Origin: Aporrectodea caliginosa
Taxonomy: Eukaryota > Annelida > Clitellata > Crassiclitellata > Lumbricidae
Assembly (NCBI GenBank): GCA_020284085.1
Contig: JACEVL010000460.1
Coordinates: 186,001-250,000 of the forward strand
Length of the DNA: 64,000 nt
Reading direction: 5' to 3'
In this document: positions 1-64,000 of the stretch, one piece after another
Layout: the number at the start of each line of letters is the position of its first letter
How positions within the stretch are numbered: the stretch's first letter is position 1
Translations under genes and position numbers: made by a program
The notes under the pieces: model-generated
The model's input: only the letters and a program-made list of their open reading frames with translations
Databases searched by the model: none
What the model was told of the DNA's origin: nothing

Positions 1-467
1 AAAGTAATATGCAAAGGTTATACCGTTCAAAATTCGTATCCAATCCACAGCAAACACGAAGAATAATTTTGACACTCACAAATATCACAACTGAGCTCCA
101 ATACGTCAGAATTATTTAGCAACTTCTGCATTACGATTAAAAACGGATATTTTAAATAAGGAAATTAATATTCGGATGATTCGGATGAAAAGCTATTACT
201 ATATGATTACAATGACTTAAAGCTACAATCGATTAATGCCTTGAGATGACTGCTACAAAAGTAATCAAATTGGATTATAAAGCCTAGATAAAATTTTAAC
301 ATCAATACCCGTTACAGTACATGAATTAACTATAATTAATATGTTCATTGTTTCTATGATTCAAAAACTGCAATGTAGACTATAGTCATTTGTTTGGGAT
401 ATTGCAAGTAGAAGACTAGAGCGATTTGTTTGCCATCGTCCTATTGGTTAAGAATTCTTTCCTGTAG
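1..467 (+). other. intron or upstream sequence, nothing recognised
   Basis: AT-rich DNA without a credible coding exon. It ends in a pyrimidine-containing stretch and a TAG acceptor at 465-467 that opens the first recognisable ABCA exon, so it is most simply the 3' part of an intron whose start lies left of the window. I see no repeat family in it. Confidence 0.6.
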
Positions 468-591
468 AACTTCGGTTCCAAGACGAATCCAGCAGTTAAC
501 GACCTTAACATCGACATCTATGAAGGCAACATAACCGCTCTAGTGGGGCACAACGGAGCGGGAAAAACAACGACCATGTTCATGTTAACAG
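468..591 (+). CDS. ABCA-type transporter exon: NBD1 Walker A
   Basis: This exon encodes the start of the first nucleotide-binding domain of an ABC subfamily A lipid-type transporter. Translated from 468 in phase 0 it gives [20 protein letters not shown] and then a Walker A motif, GHNGAGKTT, at about 547-573, ending in MLT. It is bounded by an acceptor (cctgtag) and a consensus donor (acag/gtaagt), and it leaves in phase 1, which joins exactly to the next exon. Walker A binds the phosphates of ATP in the cytosolic domain. The preceding TMD1 exons must lie left of the window. Identification as ABCA rather than another ABC family rests on the whole exon set, especially the large extracellular exon at 31.6 kb. 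Confidence 0.88.
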
Positions 592-1062
592 GTAAGTATA
601 TTTACCATCTATTAACCTAAGCGTCCTTATCCTCTTCACAAATGTTCTTATTGTTGTTCTTCTTGCCATTCTACTTTCTTTCTGTTCTTCTTATTATTGT
701 TTAAGGTTTTTTCTCGTTCTTCTTGTACTTGTTCAACTTCTTTTTTGTTTTGTTTTTTTTCATTCTTCTGTTAGGACCATACTTGTTTTCTTATTCTGTT
801 TTCAACTTTTCTTCTTTCATTTCTTTGTCTTTTTCCTCCATATTTTATATATCTAAGCATCGTTAACACCATCATCATAATAAACTCTAGATTCGTCATC
901 ATAAGCTTCTTAGTTGTCAGTAATTATATAAAGGTGAAAATAGGCCTTTGTAGTATGCTAAATTTTTAAATATCTTACATTTCGACATCGCGTATCAGTC
1001 AATTAAACCCGCGAGAAATCAGACTCAGCATCTATCCACAATTCCTTAATAATACTATATAT
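592..1062 (+). other. intron with a pyrimidine-rich tract
   Basis: Intronic sequence after the Walker A exon. From about 610 to 840 it is strongly biased to TTCTT/TTGTT words. No coding or repeat family is recognised before the MITE at 1063. Confidence 0.5.
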
Positions 1063-1412
1063 CAGAGGTGGCCTACTTTTTGGCCTACGGGCCACTATGA
1101 CTGTTGGTGAGCACGCGGCGGGCCGCTCGGACTAAATGTTTATCCTCACAGCCTCGAAAGAAATAGGCCTACAAATGTTTATTTAATATTTTACAAGATG
1201 TATAAAAACAAGTACGACTACATTAGGGCACTAGAACTTACAACACTAAATCTTTCAGTGTTTTAGACATCATTATTATGCAGTATTGTAGTAGTCGGAC
1301 AAGTAAGTAGGTGCAAAATGAGAAAAAAATATTGAGAAAGGGGCCGTGCGGGCCGCCAATCAGCAGCCCGCGGGCCGCATTTGTCCCGCGGGCAGCGGGT
1401 TGGCCATCCCTG
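1063..1412. mobile_element. hAT-type MITE, CAGAGGTGGCC termini
   Basis: A 350-bp non-autonomous element. The left end is CAGAGGTGGCC and the right end GGCCATCCCTG, which are imperfect terminal inverted repeats (consensus CAGRGRTGGCC). It is flanked by a perfect 8-bp duplication, ctatatat, at 1055-1062 and 1413-1420. Eight-base target duplications with CAG ends are the hallmark of hAT transposons. The interior is GC-rich (gggccgc words) and has no transposase. Its right end is only about 77 bp upstream of the acceptor of the next exon. Confidence 0.85.
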
Positions 1413-1489
1413 CTATATATGATTAATTTGAGCCTAGCAAATTTGACTGAGAATTTTGAGATTTGTGAGGGTGACTATTGGTTTTGTAG

Positions 1490-1644
1490 GATTTCTGCCA
1501 CCGTCGAAAGGCACAGCCTACATAAACGGCTTCGATATAACGCGAGAAATGGATAAAATTAGACAAAACCTGGGCCTCTGTCCACAGCACAACATACTCT
1601 TTGATAACCTAACCGTCAGAGAACACCTTATCTTCTTTGCCATG
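1490..1644 (+). CDS. ABCA-type transporter exon: NBD1 Q-loop
   Basis: Continuation of NBD1. The incoming g from 591 plus ga gives glycine, so the join reads MLTG then [16 protein letters not shown], followed by the Q-loop segment [19 protein letters not shown] and ending FFAM. The acceptor is gttttgtag at 1481-1489 and the donor is catg/gttagt at 1645. The outgoing phase is 0. The Q-loop glutamine contacts Mg-ATP and couples the NBD to the membrane helices. The sequence is intact and typical of ABCA NBD1. The following intron is about 12.7 kb and holds a complete LTR retrotransposon. Confidence 0.88.
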
Positions 1645-1743
1645 GTTAGTAACCATTTGCTAAAATCTTCTCAACAATCAACATTCAAGATATCTGTATG
1701 TGGATTAAAACGGGTTTGCGTTGCATAGTTAGCATTATTGCTA

Positions 1744-1746
<3 letters not shown>

Positions 1747-1820
<74 letters not shown>
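1747..1820. repeat. (TTA)n microsatellite at a LINE 3' tail
   Basis: About 25 copies of TTA/TAA, passing on the right into degenerate aaattattatt units. The adjoining sequence is the 3' end of the minus-strand R2-like LINE fragment, so the tract most likely grew from that element's terminal repeat. Confidence 0.8.
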
Positions 1821-1821
<1 letters not shown>

Positions 1822-1873
1822 ATTATTATTAAATTATTATTAAATTCAAATCATGGTTCTTAAAATAAAGGTT

Positions 1874-2606
1874 CTAGGGCCTCATCGAACCCAGGCACGC
1901 GATAGCGTTAAACCGCTGGATTGTAACTGAAATCTTTTGGAACAGGAAGAAAGTTTCTTGAAGATCTTCCGTTGTTCTTGTCAATCGTCGGCCGAGATCC
2001 AAGATGAAGGCCAGGCCTTCGCGGTCCATAGGCCCCATCGTTTCTATGGCGATAGGGGTAAAACAGTATCTCGTCTGAAGCTCAGCGTATTTGGATTGCT
2101 TTCTAGTCGCGGCTATTTCCGCCGCTCCTCCTGCCGCTGCTGATGTCTCGGCCAAGTACGATGGCGCGAAAGTGTCAATGATTGTCACATCCCAAATCAG
2201 AGAACGCCCGCTTTTCCAAGGAATCAAGGTTTGGCCATCCGGTCTTTTCCCATCCAGTCGGGTAAGGCCAACCGGTTCCCTGATCGATGGTATGCCTGCC
2301 CTGATGAGACTGCGCAGCACAATATCGTTAATTGAAGAATGTCTTGCTTGTCTGCCGAAGCCCAGTGAGCAAGCCATTCCATGCGAGCCTCTGGCTGAGA
2401 CCATTGTTCCACATGCGCATGCGTGTGGGGCACAGATGACCGCCCCTAGTCTCAAGCCCACCGCCACCCTCATCTCCTCGTCGTTCAGCCTTAGGCCTTG
2501 GGCTGCTAGCGGCAGGGCGAAGAGCCAGTCTGAAGCGTGTGGGGCCTGTATGGCGTTTAGCCTGGCCAGGTCATACGAGTCCCGGGCGCGCGATTCGATC
2601 CCCGAC
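1874..2606 (-). pseudogene. R2-like LINE, C-terminal endonuclease fragment
   Basis: Minus-strand reading frame of about 240 codons (from near 2606 to 1874) that resembles the C-terminal region of non-LTR retrotransposons with a restriction-like endonuclease. It contains GKRPDG...PW..GRSLIWDVT, a PD...(D/E)xK-like catalytic arrangement, followed by an alanine-rich segment, KYAEL, and RRLTRTTEDLQETFFLFQK near the end. These features match families common in marine invertebrates. The frame runs directly into the TTA microsatellite at 2610, so there is no true start, and the RT part is missing on this side. The codons are intact but the copy is a fragment. The clade is inferred. Confidence 0.6.
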
Positions 2607-2607
2607 A

Positions 2608-2716
<109 letters not shown>

Positions 2717-2943
2717 AACACATTTATTTCTCCACAAAGCCAACAAACAAATAGCCTATGCAGACTAATTAAATTAACTGTTTTCAATATTTTGTAAGCC
2801 GTTATTGAGTCCCGGGCTACTATTGTTGCAATCCGAGGTCACTAGGTGCCAAACAGACAGTTTCCAATTTGTAGGGCGACTGATAGACGTTGTAGCAGAT
2901 GACTGGTCTCACGCTGGTCGCCTGTCGCTGCAATGATCCTGCC

Positions 2944-4589
2944 TCATAGTTCTTGAACAAACGTCAGTAATTCTGTAAACCAACTTCCTGAGGTTTCAAC
3001 TGCAACAGGGACGAAATGATGGGACTGTGAGATAGCAGCATATTTGGTTTCTTTATTTCGAGCTGCTTTTTCCGCTACCGCAACAGCGTTATGTGATGTT
3101 AAATGCTCGTAAGATGCAGCGAAAGTGTCTGGCACCGTGACATCCCACGCCAAGCAACGACCTCTCTGCCAAGGTATGATGGTGACTCCGTCAGGCCTCT
3201 TCTCAAGCCTTGTTATGACTATCTCCAGATCTTTGATCTTTTTCTGGATGGATTTATCGACAGCCTTGCCTGGCAGTAGCGGTGCTCCCAGCAATGTCAG
3301 ATATTCAACAGCGACATTTTCAAACTCGGCGAAGGTCTGAATCTTGTTTGCTTCGTCATAACTTCTTGCAGATGCTTCGCATTTTTGCTAATCGAGCTAG
3401 GCCATACGTGGGCGCCTGTTCCTCTATCAAGCGGATGTCGTACTCAACTTGATCAATCGGTCCAGCAAGCGTAAGATCGTCCATATAGCCTATAGTCAAT
3501 GGAGTTGTCAAACTCTCTAGAAGCGGATGTATCGCTAGGCAAAACTCCAGTGGTCATAAGGGGTCGCCTTGTTGGGTGCCTTCCTCGAAAAGAATGGTAT
3601 AATGTTTGGTCTGTAGTTGGGAAGTGTAGGCATAGTTGTCAAATACATGTACATATCTGTATATTTCTGGAGCTTTTGCCGCTACCGCTCTAACATTCAG
3701 TATCTTCTCAGAGCATTGAAGTCGTTCGAGAATTCCAGTTTAACTATAATGTGGTTTTCAGGCATAGACACTGCAAGTATCGTCTGGTTGCCTGGACAGT
3801 AGTGTGGTCCAAACAAATTAAAAGTTGGAAATGCATTGCTCCACAAGGCTGCCATTGTTACACATGAAAACCTGAGTCTTTATGCAAAATTTTGGAAAGA
3901 TTGGATTGTATTTAGATGGCTACATAGTATGAACTCGTCAAAAAAACATGTATAATTTTGATTTCTTTCAAATCAGTTATATTTTTTCAAGTCAGTTATT
4001 ATTTTGAACAATAAACAGCTCAATTAGAAATATATACTGCAGTGTTACTGCTTAGTCAAGCTGCATTAAGTTTGTAATGAAATATAGTTTTGGATAATTA
4101 AAGAAGTTATCCAGTCTGCATAAATCCCGTCATTGAAGTGCTTGAAAACCCGCAACCCACAATTACTTCATTTTGCCTTCTCAAGTGTAACAGGGACAGC
4201 CTTGTGGGGCAGCATATTTTGAAAAAATATTTTCCCATATAAGTTTGGACCATACTACTGGACAGCTGCCTTGGCACCTCCTGATACTCCGACGCCGATT
4301 TGAAGTGGTGACAGATTTTGAGACAGGTATGGAGTAACAACATGGCAGACACACTTAACAGCCAACCGTCGCCACGTGTATCCTATCGTGATTGGTCTAT
4401 TTCCGCCATATTTTCCCCCAAGTGTTATTAGTCTACCGCCGTACAGGATATCTGCAATGTGTTTCGGTAGCCCGCCTCTCAAGAGTAGATTGATTAGGTC
4501 AGTAATAGTCTCCACGAAATCCGTGTCTGTTGTATTGGACAGAAGGTTCTTTAGATGTTGGGGTGTGTTTTTTATTGTTGTGTTTTTCA

Positions 4590-4614
<25 letters not shown>
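2944..4614 (-). pseudogene. broken R2-like LINE, RT to endonuclease
   Basis: A degenerate minus-strand retrotransposon. From 4614 to 4255 it encodes an RT N-terminal segment (LLRGGLPKHIADILYGGRLI, then RPITIGYTWRRLA and SPLQIGVGVSGGAKAAV). Near 3500-3440 a short frame reads YMDDLTLAGPIDQVEYDIR, carrying the YxDD catalytic box of reverse transcriptase. From 3294 to 2944 it encodes KRPDGVTIIPWQRGRCLAWDVT, the restriction-like endonuclease motif also seen at 1874-2606. The pieces are collinear but separated by frameshifts and deletions, so it is dead. The sequence between 3700 and 4250 is too decayed to read. Confidence 0.6.
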
Positions 4615-5155
<541 letters not shown>

Positions 5156-5497
5156 CTACTGTTAATATTGTTATTATTATTGTTTGTTTTGTCGTCGTTG
5201 TTGGTTGTTACGATTTTATAGTGTTTGCTGTAAACTGTGATTTTTCGTAAACGTCATGATCTTTTTCAGCCTTGGACATTGTATACCATGAAGCTATGAA
5301 TTTATTGATTTGTAGAGTAAAAACGACTGTATGTATGTATTTTCGTTTATTCGATCAAAGTTTTGTTGTCAGAACGCAACAAGTGACAATAATTGTTCTA
5401 GATGTAGCAGTTATGAAACAGATTTTGCCTAGTAACGTCAGCTGTCTGTTATGACTAGTAAATGTTTTTAAACATCATACGAGACAAAAGTTCTTAT
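5156..5497 (-). other. intronic sequence; LINE 3' end next to the LTR
   Basis: Mostly unrecognised. The last 60 bases before the LTR, read on the minus strand, give KNF followed, after a one-base frameshift, by MMFKNIY and a stop. That matches the extreme C-terminus of the LINE family seen at 17.8 and 63.5 kb (consensus KDDKNFI.R.LYK). The upstream part of the same frame is on the far side of the LTR element at 13894-14013. Confidence 0.45.
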
Positions 5498-6326
5498 TGT
5501 AACGATTTTTGCCCTGATGTTAACGGGTACATCTTTATTTTATTTGAACTCAATGATCTTCTTCTGAACTTGATTTGGACTTGATGAACTGTCCGCAAGC
5601 GGTAATCGCTCTAATGTACTTTGCGCGTACTCGATAACCTTGTAGCGTGTACTCGATAAACTTGAGGCGCACTGTTTAAACTCTAAACCTAGCCAGACGG
5701 CTAGACATATGTCTAGACAGGCGATTAGACAAAGGACTCGCGCCTTAAAAGGCGTATAAATAAGGCCTCGCTTAGTTAAGGAAAGGAGTAACAGGGTTTT
5801 AGTCGATGAAGTCAGTCGTCGGTGAACGGTCGATCAGTTAAGTCGTTGATTAGTAAGCAGTAGTCAGTAATCTGGATCAGTGATAAGTAATGAGTGATAA
5901 GTGATCAGTAGTCGTTTAAGAGACGGTTAATTCGTCTGATTAAGATTCGTTACAGTACATCTTTTGCGTCGGAGCCTACTTTTATGGTTCATTCTGCGAG
6001 TAGAGTTCATTTGACGATTGTTTAACTAATTAACTACGGACAAAAAGTAATCATCTTTCTTTATTACTTCGATTGATGTTGGAGATATAACTGTATTTCT
6101 GTTGATGAAGAATACAATCAGTCAACTTCAGAACGGCAATGTTTCTTTCCATTTCATCGTCTCAGGCTGACCGCTTGAGCCTTACCCAAGCCGACATATG
6201 TACTAGACTAAGTTTGCGGCGGATCCTGGTATAACTTTAACCTTAGTCTAGGGAATTATCATCCACCCACGGTGACAATACATTAACTTTGCCACTTGGT
6301 TGGCCAGCAGGGGTGGAAACGTTACA
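5498..6326 (+). repeat. 5' LTR of the Gypsy element
   Basis: 829 bp beginning TGTAACG and ending CGTTACA, a 7-bp terminal inverted repeat obeying the TG...CA rule. It holds a GTCTAGAC palindrome at 5711-5718, a TATA box (TATAAATA, 5755-5762), and, downstream, many overlapping GATAAGT/ATCAGT-like words at 5860-5920. An imperfect 12-13 bp stem lies at 6203-6214 and 6239-6251. It differs from the 3' LTR by a 5-bp indel and scattered substitutions. Confidence 0.93.
5711..5762 (+). promoter_or_regulatory. LTR promoter: GTCTAGAC site and TATA box
   Basis: GTCTAGAC (5711-5718) is followed 36 bp later by TATAAATA (5755-5762). The same pair is in the 3' LTR at 13278-13285 and 13322-13329. GTCTAGAC is identical to the palindromic Smad-binding element known from vertebrates; whether any protein binds it here is unknown. 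Confidence 0.6.
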
Positions 6327-6407
6327 AAGTGGTACTCTCGAAGCGGGGTAAGAAGTTGTGATTTACTTGAAATTGATTGTTGCAATTGATCATTTTCTTT
6401 CTACGAA
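6327..6407 (+). promoter_or_regulatory. primer-binding site and leader with splice donor
   Basis: Directly after the LTR comes aag then tggtactctcgaagcgggg, which starts with TGG as expected for a site complementary to a tRNA 3' CCA end; I cannot name the tRNA. At 6348 the sequence ggg/gtaaga is a good splice donor. Gag begins at the ATG at 6408. Confidence 0.55.
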
Positions 6408-9400
6408 ATGGATTTGGAAGGAACAAGACATTATACGCTTTTGGATGAAGCTTCTTCGCTTGACCGCCCAGAAATTTCGACGCCTGTGGAGAAAGAAACG
6501 ACGAAAGCGTCGGAACAATATAAAATGGAGTCACGAAAATTTTGGGAAAGTACGGACATGGATTTCTTCGACCGTCCAACAGCGGACCGTTCAGAGAAGA
6601 AGCCGGTTGTCGGTACGAATGTGATGGGGATGGATTCAAGATTTGCAGATGAACTTGGTGGTTTAATTGGCAACAGGAAAATGCTAATGAAGCCTGGAAA
6701 ATTTGATGGAACTGGGTCTTTGGAATCATTTCTGACGCAATTTGAAGTTTGTGCTCGACATAATAAATGGACGAGTGCAGACAAAGTGGATTTTCTACGA
6801 TGTGCATTGGACAAAGCGGCAACACAACTCTTATGGGATTTTGGTGCTAAAGAGGATGCCAGTTATGAACAGTTGGTTGAGCGACTCAGACAGCGTTATG
6901 GTGCAGAAGGTCAGTCGGAGACATATCGAGCACAGCTATACTACAGACGACAGAGAACAGATGAAAGTTTGAGTGACTTACTCCATGACATTCGTCGGTT
7001 AGTTGTTCTTGCATATCCAGTACCTTCTAGTGAAACAACAGAAATTGTTGCTCGAGATGCTTTTCTCGAAGCGATCAGGGATCGCGAGTTGTCTCTTAAG
7101 GTGCGCGAAAGGGAACCAAGGACAATAGATGAGGCATACCGGATGGCCTTGCGGCTGAGCGCATATCAACAGATGTCTGAGAGTGATGATCGCCGACGAC
7201 CACCTAATCGTGTTCGAGGAACACAAGGGATCGAGACGGGCATGCAGATGCAAGCGCAACTTGATAGCTTTTTCTCAGCTCAGCGGAAGTGGCAGCAGCA
7301 ATTAGAGGAGAACCTTTCAAGACAATTGGAAGAATTAAAAGGCAATCGTCCTCCGATAAATCAGAATACACAGCCATCTGTCTCTTGGACTAATCCAAAC
7401 ACACGATACTCCGACGTGAGGAATAACGGACGTGATCGAGCCTGTTTCAATTGTGGCCGTTCTGGTCACTTGGCTCGTCAATGCCGTCAGCGACGCGGAA
7501 GGCCTGGTCCTGCTGCGCGTGAGGAAACATTAGATCCGTCGATGGTAAATACAGAGGAGGCTATCGTCACAAATCACACTACGCATCAGCAACCACGGAT
7601 TATTACGGATAATGCTATCTACATACGAGCTACTATTCATGGACGGTCCAGGATGTGTCTTATTGATACCGGCTCTGAAGTAAGTATCATACCATCTGGC
7701 TATGTTGAAGGGCTAGAATTGCAACCCAGCTCGCATGTTCTGTTGGCTGCAAATGGCACAGGGATAAGAGTCTTGGGAGAATTGGTTGTCCCACTGAAAC
7801 TTTGGCCTGGTTTTGATTTGCCCACTCGCTTTCTTGTTTCCGATCAAGTTTGTGAGGTGATGCTCGGTATGTCATGGCTTAGACAGCATCGGTGTCACAT
7901 CGGTTTTGGAATTGGTGCACTTTTTGTTGGAAGGAGGCGTATTCCATTGGTAAAGGGTAATGGCTCCTCATGGTGTCGGCGTGTAGTTGTTGCGGAAGAG
8001 ATGGTGGTGTCTCCTCGATCTCAATGTGATGTGCTTTCTAAAACTCTATATAGCAATCTTTCTGTTACTGCACCGGCGTGGATGACAGAAACTTCTTCTG
8101 TGGCGCCCGGAGTTTATGTAGCTAGAATTGTAGTGGAGGATACAGCAGATACCACTCCAGTTAGGGTGATCAACTTGGGTGAGCAACCCGCAAAATTGTG
8201 CAAAGACCAGATCATTGGTGAGTTGCATCCAGTTCAAGTGGCCGAGAGCATAGCAAATGGAAGTTCAGGAAGAACTCTAGCTGAAAGTCAGGTAGTGAAT
8301 GAATTAATGAAAGATATTTCTGATGAGGTGCCTGCCGATGCAAGAGAACGACTGAAAGATATGTTGACTCAGTATACTGATGTGTTTTCAATATCAGAGG
8401 ATGATTTAGGCCGAACTAATTTATGTGAACACCGAATTGATACGGGTGATGCGCGTCCTGTTAGACAGCCATTGAGAAGACAGCCGTTGTTCTATAAAGA
8501 TGCAATTGAGAAACAGTTGGACCAGATGCTTGCCACGGGTGTAATAGAACCTGCTATGAGTGAATGGGCTGCTAACGTGGTGTTGGCCAAAAAGAAAGAC
8601 GGCACGTTACGGTTCTGTATTGACTATCGACAGCTCAATGACAGGACAAAGAAAGACTCATATCCTCTTCCTAGAATAGATGAATGTCTTGATGCTCTTT
8701 CCGGGGCAGGATGGTTCAGTACATTTGATTTGAGAAGTGGATATCACCAGGTTACTTTGAATTCTGCTGACGCTGATAAGACCGCTTTTGTGACTCGAAA
8801 AGGGATTTTTCGCTGGAAAGTGATGCCTTTTGGTTTGTGTAATGCCCCGGCTACCTTTCAACGTTTAATGGATATCGTCCTATCGGGATTGAACTTTGCA
8901 GTTTGTCTAGTTTATCTGGATGATGTCATAGTATTTGGAAAGTCTTTGGAGGAACATCTGAACAGAGTGGAATTAGTTTTCCAACGCTTGAGACTGGCTA
9001 ATTTGAAATTGAAGCCCAGTAAATGTCATCTTTTGAGACGTAATGTTTGCTTCTTGGGGCATATCATTTCCTCGGAGGGAATCGCTGTAGATCCAGTCAA
9101 GGTACAGGAGGTTTTAGAATGGCCCGTTCCAGAGAAGTTGAGGGATGTTCGATCGTTTCTTGGGTTGTGCGCCTATTATCGGAAATTCATATTGAACTTT
9201 TCTGGGGTGGCCGCTCCTCTTTTTGCATTGACGAAGAAGGAAAGACAGTTTGTCTGGAGTCCTTCTTGTCAGGAAGCTTTTGATAAATTGAAATTAGCCT
9301 TAACAACCTCTCCGGTGTTAAGCTTACCTGTAGATTCGGCTACCTACGTGTTAGACTGTGATGCTTCGGATGTGAGCATAGGAGCAGTTCTGTCTCAACG

Positions 9401-11195
9401 GATTGATGGAATGGAGAAGGTTATAGCCTATGGAAGTCGGTTATTCTCAACGTCCGAGAGGAATTATTGCATTACCCGGAAAGAACTATTAGCTGTGGTC
9501 CACTTCACCAAAGTGTATCGGCAATACTTGTTAGGTAAACGTTTTGTTATGAGGACCGACCATGCCGCACTACAATGGTTGCAGAAGACACCTGAACCAA
9601 TAGGTCAACAAGGACGTTGGCTGGAACGCCTTGCGGAGTTTGATTTTGAGATTGTCCATAGACCAGGGCGACAGCATGGGAATGCGGATGCTTTATCACG
9701 GAAGCCTTGCCGTCAATGTGGAAAAGATTATACACTGGTTAGGGAAGTGATTAGCACAGCTGATTCGGCCGAAGGAGATGGGATGTTGTCAATGGCCAGA
9801 GCTCAGAAGGAAGATGCCACACTTAGTGTTGTGAGAGGATGGTTGAGTGCAGGAGCTGATATGCCCTCATTTCAGGAACTACTGTGTGAAAGTGAAGAAC
9901 TCAAGGTCTACTGGTATCAAAGAAATGCCTTGAGTATTAAGAATGATGTTTTGTACAGAACGATCCCCGAAGCGGTAGAACAGATGATTATACCAAAGAC
10001 GATGAGAGAAGAGTTCCTTAGATTAGCGCATACCGGTATTACTGGTGGTCATCTGGGTATTCGACGGACCCGATGCCAAGTACGCCGAAGAGCCTATTGG
10101 GTAGGCTGGTCGAAAAGTGTGAAACGGTATTGTCGGCAATGTAACCGTTGTTGTCAGTATAGACGGGGACAACCTCCGAAACAAGGACCCTTACAAACCA
10201 TACCGTGCGGTGAACCATGGGAGAGATTGAGTCTCGATATTACCGGTCCCCATCCCAGAAGCAGGAAAGGACAGGTGTATATTCTAACGATGATGGATAA
10301 TTTTTCGAAGTATGCAGAAGCCATACCAATGGCTAACCAGGAAGCCACCTCGGTAGCAAAGGCTCTGGTTGAGAATGTGATTGTCCGATACGGGGCACCA
10401 CTCCAAATCTTGACCGATCAAGGTAGAAACTTTGAGAGCACGCTGTTTCAGGAGGTATGCCGATTGTTGGAGATTGATAAAGTTCGTACGTCGAGCTACC
10501 ATCCTAGGTGCAACGGCCTGATCGAAAGATTTCATCGGACCCTTAATTCGATGTTAGGCAAGGTAGTAGATGTTCATCAGCGTGATTGGGACGAGCGACT
10601 ACCGTACGTCATGGCTGCTTATAGAGCGTCGTGTCATGAAGCGACAGGGTTTTCCCCAAATTATCTTATTTTCGGTGGAAAAGAGAATCGAGCTCCCCTG
10701 GATATTGTTTTTGGACATGTGGATGAACCTGATGGAGAGAGGCCAACCTACTCAGTCTTTGTAGAAGACATGTTAGAACGCATGGAGGATGCTTATCGGA
10801 TGGTGCGAGAAAGTCTTAAGAAAGCAGCTGAACGACGTAGACATCGCTATGATTTACGTGTAAAATCGCAAACGTTTCAAGTGGGGGAATGGGCATGGTA
10901 TTTCACCCCTCGTCGTTTCAAAGGAAGAACCCCCAAATGGCAGAGAAATTTCACAGGACCGTTTATGATAGTGGGAGTGTCTGGTCCGATTAACTATTGG
11001 ATTCAGAAATCTCAGAAAGCTAAAGCTTTTGTAGCACATGTGGACAAGTTGCGTCCGTGCTATGGTCGAAAGAAGGGAGAATGGGTAGATAGACCAGAAA
11101 GTCCAGACGAAGGGAGGGTCACTGAAGAAAGGCCAGTGATTTCAGTTATCGATCGGCCGCGCCGTACTATTAGACAGCCGGTGCGATTTCAGTAG
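6408..11195 (+). CDS. Gag-Pol polyprotein of the Gypsy element
   Basis: 1595 codons in one frame with no internal stop or frameshift. The N-terminal Gag is followed by a CCHC knuckle (CFNCGRSGHLARQC, about residue 346), an aspartic protease (LIDTGSEVSIIPS, about 417), RT with YLDDVIVF (about 834), RNase H (DCDASDVSIG, about 983), and integrase. Integrase shows an HHCC zinc-binding start (H..GITGGH...C..C, about 1205-1248), catalytic D, D and E in LDITGPH (1276), LTDQGRN (1335) and NGLIERFHR (1370), and a GPF/Y module near 1517. No chromodomain is visible. Gag and Pol share one frame, so no frameshift site is needed. All catalytic residues I can identify are present. Confidence 0.95.
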   Translation: MDLEGTRHYTLLDEASSLDRPEISTPVEKETTKASEQYKMESRKFWESTDMDFFDRPTADRSEKKPVVGTNVMGMDSRFADELGGLIGNRKMLMKPGKFDGTGSLESFLTQFEVCARHNKWTSADKVDFLRCALDKAATQLLWDFGAKEDASYEQLVERLRQRYGAEGQSETYRAQLYYRRQRTDESLSDLLHDIRRLVVLAYPVPSSETTEIVARDAFLEAIRDRELSLKVREREPRTIDEAYRMALRLSAYQQMSESDDRRRPPNRVRGTQGIETGMQMQAQLDSFFSAQRKWQQQLEENLSRQLEELKGNRPPINQNTQPSVSWTNPNTRYSDVRNNGRDRACFNCGRSGHLARQCRQRRGRPGPAAREETLDPSMVNTEEAIVTNHTTHQQPRIITDNAIYIRATIHGRSRMCLIDTGSEVSIIPSGYVEGLELQPSSHVLLAANGTGIRVLGELVVPLKLWPGFDLPTRFLVSDQVCEVMLGMSWLRQHRCHIGFGIGALFVGRRRIPLVKGNGSSWCRRVVVAEEMVVSPRSQCDVLSKTLYSNLSVTAPAWMTETSSVAPGVYVARIVVEDTADTTPVRVINLGEQPAKLCKDQIIGELHPVQVAESIANGSSGRTLAESQVVNELMKDISDEVPADARERLKDMLTQYTDVFSISEDDLGRTNLCEHRIDTGDARPVRQPLRRQPLFYKDAIEKQLDQMLATGVIEPAMSEWAANVVLAKKKDGTLRFCIDYRQLNDRTKKDSYPLPRIDECLDALSGAGWFSTFDLRSGYHQVTLNSADADKTAFVTRKGIFRWKVMPFGLCNAPATFQRLMDIVLSGLNFAVCLVYLDDVIVFGKSLEEHLNRVELVFQRLRLANLKLKPSKCHLLRRNVCFLGHIISSEGIAVDPVKVQEVLEWPVPEKLRDVRSFLGLCAYYRKFILNFSGVAAPLFALTKKERQFVWSPSCQEAFDKLKLALTTSPVLSLPVDSATYVLDCDASDVSIGAVLSQRIDGMEKVIAYGSRLFSTSERNYCITRKELLAVVHFTKVYRQYLLGKRFVMRTDHAALQWLQKTPEPIGQQGRWLERLAEFDFEIVHRPGRQHGNADALSRKPCRQCGKDYTLVREVISTADSAEGDGMLSMARAQKEDATLSVVRGWLSAGADMPSFQELLCESEELKVYWYQRNALSIKNDVLYRTIPEAVEQMIIPKTMREEFLRLAHTGITGGHLGIRRTRCQVRRRAYWVGWSKSVKRYCRQCNRCCQYRRGQPPKQGPLQTIPCGEPWERLSLDITGPHPRSRKGQVYILTMMDNFSKYAEAIPMANQEATSVAKALVENVIVRYGAPLQILTDQGRNFESTLFQEVCRLLEIDKVRTSSYHPRCNGLIERFHRTLNSMLGKVVDVHQRDWDERLPYVMAAYRASCHEATGFSPNYLIFGGKENRAPLDIVFGHVDEPDGERPTYSVFVEDMLERMEDAYRMVRESLKKAAERRRHRYDLRVKSQTFQVGEWAWYFTPRRFKGRTPKWQRNFTGPFMIVGVSGPINYWIQKSQKAKAFVAHVDKLRPCYGRKKGEWVDRPESPDEGRVTEERPVISVIDRPRRTIRQPVRFQ

Positions 11196-11431
11196 GTGTT
11201 TAGGGTCGTTTGGTGTACATTGTTTGGTCCATATGTTGTTTACTCCTTTTCGTTTATTCAGGGCGGGTATGCCCTATTCTTTTTGTCTCATTTGCATATT
11301 CGATGAAAAGCCTATCTCTTGTCTAGACTGATTGACTTGTTGCCCCTGCGTGTGACACCCGCTTTTGCACTCGATGGTTTGGTGTCGGAATTGGTTTTCT
11401 TTTCTTTTCCATTTTGGTTTGAACGCTTACC
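11196..11431 (+). promoter_or_regulatory. pol-ORF2 gap with splice acceptor and GTCTAGAC
   Basis: A 236-bp non-coding gap. At 11235-11261 a pyrimidine tract (tttactccttttcgtttattcag) forms a strong splice acceptor, which paired with the donor at 6348 would give a subgenomic RNA with ORF2 first. A GTCTAGAC palindrome lies at 11321-11328. Small overlapping frames here appear to be chance. Confidence 0.5.
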
Positions 11432-12067
11432 ATGGAGACAGCTTATCCACTTGGTCGGCCTGTCCTTGGAAATAGGACTGAGAGTTGTGGTGAATTTGGG
11501 CCGGAAGTATCTTCATCTTTGGATGATTATCTTAACTATCGATTCTATCGATCAGCGACTAGAAGATTTGTACCAAGCATGGACTCTCAGGAGGAAAGAA
11601 GGAAGTATTTAAAACAGAATCTTTCAGAAGGCACTACGCCTATCGCGAGTTTCTGCATGCTACCTGACATGGATTCAGTAAAAGATATGATGGATACACT
11701 TTACATTGGAGAAAAGCCAAAGAGAATACCTCCTAGTTCATACTTATGCCATCTGTGCTTTAAGAAAGGCCACTATATTCGGGATTGTGAACTGGCCTAT
11801 TCACGAGAACCGGGCATTACTCCTTATCAAGGTAAAAAGAAATGCTTTGGAGAATTCATCTGTCATCAGTGTAATCGAACATGGAAATCCGGAAATAGTT
11901 GGGCCAACATGGGACAAGAGTGTGGACGATGTCGGGTGAATATCTACCCTCGTAGGCAACGACCTCTGCAGAAGGGAGATCGTGCACATGAAGCAGACAA
12001 GCCACATCTCCAGCACTTGTGTGAAATGTGTAAACGAAAGGGATCATCTTGTCAACTTGGTGACTAA
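11432..12067 (+). CDS. ORF2: ZCCHC24-like zinc-finger protein in the Gypsy element
   Basis: 211 codons starting METAYPLGR. From about residue 100 it reads PSSYLCHLCFKKGHYIRDC, a CCHC knuckle; then TPYQGKKKCFGEFICHQC, then WKSGNSWANMGQECGRC, NIYPRRQRPL, and HLCEMCKRKGSSC near the end. This is a 3CxxC-type zinc-finger block. The order, spacing and wording resemble the C-terminal half of the conserved animal protein ZCCHC24, a small RNA-binding-type zinc-finger protein; I recall that family from memory and could not align it. The N-terminal 100 residues are polar and not recognised. Standard Gypsy elements have no such gene. It sits where env would be. Likely a captured host gene, now single-exon. 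The function in the element is unknown; RNA binding is an inference. Confidence 0.8.
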   Translation: METAYPLGRPVLGNRTESCGEFGPEVSSSLDDYLNYRFYRSATRRFVPSMDSQEERRKYLKQNLSEGTTPIASFCMLPDMDSVKDMMDTLYIGEKPKRIPPSSYLCHLCFKKGHYIRDCELAYSREPGITPYQGKKKCFGEFICHQCNRTWKSGNSWANMGQECGRCRVNIYPRRQRPLQKGDRAHEADKPHLQHLCEMCKRKGSSCQLGD

Positions 12068-12416
12068 CTATATCAGACATTATTTGCTGATTTGATTATG
12101 ACGTTGGATCTCATCACAGCTGAAATGATTGGACGTTGAATTTTGTCGTTTTCTTCACGTTGGATTTTATTAACATTGATTACTCCGTTGGATTATTTAC
12201 ATTACGTTAACAAGATATTTTCGGTCTAGACAGATGTCTAGACATGACGTCATGCAGTTGCTGGATTAGTAAATAAGTTTAGTGGGTCAGCCTATTTTGT
12301 TAATCATTTGTTCCTAAGACGCTGTCGAAGTTGGATGACGCTCGTTGGTGCTTACTTGCGGTCGAAGGGAATAACTTTCTAATCATTCTGTTGCAATTTA
12401 AACTGATATTGCCCTG
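12068..12416 (+). promoter_or_regulatory. ORF2-ORF3 gap: twin GTCTAGAC palindromes and a CRE
   Basis: A 349-bp non-coding gap. Within 29 bp it holds GTCTAGAC (12224-12231), GTCTAGAC (12236-12243) and TGACGTCA (12245-12252), the last being the full palindromic cAMP-response element. The cluster is about 165 bp upstream of the ORF3 start, so it could be an internal promoter for ORF3. I see no TATA box between the cluster and ORF3. Confidence 0.45.
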
Positions 12417-13004
12417 ATGGAATCTACTACGGAAATAGCAGCGACGACATCTACGAGTAACAGAATCTACACAGTATCATGGTCAGGAGATTTTTCACCT
12501 GCCACTACACAAACGGTGAGCTCTGACATAAAAAACAGTGTAATGCCTTGTGTTGGATTGGAGACGAGCATTATGCCTCGTTATGAGGACATTTCCGCAA
12601 CAGATTCTCTTCCAGATCTGGAATTTGCTGATGATATATTGAAAGATATGTTAGAGATGCCCAGTAGCCAAGTTTTCTTTCGGGAACTGTCGGATAATGA
12701 TCTTCTCATCGGCGATGATTTGCCATTTAGTGCAATGAATAATCAGGCTGGTATGGGGAGTATTTCGTCTGAGGAATTGTTGCCAGTGGAAGAAAAGGAT
12801 TCACCAGTGTCCGGGAATTTATTGAGGGACGTTTTTCGGGCTGCCAGATGGCTAATCACTGGAACGACCCGTGAACAAGGTGTTCGACTGTTGCGCCTTC
12901 GTTTCCCAGCCTGTCCGGAGTGGATCTTATGCGCCGCAGTCGAGTGCTATCAAACCATGGGACTGCCAGGAAGTGCAGAGGAACCAATTACCATTGATGA
13001 TTGA
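12417..13004 (+). CDS. ORF3: unknown acidic protein of the Gypsy element
   Basis: 195 codons beginning MESTTEIAATTSTSN. The first 60 residues are Ser/Thr-rich. Residues about 60-125 are acidic with spaced hydrophobics (DLEFADDILKDMLEM, ELSDNDLLIGDDL), a composition like that of activation domains. Residues about 130-185 (LLRDVFRAARWLITG... and LRFPACPEWILCAAVECYQ) look like a compact helical domain. It ends EEPITIDD, which resembles a SUMO-interacting motif. There is no signal peptide, transmembrane segment or Env feature. I do not recognise the family. It ends 55 bp before the 3' LTR. Position and openness suggest it is a genuine gene of the element, perhaps regulatory, but that is inference. 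Confidence 0.65.
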   Translation: MESTTEIAATTSTSNRIYTVSWSGDFSPATTQTVSSDIKNSVMPCVGLETSIMPRYEDISATDSLPDLEFADDILKDMLEMPSSQVFFRELSDNDLLIGDDLPFSAMNNQAGMGSISSEELLPVEEKDSPVSGNLLRDVFRAARWLITGTTREQGVRLLRLRFPACPEWILCAAVECYQTMGLPGSAEEPITIDD

Positions 13005-13059
13005 AATCGTCTAAAGAGTTCTGAGCGAGGACGCTCATTTTTTCTTTGTCAGGAGGAAT

Positions 13060-13893
13060 TGTAACGATTTTTGCCCTGATGTTAACGGGTATATCTTTAT
13101 TTTATTTCATCTGAACTCAATGATCTTCTTCTGAACTTGATTTGGACTTGATGAACTGTCCGCAAGCGGTAATCGCTCTAATGTACTTTGCGCGTACTCG
13201 ATAACCTTGTAGCGTGTACTCGATAAACTTTAGGCGCACTGTTTAAACTCTAAACATAGCCAGACGGCTAGACAACTGTCTAGACAGGCGATTAGACAAA
13301 GGACTCGCGCCTTAAAACGCGTATAAATAAGGCCTCGCTTAGTTAAGAAAAAGGAGTAACAGGGTTTTAGTCGATGAAGTCAGTCGTCGGTGAACGGTCG
13401 ATCAGTTAAGTCGTTGATTAGTAAGCAGTAGTCAGTAATCTGGATCAGTGATAAGTAATGAGTGATAAGTGATCAGTAGTCGTTTAAGAGACGGTTAATT
13501 CGTCTGATTAAGATTCGTTACATTACATCTTTTGCGTCGGAGCCTACTTTTACGGTTCATTCTGCGAGCGGAGTTCATTTGACGATTGTTTAACTAATTA
13601 ACTACGGACAATTGGAATCATCTTTCTTTATTTCTTCGATTGATGTTGGAGATATAACTGTATTTCTGTTGATGAAGAATACAATCAGTCAACTTCAGAA
13701 CGGCAATGTTTCTTTCCATTTCATCGTCTCAGGCTGACCGCTTGAGCCTTACCCAAGCCGACATATGTACTAGACTAAGGTTGCGGCGGATCCTGGTATA
13801 ACTTTAACCTTAGTCTAGGGAGTTATCATCCACCCACGGTGACAATACATTAACTTTGCCACTTGGTTGGCCAATAGGGGTGGAAACGTTACA
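13060..13893 (+). repeat. 3' LTR of the Gypsy element
   Basis: 834 bp, TGTAACG...CGTTACA, preceded by the purine-rich aggaggaat. It contains the same TATA box (13322-13329) and GTCTAGAC (13278-13285) as the 5' copy. Here the hairpin is perfect: CTAGACTAAGGTT at 13770-13782 against its complement at 13806-13818. The ten bases after the LTR (aagtggtact) repeat the bases that follow the 5' LTR. Confidence 0.93.
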
Positions 13894-14013
13894 AAGTGGT
13901 ACTTTGGCTGGAAGGGCGAATGGATGGGGTCTAGAGCGTAGGTTGTATCTACTCTCCTGCCTAATCGAGCATAGCCGTCGGAGGACATGTTTCGGGTCGC
14001 TGATAATTGCCAA
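13894..14013 (-). pseudogene. LINE C-terminal fragment cut by the Gypsy insertion
   Basis: Minus-strand frame from 14013 reads DPKHVLRRLCSIRQESRYNL, then RSRPHPFALPAK, and stops being LINE-like at the LTR edge. The LINEs at 17.8 and 63.5 kb end with HVLRRLFPSP..YHYDLRPR and FELPCKDDKNF. The missing KNF... end is found beyond the other LTR at about 5440-5490. The older LINE was therefore split by the LTR element. Confidence 0.6.
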
Positions 14014-14333
14014 TTGAACAGATGGTTTACTACTAAACTAATTTTAGAGAATTTTTGTCGAGAGCGAAAGATACATCTTCTCAGCCGGTTGAAATTTTGC
14101 TTCATTCCGCGATTTCTATTATATTTGTCTGTTTCTTTCAGCCGCACTCTGACGACAAAAGGCACAGCGATCTAGTGCTATGAAGAAAGTCACCAACAGT
14201 ACCTCCATAGATGCCATATCAATAACACGGTTGAAGTGCAGTAATTCTTGCATTTGCTTTCACTGACAGTTGCTGCGAGTGACAATGTTTACCGAATGGA
14301 GCAGTGAAACACCTAATCTGTTGTTGATTTTAG
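14014..14333 (+). other. intron end, nothing recognised
   Basis: Non-coding; ends in a good acceptor (ctgttgttgattttag) for the LSGGQ exon. Confidence 0.6.
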
Positions 14334-14489
14334 CTAAAGGGAAGTCCAAGAAAAAGGGCTTCTTTGGAGATGAACGAAATGATCAAGGTCTTGCACATGG
14401 AAGAGAAAATCAACGCAGAAGCTAAAACGCTTTCCGGCGGACAGAAAAGAAAGCTCAGCGTCGGAATTGCGCTCATTGCCGGATCAAAG
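14334..14489 (+). CDS. ABCA-type transporter exon: NBD1 signature motif
   Basis: Fifty-two in-frame codons reading LKGSPRKRASLEMNEMIKVL, then EKINAEAKTLSGGQKRKLSV and GIALIAGSK. LSGGQ is the ABC signature that contacts ATP bound to the opposite NBD. The acceptor is gattttag and the donor aag/gtaaac; phase 0 at both ends matches the flanking exons. It is separated from the previous exon by 12.7 kb of repeats, but the join FFAM-LKGSP is what ABCA proteins show there. Confidence 0.9.
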
Positions 14490-14581
14490 GTAAACATTCG
14501 CAAATGCACGCCAAAAATTACGTGTAGCCATCTTAAGACACATCCCAACACAATAAAGTCAATTGTTGCAATATATTGCAG

Positions 14582-14792
14582 TTTGTGATTCTGGATGAGC
14601 CGACGTCTGGCATGGATCCAGAGTCACGCAGACAGACATGGGACATTCTACAGAGCCAGAGAAAGGACCGGACGATGCTTCTATCGACACACTACATGGA
14701 CGAAGCCGATCTACTGGGAGACCGCATAGCCATCATGTCCAGCGGAGAGATACAGTGCTACGGGACGCCCATGTTCCTCAAAAACAAATACG
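14582..14792 (+). CDS. ABCA-type transporter exon: NBD1 Walker B and H-loop
   Basis: Begins right after atattgcag with [20 protein letters not shown], giving Walker B (VILDEP, with the catalytic glutamate) and the D-loop (SGMD). Then comes [18 protein letters not shown], whose histidine is the H-loop switch, and it ends with [16 protein letters not shown] in phase 1. The donor is acg/gtaaga. All ATPase residues are intact, so NBD1 appears functional. Only a 92-bp intron separates it from the signature exon. Confidence 0.92.
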
Positions 14793-15549
14793 GTAAGAAA
14801 TTCTCAACCGTCGTTAGTGATCTGTCCATTACTACTATATACCGGTATCTTTATTGTCGTTGGTGTCGATTAAGTGATCCACCACCACCGTACGCACCAC
14901 CCTCGCGGCCACCACCCTCGCCTCCACCACCACTACTACTATGTCAGTATAGCGTTGAATTGCGGCAGTGTTAATTTCGTGAACGAGACTAAACGAGAAC
15001 GAAGATTATGCAATCGTTCACGTAAACGAAGACAAAGCGAGAACTTGAAAGAAATTCATAACTATAAAGTAAATCAGTACGAAGAAGAATTGGTGTAGAA
15101 CGAAGTAAAAATGAGAATGATATTGAAATCTTGAACTAAAGCTATGGAAAATGCAAGTATCTATTTTGTTAAATTTTTAGCAGCGACTCAGTTAAACGGC
15201 GCGCATGCATAAATTTACTGTCACTCTGTCCAACTCGCATCTTCATGCCAGAAAGAAGCGAGTGTTGAGGTGGTTCTTCCGACATCAACTCATTTTATAA
15301 CTGTTTATGATTCCTCTTCAATTAACCTTCTAGCTGCCTTGCAATGTCTCTCATGCACCACAATTGCTACCCAGAGCTGCTGAAAAGCTGCTGGAAGGCA
15401 GCGTTAATTTCTTGAACGAAAAGAGTTGATGAATTCGAACTAAACTAAAACGAAAATGATTGTTAGAAATAAAACTAAAGCTAAACTGAAATGACTGAAC
15501 TAGATGAAATAGGCGAACATGATAATGACGATATTGACAATGATGATTA
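14793..15549. other. intron: CCA-rich tract and two related AACGA-rich segments
   Basis: At 14879-14940 there is a (CCACCA)-rich simple repeat. Two related segments start gcagtgttaatttcgtgaacga (about 14963) and gcagcgttaatttcttgaacga (about 15397), each followed by AAACGAA-type words, suggesting two copies of one old short repeat. No coding sequence is seen. Confidence 0.45.
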
Positions 15550-17635
15550 AGTAAGTAAGTAAGTATATCCTTTATTGAAAAACCAGCTGCTAACCGCATT
15601 TTGGTGTACAAAGATCATCAAATATAAAAAAAATTAAGTATAAAGCATCCGTGTGACAAATGTTTTACGAGATAGAGAGTTTGCATTAGGTATTATTCTA
15701 TTGTGGGTTCTGGGTCGTAGCGAGTATGAAACAGTTTTCACGGGAGGCAGTAGTTGATGTAATACATGTGCAGGGTTGCTGATGATGGTAGAAAAGAGGT
15801 TAGAGTCTGCTTTTCGGCAAAGTTGCTCGACACTGTGGTATGATTCAGTTAGATAACGAGACCGATATTGGCCCTTTAACCCATGTGCTGTTAGAACGCG
15901 GAGGGCATACATTGACTGTCTAGCCTTAATGACAATGTTGTTAACATGCGTGTCGAAGTTGAATTGTTCTGACAAAGTGACACCTAGGATCTTCATATGC
16001 TTTACCCTGGCGAGGCCCGGTGTAACTTTTGGAAGATCAACACCCAACCCTCTCATTGGTCTCCGAACTATCATCTCTTGGATCTTAGAATGATTCAGTT
16101 TTAAATTGCAAGAATCAGCCCATGTGGTGATATGATCGATTTCGGACGTTATCAATTCGCTATTTGTTGATGGAATAAGGAGGTAGCTGTCATCCGCATA
16201 CTTTATAATTTTGTTTGTAGAGTGTCGTGCTTTTAGTTTGGATATTGCCACTATAAAGTCTACAGGACCCAGCCCAGATCCTTGTACAATACTGGCGTTG
16301 ATTTCGATAGCGCTCGAGGTGGCGCCCATAAATTTAGTTCTGTGCTGTCGCTTGCTGAAAAAGGCGATGATCCAGTTATATATGTTATCTGGAATTGGCA
16401 GTTCAGCTAGCTGCTCAGCCAAGTAAGAATGTTGCACCGTATCAAACGCCTTTGAAAAGTCGAGTGCTACCAGATGTACATATGGGTGGGTGGTGAGCAT
16501 TTCTGCAAGGTGATGTGTTATGGAGATGATGGCTGCTGAGGTTGATCCAGTGGGCCGAAAAGCATATTGGTCAGAGAATCCCATATTGCTGTGCGCCTGT
16601 GTCAAGATGGGGTAGAAAAATTTACGCACCACAAGTCGCTCGAGCACTCTGCACAGGATGGGTGTGATCGAGATTGGTCTGTAGTCTGCTTCTGTTGCCG
16701 GTCGGCGTACTTTTGGAACTGGAGTTATGATACTCATTTTCCTTTGAGGAGGAACAAATTAGTTTCTTATTGAGAGGTTGAAGAGGCAAGTGATGTGTTC
16801 TGCAAATACAGATGCTGTCCTGCTCAAGAGCCAAGGTGACATCTCGTCGGGGCCAGTGGCTGTACGTCCAACAGCCTCCAGCATCACGAAGATGTTATAC
16901 TCATAGAAGATGTCAAGCGTCTCATTGGTTGCTGTTGATTTAAGCCTGGGTTGCACGTATTGCTGATCTGTTGAAATATTCGCATAATGTTGATTGAGAG
17001 TAGTCGCAGTTACTCCTTCGGGTGCGGTGGCCGACTGTCTATCTGTACCTCGTATGCGGTTGACTTCCGCCCACATCTCTCTAGAGCCCCGTTTTGCGTT
17101 TTTAAAAGTCGAAGAAATTGAAACGGATAATCATTGAGTTTATTCTGTCGGACAGTGCAGTAGCTGCTTCCACTCGATTTTGTTTGAACAGTTTATTCCG
17201 TTTGCGCAGCAGATGTTTAACGACCGGCGTCATATAGGGAGGGTCTTTCTTTTTCCTTGTGATGGTTTTTAAAGGGAAGTAGGTGTTATAGAAAGTCGCA
17301 AAGATAGAGTAGAATTCTTCAAAAGCTTCCTCAGCCGTGACATTGTCCGATATGAATCGCCATGTTTGATCAGCCATGCAGTTCTGAAATAGAGCGATCT
17401 GATGGGGTGTGCGCAGGCGAAAATTTGAAACCGTCCTACCCGCTTCAACTGTTGGCTGTACCGGTTGTCTTTCTGAAATGCATTCTGGTGTTGCAATTAT
17501 GGCTGAATGTTTGGTACTGACTAAAGAAGTGACTGCTTGACAGGTTTGATAAAGTATGCATGAGGTGTAAATCCTATCGAGTGCGTGCCCCTGATGAGAG
17601 GGTCCCTCAAATTCTGCTCTCAGTCCCATTAAACG
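15550..17635 (-). pseudogene. 5'-truncated, frameshifted endonuclease/RT LINE
   Basis: A minus-strand retrotransposon read in three frames: 17629-17102 (end of the endonuclease and linker), 17076-16759 (linker), and 16737-15634 (RT). RT motifs present are DYRPISITPIL, DQYAFRPTGSTSAA, DFSKAFDTVQH (about 16462-16430) and KYADDSYLL (about 16189-16203), so the catalytic box itself is intact. About 120 bp that other copies carry (encoding the YAAPAWWG region) are missing near 15865. The 3' end is a TTAC repeat (15550-15566). Frameshifts make it dead. It belongs to the same clade as the intact LINE at 17.8-20.7 kb and the same family as the fragments at 33.8 and 46.1 kb. Confidence 0.8.
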
Positions 17636-17814
17636 TCTTGCTGCAAGTAGGCTATATATATTTATAGATGTATATATATATATATTCGTTTAATTGGATT
17701 CAATTGCTGACATACCGCAGCCATTAACACGTGAGAAGAAATGTCATAGAAAGTTAATAAAAATAAATGAAATCAAATAAACAAACAGTTTAAAAAAAAA
17801 TAGATCGGTCATAG
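17636..17814. other. spacer between two LINEs
   Basis: Contains TA-rich repeats (17655-17686) and the 3' untranslated tail of the intact LINE (an A-run at about 17790-17800). Bases 17636-17660 are inverted relative to 21540-21573, the empty-site paralog described in the findings. Confidence 0.5.
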
Positions 17815-20691
17815 TCAGAATGTTGGGGCCATGGTCGAGTGTCTGTACAGTACTCGGGAAATGTAATTTCTGTCGTCCTTTCTTGGAAGCTCAAAGCTGT
17901 GAGGGCGAGGGCGCAGACTATATGGCCTGTGAACCCTTGGTGGAAACAGGTCGAGCAGGACGTGCGTGTTCTGTCGCATCACAGCTCGCAACAGCCGGCC
18001 CTCGATGTCGCGTACGAGCGCATCAACGCTCATGATGTCGGGCGGTAGAAATCCCAAACGCTGCATCTTGTTATGGAATCGCTCGAGCCTTAACCGGTCC
18101 TCAGCTGTTGTTAGACCCCACCAAGCCGGGGCGGCGTAGAGGAGGCGCGCAGTAGTTGTAGCTCTGGCGACGGTATGGAGGGCCGCTGATTGCAGTCCGT
18201 GAGCTCTCAGGACGCTCAGGGCGTAGATGGAGGAAGAGCAGGAACCCAGGATTCGATCGACATGCGCAGAAGCACGCAGGTCACTGCTCATTGTAACTCC
18301 GAGCACCACCATGGAGTCAACCCTCTCCAGACCTGGGAGTGGTGGAGGGAGGGTAACCCCCCTTGACCGTCGGCTGAACACCATCTCCCGAGACTTATTT
18401 GCGTTGAGCTTTAGGTGGTTATGTGTGGCCCAGGTCTCAATTGCATCAAGCTCCGTCGTCAGGGTTGTTCGCATCGAAGCAGGGACGATAAGATATGTAT
18501 CGTCCGCATACTTGACGATTTTGTTCTGCTGATGGACAGGTTGCAGATCTGATGCGTCGACGACATAATCAGATGGGCCGACACCGGATCCCTGGACCAC
18601 ACTGGAATTGATGGGAGCTGGCTCTGACTGGCGCCCACCGTAGCGCGTTGAATGGCTCCGACCCTGCAGAAAATCGATCAGCCAGTTGTAGATGTTATCA
18701 GGCATATCGAGTTGGGATAGTTTCTGAGCAAGGACGGAGTGGCGGACAGTGTCGAACGCCTTTGAAAAATCTAGAGAGATGACAGTCACGTGTTCCTCGG
18801 TCTGCAGGAAGGAGGTGATATGATGAACCATGGATATGAGCGCTGCAGTTGTTGAACCCGACGGCCGGAAGGCATACTGATCACTGAGGAGGTGAGACAT
18901 TGGAGGGCTGCAGAAGGCAGGATACATGTATGTCTGCACAATCTCCCTTTCAACAAGTCGGGATAAAATCGGGACGATGGAGATAGGTCTGTAATCAGCA
19001 GGGTTTTGCGGTTGATCGACCTTTGGTACTGGGTGTATGATTGCCATTTTCCACTGGATCGGCACGATGGAGGTAGCCACTGAGAGATTGATGAGGTGTG
19101 CAAGAACTCCAGAGTATGCAGGGGCAGTCAGTCTCAGGTACCATGCTGGGAGGCGATCAGCACCATCAGCTGTATGGTGCAGCCGGTCGAGCATGTTAAA
19201 GACTCTTTGTTCGTTTGTAAATGGCCGATCAAGTGCCACTGTTGACTTCTTGGGTGGCTCTATGTAACCATCGTCGGTTGAAATCCTGGCATAATGTGTG
19301 TTAAAATCTTCAGGAGAAGGAGCATCTTTTACCTCACCTCTGTCTCGCCCTTTTGTAAGATCATTGACTCGCCTCCATAGTTCTTTAGGTCCATCTTGGG
19401 GGTGAACTCCACGCAAGTGAGCTTTGGAGGCTCGCTCGATGCATTTGCCCACACGCCGGGCACATGCCGAGGCCTCTTCGGTGCGTCCTGCTCTCATCAG
19501 CCTGTTCTTTCTTCTGAGGAGATGTTTGCACTCTGGAGTGATGAAGAAAGGGTCAGCGGAGGTGATCGTGACGGTCCTCATAGGATATACTTGGTTGAGG
19601 CGCCCCAATGCCTCGATGTAGAATTGGTCCCAGGCAGGCTGAGCTTCATTGATGGCAAAAATATCAGATAGGTCAGCCTGGGAGAGGTCTCTGAGGAGGG
19701 ATGCGTGCTGTTGAGGAGTACGTCTGCGAAAAGTGACTTTTACAGGACGTTTGCTTCGGCTTTTAACTGGCCCATCAGAGGTGGCAATGATGGCTTTATG
19801 GTCTGTTTTTACGGCCGATGTGACGATTTTTGTGCTGGTGTAACATGGTTGTGATACGAATAGTCTGTCCAAGATGTTGTCGCCACGAGTTGGTTGGTGG
19901 ACTAGAGGGATCAGTCCAGTGCTTTGTATCACCTCACATTCTTCAAGAGCATTTAAATCGCCTCCGAGTATTAGCAACGCGCCTGGTTCTGTCAGTGAAA
20001 TCGTCTCGACGGATCTTTCAAGCCTAGCTAGGAGGATGGTTTTCTCATATATGGGCCTCGGAGGGTGGTAGAGGGCACCGACGTATATCACACCGATTGG
20101 ATGTATTACCCGGATCCAGAGCAGCTCGAGGTTTCTAACGTCGTCGGCAACATGGTATTCTGAGGCTGGGTATTCATCCCGAACCAAGATGGCTACCCCG
20201 CCCGCTCGCCGGGCAAGCCGATCGCGCCGAAATAGGTGAAAACCCTCGGTTCGGAGGGTGCTCTGCGGATGATGGGTCTTGTAGTGAGTCTCTGTGATAA
20301 TTGCAATACCCATGTCGTATCCGTTTAGGTCTGCAAGCAATTGTTCGAGAGCATATGGCTTAGCCAGCGAACGAGCGTTTATGACATAGATGCCTGGTGG
20401 TGAACGTATTGAGCGTATTGAGGATCGCAATGACGGTGGCGGCAGGGCAGAGGTTGGGTGCCGTGGAACGGTGACTAGGCAGCGGATCAGAGTTGTTCGG
20501 TGAACCGTGCCAGCCAAGCGTGCTGACGATAGTATAACTTCTATCGCGCGTTGTTTCCTCACGCCTGCTCGACACCCCCTGTAACGAAGGAGACGGAGTT
20601 CAGCTAGAATAGCGGCAACAGTCGATGGTAGGCCACTCGCTGCCTGCCGAAAACCATACAGCCGGCGTCGACTGTACCTGTACTCCCGCAT
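17815..20691 (-). CDS. intact LINE ORF: endonuclease and reverse transcriptase
   Basis: 958 codons without interruption. The N-terminal endonuclease (EEP fold) shows NARS (about 105), TETH (about 134), GGVAILV (about 164), GGDLNA (about 243) and TDHKA (about 294). RT motifs follow: DYRPISIVPILSRL, DQYAFRPSGSTTAALI, DFSKAFDTVRH (about 640), VVQGSGVGPSDYVV and KYADDTYLIV (about 727). The C-terminus ends FELPRKDDRNYISRVLY. The target-primed retrotransposition machinery therefore looks complete. Its RT type (QGS.GP.DYVV, KYADDTY) is Jockey-superfamily-like; the exact clade is not assigned. I see no convincing ORF1 upstream (20692-21010), so ORF1 is either absent or lost. Confidence 0.93.
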   Translation of the reverse strand: MREYRYSRRRLYGFRQAASGLPSTVAAILAELRLLRYRGCRAGVRKQRAIEVILSSARLAGTVHRTTLIRCLVTVPRHPTSALPPPSLRSSIRSIRSPPGIYVINARSLAKPYALEQLLADLNGYDMGIAIITETHYKTHHPQSTLRTEGFHLFRRDRLARRAGGVAILVRDEYPASEYHVADDVRNLELLWIRVIHPIGVIYVGALYHPPRPIYEKTILLARLERSVETISLTEPGALLILGGDLNALEECEVIQSTGLIPLVHQPTRGDNILDRLFVSQPCYTSTKIVTSAVKTDHKAIIATSDGPVKSRSKRPVKVTFRRRTPQQHASLLRDLSQADLSDIFAINEAQPAWDQFYIEALGRLNQVYPMRTVTITSADPFFITPECKHLLRRKNRLMRAGRTEEASACARRVGKCIERASKAHLRGVHPQDGPKELWRRVNDLTKGRDRGEVKDAPSPEDFNTHYARISTDDGYIEPPKKSTVALDRPFTNEQRVFNMLDRLHHTADGADRLPAWYLRLTAPAYSGVLAHLINLSVATSIVPIQWKMAIIHPVPKVDQPQNPADYRPISIVPILSRLVEREIVQTYMYPAFCSPPMSHLLSDQYAFRPSGSTTAALISMVHHITSFLQTEEHVTVISLDFSKAFDTVRHSVLAQKLSQLDMPDNIYNWLIDFLQGRSHSTRYGGRQSEPAPINSSVVQGSGVGPSDYVVDASDLQPVHQQNKIVKYADDTYLIVPASMRTTLTTELDAIETWATHNHLKLNANKSREMVFSRRSRGVTLPPPLPGLERVDSMVVLGVTMSSDLRASAHVDRILGSCSSSIYALSVLRAHGLQSAALHTVARATTTARLLYAAPAWWGLTTAEDRLRLERFHNKMQRLGFLPPDIMSVDALVRDIEGRLLRAVMRQNTHVLLDLFPPRVHRPYSLRPRPHSFELPRKDDRNYISRVLYRHSTMAPTF

Positions 20692-21025
20692 CGTTGGGTT
20701 AGGTCAAGGTACAGGTCACGCTCCAGTGAAGCATGACTGACGTTATTCCGATTATAAGGTTTAAATCTCTGAAAATCCGAAAAAGTTGATGAAAATTCGA
20801 TGAAGCTGACGATCAATATACAATCCCCGAGGTTCAACCTGTATGCGGTCTGTTTTTTCTGCCGATAAACTTAAGAAAACGTGTTGAAAAAGGTCGCATA
20901 ACAAGAGATCGAAAACTGCGTGTGGCAGCCAGTAAGGCGCCTAGACATATGTGTGACGTCGGCCGAGAGAAGGGACCACTTGTCAGGAATGGACTTAGTA
21001 AGTCTCCATAAGATGATGGTGGTGG

Positions 21026-21098
<73 letters not shown>

Positions 21099-21540
21099 CA
21101 CTGCTCTGCGGATGATTTTCTAGCGTATCAATTAAATTGGTCAGCTGCCGGTTTTGCTCGAAAGGTTTCCGTTCTTTCTAACATCTAACATGACCTAGTA
21201 TGAGTTATTGCATTTATTTCTCTTTTCACCGTTGTTTCCGATTGTTTCGGACGGTTTTCGCAGGTTTAGTTGCGGGGTCTTGTGCGCAACCGATGGACTC
21301 ATTAACATTGAAGGATTTCAGGTTACTATCTGGAGAGTATCAATCTCCACTTGGAAAGGCATAGGGACTCATTGGATTGGTACTGACAGTTCTACCTCGA
21401 TGACTTTCTTGAACGAATTTTCCAGCTGCGAAAATGTTTCATCCTCATATCCAGTGGAAGTAGGAGGATGCTCTGTTCTAAGTGTTTACGACCTCCATTG
21501 TCCTCCAAGCATTGTGCCTGTAATCGTCTCCAGATAAATA
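20692..21540. other. LINE 5' flank, (GAT)n microsatellite, unassigned intron
   Basis: 20692-21010 may be the LINE 5' untranslated region. 21012-21098 is a nearly pure GAT/ATG microsatellite; its polyM and polyI translations are artefacts. 21100-21540 shows no gene or repeat family that I recognise. Confidence 0.55.
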
Positions 21541-22068
21541 TATATTATAGCCTACTTGCAGCGTCTTCTTCGTCGTTTAATCATCATTGTCAATATCGTC
21601 ATTATCATGTTCGCCATTTGATTAATTTGTTTAACATCGCGGCTACATCGCCGAGGTAATAAAAAGGTCATAAAGGGCCTAGCAGATATAATTATTTACG
21701 TTTTATTTATGTATACATACATAGATATATACAGTCTTGTCTTCATCGTTTTGCTACCATTACCACTATCGTCATTATCGTGACCAAAAGCAGCAATAAC
21801 AACATAGTAATAATACAGTTATATAATAATGCAATTCATCTGACCAATCAATTAATCGGAAAAGATAAGAATATAATTAATATTGACACAAGTGATACAT
21901 TATTATATTAAATAGCGTAGTTGCATAAATAAATGACATGATTGAAGATTTAAAATCAGTTGAAAACAAAATTATCAAATTTGTAAACAATCTTATTGTC
22001 AATCTATTCTTGCTATTGAGCTAAGTAGGCCTACTATACTTAATAATTATAATGAACGATTTCTGAAG
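21541..22068. other. intron with an empty-site paralog at its left edge
   Basis: 21541-21617 matches, in inverted orientation, the two flanks of the 15.55-17.64 kb LINE joined together without the LINE. The rest is AT-rich and unassigned; it ends in the acceptor tttctgaag for the next exon. Confidence 0.6.
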
Positions 22069-22318
22069 GCGTTGGATATCACCTGACGATTGTGAAGACA
22101 TCCGCGTGTGATGTAAATCGTCTGCGTGGTGCTATAAAGTCTCAAATTCCCACGACTCATATGGTGAGCAATGAGGCTCAGGAGGTTATGTTCCTTCTGC
22201 CGAGTAATCAAGCATCGAAATTCCAGGAACTCTTCGAGATGCTTGAGACAGATGGCGAAACCCTCGGCATTGAAAGTTTCGGAGTCTCGGTCACTACAAT
22301 GGAAGAAGTCTTTCTCAG
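22069..22318 (+). CDS. ABCA-type transporter exon: post-NBD1 segment
   Basis: Starts with gc, which with the previous g gives glycine: the join reads KKY-GVGYHLTIVKTSACDVNRL. It continues through QIPTTHMVSNEAQEVMFLLP and FQELFEMLE to GIESFGVSVTTMEEVFLR. This is the conserved ABCA region after the NBD, ending in the EEVFL motif. The donor is ctcag/gtcagt and the outgoing phase is 2. An AAT microsatellite begins only about 15 bp beyond the donor. Confidence 0.9.
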
Positions 22319-22333
22319 GTCAGTCTTTGCATA

Positions 22334-22562
<229 letters not shown>

Positions 22563-22780
22563 CAGTGACAATTTATATGGCGCCGTAACACAGCCATGCC
22601 GTTACAAGGGCGCCTCACAGTCAACTAACAGCAGGGTAGGCCTTACAGAACAAATAAGTCTTGAGTCCAGATTTGAAGGAGTCAATTGTGTTAGCCGCTC
22701 GCAGGGCAGGAGGAAGACCGTTCCACTTTCCAGCATCTGGGGCCGGCCGCCGAGGAAGCGCGATCGCCAAAACGGGTTTT
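22563..22780 (-). mobile_element. L2-type LINE/retroposon 3' end, copy 1
   Basis: On the minus strand it ends ggcgccatataaattgtca followed by (ATT)n. The same 190-bp sequence recurs at 37557-37747 and 51495-51675 (shared words include gccatgccgttacaaggg and gttagccgctcgcagggcagg). The GCGCYATATAAA ending is typical of L2-like elements. No intact protein is present. Confidence 0.65.
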
Positions 22781-22930
22781 CTATGCTTATATACTATACT
22801 TATATATATCTATTATATTATTATTATTATATTATGGAGTTGTTCTCATCTGACGTAGCGTTTAGTCATAATGGGGCTATAAGATTCTCTTGTCGCGTTT
22901 CGTTAGTTACTAACAAAATGTCGTAATTCA

Positions 22931-23478
22931 TTCATTCCGGAATTTTATATAGCGCCTCTTCAAGAAACCTACTCAGAGGCGCTCCCAGCCCAGCCACGGC
23001 CAAAGAGAAAGGACTTGAGCAATTGGTAGAAAGCAGGCAAATTATTCCTGGGAAGTAAGCGTAACTCTAGCGGGAGCCCATTCCAAGTGGAGGGGCCAAC
23101 AATCGAGTAGGCTCGACGCTGTCTGACCTAGGAGCGGGCCTGAGGGACCAATAGCTCCCCTTAGCCGAAGAGCGCAGAGCTCCACGGGAGGCTAAGTCGG
23201 AAACCGGGCGACAGAGATCAGATAAGTAGGACGGATCACTACCAGTAAGTCATCGCCAGACAAATGCTGTTATCCTATAGGGATCGGAAATGCGTTGCGA
23301 GGCAGAAAACCGGCTCAATACATCACGCATGTAGGTAGAAACTGCCATGGGGCATATTTAGGAACATGAACAATAAGCCGAACAGCAGAACGAAGGACCT
23401 GGTCAAGATGCCCTATTTAGCCAGATGGGTGACCAGCAAGAACCGAGCAACAATGATTAACTCTGCTGGTAACGAAGG
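22931..23478 (-). mobile_element. L2-type LINE tail with conserved stem-loop, plus decayed body
   Basis: 22950-22992 reads atatagcgcctc...gaggcgctcccag; on the minus strand this is GGGAGCGCCTC...GAGGCGCTATATAAA, a stem-loop also present at 24835, 48573 and in the SINE at 28095. The sequence to 23478 is continuous, decayed retroposon body without readable RT motifs. 22781-22930 has nothing I recognise. Confidence 0.55.
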
Positions 23479-23792
23479 CAGTGGCGTAACTAGGGGTTCC
23501 GGCGCCCGGGGGCAAGAATTTCCAATTTCAGTCTCAAAATTTTCGGATGACCTTTTTTTTTTTTTTTTTTTTGCTTTTCGTCTGTAACCCTCATTTTGCG
23601 CCCCTGTCCTACGTTGATTTGTGCCCCCTGTCCTACGTTGATTTGCGCCCCTCTTCTCAAATTTGTCTACTTTTTCCTTAAAAACACCTAAAATGTACCT
23701 AAAATTTGTCTATTTTCTTACAAAAAATTGTCTTAAACCCTCATTTTGCGCCCCCAGTGCTGCGCCCCCTGCCCCCCCTCGTTACGCCACTG
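23479..23792. mobile_element. hAT-type MITE, CAGTGGCGTAAC termini
   Basis: 314 bp with perfect inverted ends CAGTGGCGTAAC and GTTACGCCACTG, flanked by the 8-bp duplication aacgaagg (23471-23478 and 23793-23800). Inside are runs of T and gcgcccc words but no transposase. This is a very common hAT end type. Confidence 0.92.
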
Positions 23793-23800
23793 AACGAAGG

Positions 23801-24814
23801 CGTGGACAAGTACCACAAGAGCAGCATGGGAGAGGGACCGCAGGACAACACGCAACTGACGGAACTGATAGTAACAGCTTCGTGTGACCAGGTTGACGTG
23901 CTAAGAAAGACTAAGTTCTTGGTCAAGTGTCACTCCAAGGTCACAAATAGTAAGCTAGAAAGCAGTATGGGGAAGATCTCGGCCAAAAGGTATAACCTTA
24001 CTGAATAGCATAGCAGCTTCACGGCATAACGACTTTATTCAATTATGACCAGGCGTAATATAGGCCTACACGAATTTAAATACAATAGGACAAGATATTT
24101 AATCTAAATGACTTCAATGACACCGATATAATATTGCATAATATGTCAATCGATGTGACAATGTGATAACAGCTTCAATAATTATTGCATAATTATTATG
24201 CTTCCAGTGAAAGCGTAATGGAAAAAATTATAATACATTGACACCAACAGGTAAGGAAAACCAGAAAACCATGCGACAGAGAGATGAGAAACTGTTGTGG
24301 ATTAACTATTTATTAAAACAATAAACATTTCAACATACAAGAGTCAGCCATTTTTAGGAGTGTCACGTGCCTTGTGCACAGATTCTCCGAGTCAACAGTT
24401 GTCTCATAATTATATAGGCCTACGTTTATTTTTCCACAAAGGCGGAAAATGAAGAAACAAAAACTAAGAACAGACAGAGGCAAACCTGGGATAAATGACA
24501 TGATCACTTCTGTTATGACCACTTCATAGCATGATCACTTCTGTAATGCAACATAGTTATATCAATATCATAATCATGACAAAGTGGGAAAAGTTCAATA
24601 TTATAATTTTACTGTTTGCCACAAACATTAAGAACACTGCTACTATTAGACTACTTCCAGACAATGATGAAAAAAATTCATTTATGCAGATTTAATATAG
24701 TCTATGAACGAGGTCCACAAAACCAATATAGTATTTAATGCATCGAACAGTTTCCATGTAGTCATGTTATATTTTGTCTGTATACATTATTCCAACACAC
24801 ACTCGCAGTTGTAT
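23801..24814. other. intron, decayed retroposon then unassigned sequence
   Basis: 23801-24000 seems to continue the body interrupted by the MITE. 24000-24814 is AT-rich and shows nothing I recognise. Confidence 0.4.
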
Positions 24815-24925
24815 TGTATTGTATCAATTTATATAGCGCCTCCCGCAGTGCACACCAATCAGAGGCGCTCCCAGTGCGAAAGACCCAGAGAAAAGAACGA
24901 TCTACCACGGTTATCACATTGTCGG
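24815..24925 (-). mobile_element. L2-type LINE 3' end with (ATACA)n tail
   Basis: The plus strand reads ttgtattgtatcaatttatatagcgcctcc...cagaggcgctcccag. On the minus strand this is the conserved stem-loop and GCGCTATATAAATT end, followed by an ATACA repeat tail. It is about 65 bp upstream of the next ABCA exon. Confidence 0.65.
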
Positions 24926-24990
24926 TGGTATAGATGGTTCCGTCCGATGCTGCTATTAGAGACTTAAATGTGTTGGTTATTTGATTACAG

Positions 24991-25070
24991 AGTAAAAGAT
25001 TCGTCTACATTGGAAGGCGGACCAAGGATGAGTATGGCGGTCAATGCAGAAATACAAGGAAACACTTCAC
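24991..25070 (+). CDS. ABCA-type transporter exon: linker before TMD2
   Basis: 80 bp. Its first base completes the arginine codon begun at 22318, then it reads VKDSSTLEGGPRMSMAVNAE and IQGNTS, leaving in phase 1. The acceptor is gattacag and the donor ttcac/gtaaag. The sequence is the poorly conserved cytosolic linker between the EEVFL region and TM7. It is supported by the splice sites and by phase agreement with both neighbours rather than by a motif. Confidence 0.75.
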
Positions 25071-26027
25071 GTAAAGTTCTTTCTTTTATTGATGACCCGT
25101 CAGACACCAATTTAAACATTAGCTAAATATTAAGCTAATCGGCCACTAGACTAGGAAAACGTGTCGGATAGGTTGACATGTCGATGCTAGATAGCTAATG
25201 AATTTCCCTTCATCCTTCTAAATTCCTACACACATACGAACATACGTAGATAGACAACAACACACATCTAGTACATATCTATCAAAAGCTACCAAGTCCA
25301 TTCTTGCATATTTACATACATACGTACCTAACTGCCTACCTACCTACCTTATCTTTTTCACTTACGCTTACTTATCTTTCTCAAGTTGCTGATCTACCAC
25401 AGGCTTCCTCTTTCGTGGCGGACTGATCTTCCGAATGCTTATCTGAATTATAAATAAGGCTAACCTTTTGCATGCCGTTGTTTAATCAATCAATCAATCG
25501 ACAAATTTTTGCAACCATGTTCCATAAATCAGTTAAGCGTTGGTTATTTTTCAAACAGAATGTTGAAAAGGGGAGATCAGAAGGTATACCGGTATATAAT
25601 TACGGTAATAGGGACACTCAATTTTACCATATAACTACGTTGAGGATAGCGACACGATCAGGAAGCTCGACAACTGTCTTAACTAGTTAATTAAGATGGT
25701 ATTCATAAGCGTTCTATAGTAGAGCCAGAAAAGGTATAAATTATAGTCTATGATTTAGAATTACAAATCGGCAAGCTGTGAATGGTTAAAAATAAAGAAC
25801 CAGAAGTTGACCAAGTAGGCTAAACCAATTTCATGAATTACCATCGATTGATCCGTCCGTTAATAATTATGTAGTCTTTTAAGAAGGTAAAGGTTTGCCG
25901 CCTGATGGGTTTCAATAGGATTCAAGCTCCATATCTAGGGTCCATGGTAATTAGTTGAGAAGCGACGAATGTTAGATCTAGCAAAATTAGTACGATAGGA
26001 TTTTGATACCCTAGTATTATGGAAGTG
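25071..26027. other. intron, nothing recognised
   Basis: AT-rich; short runs of tac/cta words near 25310-25350 (acctacctacctac). No exon or element seen. Confidence 0.5.
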
Positions 26028-26299
26028 ATAATTAGTAGAGATAGTAGAAATTCACGGCAAAAAGTTCAAAATTCACTTTTACATCTTGTAAAATTGGTCG
26101 AATATCACGTCAAATTAACGGCATGAAATTACACTTTTATTTGCTAAGATCCGACCAAACAATAACGCAAAAGATAAAGAAATGACGCGTTCGCTATGTA
26201 TCAATGGCAGTGTAAAGTCCTGGATCAAATCACGTTTGTACTTACTAAGATCTAGGCTGATCAAATGTAATCATATCAATAACATAGATCTAAGCAGCT

Positions 26300-28490
26300 G
26301 TCGATGAACCAAATTTTATTAACACTATTAAAACTTTTAATAACCATATGAAACATCCATCATCTAGTTCTTTTGCTGTAAACCTAATAACACCTCAGGA
26401 ACTACTAGAGCTTAATTCAACCTTGAAATTAACCCACAGCAGCTCAGAACCTGACCAATTGGACCCTTAGTCCAATTTTATCTCTCAGGAAGACTCCACT
26501 AGAAGACATAATCGATTGCTCTTTAATAACGTGTGTGTTACCCAACGGAATGAAAACATACTCAGTCACTCCTATATTCAAACAGGGAACAACAACAGAT
26601 CCTACTAATTACAGACCTATATCTGTTTTGCCCTATTTTGCAAAACTATTAGAAAAAGTAATGTATCAAAGGTTAAATAACTACATCACCAAAATGAACA
26701 TTCTTTACCCTCGCCAACATGGATATAGATCTGGACATTCTACATCAATGTATGTTGTAGATTTTCTGTATAAAATATCACTTGCAATAGATAAAATGAA
26801 TACTCTATAGGTATATTTATAGATTTATCTAAGGCTTTCGACACTGTCGACCATAGTATACTTCTAAAAAACAGGAAAACTATGGGGTAAGGTGCACCCC
26901 TCTCATGATTTAAAGATTCTCTACCTTCACATTAATTAAGTTTGGAGTACCACAAGGTTCTTTACTTGGTCCTTTACTCTTTCTAATAATATACATCAAT
27001 GATCTCCCAAATACTTCCTCTCTTCTCCAGTTCATTCTGTTTGCTACCGACTACAATGTATTCATTTCATACAACTTCTATGAAAACATGTACCAGCTGT
27101 TAAACAACGAATTAAAAGCTGTATATGAGTATTTCAAAGCCAATAAGCTCTCTCTTAACTTATATAAAACCAACTACATCTTATTTTCTTCTCACAGGAA
27201 ACCTCATCAAGACTCGGTTCTGATAGATGGAACAATAACTCCCGAAGTAAAGTCGGTAAAATTTCTTGGTATAGACCAGTATATTACTTGGAAGGACCAC
27301 ATTGAGCACATATCATTGAAAATAGCAAAAAATATGGGTATCATTTCTCGACTCGCCCATCTACTACCCACAACTATACTCCTTACTTCATACTATTCCT
27401 TAATCTACCCTTCTTTAACGTATTGTAACATGATCTGGGCCATTATCTATACGACAAGACTTACTAGACTAATTGTATTGCAAAAACGAATCATTCGCAT
27501 AATAATGAGGCTCCCATACAATTCTCATACTGATAAAGATTTTACTCAGCTAGGTATTTTAAAACTCCATAAGATAAAATTAACCCAAACAGCTGTGTTC
27601 ATTTACCGATACACCAATAAAACTCTACCGAATGCGTTTGATAATTACTTTGATCTAGTTTCTGACTGTCATTCTTTTCCTACAAGAAGCCTTGCACAAT
27701 ATTATAGAGGTGAATTTGCCCGCACAAGCACATCTGCACATGGAACTTTGCAATCAAAATAACAGGACCTACTCTATGGAATAGGCTTCCACGGGCTCTT
27801 TGTGAAATACCAAACTATAGTATACCCAATTTTAAAAGCAGCTGAAACTTTTATTATGAAACAGTATCAGGACATATGATTTAACTTGTTACTACCACTG
27901 AGTTGTTGATGCATCTAATTGTAGTTATTTGTGGGGCGCGGTGGTGTAGGGGTATGTTCTGTGCCTTGCAGCGGGAGGGTTGCGGGTTCAAATCCACCTC
28001 AAGCCGCCGCGTAGGGACCCTGGGCAAATCCTTCACTCGCAATTGCTCATGCGCTTCGGCGTGAAACTCCGATTCAGTGTCCGCGCTGTAGTCGGGAGCG
28101 CCTCTGAGTAGAAATCTTGAAGGGGGCGCTATAACAAGTGCTCATACATACATACATATTTAATTAAGGTTTAACTAAAAACTACACCATTGTTGATACG
28201 GACTTGTAATATATCTTCCATGTTTACATGTACACCACAACAGTTTTTTCAAAATGCTGTCAGATTTGCTCTTGGTATTGGTATAATATAGGTGGCCCTA
28301 CCCAGCGGGACTATTGTCCCTTTTGGGCTTCCCTTTTGGTATTCATTGAACGTTACCCAAATTAAGCAATTATGGAGATTTAATTTGTTCAATATAGGCT
28401 ACCTATTATGACTGTAGGCCTATTGTTACATTGATATGCTGCTTACGTTCTATGGAAATCAATAAACACATTGATTGTTTGATTGATAAG
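26300..28490 (+). pseudogene. degenerate Jockey-like LINE
   Basis: Plus-strand RT pieces. 26535-26810 carries NYRPISVLPYFAKLLEKVMY and HGYRSGHSTS. About 26815 reads FIDLSKAFDTVDHSI and 26945 reads VPQGSLLGPLLF. 27088-27762 carries the thumb and C-terminal region, and after a frameshift the text continues GPTLWNRLPRAL. The catalytic FADD box is altered to FATD near 27040. Stops after 26810 and at about 26870 also kill it. The 3' part contains a gcgggactattgtcccttttgggc segment also seen near 54860, and ends in TGATT repeats. Confidence 0.75.
27932..28160 (+). mobile_element. tRNA-derived SINE with an L2-type tail
   Basis: Begins tggggcgcggtggtgtaggg. An A-box-like TGGTGTAGGGG and a perfect B box, GGTTCAAATCC (about 27988-27998), give an internal pol III promoter of tRNA origin. 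The 3' part, gggagcgcctctgagtagaa...ggcgctata, matches the tails of L2-type LINEs at 22.95, 24.83 and 48.57 kb, so that LINE probably mobilised it. It ends in CATA repeats and lies inside the 3' region of the LINE at 26.3-28.5 kb. Confidence 0.82.
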
Positions 28491-28774
28491 TGTAAGAGTC
28501 AACGTTACTTTGGGAAAAAAATTGCCTAGTTAGTTTCTGTAATAATTATTGTAGACCATGTAACGCCAGGTTATCTCGTCTGTAAAACTTTGGCGCTGTG
28601 GCTAAACATGTCAGTTCCGAACGTAGTGTTGCATTAATTTCACAAAATTCTGCCCTAAAATCACGGCAAATCACGGCATTTTGGGGAAATTCAAAGAACT
28701 CACGGGAATTGCCGAAAATCACGGAATTCACGACTTCTGTGACTTCGTGAATTTCTACTATCCCTAATAATCAG

Positions 28775-29744
28775 TACCAACACTATAATAATTAGCAAAT
28801 CCAGGGGTAAAAGAGTACGAACGAATTGATACATTAAAGCGGTTGTCTGAAAGAATCTTATTTTTAATGAATTCAAATTAGATTTAGTACCGCTAACAGA
28901 TACACTTTGGGAAGGAATGCTATGATAACTTTTAAACCAGTCCAATTATATTCCTCTAATTCCATAATTTATTATTATTTTAATTAAAATACTACGATTT
29001 ACCGTTTGAAAAGCCTCAGAACTGTAAAAAATATATATAAAGGCCTATTCATAATTTTCAAATGATTTTTAAATTTTTCTTACAGGTCCATTAGGGCGAT
29101 GGACAGCGAGAGGGCAACTCAAAACCCATATTCAGACGATTCCATGATTATTTTAGTATTATAAGAAATTTATTAAGTTTGTCGTGCATAGGCCTAATCA
29201 TTTCGTAATATTTAGATGATAATGGGTGGTTGGAAATTGGCCGGTATTAGTCGGGTAATTCCTTTCACCCTTTTTAAAAATTGGTAAGGGCCTACAACTT
29301 TTGCTATCTTAAGATTTTGGGGGACAGCGCCAGTAGTAAGACAGCAGTTTAATGCCTGAGACATTAGACACCTGCCCCGTTAGACGTGTTAAATAATACT
29401 AATAAACTAATACCTGCATACCTAGAAGCATCATTATGTACACTGTGTCTGGAGGCAAAGGGACCCCTTCTGGTAGCATGAAAATAAACTAGTAAATATT
29501 CATCGATTTTTAAACTTCCAAACCGTTTTAATCCTGACATAATTAGCTAAAATATAGGTTAAAATAAAAAAGTTCATATATCATCCATTAATGACGTCAT
29601 TGCATCAAAATTCAATACTAATAATAATATTCGTTTAATTTCAAACTGACACAAATGCAGAATTATTACAAATCAGTATGAACGGATGATCACAAGTTAT
29701 TACAGGAGTCGAATTTAACTGTATACGGCAGCCATGCAAGGCGC
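28775..29744. other. intron with one decayed LINE scrap
   Basis: At about 29365-29235 on the minus strand a short frame reads GAVPQNLKIAKVV...FLK, resembling the segment just before RT motif 1 of LINEs. The rest is AT-rich and unassigned. Confidence 0.4.
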
Positions 29745-29885
29745 CCATCGCGTCCTACATCTCATTTTACCAACGCGCCATCTCGCGAATGAAAGGCTGA
29801 GAGGACCTTTGGGAGGGTTCGGGAAGCGATCCGCTACCTACTGCTCTTCACGCAAGTGATGTTACCACTACACTATGGACCCCCC
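29745..29885 (-). mobile_element. probable tRNA-derived SINE fragment
   Basis: On the minus strand from 29885: gggtccatagtgtagtggta (an A-box-like TAGTGTAGTGG) and, about 40 bases further on, ggatcgcttcc, a decayed B box. The body is unrelated to the SINE at 27.9 kb. It touches the left edge of duplicated unit A. Confidence 0.45.
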
Positions 29886-29999
29886 CAAATGTTAAGGACG
29901 GCACAAAATCATCTAGAACTTTCAATATTATTTTAAAATGTCATTTATTAATTATAAATTTTAGTTTGATTTGACTTTTATATATGAATAATATCAGAC

Positions 30000-30900
30000 T
30001 ACAAGGTGTGTTCAAAGTGTCCGCCATTGACCTCAGCACAAGCTTCAAGACGTGCGCCATTGGCCCACAGCAGTACCAATAACCAGCCGATCAAATTCCT
30101 CCCAGGCATTAACGATTCGCTCACAGGGTCCTTCACTGTCTCTGCTCTTTGTCCTGTAAACTAGAGAGTGACATGGGGAATTTCCCCGCGGGAAAACCGC
30201 GGTAACCGCGGTAAATCCCGCGGTAATGGGGACAACAATTGCGGCAATACCGCGGTAATGTGGTTTATTCTCATGGTAATACCGCGGTAATGGGGAATGA
30301 GCCGGCAATAGGCCTAAACCCGGGTGATGTTAACCCTTTAACGACCGATGATAGTGCTTTAACATGTATTTTACTACCATACGGTCGTTAAAGGGTTAAG
30401 AACTTGAGAACCGAAAAGAAGATTTTGTTATTTCCTGAAGCCTACTAGTCAGAAATAGTCAGGACTTGGTTAATGCAAACTCTCGATAAGATAATAACAG
30501 ACTAATGCAGTCAGCAATAGGCCTACAAATAGTTTTGTAAGCTAAAATTGTTATTTCTTAAATTTGAATTGGTGTAAACTTTTTGCGGGGAATGTGATGC
30601 TGTCCTGCGGGGATGGGGTGGGGAATGGGGCAGGGAGAAAACCTGCGGGGATGGGGCGGGGATGGGGACGACTTACTAGTTGCGGGGAGGGGATGGGGAC
30701 GAGATTGTCTCCCCGTGTCACTCTCTACTGTAAACCTTCTCTTGCATTAGTCCCCGTATCCTGTAATCAACCAGATTTAAGTCCTTGCTGTTTGCCGGTC
30801 AAAGATTAGGAGGTATGAAATCCAGGGTCTCCTTCCGACAAAGGTTTTGTCGGCAGTTCAACAGTTTCAAGAGCTCGGTGAGCTGGAGCGCCATCTTGAA
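30000..30900 (-). pseudogene. mariner/Tc1-type transposase C-terminal remnant
   Basis: Read on the minus strand: near 30897-30850 FQDGAPAHRALETVEL (the second catalytic Asp region of IS630/Tc1/mariner transposases); after a frameshift, DFIPPNL, a stop in place of Trp, then PANSKDLNLVDYRIRG and LMQEKVY. At this point a hAT MITE (30162-30727) intervenes. The text then resumes RTKSRDSEGPCERIVNAWEE, ending QWRTSLEACAEVNGGHFEH. The reading frame is continuous once the MITE and one target copy are ignored. Stop and frameshift make it dead. The same remnant is in unit B (42620-43510). Confidence 0.8.
30162..30727. mobile_element. hAT-type MITE, TAGAGAGTGACA termini, copy A
   Basis: 566 bp with ends TAGAGAGTGACATGGGGA and TCCCCGTGTCACTCTCTA, flanked by the 8-bp duplication ctgtaaac (30154-30161 and 30728-30735). 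The interior is full of ccgcggtaa and ggggatggg words. It is inserted in the mariner transposase remnant. Its copy in unit B (42782-43346) keeps the left target copy but has lost the right one. Confidence 0.92.
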
Positions 30901-31613
30901 ATGTGTGATAATACGAATATTTAATATATAATAAATCTCATCGCTTCCAGACTCTTAACATAGGTAGGTGTTGGCCACGCCAATCAGTTTAGGGTTTACT
31001 GCAGTGTGACCACTCCTTGGAATATTTCCCAAGATTTTGGGAGTTTTGGGTCGACTTGAAATCTGGGGAATTGGCATTGCAATCTTGAGATATTTTCTAA
31101 GGTATTCAGACTAGTTTTTTACCGTAATTTTCAACAGTGGCAACGAATCAGATTAGAAAAAACTCGCTCTGAAAGACTTTCATTAATATTTTTACTTGTA
31201 AACATTGTAATTTGTTAATTCAATATTATGCTCCGGTTTTTTCTTTGCCAGTTCTTAGCTAGGCATTTTAGTGAATTATTGTGATTGGTAAGACGATTTT
31301 CATATTTCATCACCACTTTTTTCTTAAAATTCAGTAACTTGGGAATTTTTTGTACACTTTTGGCCAATCTTGGGATTCATCTGGCAAGAGCTTGGGATTT
31401 CAGAAAATTGAGAGTGGTCGCACTGGTTTACTGCGTGTCGAAACTACATTTCCTGTACTAAAACCGTCAACGCCAGTTGACCTGCCTCTCAGGCTGTGAT
31501 TAATTGCACATGCATCACCCTACATAGCATTGCATCACATAACAGGGTATGAATTTGTTGCCGTACAGTTGATATGTTCGCATTATAGTAGAAGACTTGA
31601 TAATGAATTTCAG

Positions 31614-32500
31614 ATGCTGATGTGCTATATCGGGAGGAGACCGGTTGGAAACGCCAGAATCTCCAGCTACGTGCTATGCTCTACAAGCGATTAATTCATT
31701 CCGTACGAAACTATGCACTTACATTGGGCCAGATTCTGATTCCAGTCCTTTTCGCTATACTCGCCTGCCTCATCCTTTTGGATCCACCAAGAGACGAAAA
31801 CGATTTTAAACCTCTGACCCTTGACTTAACCCACTTTACAAGTCCAATCACGCCATACGACGTTCTAAATCAAACCTCAAACGCTCAGAAATTGTCATCT
31901 TGCTATAACACTAGTATTTCAATGCAGAGTAAACCTGTATTAATCAGCTCCGAACCGGGATACTCCACAATGGATGACTACCTGATAGGGATCGGGAAAA
32001 ATCACATAGACCAGTACATCAGGATCTACCAGATCGGTGCTACTGTAGAAGAAGACTCTGATGGAAAGTTGAACATTACAGGACTTTTCAACAACCAAGC
32101 CTACCACGCGATCGCCATCTCATTATCGTACTTGGGAAACACTCTGATGAAATGCTTTGGCAACAAGGATTACCAGATCGAAACCATCAACCACCCACTT
32201 CCCAGAAACTTATCGAAACAGATGACGGAAACCGCGTTTTTTCGACAATTTAAGGGATTTGGTTTCTCCCTCCTCGTGTCTTTTGGTTTGGCCATCCTCT
32301 TCCCCACTTTCGTGGTCTTTCTGATCAAGGAACGAAATTCAGGAGCCAAACACAGCCAACTCGTGAGCGGAGTCAGACTGCGTAATTTCTGGCTGGCAAC
32401 ATTCATTTGGGATTACGTCAATTACCTCGTCCCGTGTATCTTGATCATCGTCATCATCCTTGGCTTTCAAATTGATGGTTACTGGCAGAATTCTTGGTTG
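31614..32500 (+). CDS. ABCA-type transporter exon: TM7 and large extracellular domain 2, copy A
   Basis: The largest exon, 887 bp. It opens at atttcag with H-ADVLYREETGWKRQNLQLR, then TM7 (LTLGQILIPVLFAILACLIL), a hydrophilic extracellular stretch of about 150 residues with NQT, NTS and NIT sequons, and then FKGFGFSLLVSFGLAILFP (TM8). The cytoplasmic turn LIKERNSGAKHSQLVSGV is the typical ABCA motif, followed by FIWDYVNYLVPCILIIVIIL. The donor is either ttg/gtatac (end 32500, phase 0) or ttg/gttggt (end 32496, phase 2); each fits a different acceptor of the next exon. The exon is fully open, unlike its duplicate at 44234. Confidence 0.92.
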
Positions 32501-32877
32501 GTATACAGTTTGTAAATATTACCATTTAAATCTCGTTCATTTGCTCACAATGCCAGTAGCCTATAAAAGGAAATAGTAGAAAACTAGAAAAACTAGAGGG
32601 AAATGGAAGAGGAGAGGAAAGAAAATGAACAGGAAGACGAACAAGAATAAGAAGTTAAAATATAGGCCTACTGTGTCCCAAATGACCTGATGCCCTTTTT
32701 GTTTTTGCAATATGTCAATTCTAAAACATAGTTCAGTAAAACTTCAACTTTTGAAAGAGGGATAAATTATCTTTGTGTTTCGGAAATTGCATCAAATTCT
32801 ATCAACAGGGTCCAAAGGTGTACATCCAAAGTTGGACAGACAAAATTCGAATTTTCCAGCATGTAACGATATTTTTT

Positions 32878-33249
32878 GGTACTTGTCGGTGTTACGACTC
32901 CCAAAAATTCTTCATATCTTCACATTAAAATGGAAGCTAGATTGATGAAAAAAATTGTTTCCCGATATGGAAGTGGGATTGATGAAAACATTCCTGTGTT
33001 TAAACAGAAGCTGGATTGATAGAAATAATTTTTCCCGTAAATAGAAGCTGGATGGATGAAACTAAGTTTTCGATTGAATATATCCTGTATTTTAGCGTAT
33101 TTTATTATTTATCTTGTCTGCCTGCGTAAATGGAAGTTGGATTGATGAAAATAATTCTTTGCGTAAATAGTAGTTGGATTGATGGATTGAGGAATTTTAA
33201 ATAACGTAATATATGAAGAATTTTGGGGGTCGTAAAACCGACAAGTACC
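32878..33249. mobile_element. GGTAC-ended MITE, present in unit A only
   Basis: 372 bp with inverted ends GGTACTTGTCGGTGTTACGA and the complement of its partner TCGTAAAACCGACAAGTACC. It is flanked by the 8-bp duplication tatttttt (32870-32877 and 33250-33257). Unit B at about 45480-45500 has one uninterrupted target. Internally a 30-35 bp unit (aaatagaagttggattgatg-like) repeats five or six times. The superfamily is not certain. Confidence 0.88.
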
Positions 33250-33257
33250 TATTTTTT

Positions 33258-33837
33258 TAATAAATTTTGTTTTAAACTTTGCAATTCGACAGAAACATGA
33301 AGACATCAGCATTTAGAATTCATTTGAGTCAAATATTGTTCTTGAAATCTAATGCTCATAATACCCGCCGTTAGCTCGAATACACGATCATCAATTCCTT
33401 GATCAAAACAATTCCACTTCCTTAAAACGTGCAGTTTGAGATGGTCAACGTCGCGTATGCTGGTTTATAAGACGTTCCTGATCGACGTTGCATATCTTGT
33501 AGTCGAGAGGTTTGAGATCAGGGCTATTGGGGGTTGCTTCTTTTTCAAAAATTTCAACTGCAGATCTTTGTGGATAATCCGATGAACTGAAGATCGCAAA
33601 ATATCAACTTCTCGGGATAGGCTACTTGAATTGTTCTAAGGGTGTCAGGTCGGTCTTCTTGGCTTAATATGCCTACGTTTTAACTGAATCAACATTTTCC
33701 ATAGTAGGCCTACGAGCCTACCACCATCATAAAATTATTATTTTCCTGCATAAATGTTTGCAATCAATCGATTCAAGGCTGCGATAGACCAGTTTCTGTT
33801 AGGAAATAACTTCAAAAACCTTTTTGCTCCGTAATGT
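33258..33837. other. intron, nothing recognised
   Basis: Non-coding sequence conserved almost unchanged in unit B (45500-46072). No gene or repeat family identified. Confidence 0.5.
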
Positions 33838-34408
33838 TTTTCTTCACTTTTTTGTCACTTTGTCAGAACAATTCAACTTCGACACGCATGTTAACAACAT
33901 TGTCATTAAGGCTAGGCAGTCAATGTATGCCCTCCGCGTTCTAACAGCACATGGGTTAAAGGGCCAATCTCTGTGTGATGTAACAAATGCTACCACAGTG
34001 TCGCGGATGCTCTATGCGGCTCCGGCGTGGTGGGGTTTTGTGGGGGTAGAGGGACGCACTCGTCTTCAGGCAACTATACGGCGACTGGTCCGGTCTCGTT
34101 ATCTACCGGAATCCTACCAAAGTTTCGAGCAACTTTGCCGAAAAGCAGACTCTAACCTCTTTTCTACCATCATCAGCAATTCTGCACATATATTACATCA
34201 ACTACTGCCTCCCGTGAAAACTGTTTCATACTCGCTACGCCCCAGAACCAACAATAGAATAATACCTAAGGCAAACTCTATCTCGTAAAACATTTGTCAC
34301 ACGGATGCTTTATACTTAATTTTGTTTATATTTGATGATCTTTGTACACCAAAATGCGGTTAGCAGTTGGTTTTTCAATAAAGGATATACTTACTTACTT
34401 ACTTACTT
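33838..34408 (+). pseudogene. LINE C-terminal fragment, copy A
   Basis: 5'-truncated copy of the LINE family at 15.55-17.64 kb. It reads TLSEQFNFDTHVNNIVIKAR, then LLYAAPAWWG-type text (RMLYAAPAWWGFVG) and SYSLRPRTNNRIIPKAN, then a near-identical 3' untranslated region with an ATACTTACTTACTTAC tail. It is present in both units, so it inserted before the duplication. Confidence 0.85.
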
Positions 34409-34978
34409 GTCTTAAAATTTTAATCAAACTCAAACTCAAATGATCTTTACTGAAAGCCATTTTCTTTTATTATCGCCTCCTAAATGGAAATGAAGTTATT
34501 AACATATATTCTTTAGTGAGTAAGGTATGCATTTTAAAGTTTTTTATCATTTACATGTTGGAAAGTTCGAATTTTTTGGGCAAATTTGAATGTGCATAAC
34601 TTTGATAGACTAGGCCTATATGTTGCAATTTCCTTAGTTAGTTCATCTCTCTTGCATTCTATAATATTTTATTGAATTATTGTTAGAATTCAAAGATTTA
34701 TTGCCAAAACAAAACGGTTATTATTCCATTGGGACTCAGAGTAGGTCACGGACAAAAATAAGGATAATAATAATATTTAATATTAATAATCTTTATTCTT
34801 TAATGAAGCGCCAGACAAACGCACTGTGCTGTACATGTACATGTTATGACGATTAAACAATTCACAAGAACACAAATTACAGAAGGCAAATCAACAAAGT
34901 TGCAACCATTCAAGGCGCAAGCTCGTTGTATTTTTGAGCATAGCTAAGGAATGAAGCATGAAGAACAACATTGAACAT
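34409..34978. other. intron between LINE and GAA tract
   Basis: AT-rich, unassigned. The part from about 34683 to 34978 is missing in unit B, where the GAA tract starts directly after ttattgaatta. Confidence 0.5.
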
Positions 34979-35722
34979 AGAAGAAGAAGAAGAAGAAGAA
35001 GAAGAAGAAGAAGAAGAAGAAGAAGAAGAAGAAGAAGAAGAAGAAGAAGAAGAAGAAGAAGAAGAAGAAGAAGAAGAAGAAGAAGAAGAAGAAGAAGAAG
35101 AAGAAGAAGAAGAAGAAGAAGAAGAAGAAGAAGAAGAAGAAGAAGAAGAAGAAGAAGAAGAAGAAGAAGAAGAAGAAGAAGAAGAAGAAGAAGAAGAAGA
35201 AGAAGAAGAAGAAGAAGAAGAAGAAGAAGAAGAAGAAGAAGAAGAAGAAGAAGAAGAAGAAGAAAGAAGAAGAAGAAGAAGAAGAAGAAGAAGAAGAAGA
35301 AGAAGAAGAAGAAGAAGAAGAAGAAGAAGAAGAAGAAGAAGAAGAAGAAGAAGAAGAAGAAGAAGAAGAAGAAGAAGAAGAAGAAGAAGAAGAAGAAGAA
35401 GAAGAAAGAAGAAGAAGAAGAAGAAGAAGAAGAAGAAGAAGAAGAAGAAGAAGAAGAAGAAGAAGAAGAAGAAGAAGAAGAAGAAGAAGAAGAAGAAGAA
35501 GAAGAAGAAGAAGAAGAAGAAGAAGAAGAAGAAGAAGAAGAAGAAGAAGAAGAAGAAGAAGAAGAAGAAGAAGAAGAAGAAGAAGAAGAAGAAGAAGAAG
35601 AAGAAGAAGAAGAAGAAGAAGAAAGAAGAAGAAGAAGAAGAAGAAGAAGAAGAAGAAGAAGAAGAAGAAGAAGAAGAAGAAGAAGAAGAAGAAGAAGAAG
35701 AAGCAGAAGAAGAAGAAGAAGA
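34979..35722 (+). repeat. (GAA)n tract in unit A
   Basis: About 740 bp, roughly 240 GAA units with only a few AAAG slips (near 35262, 35404 and 35621). GAA is on the sense strand of the host gene. It decays at the right into gaagatgaagaggaaggag-type variants to about 35850. The poly-E, -R and -K frames are not genes. Confidence 0.97.
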
Positions 35723-36140
35723 AAAGCACGGAGAATACGGAGAAGATGAAGAGGAAGGAGAAGAACAAGACGAACAAGAAGAAACAGGAACAGCAGGAAG
35801 AGGATGAGGAAAAGGAGGACTATGCAGAAGAAGAAGAAGAATTGCGAAAGTGATCTTAATCGTGAAATGATGGAAGCAAAAAAATGAAGAAAATGTGAAG
35901 GATGAGATAATCAAAACCAACAGTTTACAAAAAATGCGGAAAGGCGAAGGAGCTTGAGGGAGGAAACTAGTTATTAGTTTGTGGGCTAGGTAGTATTAAT
36001 ATCATGTCTTATATTTTTTCATAGTAAGTATTTGACCCTCCTACTGCTAACTCGATGGTTCAGACTACGCAAAGTTTTCGTGTAATTTGCGAATACCGAC
36101 AACAGTACTGTTGCTTTACGCAGGTGTGTATTATTTTCAG

Positions 36141-36265
36141 GGTAATCTTTATTGGTTTAATACTATGCGGTTTTTCCTTGTTGCCCCTTACCTACGTGAT
36201 TTCCTTCCTTTTCGGAGAAGCGTCATCCGGATGTGTTTGGCTTTCCGTCATCTGCATCATTACAG
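36141..36265 (+). CDS. ABCA-type transporter exon: TMD2 helices, copy A
   Basis: Reads VIFIGLILCGFSLLPLTYVI then SFLFGEASSGCVWLSVICII and TG, which are consecutive TMD2 helices with the LLP.TY.ISFLF turn typical of ABCA proteins. The acceptor is attattttcag (36140); its first base completes a codon if the previous exon ends at 32496. Alternatively the acceptor ctttacgcag (36123) with the donor at 32500 is also in frame and adds VCIIFR. The donor is attacag/gtgaga and the outgoing phase is 1. Confidence 0.85.
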
Positions 36266-36771
36266 GTGAGAAGTCACAGCGAGACCAATACGTCTATTTG
36301 TAAATCTTTTAGCCAATCTTTTCTAGATGAATCTCAACGATATCCTGATTTTAAATATTGCTCAATTCGCTTCGAAATCATTACCTTTGAATGAAATATT
36401 CTGCAATGGATAAACAATAATCAATGGATGTATTTCGAAGCAATAAGAGATTGACGTATTTGGAAAATATTTATTTCATAAAAAATCGCAGTAATTAAAA
36501 ATGAAATAATTCGCTAAGAATCACAATAGGCTGAAGTGATGCAAATCCATAACAAATTTAAGCATTATACCACTTTTTCCTAAACTGGCGTCCATGTTGG
36601 TATGTTAATGGCGTATAATTATGCAGCTGAAAAGAGAGCCGCAGAGGTTTAACTGTGCAACAGTGTAACATAGTATCACAAAATATGTGTAGAGGCTACA
36701 GTCTGCTTCTGGTCTCTTTGAAGGAACATTTACGAGCATCGTTATATTCATACTGCAAATACCACTGCCAG

Positions 36772-36969
36772 CGTTTCAAAGTATTTTGCCAACCGTGGAA
36801 TGGATATTCCTCGTCTTCTTTCCCACATACTGCTTCAGTGCAGTTCTTCAGAACATCTACAGCAACTACAACAAACATAAATACTGCAGCCAAATGACCC
36901 TAGGAGTAAAACTTGACGATTTCTGCGCATCATTGAAACGACGTGGTCAATCTGATCCTTGTTGCCCAG
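36772..36969 (+). CDS. ABCA-type transporter exon: TMD2 helix and extracellular loop, copy A
   Basis: Acceptor ccactgccag. Joined to the previous g it reads AFQSILPTVEWIFLVFFPTY, then CFSAVLQNIYSNYNKHKYCS and a cysteine-containing loop (DDFCASLKRRGQSDPCCPG). This is the ABCA region equivalent to FP.YCLG..., just before the last helix. The donor is cccag/gtaaaa and the outgoing phase is 1, matching the exon at 56129. Confidence 0.85.
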
Positions 36970-36999
36970 GTAAAAGATGTTTGTGTGAAATATTTAATT

Positions 37000-37122
37000 A
37001 AAAGCCGCTATATCTCGTTTGTTAACGGGGTTGCACTTGTTGATAATTTCCAATGGGCTATATATATATTTGTCGCCCAATGTTCTGGAAGGAACGGAAG
37101 GAATTGATATATATATATATGG

Positions 37123-37153
<31 letters not shown>

Positions 37154-37517
37154 CATGTGTACGTGTATTTGCATATTCTGCCGGTGTCGCGGCAGATTTA
37201 TACGTCATTGCTGCTCTCGTTTCTCTTTTCGTTTTTGGCTGTGCTCCGTTTTACCTGCGCGATCTTTGCCGCCCAATGTCCAACGTTGCAGGGCGTCGGA
37301 TGCTTCGCTCTGCGACGACGAGGGGTGTGTCCCTAGTTCCACAGGCTCACTGGGCTATTATAGCAACGCCTTGCTTTTTCGGTTGTGGGCCCTTCCATAT
37401 GGAATGACGTCCCGCTTGTGCACTGTTCTTTACTTTCGATCCACTGCAGTCGTGGCTGGACAGAGAGCGCTCCTAAGTAGGTTCTGATGGTGGCATCATG
37501 GTGCGCTATATAGACTG

Positions 37518-37556
<39 letters not shown>

Positions 37557-37747
37557 GTGACAATTTATGTAGCGCCGTAGCAAAGCCATGCCGTTACAAG
37601 GGTACCTCACAGTCAACTAACAGCAGGGTAGGCCTTGGGAAAACAAAATTAATAGGTCTTGAGTCCGGATTTGTAGGAGTCAATTGTGTTAGCCGCTCGC
37701 AGGGCAGGAGGAACACCGTTCCAGCATCTGGGGCCGGTGTCGCGTGA
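37000..37747. mobile_element. two opposed L2-type LINE ends meeting at an AAT tract, unit A
   Basis: 37160-37520 (plus) resembles a LINE C-terminus in shifting frames (FYLRDLCRP, SNVAGRRMLRSATTRG) and ends gcgctatatagactg. Then comes (AAT)n at 37519-37556. Then 37557-37747 is the minus-strand end also seen at 22563. Short TA repeats lie at 37110-37150. All of it is duplicated in unit B. Confidence 0.6.
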
Positions 37748-38589
37748 GTAGTGGAAGGTACGCGGCTCGTAGTATCAGACCGCCCGCCCCCACCCCTTTA
37801 TAAGAGGCCGGTAGTAATATCAGTTTTACCCCCACCCCGTTATAAGAGGCCGGTAGTAATATCACGTTGCACTAGTAATATCAGCTAGGAGTTCAAAGGT
37901 CAATCGACCACAGCCTCGGCCAAAAACAGACACCCATTAAATTTGGTCAAGGGTTGAGGGGGTGGGGCGTGCGTGTGCCTACCTCCCCCTTCTTCTTTCG
38001 CTCATCATTGCTCATTAAAGCTCTTTGAATATTCATTATCTGCAAATTCTCAATTCTATTTGGGTCATTCACATTTAGGCACGCTGCCAATTTTTATACG
38101 CACATGCTCACAATTCTTTCAGGCAATACCTTCTTTTCACATATGCAAGCACTCAATTTTTACTCCCTAGCATTCATATAGCGCCCATACAAATCATCCA
38201 TCGTTGCTCAAGCATTGCAAGGCGCTCTTTTTGCAAAGTTTCTTAGTACAATCAAGTTGCATATGCCAATACTTTAGGCGTTTATACTTGCACGCAATGA
38301 CGGTACAAGCCGTTGAATTATAAAATTATCGAATAAGGGAAGTAGGGTTTGACGTCACACTCTCTCAGTGATATGCTCTAGTAGCCACTTCGAATTATAA
38401 AGAAATGGTGTGAGTTAGGTTTCGCTTATTTGTAACTCGACTAATTTGACTACCATTATTGCATGACAGTGCTTTTCGCGCCACTTTGTGCGTCTTTGTT
38501 TGTGTATGAGTGTGTTTGCATGTTTGACAGTTTGTGTGTTTAGGTATCTTTGTGTATGAGTGTCTTTGTGAGTTTAGCTGTTTGTCAAT
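37748..38589. other. sequence between units, mostly unassigned
   Basis: A short direct repeat (ccccgttataagaggccggt-like) occurs twice at 37790-37870. The rest shows no gene or known repeat. Confidence 0.4.
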
Positions 38590-39573
38590 ATGAGTGGCTT
38601 AGCGCTTGAGAAGTTGAGAAAGAGAGAAGCAGAGATGAGTTTTGGCAGAGGCGCTTAGCGCTTGAGAAGTTGAGAAAGAGAGAAGCAGAGAAGAGTTTTG
38701 GGAGAGGCGCTTAGCGCTTGAGAAGGCAGAGAGAGTTTTGGGAAGGCGCTTAGAGGCTTGAGTGTTTTAATCATAAGAGAGAAGCAGAGAAGTGTTGGGA
38801 GAGCGCTTAGCGACTGAGAAGTTGAGAAAGAGTATGCAGAGAAGTTTTGGGAGAGCCACTTAGCGCCTGAGAAGTTGAGAAAGAGATATGCAGAGAAGAG
38901 TTTTGGAGAGCCGCTTAGCGCTTGAGAAGTTGAGAAAGAGATGGTGAAGCAGAGAAGAGTTTTGGGAGAGGCGCTTAGCGCTTGAGAAGTTGAGAAAGAG
39001 AGAAGCAGAGATGAGTTTTGGCAGAGCCGCTTAGCGCTTGAGAAGTTGAGAAAGAAAGCAGAAGAGCTTTGGGAGAGGTGCTTAGCGCCTGAGAATTTGA
39101 AAGAGAGAAGCAGAGAAGAGTTTTGGGAGAGGCGCTTAGCGCCTGAAATTGAGAGAGTGCAGCAGAAGTGTTTTGGGAGAGGCGCTTAGCGCTTGAGAAT
39201 GAGCAGAGAAGTGCTTTGGGAGAGGCGCTTAGCGATTGAGAAGTTGAGAAAGAGATGTAGAAGCAGAGAGTGCTTTGGGAGAGGCGCTTTAGCGCTTGAG
39301 AATTTGAGAAAGAGATAAGCAAAGAGTTTTGGGAGAGGCGCGCTTGCATTCTGAGAAAGAGAGAAGCAGAGAAGTGTTTGGGAGAGGCGCTTAGCGCTTG
39401 AGAATTTGAGAAAGAGAGAAGCAGAGAAGCTGCTTTGGGAGAGGCGCTTAGCGATTGAGAAGTTGAGAAAGAGATATGCAGAGAAGTGCTTTGGGAGAGG
39501 CGCTTAGCGCTTGAGAATTTGAGAAAGAGAGATGCAGAGAAGAGCTTTGGGAGAGGGGCTTAGCGCTTGAGAA

Positions 39574-39580
<7 letters not shown>
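38590..39580. repeat. minisatellite with a unit of about 56 bp
   Basis: Some 16-18 imperfect copies of a unit containing gcgcttagcgcttgagaag, ttgagaaagagagaagcaga and gaagagttttgggagag. Units vary by small indels. AGCGC-TTAGCGCTT makes each unit partly palindromic. The minus-strand frames through it are repeat artefacts. Confidence 0.9.
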
Positions 39581-39624
<44 letters not shown>

Positions 39625-39730
39625 GAGAGAGACATGTAAAATGTTGGTGTTTATCAGTTGAACTTTTATGGGAAAAACCACAATTGGGTAATTTTTTGCA
39701 TAACATGAGACTTTACTGATACAAAGTGGC

Positions 39731-39776
<46 letters not shown>

Positions 39777-39782
39777 AGAGAG
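39570..39782. repeat. two (GA)n tracts
   Basis: GA runs at about 39582-39633 and 39733-39781, separated by about 100 bp of unique sequence, directly after the minisatellite. Confidence 0.92.
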
Positions 39783-39959
39783 TTACTCTCAAGTCTTACC
39801 CAATAGAAGCACCATTACTAGAGAAAGCGAACATGGGACACGGTAGAATCTAGCACATTTCATAAATTTGTGAAAAAGTACAGGAATGAACATGTACATT
39901 TCTAGCAAGTGGCATAGAATTAGTGTTGGTGACTTATGCTTAGGCTTTGCATAGCCATG

Positions 39960-42495
39960 AGAAGGTTGAGTTGCTTTGCATTTTTGCAAGAGGTGACTGA
40001 CTCAGCAATTCTCTTGGTGGTTTCTGATCTTGTTATGCTATTTTCATCTCTTAGTTTCTGATCTTGTGCATTTCAACTCTAAGCTTAGCTTTCTGATCTT
40101 GTGGGTTTCATCTCTAAGCGTAGCTTTCATACCAGGCTGTTTTTCATCTCATACGTTTCTTATCTTGTGGTTTTTAACTCTTAGGCTTCTCATCATATAG
40201 TTTTCAGTGGCTAGCTTTCACACGTTTAGATAACTCGATTTGAAAACAAGCTGACTGTGCGTTAAAATGAGTTCTTTTAAGAGACATGTCGTTTTTCAGC
40301 GTTGCAAATGTATGTGACTGAGAGAAACTCTCAAATTTACAAGCTGAAACAGATGTGCTCATGATAAACTTATCACGGTACATTGTAAGGCTCCATTTAA
40401 GAAGCATCGCTCTTCGAATTTACATGTTTTTAGGTGAAATAACTGATGATGTATTTTCTCACACTTTTCAGGTTGCCATACCACGAGTGCATAGTTGAGG
40501 GAGAGAGGGAGGGGAGGGGCGTTTTCCGCCCGCCCGCCAGCCCGCCCGCCCTATACGCTATAGACCAACGCTAAGAAAGCCCAAAGTCAATTTGCATCTT
40601 TGACACATTTTATACATTTTTAAATATTTATCAATACATGAGCATGGTTGGCCAGTGCCTGAAATTGGTTGTCTTTCATTAACAGCAGCCCCAGCGGCTG
40701 CTTGCAGCTGCTACCACCGCTGCTGCCATACTTTGAATTTAAACGCTTGAAATAAGGTCGTCATGGCGACTTTACACCCATGTCGTTGCCACACTTCTGA
40801 GAATAATATCAATCGATGGGTTTTCACAGACGGAAAAACCCAAATCGGTTACACTTTGAAAGTTAAACCTGTGTTTGCAGCTTTTGAATGAGCCTCGCAT
40901 CTCCAGAAATTGAAAATCGACAACTTACAACCGTTTGAACTTAGCTCTCAACTCCACAAAGAAGAGAACCAAAAGTTCTCAAATACGAAAGATGGAGACT
41001 TGAAGATTTGAAAAGTGCATTACTGAAACGTTCAACTCCGAAAGAAGTGAATCAAAAGTTCTCATCTCAGAAAGAAGTGAAGCAAATGTTCTCATCTCAG
41101 AAAGAAGTTAATCAAAAGTTCTCACATCAGAAAGATGACAACCAAAGTTCTCAAGCATGCCGTTGATAATGTACGTGTTTCTATAACTCTCACACATGGT
41201 GTAGCCGCAGCCTTAAAATTTGGTGAAAAAATTGGGGAAACTGAGAGGTTAAAAACCTCTCTTTTCGCATGCCATTTCGCTTGGTCTTATAACAAGTGAT
41301 CGTGTGGCTATAACATTAGATGGTAATGCTTAATCCTCAACAGTTGCTAAAAGCCGCTATAAACACTCATACTTATTTACTTAACAAGCTGGCTGAATCA
41401 CAGCTCTGCCGCTGCACTATCATTATATGCTCCTACTGCTTGTAGCCGATGCACTTATCAAAGCTGTGAAATTACGTAGACTTCGAGTCTTTGCCTAAAC
41501 TTTCAATTAATTGAGTGCTCACAAGTGTGTGAATACAATATCAATTCCTTATAATAACACCTCTATTGTTCAGTGAACCTCATGTGCCGTGTAAAAGAAT
41601 ATGTTATAAACATAGTCAGCCAATGGACTCTTAAAATTGTTGTGTTTCTTGAGCACTAAAACACGATATGTAAAGCTCGTGTAGTGAATTTTTGTTAAAG
41701 AGTAAGTTTAACTTTCAAAGTGTAACCGATTTGGGTTTTTCCGTCTGTGAAAACCCATCGATTGATATTATTCTCAGAAGTGTGGCAACGACATGGGTGT
41801 AAAGTCGCCATGGCGACCTTATTTGTCCCTCTTAGCTTCAAAGTATGACGGGCAGCAGCGGTGGTAGCAGCTGCAAGCAGCCGCTGGGGCTGCTGTTAAT
41901 GAAAGACAACCAATTTCAGGCACTGGCCAACCATGCTCATGTATTGATAAATATTTAAAAATGTATAAAATGTGTCAAAGATGCAAATTGACTTTGGGCT
42001 TTCTTAGCGTTGGTCTATAGCGTATAGGGCGGGCGGGCTGGCGGGCGGGCGGAAAACGCCCCTCCCCTCCCTCTCTCCCTCAACTATGCACTCGTGGTAT
42101 GGCAACCTGAAAAGTGTGAGAAAATACATCATCAGTTATTTCACCTAAAAACATGTAAATTCGAAGAGCGATGCTTCTTAAATGGAGCCTTACAATGTAC
42201 CGTGATAAAATTTATCATGGCTATATTTCAGCAACAGGCGAGTTTTCTCTCAGTCTGCCGCCAACGCTGGCTCATTTTAACTGCACAGTCAACGTTTCAA
42301 ATCAGTTCGCCGGTGGCAGCCACTGGCTATGATGAAGTCTGGGATGCAAAACCACAAGATAGGCGTATGATGGCACCTGACGCTTAGAAGTAAGCAGGAC
42401 GAATGCACAAAGATCGAAACAGAAGATAATGTCGTCAGAAACCACCAGGAAGGCGGATCGTCTGCTGCAAATGCAACAAGTCGCAACATGAGCTG
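39960..42495. mobile_element. foldback element with long inverted repeats
   Basis: Near-perfect inverted arms at 40360-40868 and 41706-42219 (about 510 bp each) around an 840-bp loop, with weaker inverted similarity continuing outward to about 39960 and 42490. The arms contain gcccgcccgccagcccgccc-type GC runs and a gccgctggggctgctgttaa segment. The loop has tandem caaaagttctcatctcagaa units (41040-41160). The outer left arm has tandem ttctgatcttgtggttttca-like units. No transposase and no clear target duplication. The right arm stops where unit B begins. Confidence 0.75.
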
Positions 42496-42781
42496 TGGAC
42501 CCCCCCAAGTGTTAAGGGCGGCACAAAATCATCTAAAACTTTCAATATTATTTTAAAATGTCATTTATTAATTATAAATTTTAGTTTAATTTGATTTTTA
42601 TATCTGAATAATATCAGACTACAAGGTGTGTTCAAAGTGTCCGCCTTTGACCTCAGCACAAGCTTCAAGACGTGCGCCATTGGCCCACAGCAGTACCAAT
42701 AACCAGCCGATCAAATTCCTCCCAGGCATTAACGATTCGCTCACAGGGTCCTTCACTGTCTCTGCTCTTTGTCCTGTAAAC

Positions 42782-43346
42782 TAGAGAGTGACATGGGGAA
42801 TTTCCCCGCGGAAACCGCGGTAACCGCGGTAAACCGCGGTAATGGGGACAACAATTGCGGCATTACCGCGGTAATGTGGTTTATTCTCATGGTAATACCG
42901 CGGCAATGGAATTTGTTTTGGCACAGGCCTAAACCCGGTGATGCCAACCCTTTAACGACTGATGATAGTTAATAACATGTATTTACTACCAAGGTCGTTA
43001 AAGGTTAAGAACTGAGAACCGAAAAGAAGATTTTGTTATTTCCTCAGCCTACTAGTCAGAAATAGCTAGTCAGCTTGGTTAATGCAAACTCTCGATAAGA
43101 TAATAACAGACTAATGCAGTCAGCAATAACTTACAAATAGCTTTGTAAGCTACAAAAATGTTATTTCTTAAATTTGAATTGGTGCAAACTTTTTTGAATG
43201 GAATGTGATGTTGTCCTGCGGGGTGGGAGAAAACCTGCGGGATGGGGTGGGGATGGGAAGACTTAACTTGTTGCGGGGCGGGATGGGGACGACTTACTAG
43301 TTGCGGGAGGGATGGGGACGAGATTGTCTCCCCGTGTCACTCTCTA
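42782..43346. mobile_element. hAT-type MITE, TAGAGAGTGACA termini, copy B
   Basis: Unit B counterpart of 30162-30727. The ends are retained, the interior has several small indels, and the sequence after the right end (ccgagcactgaggg) no longer matches the target duplication. Confidence 0.88.
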
Positions 43347-44233
43347 CCGAGCACTGAGGGTGGTTAGTCCCCGTATCATTCTGTAATCAACCAGATTTAA
43401 GTCCTTGCTGTTTGCCGGTCAAAGATTAGGAGGTATGAAATCCAGGGTCTCCTTCCGACAAAGGTTTTGTCGGCAGTTCAACAGTTTCAAGAGCTCGGTG
43501 AGCTGGAGCGCCATCTTGAAATGTGTGATAATACGAATATTTAATATATAATAAATCTCATCGCTTCCAGACTCTTAACAAACGTAGGTGTTGGCCACGC
43601 CAATCAGTTTAGGGTTTACTGCAGTGTGACCACTCCTTGGAATATTTCCCAAGATTTTGGGAGTTTTGGGTCGACTTGAAATCTGGGGAATTGGCATTGC
43701 AATCTTGAGATATTTTCTAAGGTATTCAGACTAGTTTTTTACCGTAATTTTCAACAGTGGCAACGAATCAGATTAGAAAAAACTCGCTCTGAAAGACTTT
43801 CATTAATATTTTTACTTGTAAACATTGTAATTTGTTAATTCAATATTATGCTCCGGTTTTTTCTTTGCCAGTTCTTAGCTAGGCATTTTAGTGAATTATT
43901 GTGATTGGTAAGACGATTTTCATATTTCATCACCACTTTTTTCTTAAAATTCAGTAACTTGGGAATTTTTTGTACACTTTTGGCCAATCTTGGGATTCAT
44001 CTGGCAAGAGCTTGGGATTTCAGAAAATTGAGAGTGGTCGCACTGGTTTACTGCGTGTCGAAACTACATTTCCTGTACTAAAACCGTCAACGCCAGTTGA
44101 CCTGCCTCTCAGGCTGTGATTAATTGCACATGCATCACCCTACATAGCATTGCATCACATAACAGGGTATGAATTTGTTGCCGTACAGCTGATATGTTCG
44201 CATTATAGTAGAAGACTTGCTAATGAATTTCAG

Positions 44234-45115
44234 ATGCTGATGTGCTATATCGGGAGGAGACCGGTTGGGAACGCCAGAATCTCCAGCTACGTGCCATGCT
44301 CTACAAGCGATTAATTCATTCCGTACGAAACTATATACTTACATTGGGCCAGATTCTGATTCCAGTCCTTTTCACCATACTCGCCTGCTGCGTCCTTTTG
44401 GATCCACCAGGAGACGATAACGATTTTAAACCTCTGACCCTTGACTTAACCCACTTTACAAGTCCAATCACGCCATACGACGTTCTGAATCAAACCTCAA
44501 ACGCTCAGAAATTGTCCACTTGCTATAAAACTAGTGTTTCAATGCAGAGTAAACCTGTATTAATCAGCTCCGAGCCGGGCTACACCACAATGGATGACTA
44601 CTTGATAGGGATCGGCAAAAATCACAAAGACCAGTACATCTCGAAATACCAGATCGGTGCTACTGTAGAAGAAGACTCTGATGAAAAGTTGAACATTACA
44701 GGACTTTTCAACAACCAAGCCTATCACGCGATCGCCATTTCATTATCGTACTTGGGAAACACTCTGATGAAATGCTTTGGCAACAAGGATTACCAGCTCG
44801 AAACCATCAACCACCCACTTCCCAGGAACTTCACGAAACAGGACATGCAAATCGTGTTTTTTCGACAATTTAAGGGATTTGGTTTCTCCCTCCTCGTGTC
44901 TTTCGGTTTGGCCATCTTCTTCCCCACTTTCGTGGTCTTTCTGATCAAGGAACGAAATTCAGGAGCCAAACACAGCCAACTCGTGAGTGGAGTCAGACTG
45001 CGTAATTTCTGGCTGGCAACATTTATTTGGGATTACGTCAATTACCTCGTTCCGTGTATCTTGATCATCGTCATCATCCTTTCAAATTGATGGTTACTGG
45101 CAGAATTCTTGGTTG
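44234..45115 (+). pseudogene. ABCA TM7/extracellular exon, copy B, frameshifted
   Basis: Homolog of the exon at 31614-32500 with the same acceptor. About 24 residues differ from copy A (for example FAILACLIL to FTILACCVL, and DQYIRIYQ to DQYISKYQ). Five bases (ggctt) are missing near 45080, so after LIIVIIL the frame reads SN and a stop at 45088-45090. No alternative donor before the stop is evident. Used alone or together with A it would truncate the protein before NBD2. It is either a decayed duplicate exon, or intact in the animal and damaged in the assembly. Confidence 0.85.
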
Positions 45116-46072
45116 GTATACAGTTTGTAAATATTACCATTTAAATCTCGTTCATTTGCTCACAATGCCAGTAGCCTATAAAAGGAAATAGTAGAAACCT
45201 AGAAAAAGTAGAGTGACATGGAAGAGGACAGGAAAGAAAATGAACAGGAAGAAGAACGAGAATAAGAAGTTAAAATATAGGCCTACTGTGTCCCAAATGA
45301 CCTGATGCCTTTTTGTTTTTGCAATATGTCAATTCTAAAACATAGTTCAGTAAAACTTCAACTTTTGAAAGAGGGATAAATTATCTTTGTGTTTCGGAAA
45401 TTGCATCAAATTCTATCAACAGGGTCCAAAGGTGTACATCCAAAGTTGGACAGACAAAATTCGAATTTTCCAACATGTAACGATATTTTTTTAAATAAAT
45501 TTTGTTTTAAACTTTGCAATTCGACAGAAACATGAAGACATCAGCATTTAGAATTCATTTGAGTCAAATATTGTTCTTGAAATCTAATGCTCATAATACC
45601 CGCCGTTAGCTCGAATACACGATCATCAATTCCTTGATCAAAACAATTCCACTTCCTCAAAACGTGCAGTTTGAGATGGTCAACGTCGCGTATGCTGGTT
45701 TATAAGACGTTCCTGATCGACATTGCATATCTTGTAGTCGAGAGGTTTGAGATCAGGGCTATTGGGGGTTGCTTCTTTTTCAAAAATTTCAACTGCAGAT
45801 CTTTGTGGATAATCCGATGAACTGAAGATCGCAAAATATCAACTTCTCGGGATAGGCTACTTGAATTGTTCTAAGGGTGTCAGGTCGGTCTTCTTGGCTT
45901 AATATGCCTACGTTTTAACTGAATCAACATTTTCCATAGTAGGCCTACGAGCCTACCACCATCATAAAATTATTATTTTCCTGCATAAATGTTTGCAATC
46001 AATCGATTCAAGGCTGCGATAGACCAGTTTCTGTTAGGAAATAACTTCAAAAACCTTTTTGCTCCGTAATGT

Positions 46073-46650
46073 TTTTCTTCACTTTTTTGTCACTTTGTCA
46101 GAACAATTCAACTTCCACACGCATGTTAACAACATTGTCATTAAGGCTAGGCAGTCAATGTATGCACTCCGCGTTCTAACAGCACATGGGTTAAAGGGCC
46201 AATCTCTGTGTGATGTAACAAATGCTACCACAGTGTCGCGGATGCTCTATGCGGCTCCGGCGTGGTGGGGTTTTGTGGGGGTTGAGGGACGCACTCGTCT
46301 TCGAGCAACTATACGGCGACTGGTCCGGTCTCGTTATCTACCGGAATCCTACCAAAGTTTCGAGCAACTTTGCCGAAAAGCAGACTCTAACCTCTTTTCT
46401 ACCATCATCAGCAACCCTGCACATATATTACATCAACTACTGCCTCCCCGTGAAAACTGTTTCATACTCGCTACGCCCCAGAACCCACAATAGAATAATA
46501 CCTAAGGCAAACTCTCTATCTCGTAAACATTTGTCACACGGATGCTTTATATTTTAATTTTGTTTATATTTGATGATCTTTGTACACCAAAAATGCGGTT
46601 AGCAGTTGGTTTTTCAATAAAGGATATACTTACTTACTTACTAATTTACT
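46073..46650 (+). pseudogene. LINE C-terminal fragment, copy B
   Basis: Unit B counterpart of 33838-34408. It has an extra base in the LLPP region (near 46445) that shifts the frame, and a CTTA-repeat tail. Inherited through the duplication, not a separate insertion. Confidence 0.85.
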
Positions 46651-46916
46651 TGTCTTAAAATTTTAATCAAACTCAAATGATCTTTACTGAAAGCTATTTT
46701 CTTTTATTATCGCCTCCTAAATGGAAATGAAGTTATTAACATATATTCTTTAGTGAGTAAGGTATGCATTTTAAAGTTTTTTATCATTTACATGTTGGAA
46801 AGTTCGAATTTTTTGGGCAAATTTGAATGTGCATAACTTTGATAGACTAGGCCTATATGTTGCAATTTCCTTAGTTAGTTCATCTCTCTTGCATTCTATA
46901 ATATTTTATTGAATTA

Positions 46917-47726
46917 GAAGAAGAAGAAGAAGAGAGAAGAAGAAGAAGAACGGAAGAAGAAGAAGAAGAAGAAGAAGAAGAAGAAGAAGAAGAAGAAGAA
47001 GAAGAAGAAGAAGAAGAAGAAGAAGAAGAAGAAGAAGAAGAAGAAGAAGAAGAAGAAGAAGAAGAAGAAGAAGAAGAAGAAGAAGAAGAAGAAGAAGAAG
47101 AAGAAGAAGAAGAAGAAGAAGAAGAAGAAGAAGAAGAAGAAGAAGAAGAAGAAGAAGAAGAAGAAGAAGAAGAAGAAGAAGAAGAAGAAGAAGAAGAAGA
47201 AGAAGAAGAAGAAGAAGAAGAAGAAGAAGAAGAAGAAGAAGAAGAAGAAGAAGAAGAAGAAGAAGAAGAAGAAGAAGAAGAAGAAGAAGAAGAAGAAGAA
47301 GAAGAAGAAGAAGAAGAAGAAGAAGAAGAAGAAGAAGAAGAAGAAGAAGAAGAAGAAGAAGAAGAAGGAAGAAGAAGAGAAGAAGAAGAAGAAGAAGAAG
47401 AAGAAGAAGAAGAAGAAGAAGAAGAAGAAGAAGAAGAAGAAGAAGAAGAAGACAGAAGGGCGCTAGAAGAAGAAGAAGAAGAAGAAGCATGAAGAAGAAG
47501 AAGAAGAAGAAGAATGAAGAAGAAGAAGAAGAAGAAGAAGAAGAAGAAGAAGAAGAAGAAGAAGAAGAAGAAGAAGAAGAAGAAGAAGAAGAAGAAGAAG
47601 AAGAAGAAGAAGAAGAAGAAGAAGAAGAAGAAGAAGAAGAAGAAGAAGAAGAAGAAGAAGAAGAAGAAGAAGAAGAAGAAGAAGAAGAAGAAGAAGAAGA
47701 AGAAGAAGAAGAAGAAGAAGAAGAAA

Positions 47727-47757
<31 letters not shown>

Positions 47758-47904
47758 AAGAAGAAGAAGAAGAAGAAGAAGAAGAAGAAGAAGAAGAAGA
47801 AGAAGAAGAAGAAGAAGAAGAAGAAGAAGAAGAAGAAGAAGAAGAAGAAGAAGAAGAAGAAGAAGAAGAAGAAGAAGAAGAAGAAGAAGAAGAAGAAGAA
47901 GAAG

Positions 47905-47933
<29 letters not shown>
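46917..47933 (+). repeat. (GAA)n tract in unit B
   Basis: About 1.0 kb of GAA on the sense strand with a few interruptions (near 46935, 46951, 47367, 47450-47490, 47513 and 47725). Longer than the unit A tract, and it has replaced about 300 bp of flanking intron present in A. The long homopolymer frames are artefacts. Confidence 0.97.
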
Positions 47934-47935
<2 letters not shown>

Positions 47936-48280
47936 GAACAGGAACAGAAGGAAGAGGATGAGGAAGAAGAGGACTATGCAGAAGAAGAATTGCGAAAGTG
48001 ATCTTAATCGTGAAATGATGGAAGCAAAAAAATGAAGAAACTGTGAAGCGATGAGATAATCAGTTTACAAAAAATGCGGAAAGGCGAAGTAGCTTGAGGG
48101 AGGAAATTAGTTATTAGTTTGTGGGCTAGGTAGTATTAATATCATGTCTTATATTTTTTCATAGTAAGTATTTGACCCTCCTACTGCTTACTCGATGGTT
48201 CAGACTACGCAAAGTTTTCGTGTAATTTGCGAATACCGACAACAGTACTGTTGCTTTACGCAGGTGTGTATTATTTTCAG

Positions 48281-48405
48281 GGTAATCTTTATTGGTTTAA
48301 TACTATGCGGTTTTTCCTTGTTGCCCTTTACCTACGTGATTTCCTTCCTTTTCGGAGAAGCGTCATCCGGATGTGTTTGGCTTTCCGTCATCTGCATCAT
48401 TACAG
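48281..48405 (+). CDS. ABCA TMD2 helix exon, copy B
   Basis: Counterpart of 36141-36265. One amino-acid change (LLPLTY to LLPFTY); both splice sites are retained (attattttcag and attacag/gtaagg). Open and usable, but it follows the frameshifted copy B exon. It could in principle be joined to the copy A large exon. Confidence 0.7.
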
Positions 48406-48535
48406 GTAAGGAGTCACAGCAAAACCATTACGTCTATTTGTAAATCCTTAAGCCAATCTTACCAAGATGAATCTCAACTATATCCTGATTTTAAATATTG
48501 CTGAATTCGCTTCGAAATCATTACCTTTGAATGAA

Positions 48536-48967
48536 ATATTCTATTCTATTCTATTCTATTCTATTTATGGATTTATAAAGCGCCTCTCACAGTACAACCT
48601 AATCAGAGGCGCTTCCAGTGCGAAGGGCCCCTCGAAAAAAGAAAAGTCTTAAGAGAACGAGCAGAAACAGTAGTGCCCCAGATAACATCACAGCTCGAGT
48701 TATAGTAGGAAGGTCATTCCATAGCAAAGGGCCAACAGAAGCATAGGCACGATGCTGTGCTGTGGCAGTCCGAGACCGAGGAACTAGAAGGTCGTGATGG
48801 TCTAAAGAGCGGAGAGGACGTCCAGAGGTAGCTGAGATAGGTCGTCTGATAACATCACAGAGGTATCGTGGAGCTTGACCCAAAAACATTTTACACGTAA
48901 GAAAGAGAATTTTAAACTGAATCCTAGCAGTTAAAGGAAGCCAATGAAGGTTTTCAGAATTATTGTG
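48536..48967 (-). mobile_element. L2-type LINE 3' end inserted in unit B only
   Basis: Begins with an ATTCT repeat tail, then the conserved stem-loop (aagcgcctc...gaggcgctt). On the minus strand it has a readable C-terminus: LHWLPLTARIQFKILFLTCK, APRYLCDVIRRP, RSLDHHDLLVPRSRTATAQH and GPLLWNDLP, typical of L2/CR1-type LINEs. Unit A has the uninterrupted site (atattctgcaatgg at about 36399). Confidence 0.85.
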
Positions 48968-49340
48968 CAATGAATAAGCAATAATCAATGGATGTATTTC
49001 GAAGCAATAAGAGATTGACGTAGGCCTATTTGGAAAATATTTATTTCATAAAAAATCGCAGTAATTAAAAATGAAATAATTCGCTAAGAATCACAATAGG
49101 CTGAAGTGATGCAAATCCATAACAAATTTAAGCATTATACCACTTTTTCCTAAACTGGCGTCCATGTTGTTATGTTAATGGCGTCTAATTATGCAGCTGA
49201 GAAGAGGGCCGCCGAGGTTTAACTGTGCAACAGTGTATCATAGTATCACAAAATCTGTGCAGATATACAGTGTGCTTCTGGTCTCTTTGAAGGAACATTT
49301 ACGAGCATCGTTATATTCATACTGCAAATACCACTGCCAG

Positions 49341-49538
49341 CGTTTCGAAGTGTTTTGCCAACCGTGGAATGGATATTCCTCGTCTTCTTTCCCACATACT
49401 GCTTCAGTGCTGTTCTTCAGAACATCTACAGCAACTACAACAAACATAAATACTGCAGCCAAATGGCCCTAGGAGTAAAACTTGACGATTTCTGCGCATC
49501 ATGGAAACGACGTGGTCAATCTAATGCATGTTGTCCAG
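49341..49538 (+). CDS. ABCA TMD2 helix and loop exon, copy B
   Basis: Counterpart of 36772-36969 with intact splice sites and frame. Six residues differ (for example QSI to RSV, SQMTLG to SQMALG, CASLKR to CASWKR and SDPCC to SNACC). Outgoing phase is 1, as in copy A, so it could also join the exon at 56129. Confidence 0.7.
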
Positions 49539-49589
49539 GTAAAAGATGTTTGTATGAAATATTTAATTAAAAGCCGCTATATCTCGTTC

Positions 49590-50875
49590 GCATACCAGCA
49601 AATACTGCTCAAGATCATACACAAAAGAATGGAGAGCACAGTGGAGAGAGAGCTGCCGGCAAATCAGGCTGGCTTCAGGAAGGGGCGAGGAACACGAGAT
49701 CACATAGCAAATTTGAGGTGGATAATGGAGAGACAGAGGGAGTACGGCCAGGAGGTACATCTTTGTTTCATCGATTACAGCAAAGCCTTTGACTGCATAA
49801 ATCATTCAGTAATGTGGAAAACCTTAAAGGAGATGGGAATACCAACGCACCTCATCATGCTGCTTAAAAGCTTATATTATGAGAATCAGGAGGCAGTTGT
49901 CAGGACGGAACACGGCGACACTGGAAAATTCAGGATAGGGAAGGGTGTGAGACAGGGATGCATACTCTCTCCGGTCTTGTTCAATTTATATGCTGAAAGG
50001 ATAATTCGAATGGCAGAGCTGGAAACGGCGGGCGAAGGAGTGAAGATAGCAGGACAAATACTGAATAATCTAAGATATGCGGACGACACAACGCTTCTGG
50101 CTGGGAGAAAGGAAGACCTCGCAGAACTAATAAAGAGATTGAGGAGGGAAAGCGAGAAGGCTGGGTTATACTTCAATATCAAGAAAACCAAGATCATGAC
50201 AACGGCAGAGTGGGAAACATTCGAGATAGATGGAGAGGAAATACAGGTCGTAACGAGTTTTTCGTTTCTGGGCTCAATGATCGAAAGAGAGGGTAGATGT
50301 GAGACAGAGGTGAGACGCAGAATAATACTAGCGAAATCAGCAATGCAGGGAATGGGAAAGATATGGAGAGACAGGCATGTGAGTATGGAGACAAAAGCAG
50401 GGCTGGTGAAATCAATGATTTTCCCGATAGTGTTATACGGATGCGAGACGTGGACAAAGACAAAAGCGACAGAAGATAAGATTGATGCATGCGAATTGTG
50501 GATATGGAGAAGATTGCTGGGGATATCGTGGACAGAAAAGAGAACAAATGCATCTGTCATCCAGGAGATAAGGCAATTAAGAGGAGACTTGACACTGCAA
50601 CAAAGGGCCATCAGACAGACATTGATGTACTTTGGACACGTAATGAGAGCAGAGGGATTGGAGAAGGAGATGATGCTGGCGTGTGGGGAGGGGAGGAGGA
50701 GCAGGGGTCGGCCGATAACTCGCTGGATGGAGGAGATACATAAGAGGACAGCGATGAACCTTGCACAACTAAGGGACGCAGTACGAAGCAGGGAGGATTG
50801 GAGGAAGCTGGTCAGGACGGTCGCTAGGGTTCCACGAACTGATGGCACAAGGTGACAAGGTGATATCTCGTATGC
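49590..50875 (+). pseudogene. RTE-like LINE reverse transcriptase fragment, unit B only
   Basis: An open frame of about 415 relevant codons (to 50855). It reads LLKIIHKRMESTVERELPAN, QAGFRKGRGTRDHIANL, FIDYSKAFDCINHSVMW, RQGCILSPVLFNLYAE, LRYADDTTLLAG, GCETWTKTKA, RRLLGISWTEKRTN, YFGHVMRAEGLE and RRSRGRPITRWMEEI. The YADD box is intact. The 5' part (endonuclease, early RT) is missing. There is no poly(A). Near-repeats atatctcgttcgcatac and atatctcgtatgcatac flank it and look like a target duplication. Unit A has the empty site (atatctcgtttgttaacggg, about 37012). The clade is inferred. Confidence 0.85.
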
Positions 50876-50984
50876 ATACGGGTTGCACTTGTTGATAATT
50901 TCCAATGGGCTATATATATTTGTCGCCCAATGTTCTGGAAGGAACGGAAGGAGAATATATATATATATATATATATATATAGTT

Positions 50985-51675
<691 letters not shown>

Positions 51676-51684
51676 CAGAGTTTC

Positions 51685-51866
51685 CCCTTAAAAGTCTCCC
51701 CGCCCGGAGACTTCTATTTCGAAACAGATTCTCCCCGGCGGATCTGTTTCAGAATAAAGTCGCCCCCCCCGGAGAATATATCTTGAAACAAAGTCTCCGG
51801 AGGGGAGAGTATATTTCATCCCTCGTTGAAATAAAGTCTCCCCGGGAGACTTTATTTCAACGAGGG
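51685..51866. repeat. array of hairpins sharing a GTCTCC/GGAGAC core
   Basis: Consecutive inverted repeats: 51691-51712 (AAGTCTCC...GGAGACTT), 51721-51750 (GAAACAGAT...ATCTGTTTC), weaker ones at 51752-51815, and a 45-bp perfect palindrome with a one-base centre at 51821-51865 (CCTCGTTGAAATAAAG...CTTTATTTCAACGAGG). It starts 10 bp after the right edge of unit B. Confidence 0.8.
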
Positions 51867-52077
51867 CCTATATTATTTTGGAAATTTCATATTTTAAGAC
51901 ACTCTAATATATATATATATATACTGATTCACTCACAGTTTTATATATATAATATATATATATGGAATAATTTGGAACACGAGGTGGAACACTAAAACAA
52001 CAAGGCCTATATTATTTTTGAAATTTCATATTTTAAGACGCCCATAATATATATATATATATACTGATTCAATTCTA

Positions 52078-52133
<56 letters not shown>

Positions 52134-52324
52134 CCTACTATATATTAGGGTGTCCGAGAAAAAACTTTTTTCGAAAGTCTTGGGTCTCACCAGCCAAAAA
52201 GTTTCCTTGGTAGATGACAATGTTTGGGAAAAATTTTAAGTTTTCTCGGATACCAAATCTAAGGGATAAAATCAAGGTCAAATGAGGCCTATATTATTTT
52301 GGAAATTTCATATTTTAAGACACC

Positions 52325-52364
<40 letters not shown>

Positions 52365-52482
52365 TTTAATTCTAGTTTTATATATATAATATATATATAT
52401 GGAATAATTTTGGGAACACGAGGTGGAACAATAAAACAACAAGGCCTATATTATTTTTGAAATTTCATATTTTAAGACGCCC

Positions 52483-52519
<37 letters not shown>

Positions 52520-52532
52520 TGATTCAATTGTA

Positions 52533-52581
<49 letters not shown>

Positions 52582-52740
52582 CCTACATATATTAGGGTGT
52601 CCCAGAAAAAACTTTTTTTCGAAAGTCTTGGGTCTCACCAGCTAAAACGTTTCCTTGGTAGATGACAATGTTTGGGAAAAATTTTAAGTTTTCTCGGATA
52701 CCAAATCTAAGGCGATAAAAATCAATGTCAAATGAGTTTA
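51864..52740. repeat. tandem block with TA tracts
   Basis: The words aaggcctatattattttgga and aaatttcatattttaagac occur four times (about 51864, 52002, 52284 and 52440). A longer segment, about 52138-52270 (tattagggtgtcc...accaaatctaagg), repeats at about 52588-52720. TA microsatellites of up to 50 bp separate the parts. The period is about 430-440 bp, two copies. Confidence 0.8.
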
Positions 52741-54330
52741 ACTCAGAACCACCTTAACGAAGAAACAGTTCGCTGATCTACGGTCATATTTTCTTGATTT
52801 TGACGTTCTGACCTTGAAATAACCTTGGTTTGTGTTAGGCTTTTAGTACTCTGTCTTCTGGAATGTAGCCCTTATCGGTCTGACCAAACAGGCAAAAGAA
52901 TAACTTGAATAGAGCAATATTTGACCGAGTTAAGGCAATTTTCTCTGGTTTTTCTCTGAACTTGGCCTTTTTGTCCTTAAAATAACTTTCGATCGTCTTA
53001 CATTTGGTATCCTTGTTTCTTTTCACATGTAGCCCTTATCACTACGAGAAATGCAAGAAAGAGTTAACCAATTTCAACAATTATTGGCCCAGATCTTATC
53101 ATTTTTCTTTGTATTTTGATAGATTTCGTTTTTATGACCTTGAAATGACCTTGAATGACCCTGAATGTAATTCTATATTTAACCTCGATGTAGCACTCGT
53201 CGATACAAACAAACCTTAAAATGTTCATCTAAATCGGATTCTTCTTTAATTATTTGTGATAATAAGAGTAAAATCAACAATGGACCGAAATTCCAAGACC
53301 CAAGCATGGGCGCCTTGAGTTCTGGTAGTATAAGTAGGGTGTGTTCTGGGGCTTTGGCGGACCTTAGGATAATAATTATATTAAAATTCTGTAAAAAATA
53401 TTTCTAGACAATAGATATATAGAATAACTGAGGGAAATAGGGAATTGTAGGTTTCTGCGATGTATCATTTTCTGGACACCCATAACAGCCTTGCAATATT
53501 CTAGATTGAAACACGTGCAACTAACGAGCATTTTACGCTTACTGCACCACCTATCGAACGTTCTTCCATGTAGGTCTAGCGTAATCCATCATTGCCTCTT
53601 GATGGGTTTGAAAATCAACTAAAAATGTCCATATAGGCCTATCGGAATTAAATTAAATTAAATTTGGAACTGAAAATAGTTTGGATCAGAACGTTCGTTA
53701 AAATTTTGCATCGGCAAAGAGTTGCAATGGCGAGGTTTTAGTTGAGATGACCTTTAATGGCCCTTGGAAATTTCTTATTAGAAAGTAACGGGCATCGTTA
53801 TTGGTTGCGAGAAAACGGGCTTCACCTAGATTTTAAGGCGTTTGAATAAATAACCACGTCGAAATTTAAAATGTACGTAGGCTATATCGGAACACAAACT
53901 TTTTATGTGGAAACTTTGTGCTTGTATAATATTTTATTTATATAATGTATGATATACTATATTATGTGCTACATGTGTACTGTCGTGCATTGAAGATTTA
54001 AGTTAGACCTAACATTGTGTATGCCTGCTTGGATAGATTTGTGGTTATCGGTCTCAAGAACGCACGGATCAAATACCATTAAAATGCCAATAAAAATAAA
54101 TAATAAACAATTAATTATTTTTGAGTTGTGCTTAAGTGAAAATCATCCAGCCTTTCTGTTGACAACTAAAAACATAGGTCCAAAAATGCGAATCAAATAC
54201 TTATACTTGAAATGACGAACATTATTTTCAAAGACGTTGTGCTTATCCTAGATATTGTTCGATGCTGATATAATTTTTTGGCTACAGTACTTATATACCA
54301 GTTACATTAACCAGATTAGGAACCTCCAGA
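52741..54330. other. intron, faint internal repeat, no gene
   Basis: Around 52800-53170 words such as tgaccttgaaatgaccttga and atgtagcccttatc recur, suggesting a decayed tandem repeat of roughly 180 bp. 53230-54330 shows nothing recognised. Confidence 0.4.
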
Positions 54331-54339
54331 TTATGTGAA

Positions 54340-54990
54340 TTTATTTATCGTCTTAAAAATGGATAACACTTCATAGAATTCTGCAACTACCTCCAATTGG
54401 GTTCTGGCCTTCACACTAATTAAACCAAAAACGCTAAGTAAAGGCTTATCGTTCTGTGAGAACCCACTCCAACATTCGTCGCTTTACCATCAAGTCGTTT
54501 GGCATTCTAGTTCGAAACTCTATTCCTGCTCAAATTCGCAACGCAAACAATTTCCACATATTTAAAACGGATAGGCCTAGCGTTATATTTTGCTCAGTAA
54601 CTAAAGCTAATCTCAACTTCACTTACCTCCATTCAAATATCACCCACCTTTTGTGCAGTACCGCATTGAGTAATGTTTGTAGTTGATTGTACTTAAGTTT
54701 TTTTACATGGTATTACCATGGTAATGCTCCTAGTCAGTGCTGGTTTATGGACTATTTTTGTTTGTGCAATTTATACCGTGGCTATTTGCTTTCCATTTTG
54801 TAGTATACTCTGATTCAATTTACTTTTTTGATCTCATGGTAATACTCATACCTAGGGTGTCCCTCCTACCGCGACTGCGATCCCTTTTGGGCCTCGCCTT
54901 TGTAATCAGTGTACCGCCCTCATCACCATGTTACTGTGTAAAAACTGGTTGCAATACAAAAATACTTGACTGCTCGTGGGAATCTGTATG
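54340..54990 (+). pseudogene. LINE C-terminal and 3' untranslated remnant
   Basis: 54456-54686 reads RTHSNIRRFTIKSFGILVRN, then SIPAQIRNANNFHIFK, like the ends of Jockey-like LINEs (..G..vWNsIP..IR....FK). 54855-54905 (gggtgtccctcctaccgcga ... cttttgggcctcgcctttg) matches the 3' region of the LINE at about 28300-28350. Confidence 0.55.
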
Positions 54991-55374
54991 AAGCTGAATA
55001 TTTCTTAAACGGCTTTCGAAAGCTGTATTGAAAAAGATCCTCGTATACACTGTCATTCAGTAGGGCCTACTTGGTTGCAGCGTTGATACTCGAGCGACAG
55101 GCTTAATTTCGGGGCTTAGTTTGCAACTGAGTAGGCCTACGTGGGTTGTATCAAGCAGTGACAAGCGACGAGACACTTCGTTTGACGAAATTATAGAACG
55201 AGACTATTATACAGCGTATTTACAGAACAGTGAAGTGAACATAAAATAATAGCCAATAATATCCTGGACCAAACTTTAAACGGAACAGCCAACGCCTACA
55301 CATTTTTATTTTTGTTTTTCTTGTAATCGCATTGCGTTCTGACAATGTGTTATGAATAAACGAAGATTCTATAT

Positions 55375-55445
<71 letters not shown>

Positions 55446-56128
55446 ATCATGTTCGCAACGGAGTCTGTGAGTTTCTCTAACAGAGTCAGCGATTCGCCAT
55501 TTACATGTAGATAAGTTTTAGAGGTCCGCGGTCGCAGTCCTCCGATCCTGGTATCTTGGCCCTCTCTCGCTCTCCACTCTTCGATTCCGACTCCAATCTC
55601 CATTCAGAATCTTCTCCCGCTCGAATTTGCTCTCAGAATTCGCACGCAGAATCCTCTCTTTCGCTTTTCTCTGTAGTTTCCATCGCCCACCACCTGCCGA
55701 TCAACTCTTTCGCCCCCCAACCGTGCCCTGCAATTCGTTCCTTCTTGCCGTGCTCCTGCTATCTGCCTTCTCCCCACCATTTGACAGGCGTGGCCTTTCG
55801 CCTCCGCTCCCTTGGTCTGTCAGCTGTTGGCTGTCAATCATGTCAACTTGCAGTCAGTCCTGCAAATCTTAGTTTAGTTCATGAAGTGCTCGATCCAATG
55901 CTAATAAAAGCATAATTATAATGACAACTCTGTACTAAATCTATACTAATATAAATATCATCGTGGCCGATCTCACTACAAAGGTCATCATCTGTGGCCT
56001 ATAATTTCTTTCTGTAAAAGACAACGATTGCTAGAGTTCTGCTTTTCTATAGAGTAACTGTCAACGTTCAAGTTTCCAGTTACAAACAGTCATTGCATTT
56101 TCACATAGGAACTGTTTTTGCATTTAAG
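54991..56128. other. intron with (TA)n tract
   Basis: A TA microsatellite of about 62 bp at 55380-55441. 55540-55910 is C/T-rich with chance open frames; I recognise no protein. It ends in the acceptor gcatttaag for the next exon. Confidence 0.5.
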
Positions 56129-56828
56129 GCAACTGCGGAGGTCCCTGCGACATCGCTGATAACTACCTGTCGTGGACTTCTCCTGGGGTTGGGCGCCCAT
56201 TGTTCTTCATGGTCCTTCAAGGCATCGTTTTCTTCCTCATTCTTTACATCATCGAAACCGACATCGTCAGGCGTCTACTTAAGATGATGGCCCCGAACCG
56301 AGTGAGTCAAGCCATGCTCACCGAGATGAATGCTGATGAAGATGGAAAGACCAGCGAAGACTCGGATGTGGCAAATGAGCGACAGCGCATCCAGTCAAAT
56401 CCTATTCAGGAACTCGTCAAGACGGATGCAATCGTCTTCCAAGATCTGACGAAGCTCTATGGAAACTTTGTGGCCGTTAACCAGTTGAGTATCGGAGTCT
56501 CTCAGAAGGAATGCTTCGGTCTCCTGGGAGTCAACGGAGCCGGAAAGACGACGACCTTCAAGATGCTGACCGGAGAAATCCGACCATCCTTCGGAAGCGC
56601 TTATGTTGCTGGGATAAGCATCGAAGACGACCTTGCACAGGTGCGTCAGAAGATCGGTTACTGTCCGCAGTTTGACTCCATCAACGACCAACTGACTGTT
56701 AATGAGACGCTCTGGATGTACGCATGCGCACACGGAATTCCGGCTGAGGTCCGACAAGAGGTCATCGATCGACTCATTGAACGTCTGACCCTCAACCCAT
56801 ACACTGACAAACGGGCTGGAAAACTCAG
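56129..56828 (+). CDS. ABCA-type transporter exon: last helix, linker and NBD2 Walker A
   Basis: Completes the glycine left by 36969 (or 49538): CCPG-NCGGPCDIADNYLSWTSP, then GVGRPLFFMVLQGIVFFLIL, the last membrane helix. After an acidic linker (MNADEDGKTSEDSDVANERQ), NBD2 begins: DAIVFQDLTKLYGNFVAVNQ, Walker [18 protein letters not shown] and Q-loop IGYCPQFDSINDQLTV. It ends RAGKL plus two bases of a serine codon. The donor ctcag/gtgaat joins to the SGGNKRK of the next exon. All NBD2 residues up to the signature are intact. The 3' end could be off by one base because of the A-run there. Confidence 0.93.
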
Positions 56829-57191
56829 GTGAATTCGACTAAATAAACCTTGCGTTCTCAGTAAGTCTTATTTGACTGACACATCATGTTGAAATTTAAA
56901 TGTGAGATTAGAAGTAAAGAAATCGATTTAGAATATTTAGAATCTCTTGCTCTGCATTGTTCACCGTTTGTAAATGCTGAAGGCACAGTTCTCGATGCGA
57001 GCCCTAGTTTTTACCCTTTACCTTGCATTTCCTATTCGTATCTTACCTTTGGTTTCGTGTTGGTACATTGATTGCCTTACCTTGCTCTTAGTTATTTTTC
57101 TTTATCTTACGTTTGATCAATTTACCAAAGTATAACATACCTAATAGACTTGTATTGACTTGATCCATATATTGTGTTCTGTTGTTTGTAG

Positions 57192-57362
57192 CGGTGGAAA
57201 CAAGCGTAAGTTATGCGTGGCCGTTGCGTTGATGAGAAATCCGACGGTCGTCTTCCTCGATGAACCGACAACGGGCGTCGATCCAGAAGCCAGAAGACAC
57301 GTCTGGAATACTCTGGCCGCCGCTCGAAACGCCGGCACCACCATCATACTCACGTCTCACAG
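57192..57362 (+). CDS. ABCA-type transporter exon: NBD2 signature and Walker B
   Basis: Joined to the previous exon it gives [16 protein letters not shown], then [20 protein letters not shown] and [19 protein letters not shown] is the signature variant typical of ABCA NBD2, VVFLDEP is Walker B, and the terminal SH carries the H-loop histidine. The acceptor is gttgtttgtag and the donor cacag/gtgcat; the outgoing phase is 2, so the next exon should start with the MEECEAL region. That exon is not found in the remaining 6.6 kb. Confidence 0.93.
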
Positions 57363-58260
57363 GTGCATTCACACGTTCATGTACTGCTTATACGAAAGCC
57401 CCGCAATATCGGATAACTGAGGCAATCTCTTAATTTTTAAGAATTCACTAATTAGTCAAACCATCGGTCGACCTAATTCATTCGTCTCTTTGTTTGGGTT
57501 TTAGTCAGTTCATTCTTTGAAGGTGTAAATCGCTTTTTTAACGCATCTATGCAGTAACTCTGCCTGCATATTTGCATATAGAGATACATAGTATACATTC
57601 ATGCATACACACATATAGTGTTAAACATATGCACATACTTACATATTGCATACATACATATCTTGCGTAGCTAATTGATATGTGGTGGCATATGTGTCAT
57701 TTTTGGAGGTGCGAAGGAAACCCGTACTTCTGGTTTTTGACTGGGGCTACCGTGCCCCCACTTTTCTTGCTCAGAAAAATGCCACCACTATTCAATCGGC
57801 GAGGTCTAGTGGCAATTGTACTTTTCCAAGTATTGCCATTTCTTTCTATCTTTGCCTATGCTGGAATGGAGGTGGGTAAAGAGACAGTTAACGCGCAGAA
57901 ACAAACAGACAGTAATAAGATCAAATGAATGTAGTCCGACGAACTGCCTTATTCTTAGCTACACACGTATTACTTGAGTATATATATTTATGTATATATA
58001 ACATATATCTGGAGGTGGAGAGCGGCAGTCATGCGTACTGAATCACAGGCAACCAGACCTTTGACCCCACAGATCATCAGAGAGAACGACCGGCTCGCAG
58101 GTGGTACATTTACAGGATAGTGAAGATTATCGGAGGATGCCGTATTCAGACTCATTCTCTTCGATCTAACTACGAGCTCTTTACTCTTTCGACTGCTTCT
58201 AACTTTGACTGCTTTCAGCCTCCTTTTTCACGGCGGATGTCAAGCTGTTGCTTACTCGAT
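57363..58260. other. intron, nothing recognised
   Basis: Contains cata-rich stretches (57590-57665). An open stretch at 57680-57930 has no splice context or similarity that I recognise. Confidence 0.45.
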
Positions 58261-58264
58261 TAGC

Positions 58265-58500
58265 TACTTAATAATCCCTCTCTGTATCTCTTTCCCTATC
58301 CATCTTTATCTGTCTCTGTATCTCTTTGCCTATCCATCTTTATCTGTCTCTGTATCTCTTTCCCTATCCATCTTTATAAGTCTCTGTATATTTTTCGAAC
58401 GTGACAGCCTGGTCAGTCTGTCTTTGTTCGACGGCTCGGGATTTAAGCTGCACTCTCCATACACGGATGTCTCAGTCTGCGTCTGAGTGCAATAATAAAA
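58265..58500. repeat. dispersed repeat, copy 1 (second copy 63180-63345)
   Basis: Starts with tandem atctctttccctatccatct units and ends gatgtctcagtctgcgtctg agtgcaat. The 63180-63345 copy has a single tandem unit, the same cggctcgg segment and the same ending. CTCAGTCTGCGTCTGAG is itself a short hairpin. Confidence 0.6.
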
Positions 58501-58509
58501 ATTATTATT

Positions 58510-59370
58510 TTTTAATCCTCATACGGAACGATCATTCGCGCGACCGATATCCTTCATCATAGGGCAGTTGCTCTTGAAGTGGGCGTCCCACCCACCAAGA
58601 CGCCCAACCCACAAAGATATTTTAGCGACCTGCGGGAAGGCACCCAGATGGTTGCCCGGTCGAGCTGACCCTGGGCAGTGGCACCTCCGGTTTGGCGGCA
58701 ATCGAGTCCAGGGTCTGGCTCGCGTAATGTACCTTGCGGGCCGACAGCGTTGGCTGGACCGCCATACCTGGTCCGATATGGCTATGGTCTTTCCATGAAC
58801 GCGGTGCCTAGGCTTCTTCAGCGTTAGGTGTCTTTCGACTCCTTACTGTCGACTGGGTGAAGTGTCGGAACATGTTGGCGGTATACGTCAGCATCCAGCA
58901 CGACATCAGGGTTAGAGTCTCATCCCAACTTGCGGAGGAGACTTGAAGAAGCGCAGTGGAGAGCTACCCGCCAATTCAGGACTACCTTCCCAAACACACG
59001 CGGCTTCCCCGGATAACATTAGCCACCCAGTCGATGACGTCAAGTCTAACATAATAGCAGACCTTCACCTCGTAAGGACTGCTCATATCATTACAGTCCT
59101 AGATAAATGGTGACATCAGCGACATAGGCAACCTCGTCTACAAGGGCCACTGAGTTAGCTCCAGTAGGTTTATACCTACATATGGATCACAGAGTGACCC
59201 TTTGACTCGATCTTTCGAGAAACAAGATAAAGCACCGAGTTATGCCTATCACATCGGAGACGGTGGGTCCTCGCACAGCTTTGGGAGATGTGCGCTAGGG
59301 TGTCCCAAGCGTTGCACCCAGCGTCACACCATACTGGGCCTGTCCGCCGCCCGCCTCTCAAAGCCTCGCT
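58510..59370 (-). pseudogene. R2-like LINE zinc-knuckle region, decayed
   Basis: Minus-strand frame at 59361-59176 reads GPVWCDAGCNAWDTLAHISQ, then SCARTHRLRCDRHNSVLYLV. This is the CxxC...H....C motif followed by RH that lies upstream of the restriction-like endonuclease in R2-type LINEs. The rest of the segment is decayed. Confidence 0.55.
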
Positions 59371-59559
59371 GAAAGACCTTTAAGAACTGGACCAAAGTTG
59401 TCAATGGTTTCCAGTCGCTATTGCTCAACATCTCTTGATTATTCCTCAGACTATCTATAGCATCACGAGCAAGCAGTTCCTTTGGACTTTCGTTTGTTGC
59501 CATACTTCGAATCGAATTATAAAATTCGCGAATACTTTCACAGCAAACGCTAGCTGTAC

Positions 59560-61440
59560 TGTTGCAAAAGTTAACTCACGGCGTCTATGGTTTAACCCAC
59601 GGCGTCTATGGTCTTCTATCTCGGGGCTTCTTGGTCGGCCGTCTCGTCCGCTCGAGACTCCAGCCTTCACTGCTGATGAGTTTCTGCACATGCTCAACAC
59701 GAAGACAAACTCTCTCCGTGCCGCTACAGCTGATGCTACACCTCCGATGTTCTCGTCTACATCTTCCGAGTTAGTTGGCTTTAAGCCTATTTCGGACGCT
59801 GATCTAAGAACAGTTTTCTCGGTTGTTAATCTTAGATCATGCGAACTAGACCCACTCCCTCCATTTATTGTTATTGACATACTTGATGAATGATCTTGCA
59901 CCTTTCTTTCGCTATCTCTTCAATAGATCGCTTGTTGAGGGTTGCATTCCTGTTTCCCAAAAACGTGCTTTGGTTTTCCCGTCACTTAAGAAAACTAATC
60001 TATACCCAAATGACTGCAAAAACTATCGGCCTATTTCTAACTTGTCTTTTCTTTCAAAAACCCTTGAACGTCTGGCTTCAATTCAGATTCTTCCTTACCT
60101 TGAGTCTTCAGGCCTTCTCCCCTCACACCAATCTGGTTTCGGGGCTTTCAACTAAACTGAAACAGCCCTGCTCTCTATGCTAGCTGACATCTATTCAGCT
60201 ATTGATAAGGATCAGGTCACCCTTCTTGCACTTTTTGATGTCTCAGCAGCCTTCGACATGGTGGATCACAATATTTTGCTCCAACGCCTTGAATCCTCCT
60301 ATGGTCTTAAGGGAGTCCCTCTTCTCTGGCTGCAATCCTAACTGTCTGATCACACCCAAATGGTTATAGCTGATAATTCCAGGTCTAACTGAGTGCCTGT
60401 CCTTCTAGGAGTTCCTCAAGGATCAGTCCTTGAACCCCTTTTCTTCATTCTGTACACGGCTGATATTACCTCTTTGTTTACAAATAATTATTACTCTGCT
60501 ACTGGTCACCTTTTTGCTGATGACGTCCAGGCATATGTTCATGGTCCTGCGTCTACTCAACTCACTTTAGCTCGCCGTATTGAAGCCCTTTCCCATGACT
60601 TGCATTTATGGATGTCTTCTAATCGCCTTTCGCTAAACTCTTCCAAAACTCAACTTAGTTGGCTTGGCACACCCCAACAACGTCTGAAAATTGACTTTTC
60701 GCTTCTTTTCCCAGATGTACGTTCTCTACTTGTGTGCGTGACTTAGGTGTCACTTTGGACAGCGCTCTCATTTTTTATGCTCATGTAACCAACCTTACAC
60801 GATCCTCTTACTTTCACCTCCGGCGTCTCTGGCTCATTCGCAGATCTGTTCCCTCTCTACCATGGCATCCATTGTCCATGCATTCGTCTGTTCCAGAATT
60901 GATTATTGCAATTCCCTACTTATTGGTCTTCCCAAGGTCCGTCTATCCCATATTCAATCTGTTCTCAAGTCTGCTGCTCGATTGATTGCTCACCTTCCTA
61001 AATACTCCCATATATCATCTTTCATGGTCAACCAACTGCATTGGCTTCCTCTCTCTGACCGCAATCAGTTTAAAGTCCTTGGTTTGGTCCTCAAATCCAA
61101 ACTGGGACTTGCTCCAAAATACCTCAGGGACGTCATTCGTCCTCTTCTTTCTGCATCTTCTCATCGGCCTCTCCGATCTCTGGACCGGTCTGATTTGTTT
61201 GTCCCACGAGCTAGGACCACGATTGCTCAAACTCGATCCTTTGCCATCATTGGGACCTCTTTATGGAATGCCCTTCCCTTCACTTTGCGTGAAACTTTCC
61301 TTTCTGGATCATTGTCTTCATCTCTCTCTCTCTCCTTAAAACCTATTTCTTCTCTCGGGGTTCTCGCACTGGGAGCGCTACTGAATGGCCTCGGCTGTGA
61401 GCGGCGCTATATAAATTACTAATTACATTACATTACATTA
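59560..61440 (+). pseudogene. L2-type LINE, frameshifted
   Basis: Plus-strand pieces. 59664-59893 (PAFTADEFLHMLNTKTNSLR, LDPLPPFIVIDILDE), 59868-60155 (NYRPISNLSFLSKTLERLAS, HQSGFG), about 60230 (LFDVSAAFDMVDHNILLQRL), 60393-60746 (LLGVPQGSVLEPLFFILYTA, LFADDVQAYVHG), and 60862-61422 (RIDYCNSLLIGLPKVRLSHI, LHWLPLSDRNQFKVLGLVLK, SFAIIGTSLWNALP). RT motifs are present but at least four frameshifts or stops separate them. It ends gcgctatataaatta followed by (ATTAC)n at 61415-61440, the typical L2 tail. Confidence 0.82.
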
Positions 61441-61639
61441 ACTCGAATTGGCAGCCTAAGAGCATTGACGCAACACTTAATTATCAAGTTTCGCAAAGAA
61501 CCCCAGAAAAATAAAAAGAAGTACGTAAGTAGAAGATGTCTTCTTCTATTTCGCACTGAGGTAATAATTTGTTTCGAAATAATGCAAAACATGACAAATG
61601 CAACAGCAACAATAAAACACTTAAGCGTGGTATCGCGGC

Positions 61640-63097
61640 TAGAGGTCTGCGGGTAGAGCATTTTGCTACCCGAACCGTACCCGTAACACAGATCCGTTAC
61701 CCGGACCCGTACCCGACCCGTACTCAAAATTGCTACCCAACCCTGCCCGTACCCGCGGGTATACCCGTATCCGTAAAGTACCCGTCACATCATTAGCACG
61801 CCTTCCCATAGTCCATGTCCCTACCAGGTCAATAGGCTTACAACTCAGCATTTAGTAATAATAATCACTAGGCTGATGATGATGATAGTCGTAGTAGTTT
61901 TTGTTGTCGTTGTTGTTGTTGTGGTTATAGTAGTAGTAGTAGCAGCAGCAGTAGCAGTAGTAGTAGCAGCAGCATGATGCCTGCCACATACAGCTGTTGT
62001 GCTGTCTCAATTGCATTGTACATTTTATCTCCATGGTTTATACTGGCACGTAGAACACTAGGGCAATTCCACGGTATTTCAAATGTTACAGACTCTACAT
62101 TCAGAAGACTTTGAACCGTTCATACAGACAGATGATTACTGTTTAAAATATTTTGACATTTTTCCCTGATGCCGCTTCAATCACAGATTAGCTCAATATT
62201 AGTTAGACTGAGTTGGCCCTTATGGATCATGTCTGGTGAAACAAAACGTTTGCGTTACGGACTCTACAAACAAGAGCCATCAACTTTTTTGATTGAATGA
62301 TCTATCTTGATTTTCTGTTAAACTATTATATTAAATAAATTCTAGAATTGCCAGGTATTGCTATTGATTTAGTCATAATTGCAGTTTGTTATCATGATTA
62401 ATATTGATGTCGTGCATTCATTAATGTACACACTGTGCGTTACCGACTCTACCGTTTTTGACCTCAAACAAACACTGGTTAATATTCATGAAAACAGTTA
62501 ATTTTCCTGCTACTTGCATCATTTAAATGTTCACAAGGTGTTATAGAAGTAGTTTCAGAGCTCAAATTAAAAAAATATAGTGAAGTTTCATTGTCGCAAA
62601 CAATTTATAGAACCGCTTGTAACGTTCGAAAATCAACATTTTCAAGGCTCTTAATGGTTCACAAGTCGTTATTGAGCTTGGATCAGACTGTAGCACTAAA
62701 CCAAAGTTTCTAGTTTGAAGCAAAGTCAACACAATACCCTAAGCAAAAAAATAGAACTATCTATCTATATCAGAAAATTATTAATAATTTAAAATTTCAA
62801 TAGTTTGCTTTCTCCTTTCATGGACTGCAATACCGTGGAACGCCCAACTAGGTAACTGTTAATAGTACGTTGCAGACCCGCTCAGGTCCATTGTGCGCTT
62901 ACATTCTCTATGTACAGGTGACAATGTAACCCCAAAACTTCACTTTGGCACGGGTAAAACCGGGTATACCCGTACCCGTGATGACCCTACACGTACCCGA
63001 CCCGACCCGTGAAATGCGTACCCGACCCGCACCCGATCCGCGGGTACAGGTCGGGTACGAGTAAATCCGCGGGTACGGGTATACCCGCAGACCCCTA
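61640..63097. mobile_element. hAT-type element, TAGAGGTCTGCGGGTA termini
   Basis: 1458 bp. Ends TAGAGGTCTGCGGGTA and TACCCGCAGACCCCTA. The 8-bp duplication has one mismatch: atcgcggc (61632-61639) and atcgctgc (63098-63105). Both subterminal regions are crowded with CCCGTACCCG/CGGGTACGGG words, while the centre (61850-62900) is AT-rich and non-coding, with GTA/GCA triplet repeats at 61880-61975. Non-autonomous. Confidence 0.88.
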
Positions 63098-63105
63098 ATC
63101 GCTGC

Positions 63106-63455
63106 GCGCAGACAAATTGTCGGCGGCGCCGTACACGAAAAGTCGGCGACGGCGGCGCAGTGCTCTAGAGCAGTGTCTGCAAATCCCTCTCTGTTTCTCT
63201 TTCCATAGCCATCTTTGTCCGTTTATGTATCTCTGTCTATGTGTCAAACTGGTCAGTCTCTCTGTGTTCTTCGGCTCGGTATATAACCCTTGCGCTCCTG
63301 ATACGCGAATGTCTCAGTCTGCGTCTGAGGGCATTAATTATTAGGCTATCTTGCGTCATATTTTTGACCCCACACATACATACACGCTAGTTTCTGGCTA
63401 CGTGTAAAGTGCCTTTACAGACCGAGCAAGAGTGTTAGTATTAGCATAGATAACA
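63106..63455. other. intergenic or intronic, dispersed repeat copy 2
   Basis: Holds the second copy of the 58.27-kb repeat (63180-63345). Nothing else recognised. Confidence 0.5.
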
Positions 63456-63458
63456 ATT

Positions 63459-63977
63459 ATGACATCGTTACATGCATACTTACTTGGAGTAACCTTCAGG
63501 AACAACCTTAGCGCCACTCCCCACGTAGAAGAACTCATAGGCGCTTGCTCAGGTTCACTGCACGCACTGAGAATACTCAGATCACATGGTCTCACGCGGG
63601 AGGCATTGAACGTAGTCGCTGAAGCAACAACAATATCACGACTACTGTATGCTGCCCCAGCATGGTGGGGTTACGTGACAGCAGCAGACCGCCAACGACT
63701 GGAACGGATCTTGTCCAAAACAGCTCGATTGGGATATATTTGTGAAGGAGGTGCCACAATGGAGATGCGGGTTGGTTTAGCAGAGGACCGTCTCCTCAAG
63801 GCCATCGAGGGGAATCGAGACCATGTCTTGCGACGGCTGTTCCCGTCTCCGACCCAATACCATTATGACCTCCGCCCGCGAGCCCATGGTTTTGAACTGC
63901 CCTGTAAGGACGATAAGAACTTTATACCAAGGGCTTTATATAAGTATATTAATCATCTAAGCCAACAACAAATTTAA
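63459..63977 (+). pseudogene. LINE C-terminal fragment
   Basis: 172 open codons from the same clade as the intact LINE at 17.8 kb. It reads LLGVTFRNNLSATPHVEELI, ISRLLYAAPAWWGYVTAADR, DHVLRRLFPSPTQYHYDLRP and FELPCKDDKNFIPRALYKYI. 5'-truncated: the endonuclease and the RT catalytic region are absent. No tail repeat is visible before the window ends. Confidence 0.85.
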
Positions 63978-64000
63978 AACAAGACACTCTAAACACTTTA

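Follow-up and report, generated by a model that had tools for sequence, protein, structure and literature searches.

The window analysed here, a 64,000-nucleotide stretch of the Aporrectodea caliginosa genome (contig JACEVL010000460.1, positions 186,001 to 250,000), contains a whole LTR element on the forward strand at window positions 5498 to 13893. It is bounded by two direct repeats with TG...CA ends (TGTAACG...CGTTACA), a 5' LTR of 829 bp (5498-6326) and a 3' LTR of 834 bp (13060-13893), which agree at 809 of 828 aligned bases. Judged from the sequence, a putative primer-binding site beginning with TGG lies three bases past the 5' LTR (6330-6347), and a putative polypurine-type tract precedes the 3' LTR (13044-13059). 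A single open gag-pol frame of 1595 codons (6408-11195) yields Pfam matches above cut-off for zf-CCHC (residues 344-361), RVT_1 (728-887), RNase H (RT_RNaseH, 950-1078), Integrase_H2C2 and rve (1270-1366); matches to Ty3_capsid and, in a protease-like region (residues 407-493), to gag-asp_proteas stay below theirs. The TG...CA LTRs together with the order RT, RNase H, integrase identify the element as a Ty3/Gypsy LTR retrotransposon (Metaviridae); a target-site duplication was not recognised at this copy. Two further forward frames follow the gag-pol stop (11195) and precede the 3' LTR (13060), namely ORF2, of 211 codons and with its ATG in the context ACCATGG (11432-12067), and ORF3, of 195 codons (12417-13004), neither of which matches an envelope-type domain in Pfam. 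An earlier note on this DNA had described the 211-codon frame, and its position and quoted motifs proved correct; ORF3 is absent from that note.

The earlier note had likened ORF2 to animal ZCCHC24, and profile and database searches bear this out. Pfam recognises a CCHC zinc knuckle (zf-CCHC_2, PF13696; 41.3 bits against a cut-off of 27) at residues 101-119 (11732-11788) and a 3CxxC zinc ribbon (Zn_ribbon_3CxxC_2, PF17180; 63.7 bits, cut-off 27) at residues 136-178 (11837-11965), and the best 120 of 346 protein-database matches bear the ZCCHC24 domain trio, with E values from 2e-46 to 1e-41. When ORF2 was aligned with 22 of these 120 (23 rows), the Cys/His positions of the knuckle and the cysteines of three CxxC pairs formed invariant columns. 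The ZCCHC24 C-terminal domain (ZCCHC24_C, PF23490; residues 180-207, 11969-12052) is a remnant that reaches only 13.8 bits, under the cut-off of 27, and has no match at E values up to 1 in ORF2 of the copy on C68, a member of the subfamily B described below; we therefore class ORF2 as ZCCHC24-derived, not as a ZCCHC24. ORF2 and animal ZCCHC24 (PMC11624195) have in common the CCHC knuckle, the 3CxxC ribbon and the SGNSWANMGQEC core, while ORF2 differs in its diverged N-terminus, in a tail below the ZCCHC24_C cut-off, and in being intronless and mobile. An AlphaFold2 model of ORF2 is of low confidence (mean pLDDT 52.9), solved structures gave no significant match (best E 0.04), and viral contigs scanned with ORF2 and with a piece of the reverse transcriptase contained no relative.

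ORF2 has at least 35 matches in the 1.1-Gb assembly of the host genome, where the window copy lies on contig C459; these counts are lower bounds. A ZCCHC24-like piece of 84 residues on C1190 was left out of the number of copies. Sixteen copies are near-identical, with ORF2 open in all 16 and 99-100% identical over its 211 residues, and with ORF3 open in the same 16 (96-100% identical). Of the 21 gag matches at 93% identity or more, 19 are accompanied by ORF2, and in the remaining two (C505, C1895) the sequence breaks off or is interrupted before the place of ORF2 is reached. A second group, subfamily B, comprises five mostly decayed copies (C68, C1854, C460, C461, C580) with ORF2 identities of 75-86% and LTR pairs that are 96.4% (C68), 97.0% (C460) and 95.0% (C461) identical. 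Here ORF2 is fully intact in C68 only; it is open with an altered start in C1854 and interrupted by stops in the other three. The two findings that the earlier note named as fatal, lack of similarity to ZCCHC24 and an ORF2 absent or degraded in all other copies, were thus not obtained, intact frames being present throughout the near-identical set, but in subfamily B this holds for one copy of five.

The near-identical copies differ in their upstream parts. The pol tail just ahead of ORF2 is present in nine of the 16; in six (L004, L008, L027, L028, L032 and L033, on C499, C235, C249, C340, C120 and C124) the region from RT to integrase is swapped for about 230 nt of other sequence, and one (C4434) has a different deletion upstream of ORF2, which brings the copies with lost pol parts to seven. 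The six pol-replaced copies have gag frames open over 881-945 codons and retain both ORF2 and ORF3, and their replacement, read in frame, gives a hydrophobic stretch in all but L033. Gag frames open over 1601-1602 codons occur in seven of the 16 and in C1854 of subfamily B. The 3' ends of the pol-less copies are near-identical to those of the full copies and seem to have been gained by recombination. As the 16 copies are moreover young, ORF2 being at most 1.7% and ORF3 at most 4.2% apart, intactness alone is weak evidence for a function. The six pol-replaced copies form a pol-less partner lineage, and their replacement of RT to integrase was also seen in the subfamily B copies L012, L014 and L015. 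Separately, two copies in the same direction on C1265 (L007 at 597050, L005 at 604612) are 7562 bases apart, a spacing identical to that from LTR to LTR in the window copy, and are probably a tandem with a common LTR. In nine of the 16 copies an in-frame ATG precedes the ORF2 start by three codons (window 11423-11425); the window copy and six others have ACG at this position.

We compared the window copy with C68 and C1854 by the Nei-Gojobori method. Within ORF2, the zinc region gives a dN/dS of 0.237 (C68) and 0.179 (C1854), the N-terminus one of 0.70 and 0.58, ten codons being left out for C1854; given this difference, purifying selection seems to act on the zinc domains between subfamilies. 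For the whole frames, which run from stop to stop and so include three upstream codons and the non-homologous start of C1854, the values are 0.42 and 0.38 for ORF2 and 0.205 and 0.187 for ORF3, and parts of gag-pol range from 0.055 to 0.27 (window versus C1854). Neutral simulations reached the whole-ORF2 value in 34 of 2000 runs at a transition/transversion ratio of 3 and in none of 2000 at a ratio of 1, which makes this test only moderate in strength at the higher bias; the ORF3 value was reached in none of 2000. Among the 16 young copies, changes inside the ORF2 frame amount to 3 nonsynonymous and 7 synonymous, a proportion as low as this arising in 28 of 5000 simulations; a fourth nonsynonymous change, the ATG/ACG difference three codons ahead of the start, was excluded from the count. 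The proposal that the element keeps ORF2 under selection thus found support both between subfamilies, in the zinc region, and among the young copies. It also bears on whether ORF2 is simply a processed host-gene copy that fell into one element and has been copied along without function. The genome does contain ordinary retrocopies of this gene that lack introns (see below), the 16 copies are young, and ORF2 is broken or altered in four of the five subfamily B copies, all as a passenger would have it; yet a passenger should not show a dN/dS of 0.18-0.24 in its zinc region against 0.58-0.70 in its N-terminus, nor be carried by both subfamilies and by two decayed copies, and we rejected this explanation as improbable. 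Synonymous divergence climbs along the element, gag-pol giving 0.03-0.14, ORF2 0.27-0.37 and ORF3 0.92-1.13, so that the elements look like mosaics carrying old 3' modules.

A multi-exon host gene, which the earlier note had suggested seeking in the same genome, was found on C5. This ZCCHC24-type gene has two introns with GT/AG ends in its conserved part, after KDCPM and before RPL, both of which are missing from ORF2. A second host candidate, on C934, has an exon end at the same place, with no further exon found. C397 and C671 hold processed, intronless retrocopies derived from the C5 gene, which agree with one another at 98.8% over 2.6 kb and whose protein is the same as that of the C5 gene across the conserved part; the 9.5 kb examined at each showed no gag-pol similarity. 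ORF2 is 45-52% identical to these host-type retrocopies. Its N-terminus, too, resembles residues 1-60 of the host protein, counted from the start codon; only 1 of 1000 shuffles scored as well, and 0 of 1000 for subfamily B. Starfish and fish ZCCHC24 N-termini, however, score about equally (51, 49, 48 and 47, against 50 for the host), and P0001, the closest database relative among the best 120 of 346, scores less (36; 13 of 1000 shuffles as good). An origin of this N-terminus from the accessory finger of sister elements, described below, was rejected, 144 to 615 of 1000 shuffles scoring as well.

Two decayed copies on C461 (at 327 kb and 244 kb) fall between host and element at 32 diagnostic positions, with element-to-host residues of 12:6, 10:7 and 6:4 in the main pieces and 1:2 and 2:3 in small or overlapping ones, compared with 22:2 for a subfamily B copy. 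One old decayed copy, L020 (C461:322500-332400), has ORF3-like pieces both before and behind its ORF2-like piece, which could reflect nested insertions or an early arrangement. We further compared by eye the ORF2 matches with the gag matches of sister elements (98 listed, at 61-74% identity, with 119 of 1947 candidates scored): none of the 98 listed is adjoined by an ORF2 match in its own orientation, although a very diverged ORF2 could escape this comparison. A tree of 37 rows (two ORF2 sequences, four from the host genome and 31 of the best 120 database matches, two of the 33 chosen having been missed by the motif search) unites the ORF2 rows in one clade (100/100); its branch is long and lies apart from all host genes, for which reason the tree does not point to a particular donor. 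P0001, the C5 gene and the retrocopies of the latter fall outside the 30 other rows (95/100, with a midpoint root and bootstrap values that had not settled). The introns absent from ORF2, the intermediate decayed copies and the lack of ORF2 beside the listed sister gag matches together give strong support to the view that the donor was an ancestor of the host gene still present in this genome, and that it was acquired as a spliced mRNA, in line with the uptake of a host mRNA copy that the earlier note had proposed.

The same observations weigh on two other histories. Host ZCCHC24 genes could conversely descend from a retroelement gene, and the unrooted (midpoint) tree, with two ORF2 rows on one side, would accommodate this; however, ZCCHC24 hardly varies among the chordate, mollusc, arthropod, nemertean and brachiopod rows compared, the C5 gene has introns, the decayed copies grade from more host-like to element-like, and no ORF2 match adjoins the listed sister gag matches, so that we considered and rejected this direction as exceedingly improbable. 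Alternatively, the element may have arrived from another species with ORF2 already aboard, as the modest identity of 45-52% to the host-type retrocopies might suggest. Against such a transfer stand the intermediate copies and the further capture of this host gene described below, all within this genome, as well as the protein database, where among the best 120 of 346 matches no ORF2 relative is closer than a host-type gene (its coverage being that of annotated animal genomes) and ORF3 has a single near-identical counterpart; we regard it, too, as improbable.

ORF3, which ends in the acidic tail PITIDD, has no Pfam match, and its one database relative is near-identical. Its likely background is found in the sister families. 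Four of the six sampled (C334, C119, C364, C757) have a post-pol frame with an N-terminal C2H2-like finger, in C119 spread over two frames; C115 has no finger-type post-pol frame, and C20, in which the pol end is unrecognised and a LINE frame lies behind, is uninformative. ORF3 resembles the region behind the finger in C364 and C119 (0 of 1000 shuffles as good in each) and in C334 (3 of 1000). The accessory frames of C757 and C568 showed no significant likeness to ORF3 (675 and 198 of 1000 shuffles scored as well), and a search with the C334 accessory protein matched itself alone (1 of 21 candidates). ORF3 and some of the sister accessory frames end in acidic tails (PITIDD, AIVVEDE, PIALD) that resemble SUMO-interacting motifs in appearance. 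Judging by these resemblances, ORF3 seems to be what is left of the old accessory protein when the finger is taken away, with ORF2 standing just upstream. ORF3-like frames, 31-37% identical, also occur at C221:294807 (L035) and C796:277043 (L036), with no gag-pol similarity in the 3 kb around them.

In a related element on C1038, the same host mRNA has been inserted separately into the accessory gene. Behind the pol C-terminus (ERPRRATRPPLRYR*) lies a 251-codon frame that opens with the accessory finger, resembling that of C334 (0 of 500 shuffles as good), and runs in frame into host ZCCHC24 sequence, 88.8% identical in nucleotides to the C397 retrocopy; the host-derived part extends 4 bases beyond the ZCCHC24 stop, after which accessory-gene sequence resumes. 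A likeness of this finger to that of C119 was not supported (142 of 500 shuffles as good). The relatives on C170 and C568 contain the finger as well as the 3' sequence and no ZCCHC24 match; their accessory frames look shifted or broken. At the 3' join, C170 and the host mRNA have 14 bases (ACTGTAGACGCATC) in common, as expected for template switching, while C568 does not have them; alternatively, the 14 bases could be a remnant of an earlier insert. This capture is a single locus, its upstream part is cut, no LTR was found there, and the sister gag match on C1038 has an orientation opposite to that of the ZCCHC24-containing frame. Since the C1038 frame has no ORF2 N-terminus, ORF2 was not derived from it. 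The ORF2 start (window 11430-11441) and the C1038 5' join (L011:5207-5218) have twelve bases (CCATGGAGACAG) in common, which may be chance.

Capture of host genes is a classic route by which retroviruses gain new genes. To our knowledge, few LTR retrotransposons show a donor, intron loss, intermediates, a readable second capture and selection on the captured domains in one genome. Host-gene capture by LTR elements is itself already known (PMC6431247), and several LTR elements with extra genes can be set beside the present one. Ty3/Gypsy elements of the orchid Phalaenopsis have an extra ORF for an AlkB-type m6A RNA demethylase (PMC9289625), likewise a cellular-type frame in a Gypsy element, acting on RNA, as ORF2 may do; there, however, it is a plant enzyme, whereas here we find an animal-type zinc-finger protein with an identifiable host gene and a second capture of that gene. 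LTR elements of bdelloid rotifers resemble ours in an extra ORF with a cellular-type domain, an ORF3 for GDSL or DEDDy, with template switching proposed, but the authors saw no significant departure from neutrality for it (PMC5408684), in contrast to the purifying-selection pattern of the ORF2 zinc domains. Cer1 of C. elegans has an extra protein, CERV, that acts in nuclear export of the element's own RNA (PMC10309623); CERV is described as a novel protein made from a spliced mRNA, while for the host-gene-derived ORF2 an action on RNA is what we would propose. MDG1-group elements of Drosophila, finally, have an extra small ORF too, sORF2, which encodes a short transmembrane, fusogen-like protein (PMC11952523) rather than a zinc knuckle and ribbon. 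An LTR element with ZCCHC24 cargo, of which the earlier note knew no description, did not appear among the papers listed in the literature searched, which was mainly outside subscription journals, as judged by title and abstract. Because binding and stabilisation of mRNAs by the cellular protein is known from human cells (PMC11624195), the purpose of extra genes in LTR elements becomes directly testable.

The best explanation, to which we assign a probability of about 0.72, is a Ty3/Gypsy lineage that carries an intronless, captured ZCCHC24-type gene with its zinc domains under selection; the intronless copy and the purifying-selection pattern between the two subfamilies are seen directly in the sequences. 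Reverse transcriptase would have switched from element RNA onto the host mRNA and then back, a step suggested by the joins of the second capture at C1038, and the captured gene would have replaced the C2H2-like finger of the ancestral accessory protein, the rest of which would be ORF3. ORF2 may then bind RNA of the element itself and help with its stability, export, RNP assembly or packaging; this is the most likely single role, if at somewhat less than even odds. Such help may be given partly in cis, since gag, ORF2 and ORF3 persist even in copies without RT and integrase. Human ZCCHC24 recognises the motif UGUWHWWA in 3'UTRs and has a stabilising effect on mRNAs (PMC11624195). This motif is not enriched in the 3' part of the element (1 seen, 1.7 expected) or in subfamily B (3 seen, 1.95 expected), which leaves a copy of the human binding mode unsupported; the specificity of ORF2 may differ. 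The main rival to an RNA-helper role would be a host-directed one, in which the ORF2 protein competes with or redirects host ZCCHC24 and so favours element expression or germline access. The zinc ligands kept while N-terminus and ZCCHC24 tail diverged, and the 3'UTR binding and mRNA stabilisation in human cells (PMC11624195), would suit such counter-defence, and the UGUWHWWA counts are neutral towards it; we consider it unlikely. Returning to the RNA helper, a broader version is possible, if doubtful: the clade may have recruited host ZCCHC24 mRNA at least twice into its ancestral post-pol accessory protein, a zinc finger followed by an acidic, possibly SUMO-interacting rest, once with the finger replaced (ORF2 and ORF3) and once with the rest replaced (C1038). 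The host protein would then be a recurrent substitute for a needed RNA-handling module, kept by the pol-less partners because it acts in cis on its own encoding RNA.

Other features of the window lie downstream of the element. Repeated ABC transporter exons occur at 31622-32515, 44242-45090 and 56200-56832, comprising a pair of similar ABC2_membrane_3 frames and a single ABC_tran frame, and LINE-type reverse transcriptase frames at 17815-20691 on the reverse strand, with an endonuclease domain, and at 49482-50855 on the forward strand. Two very long simple-sequence tracts (34910-35920 and 46906-48001) give rise to spurious long ORFs in several frames.
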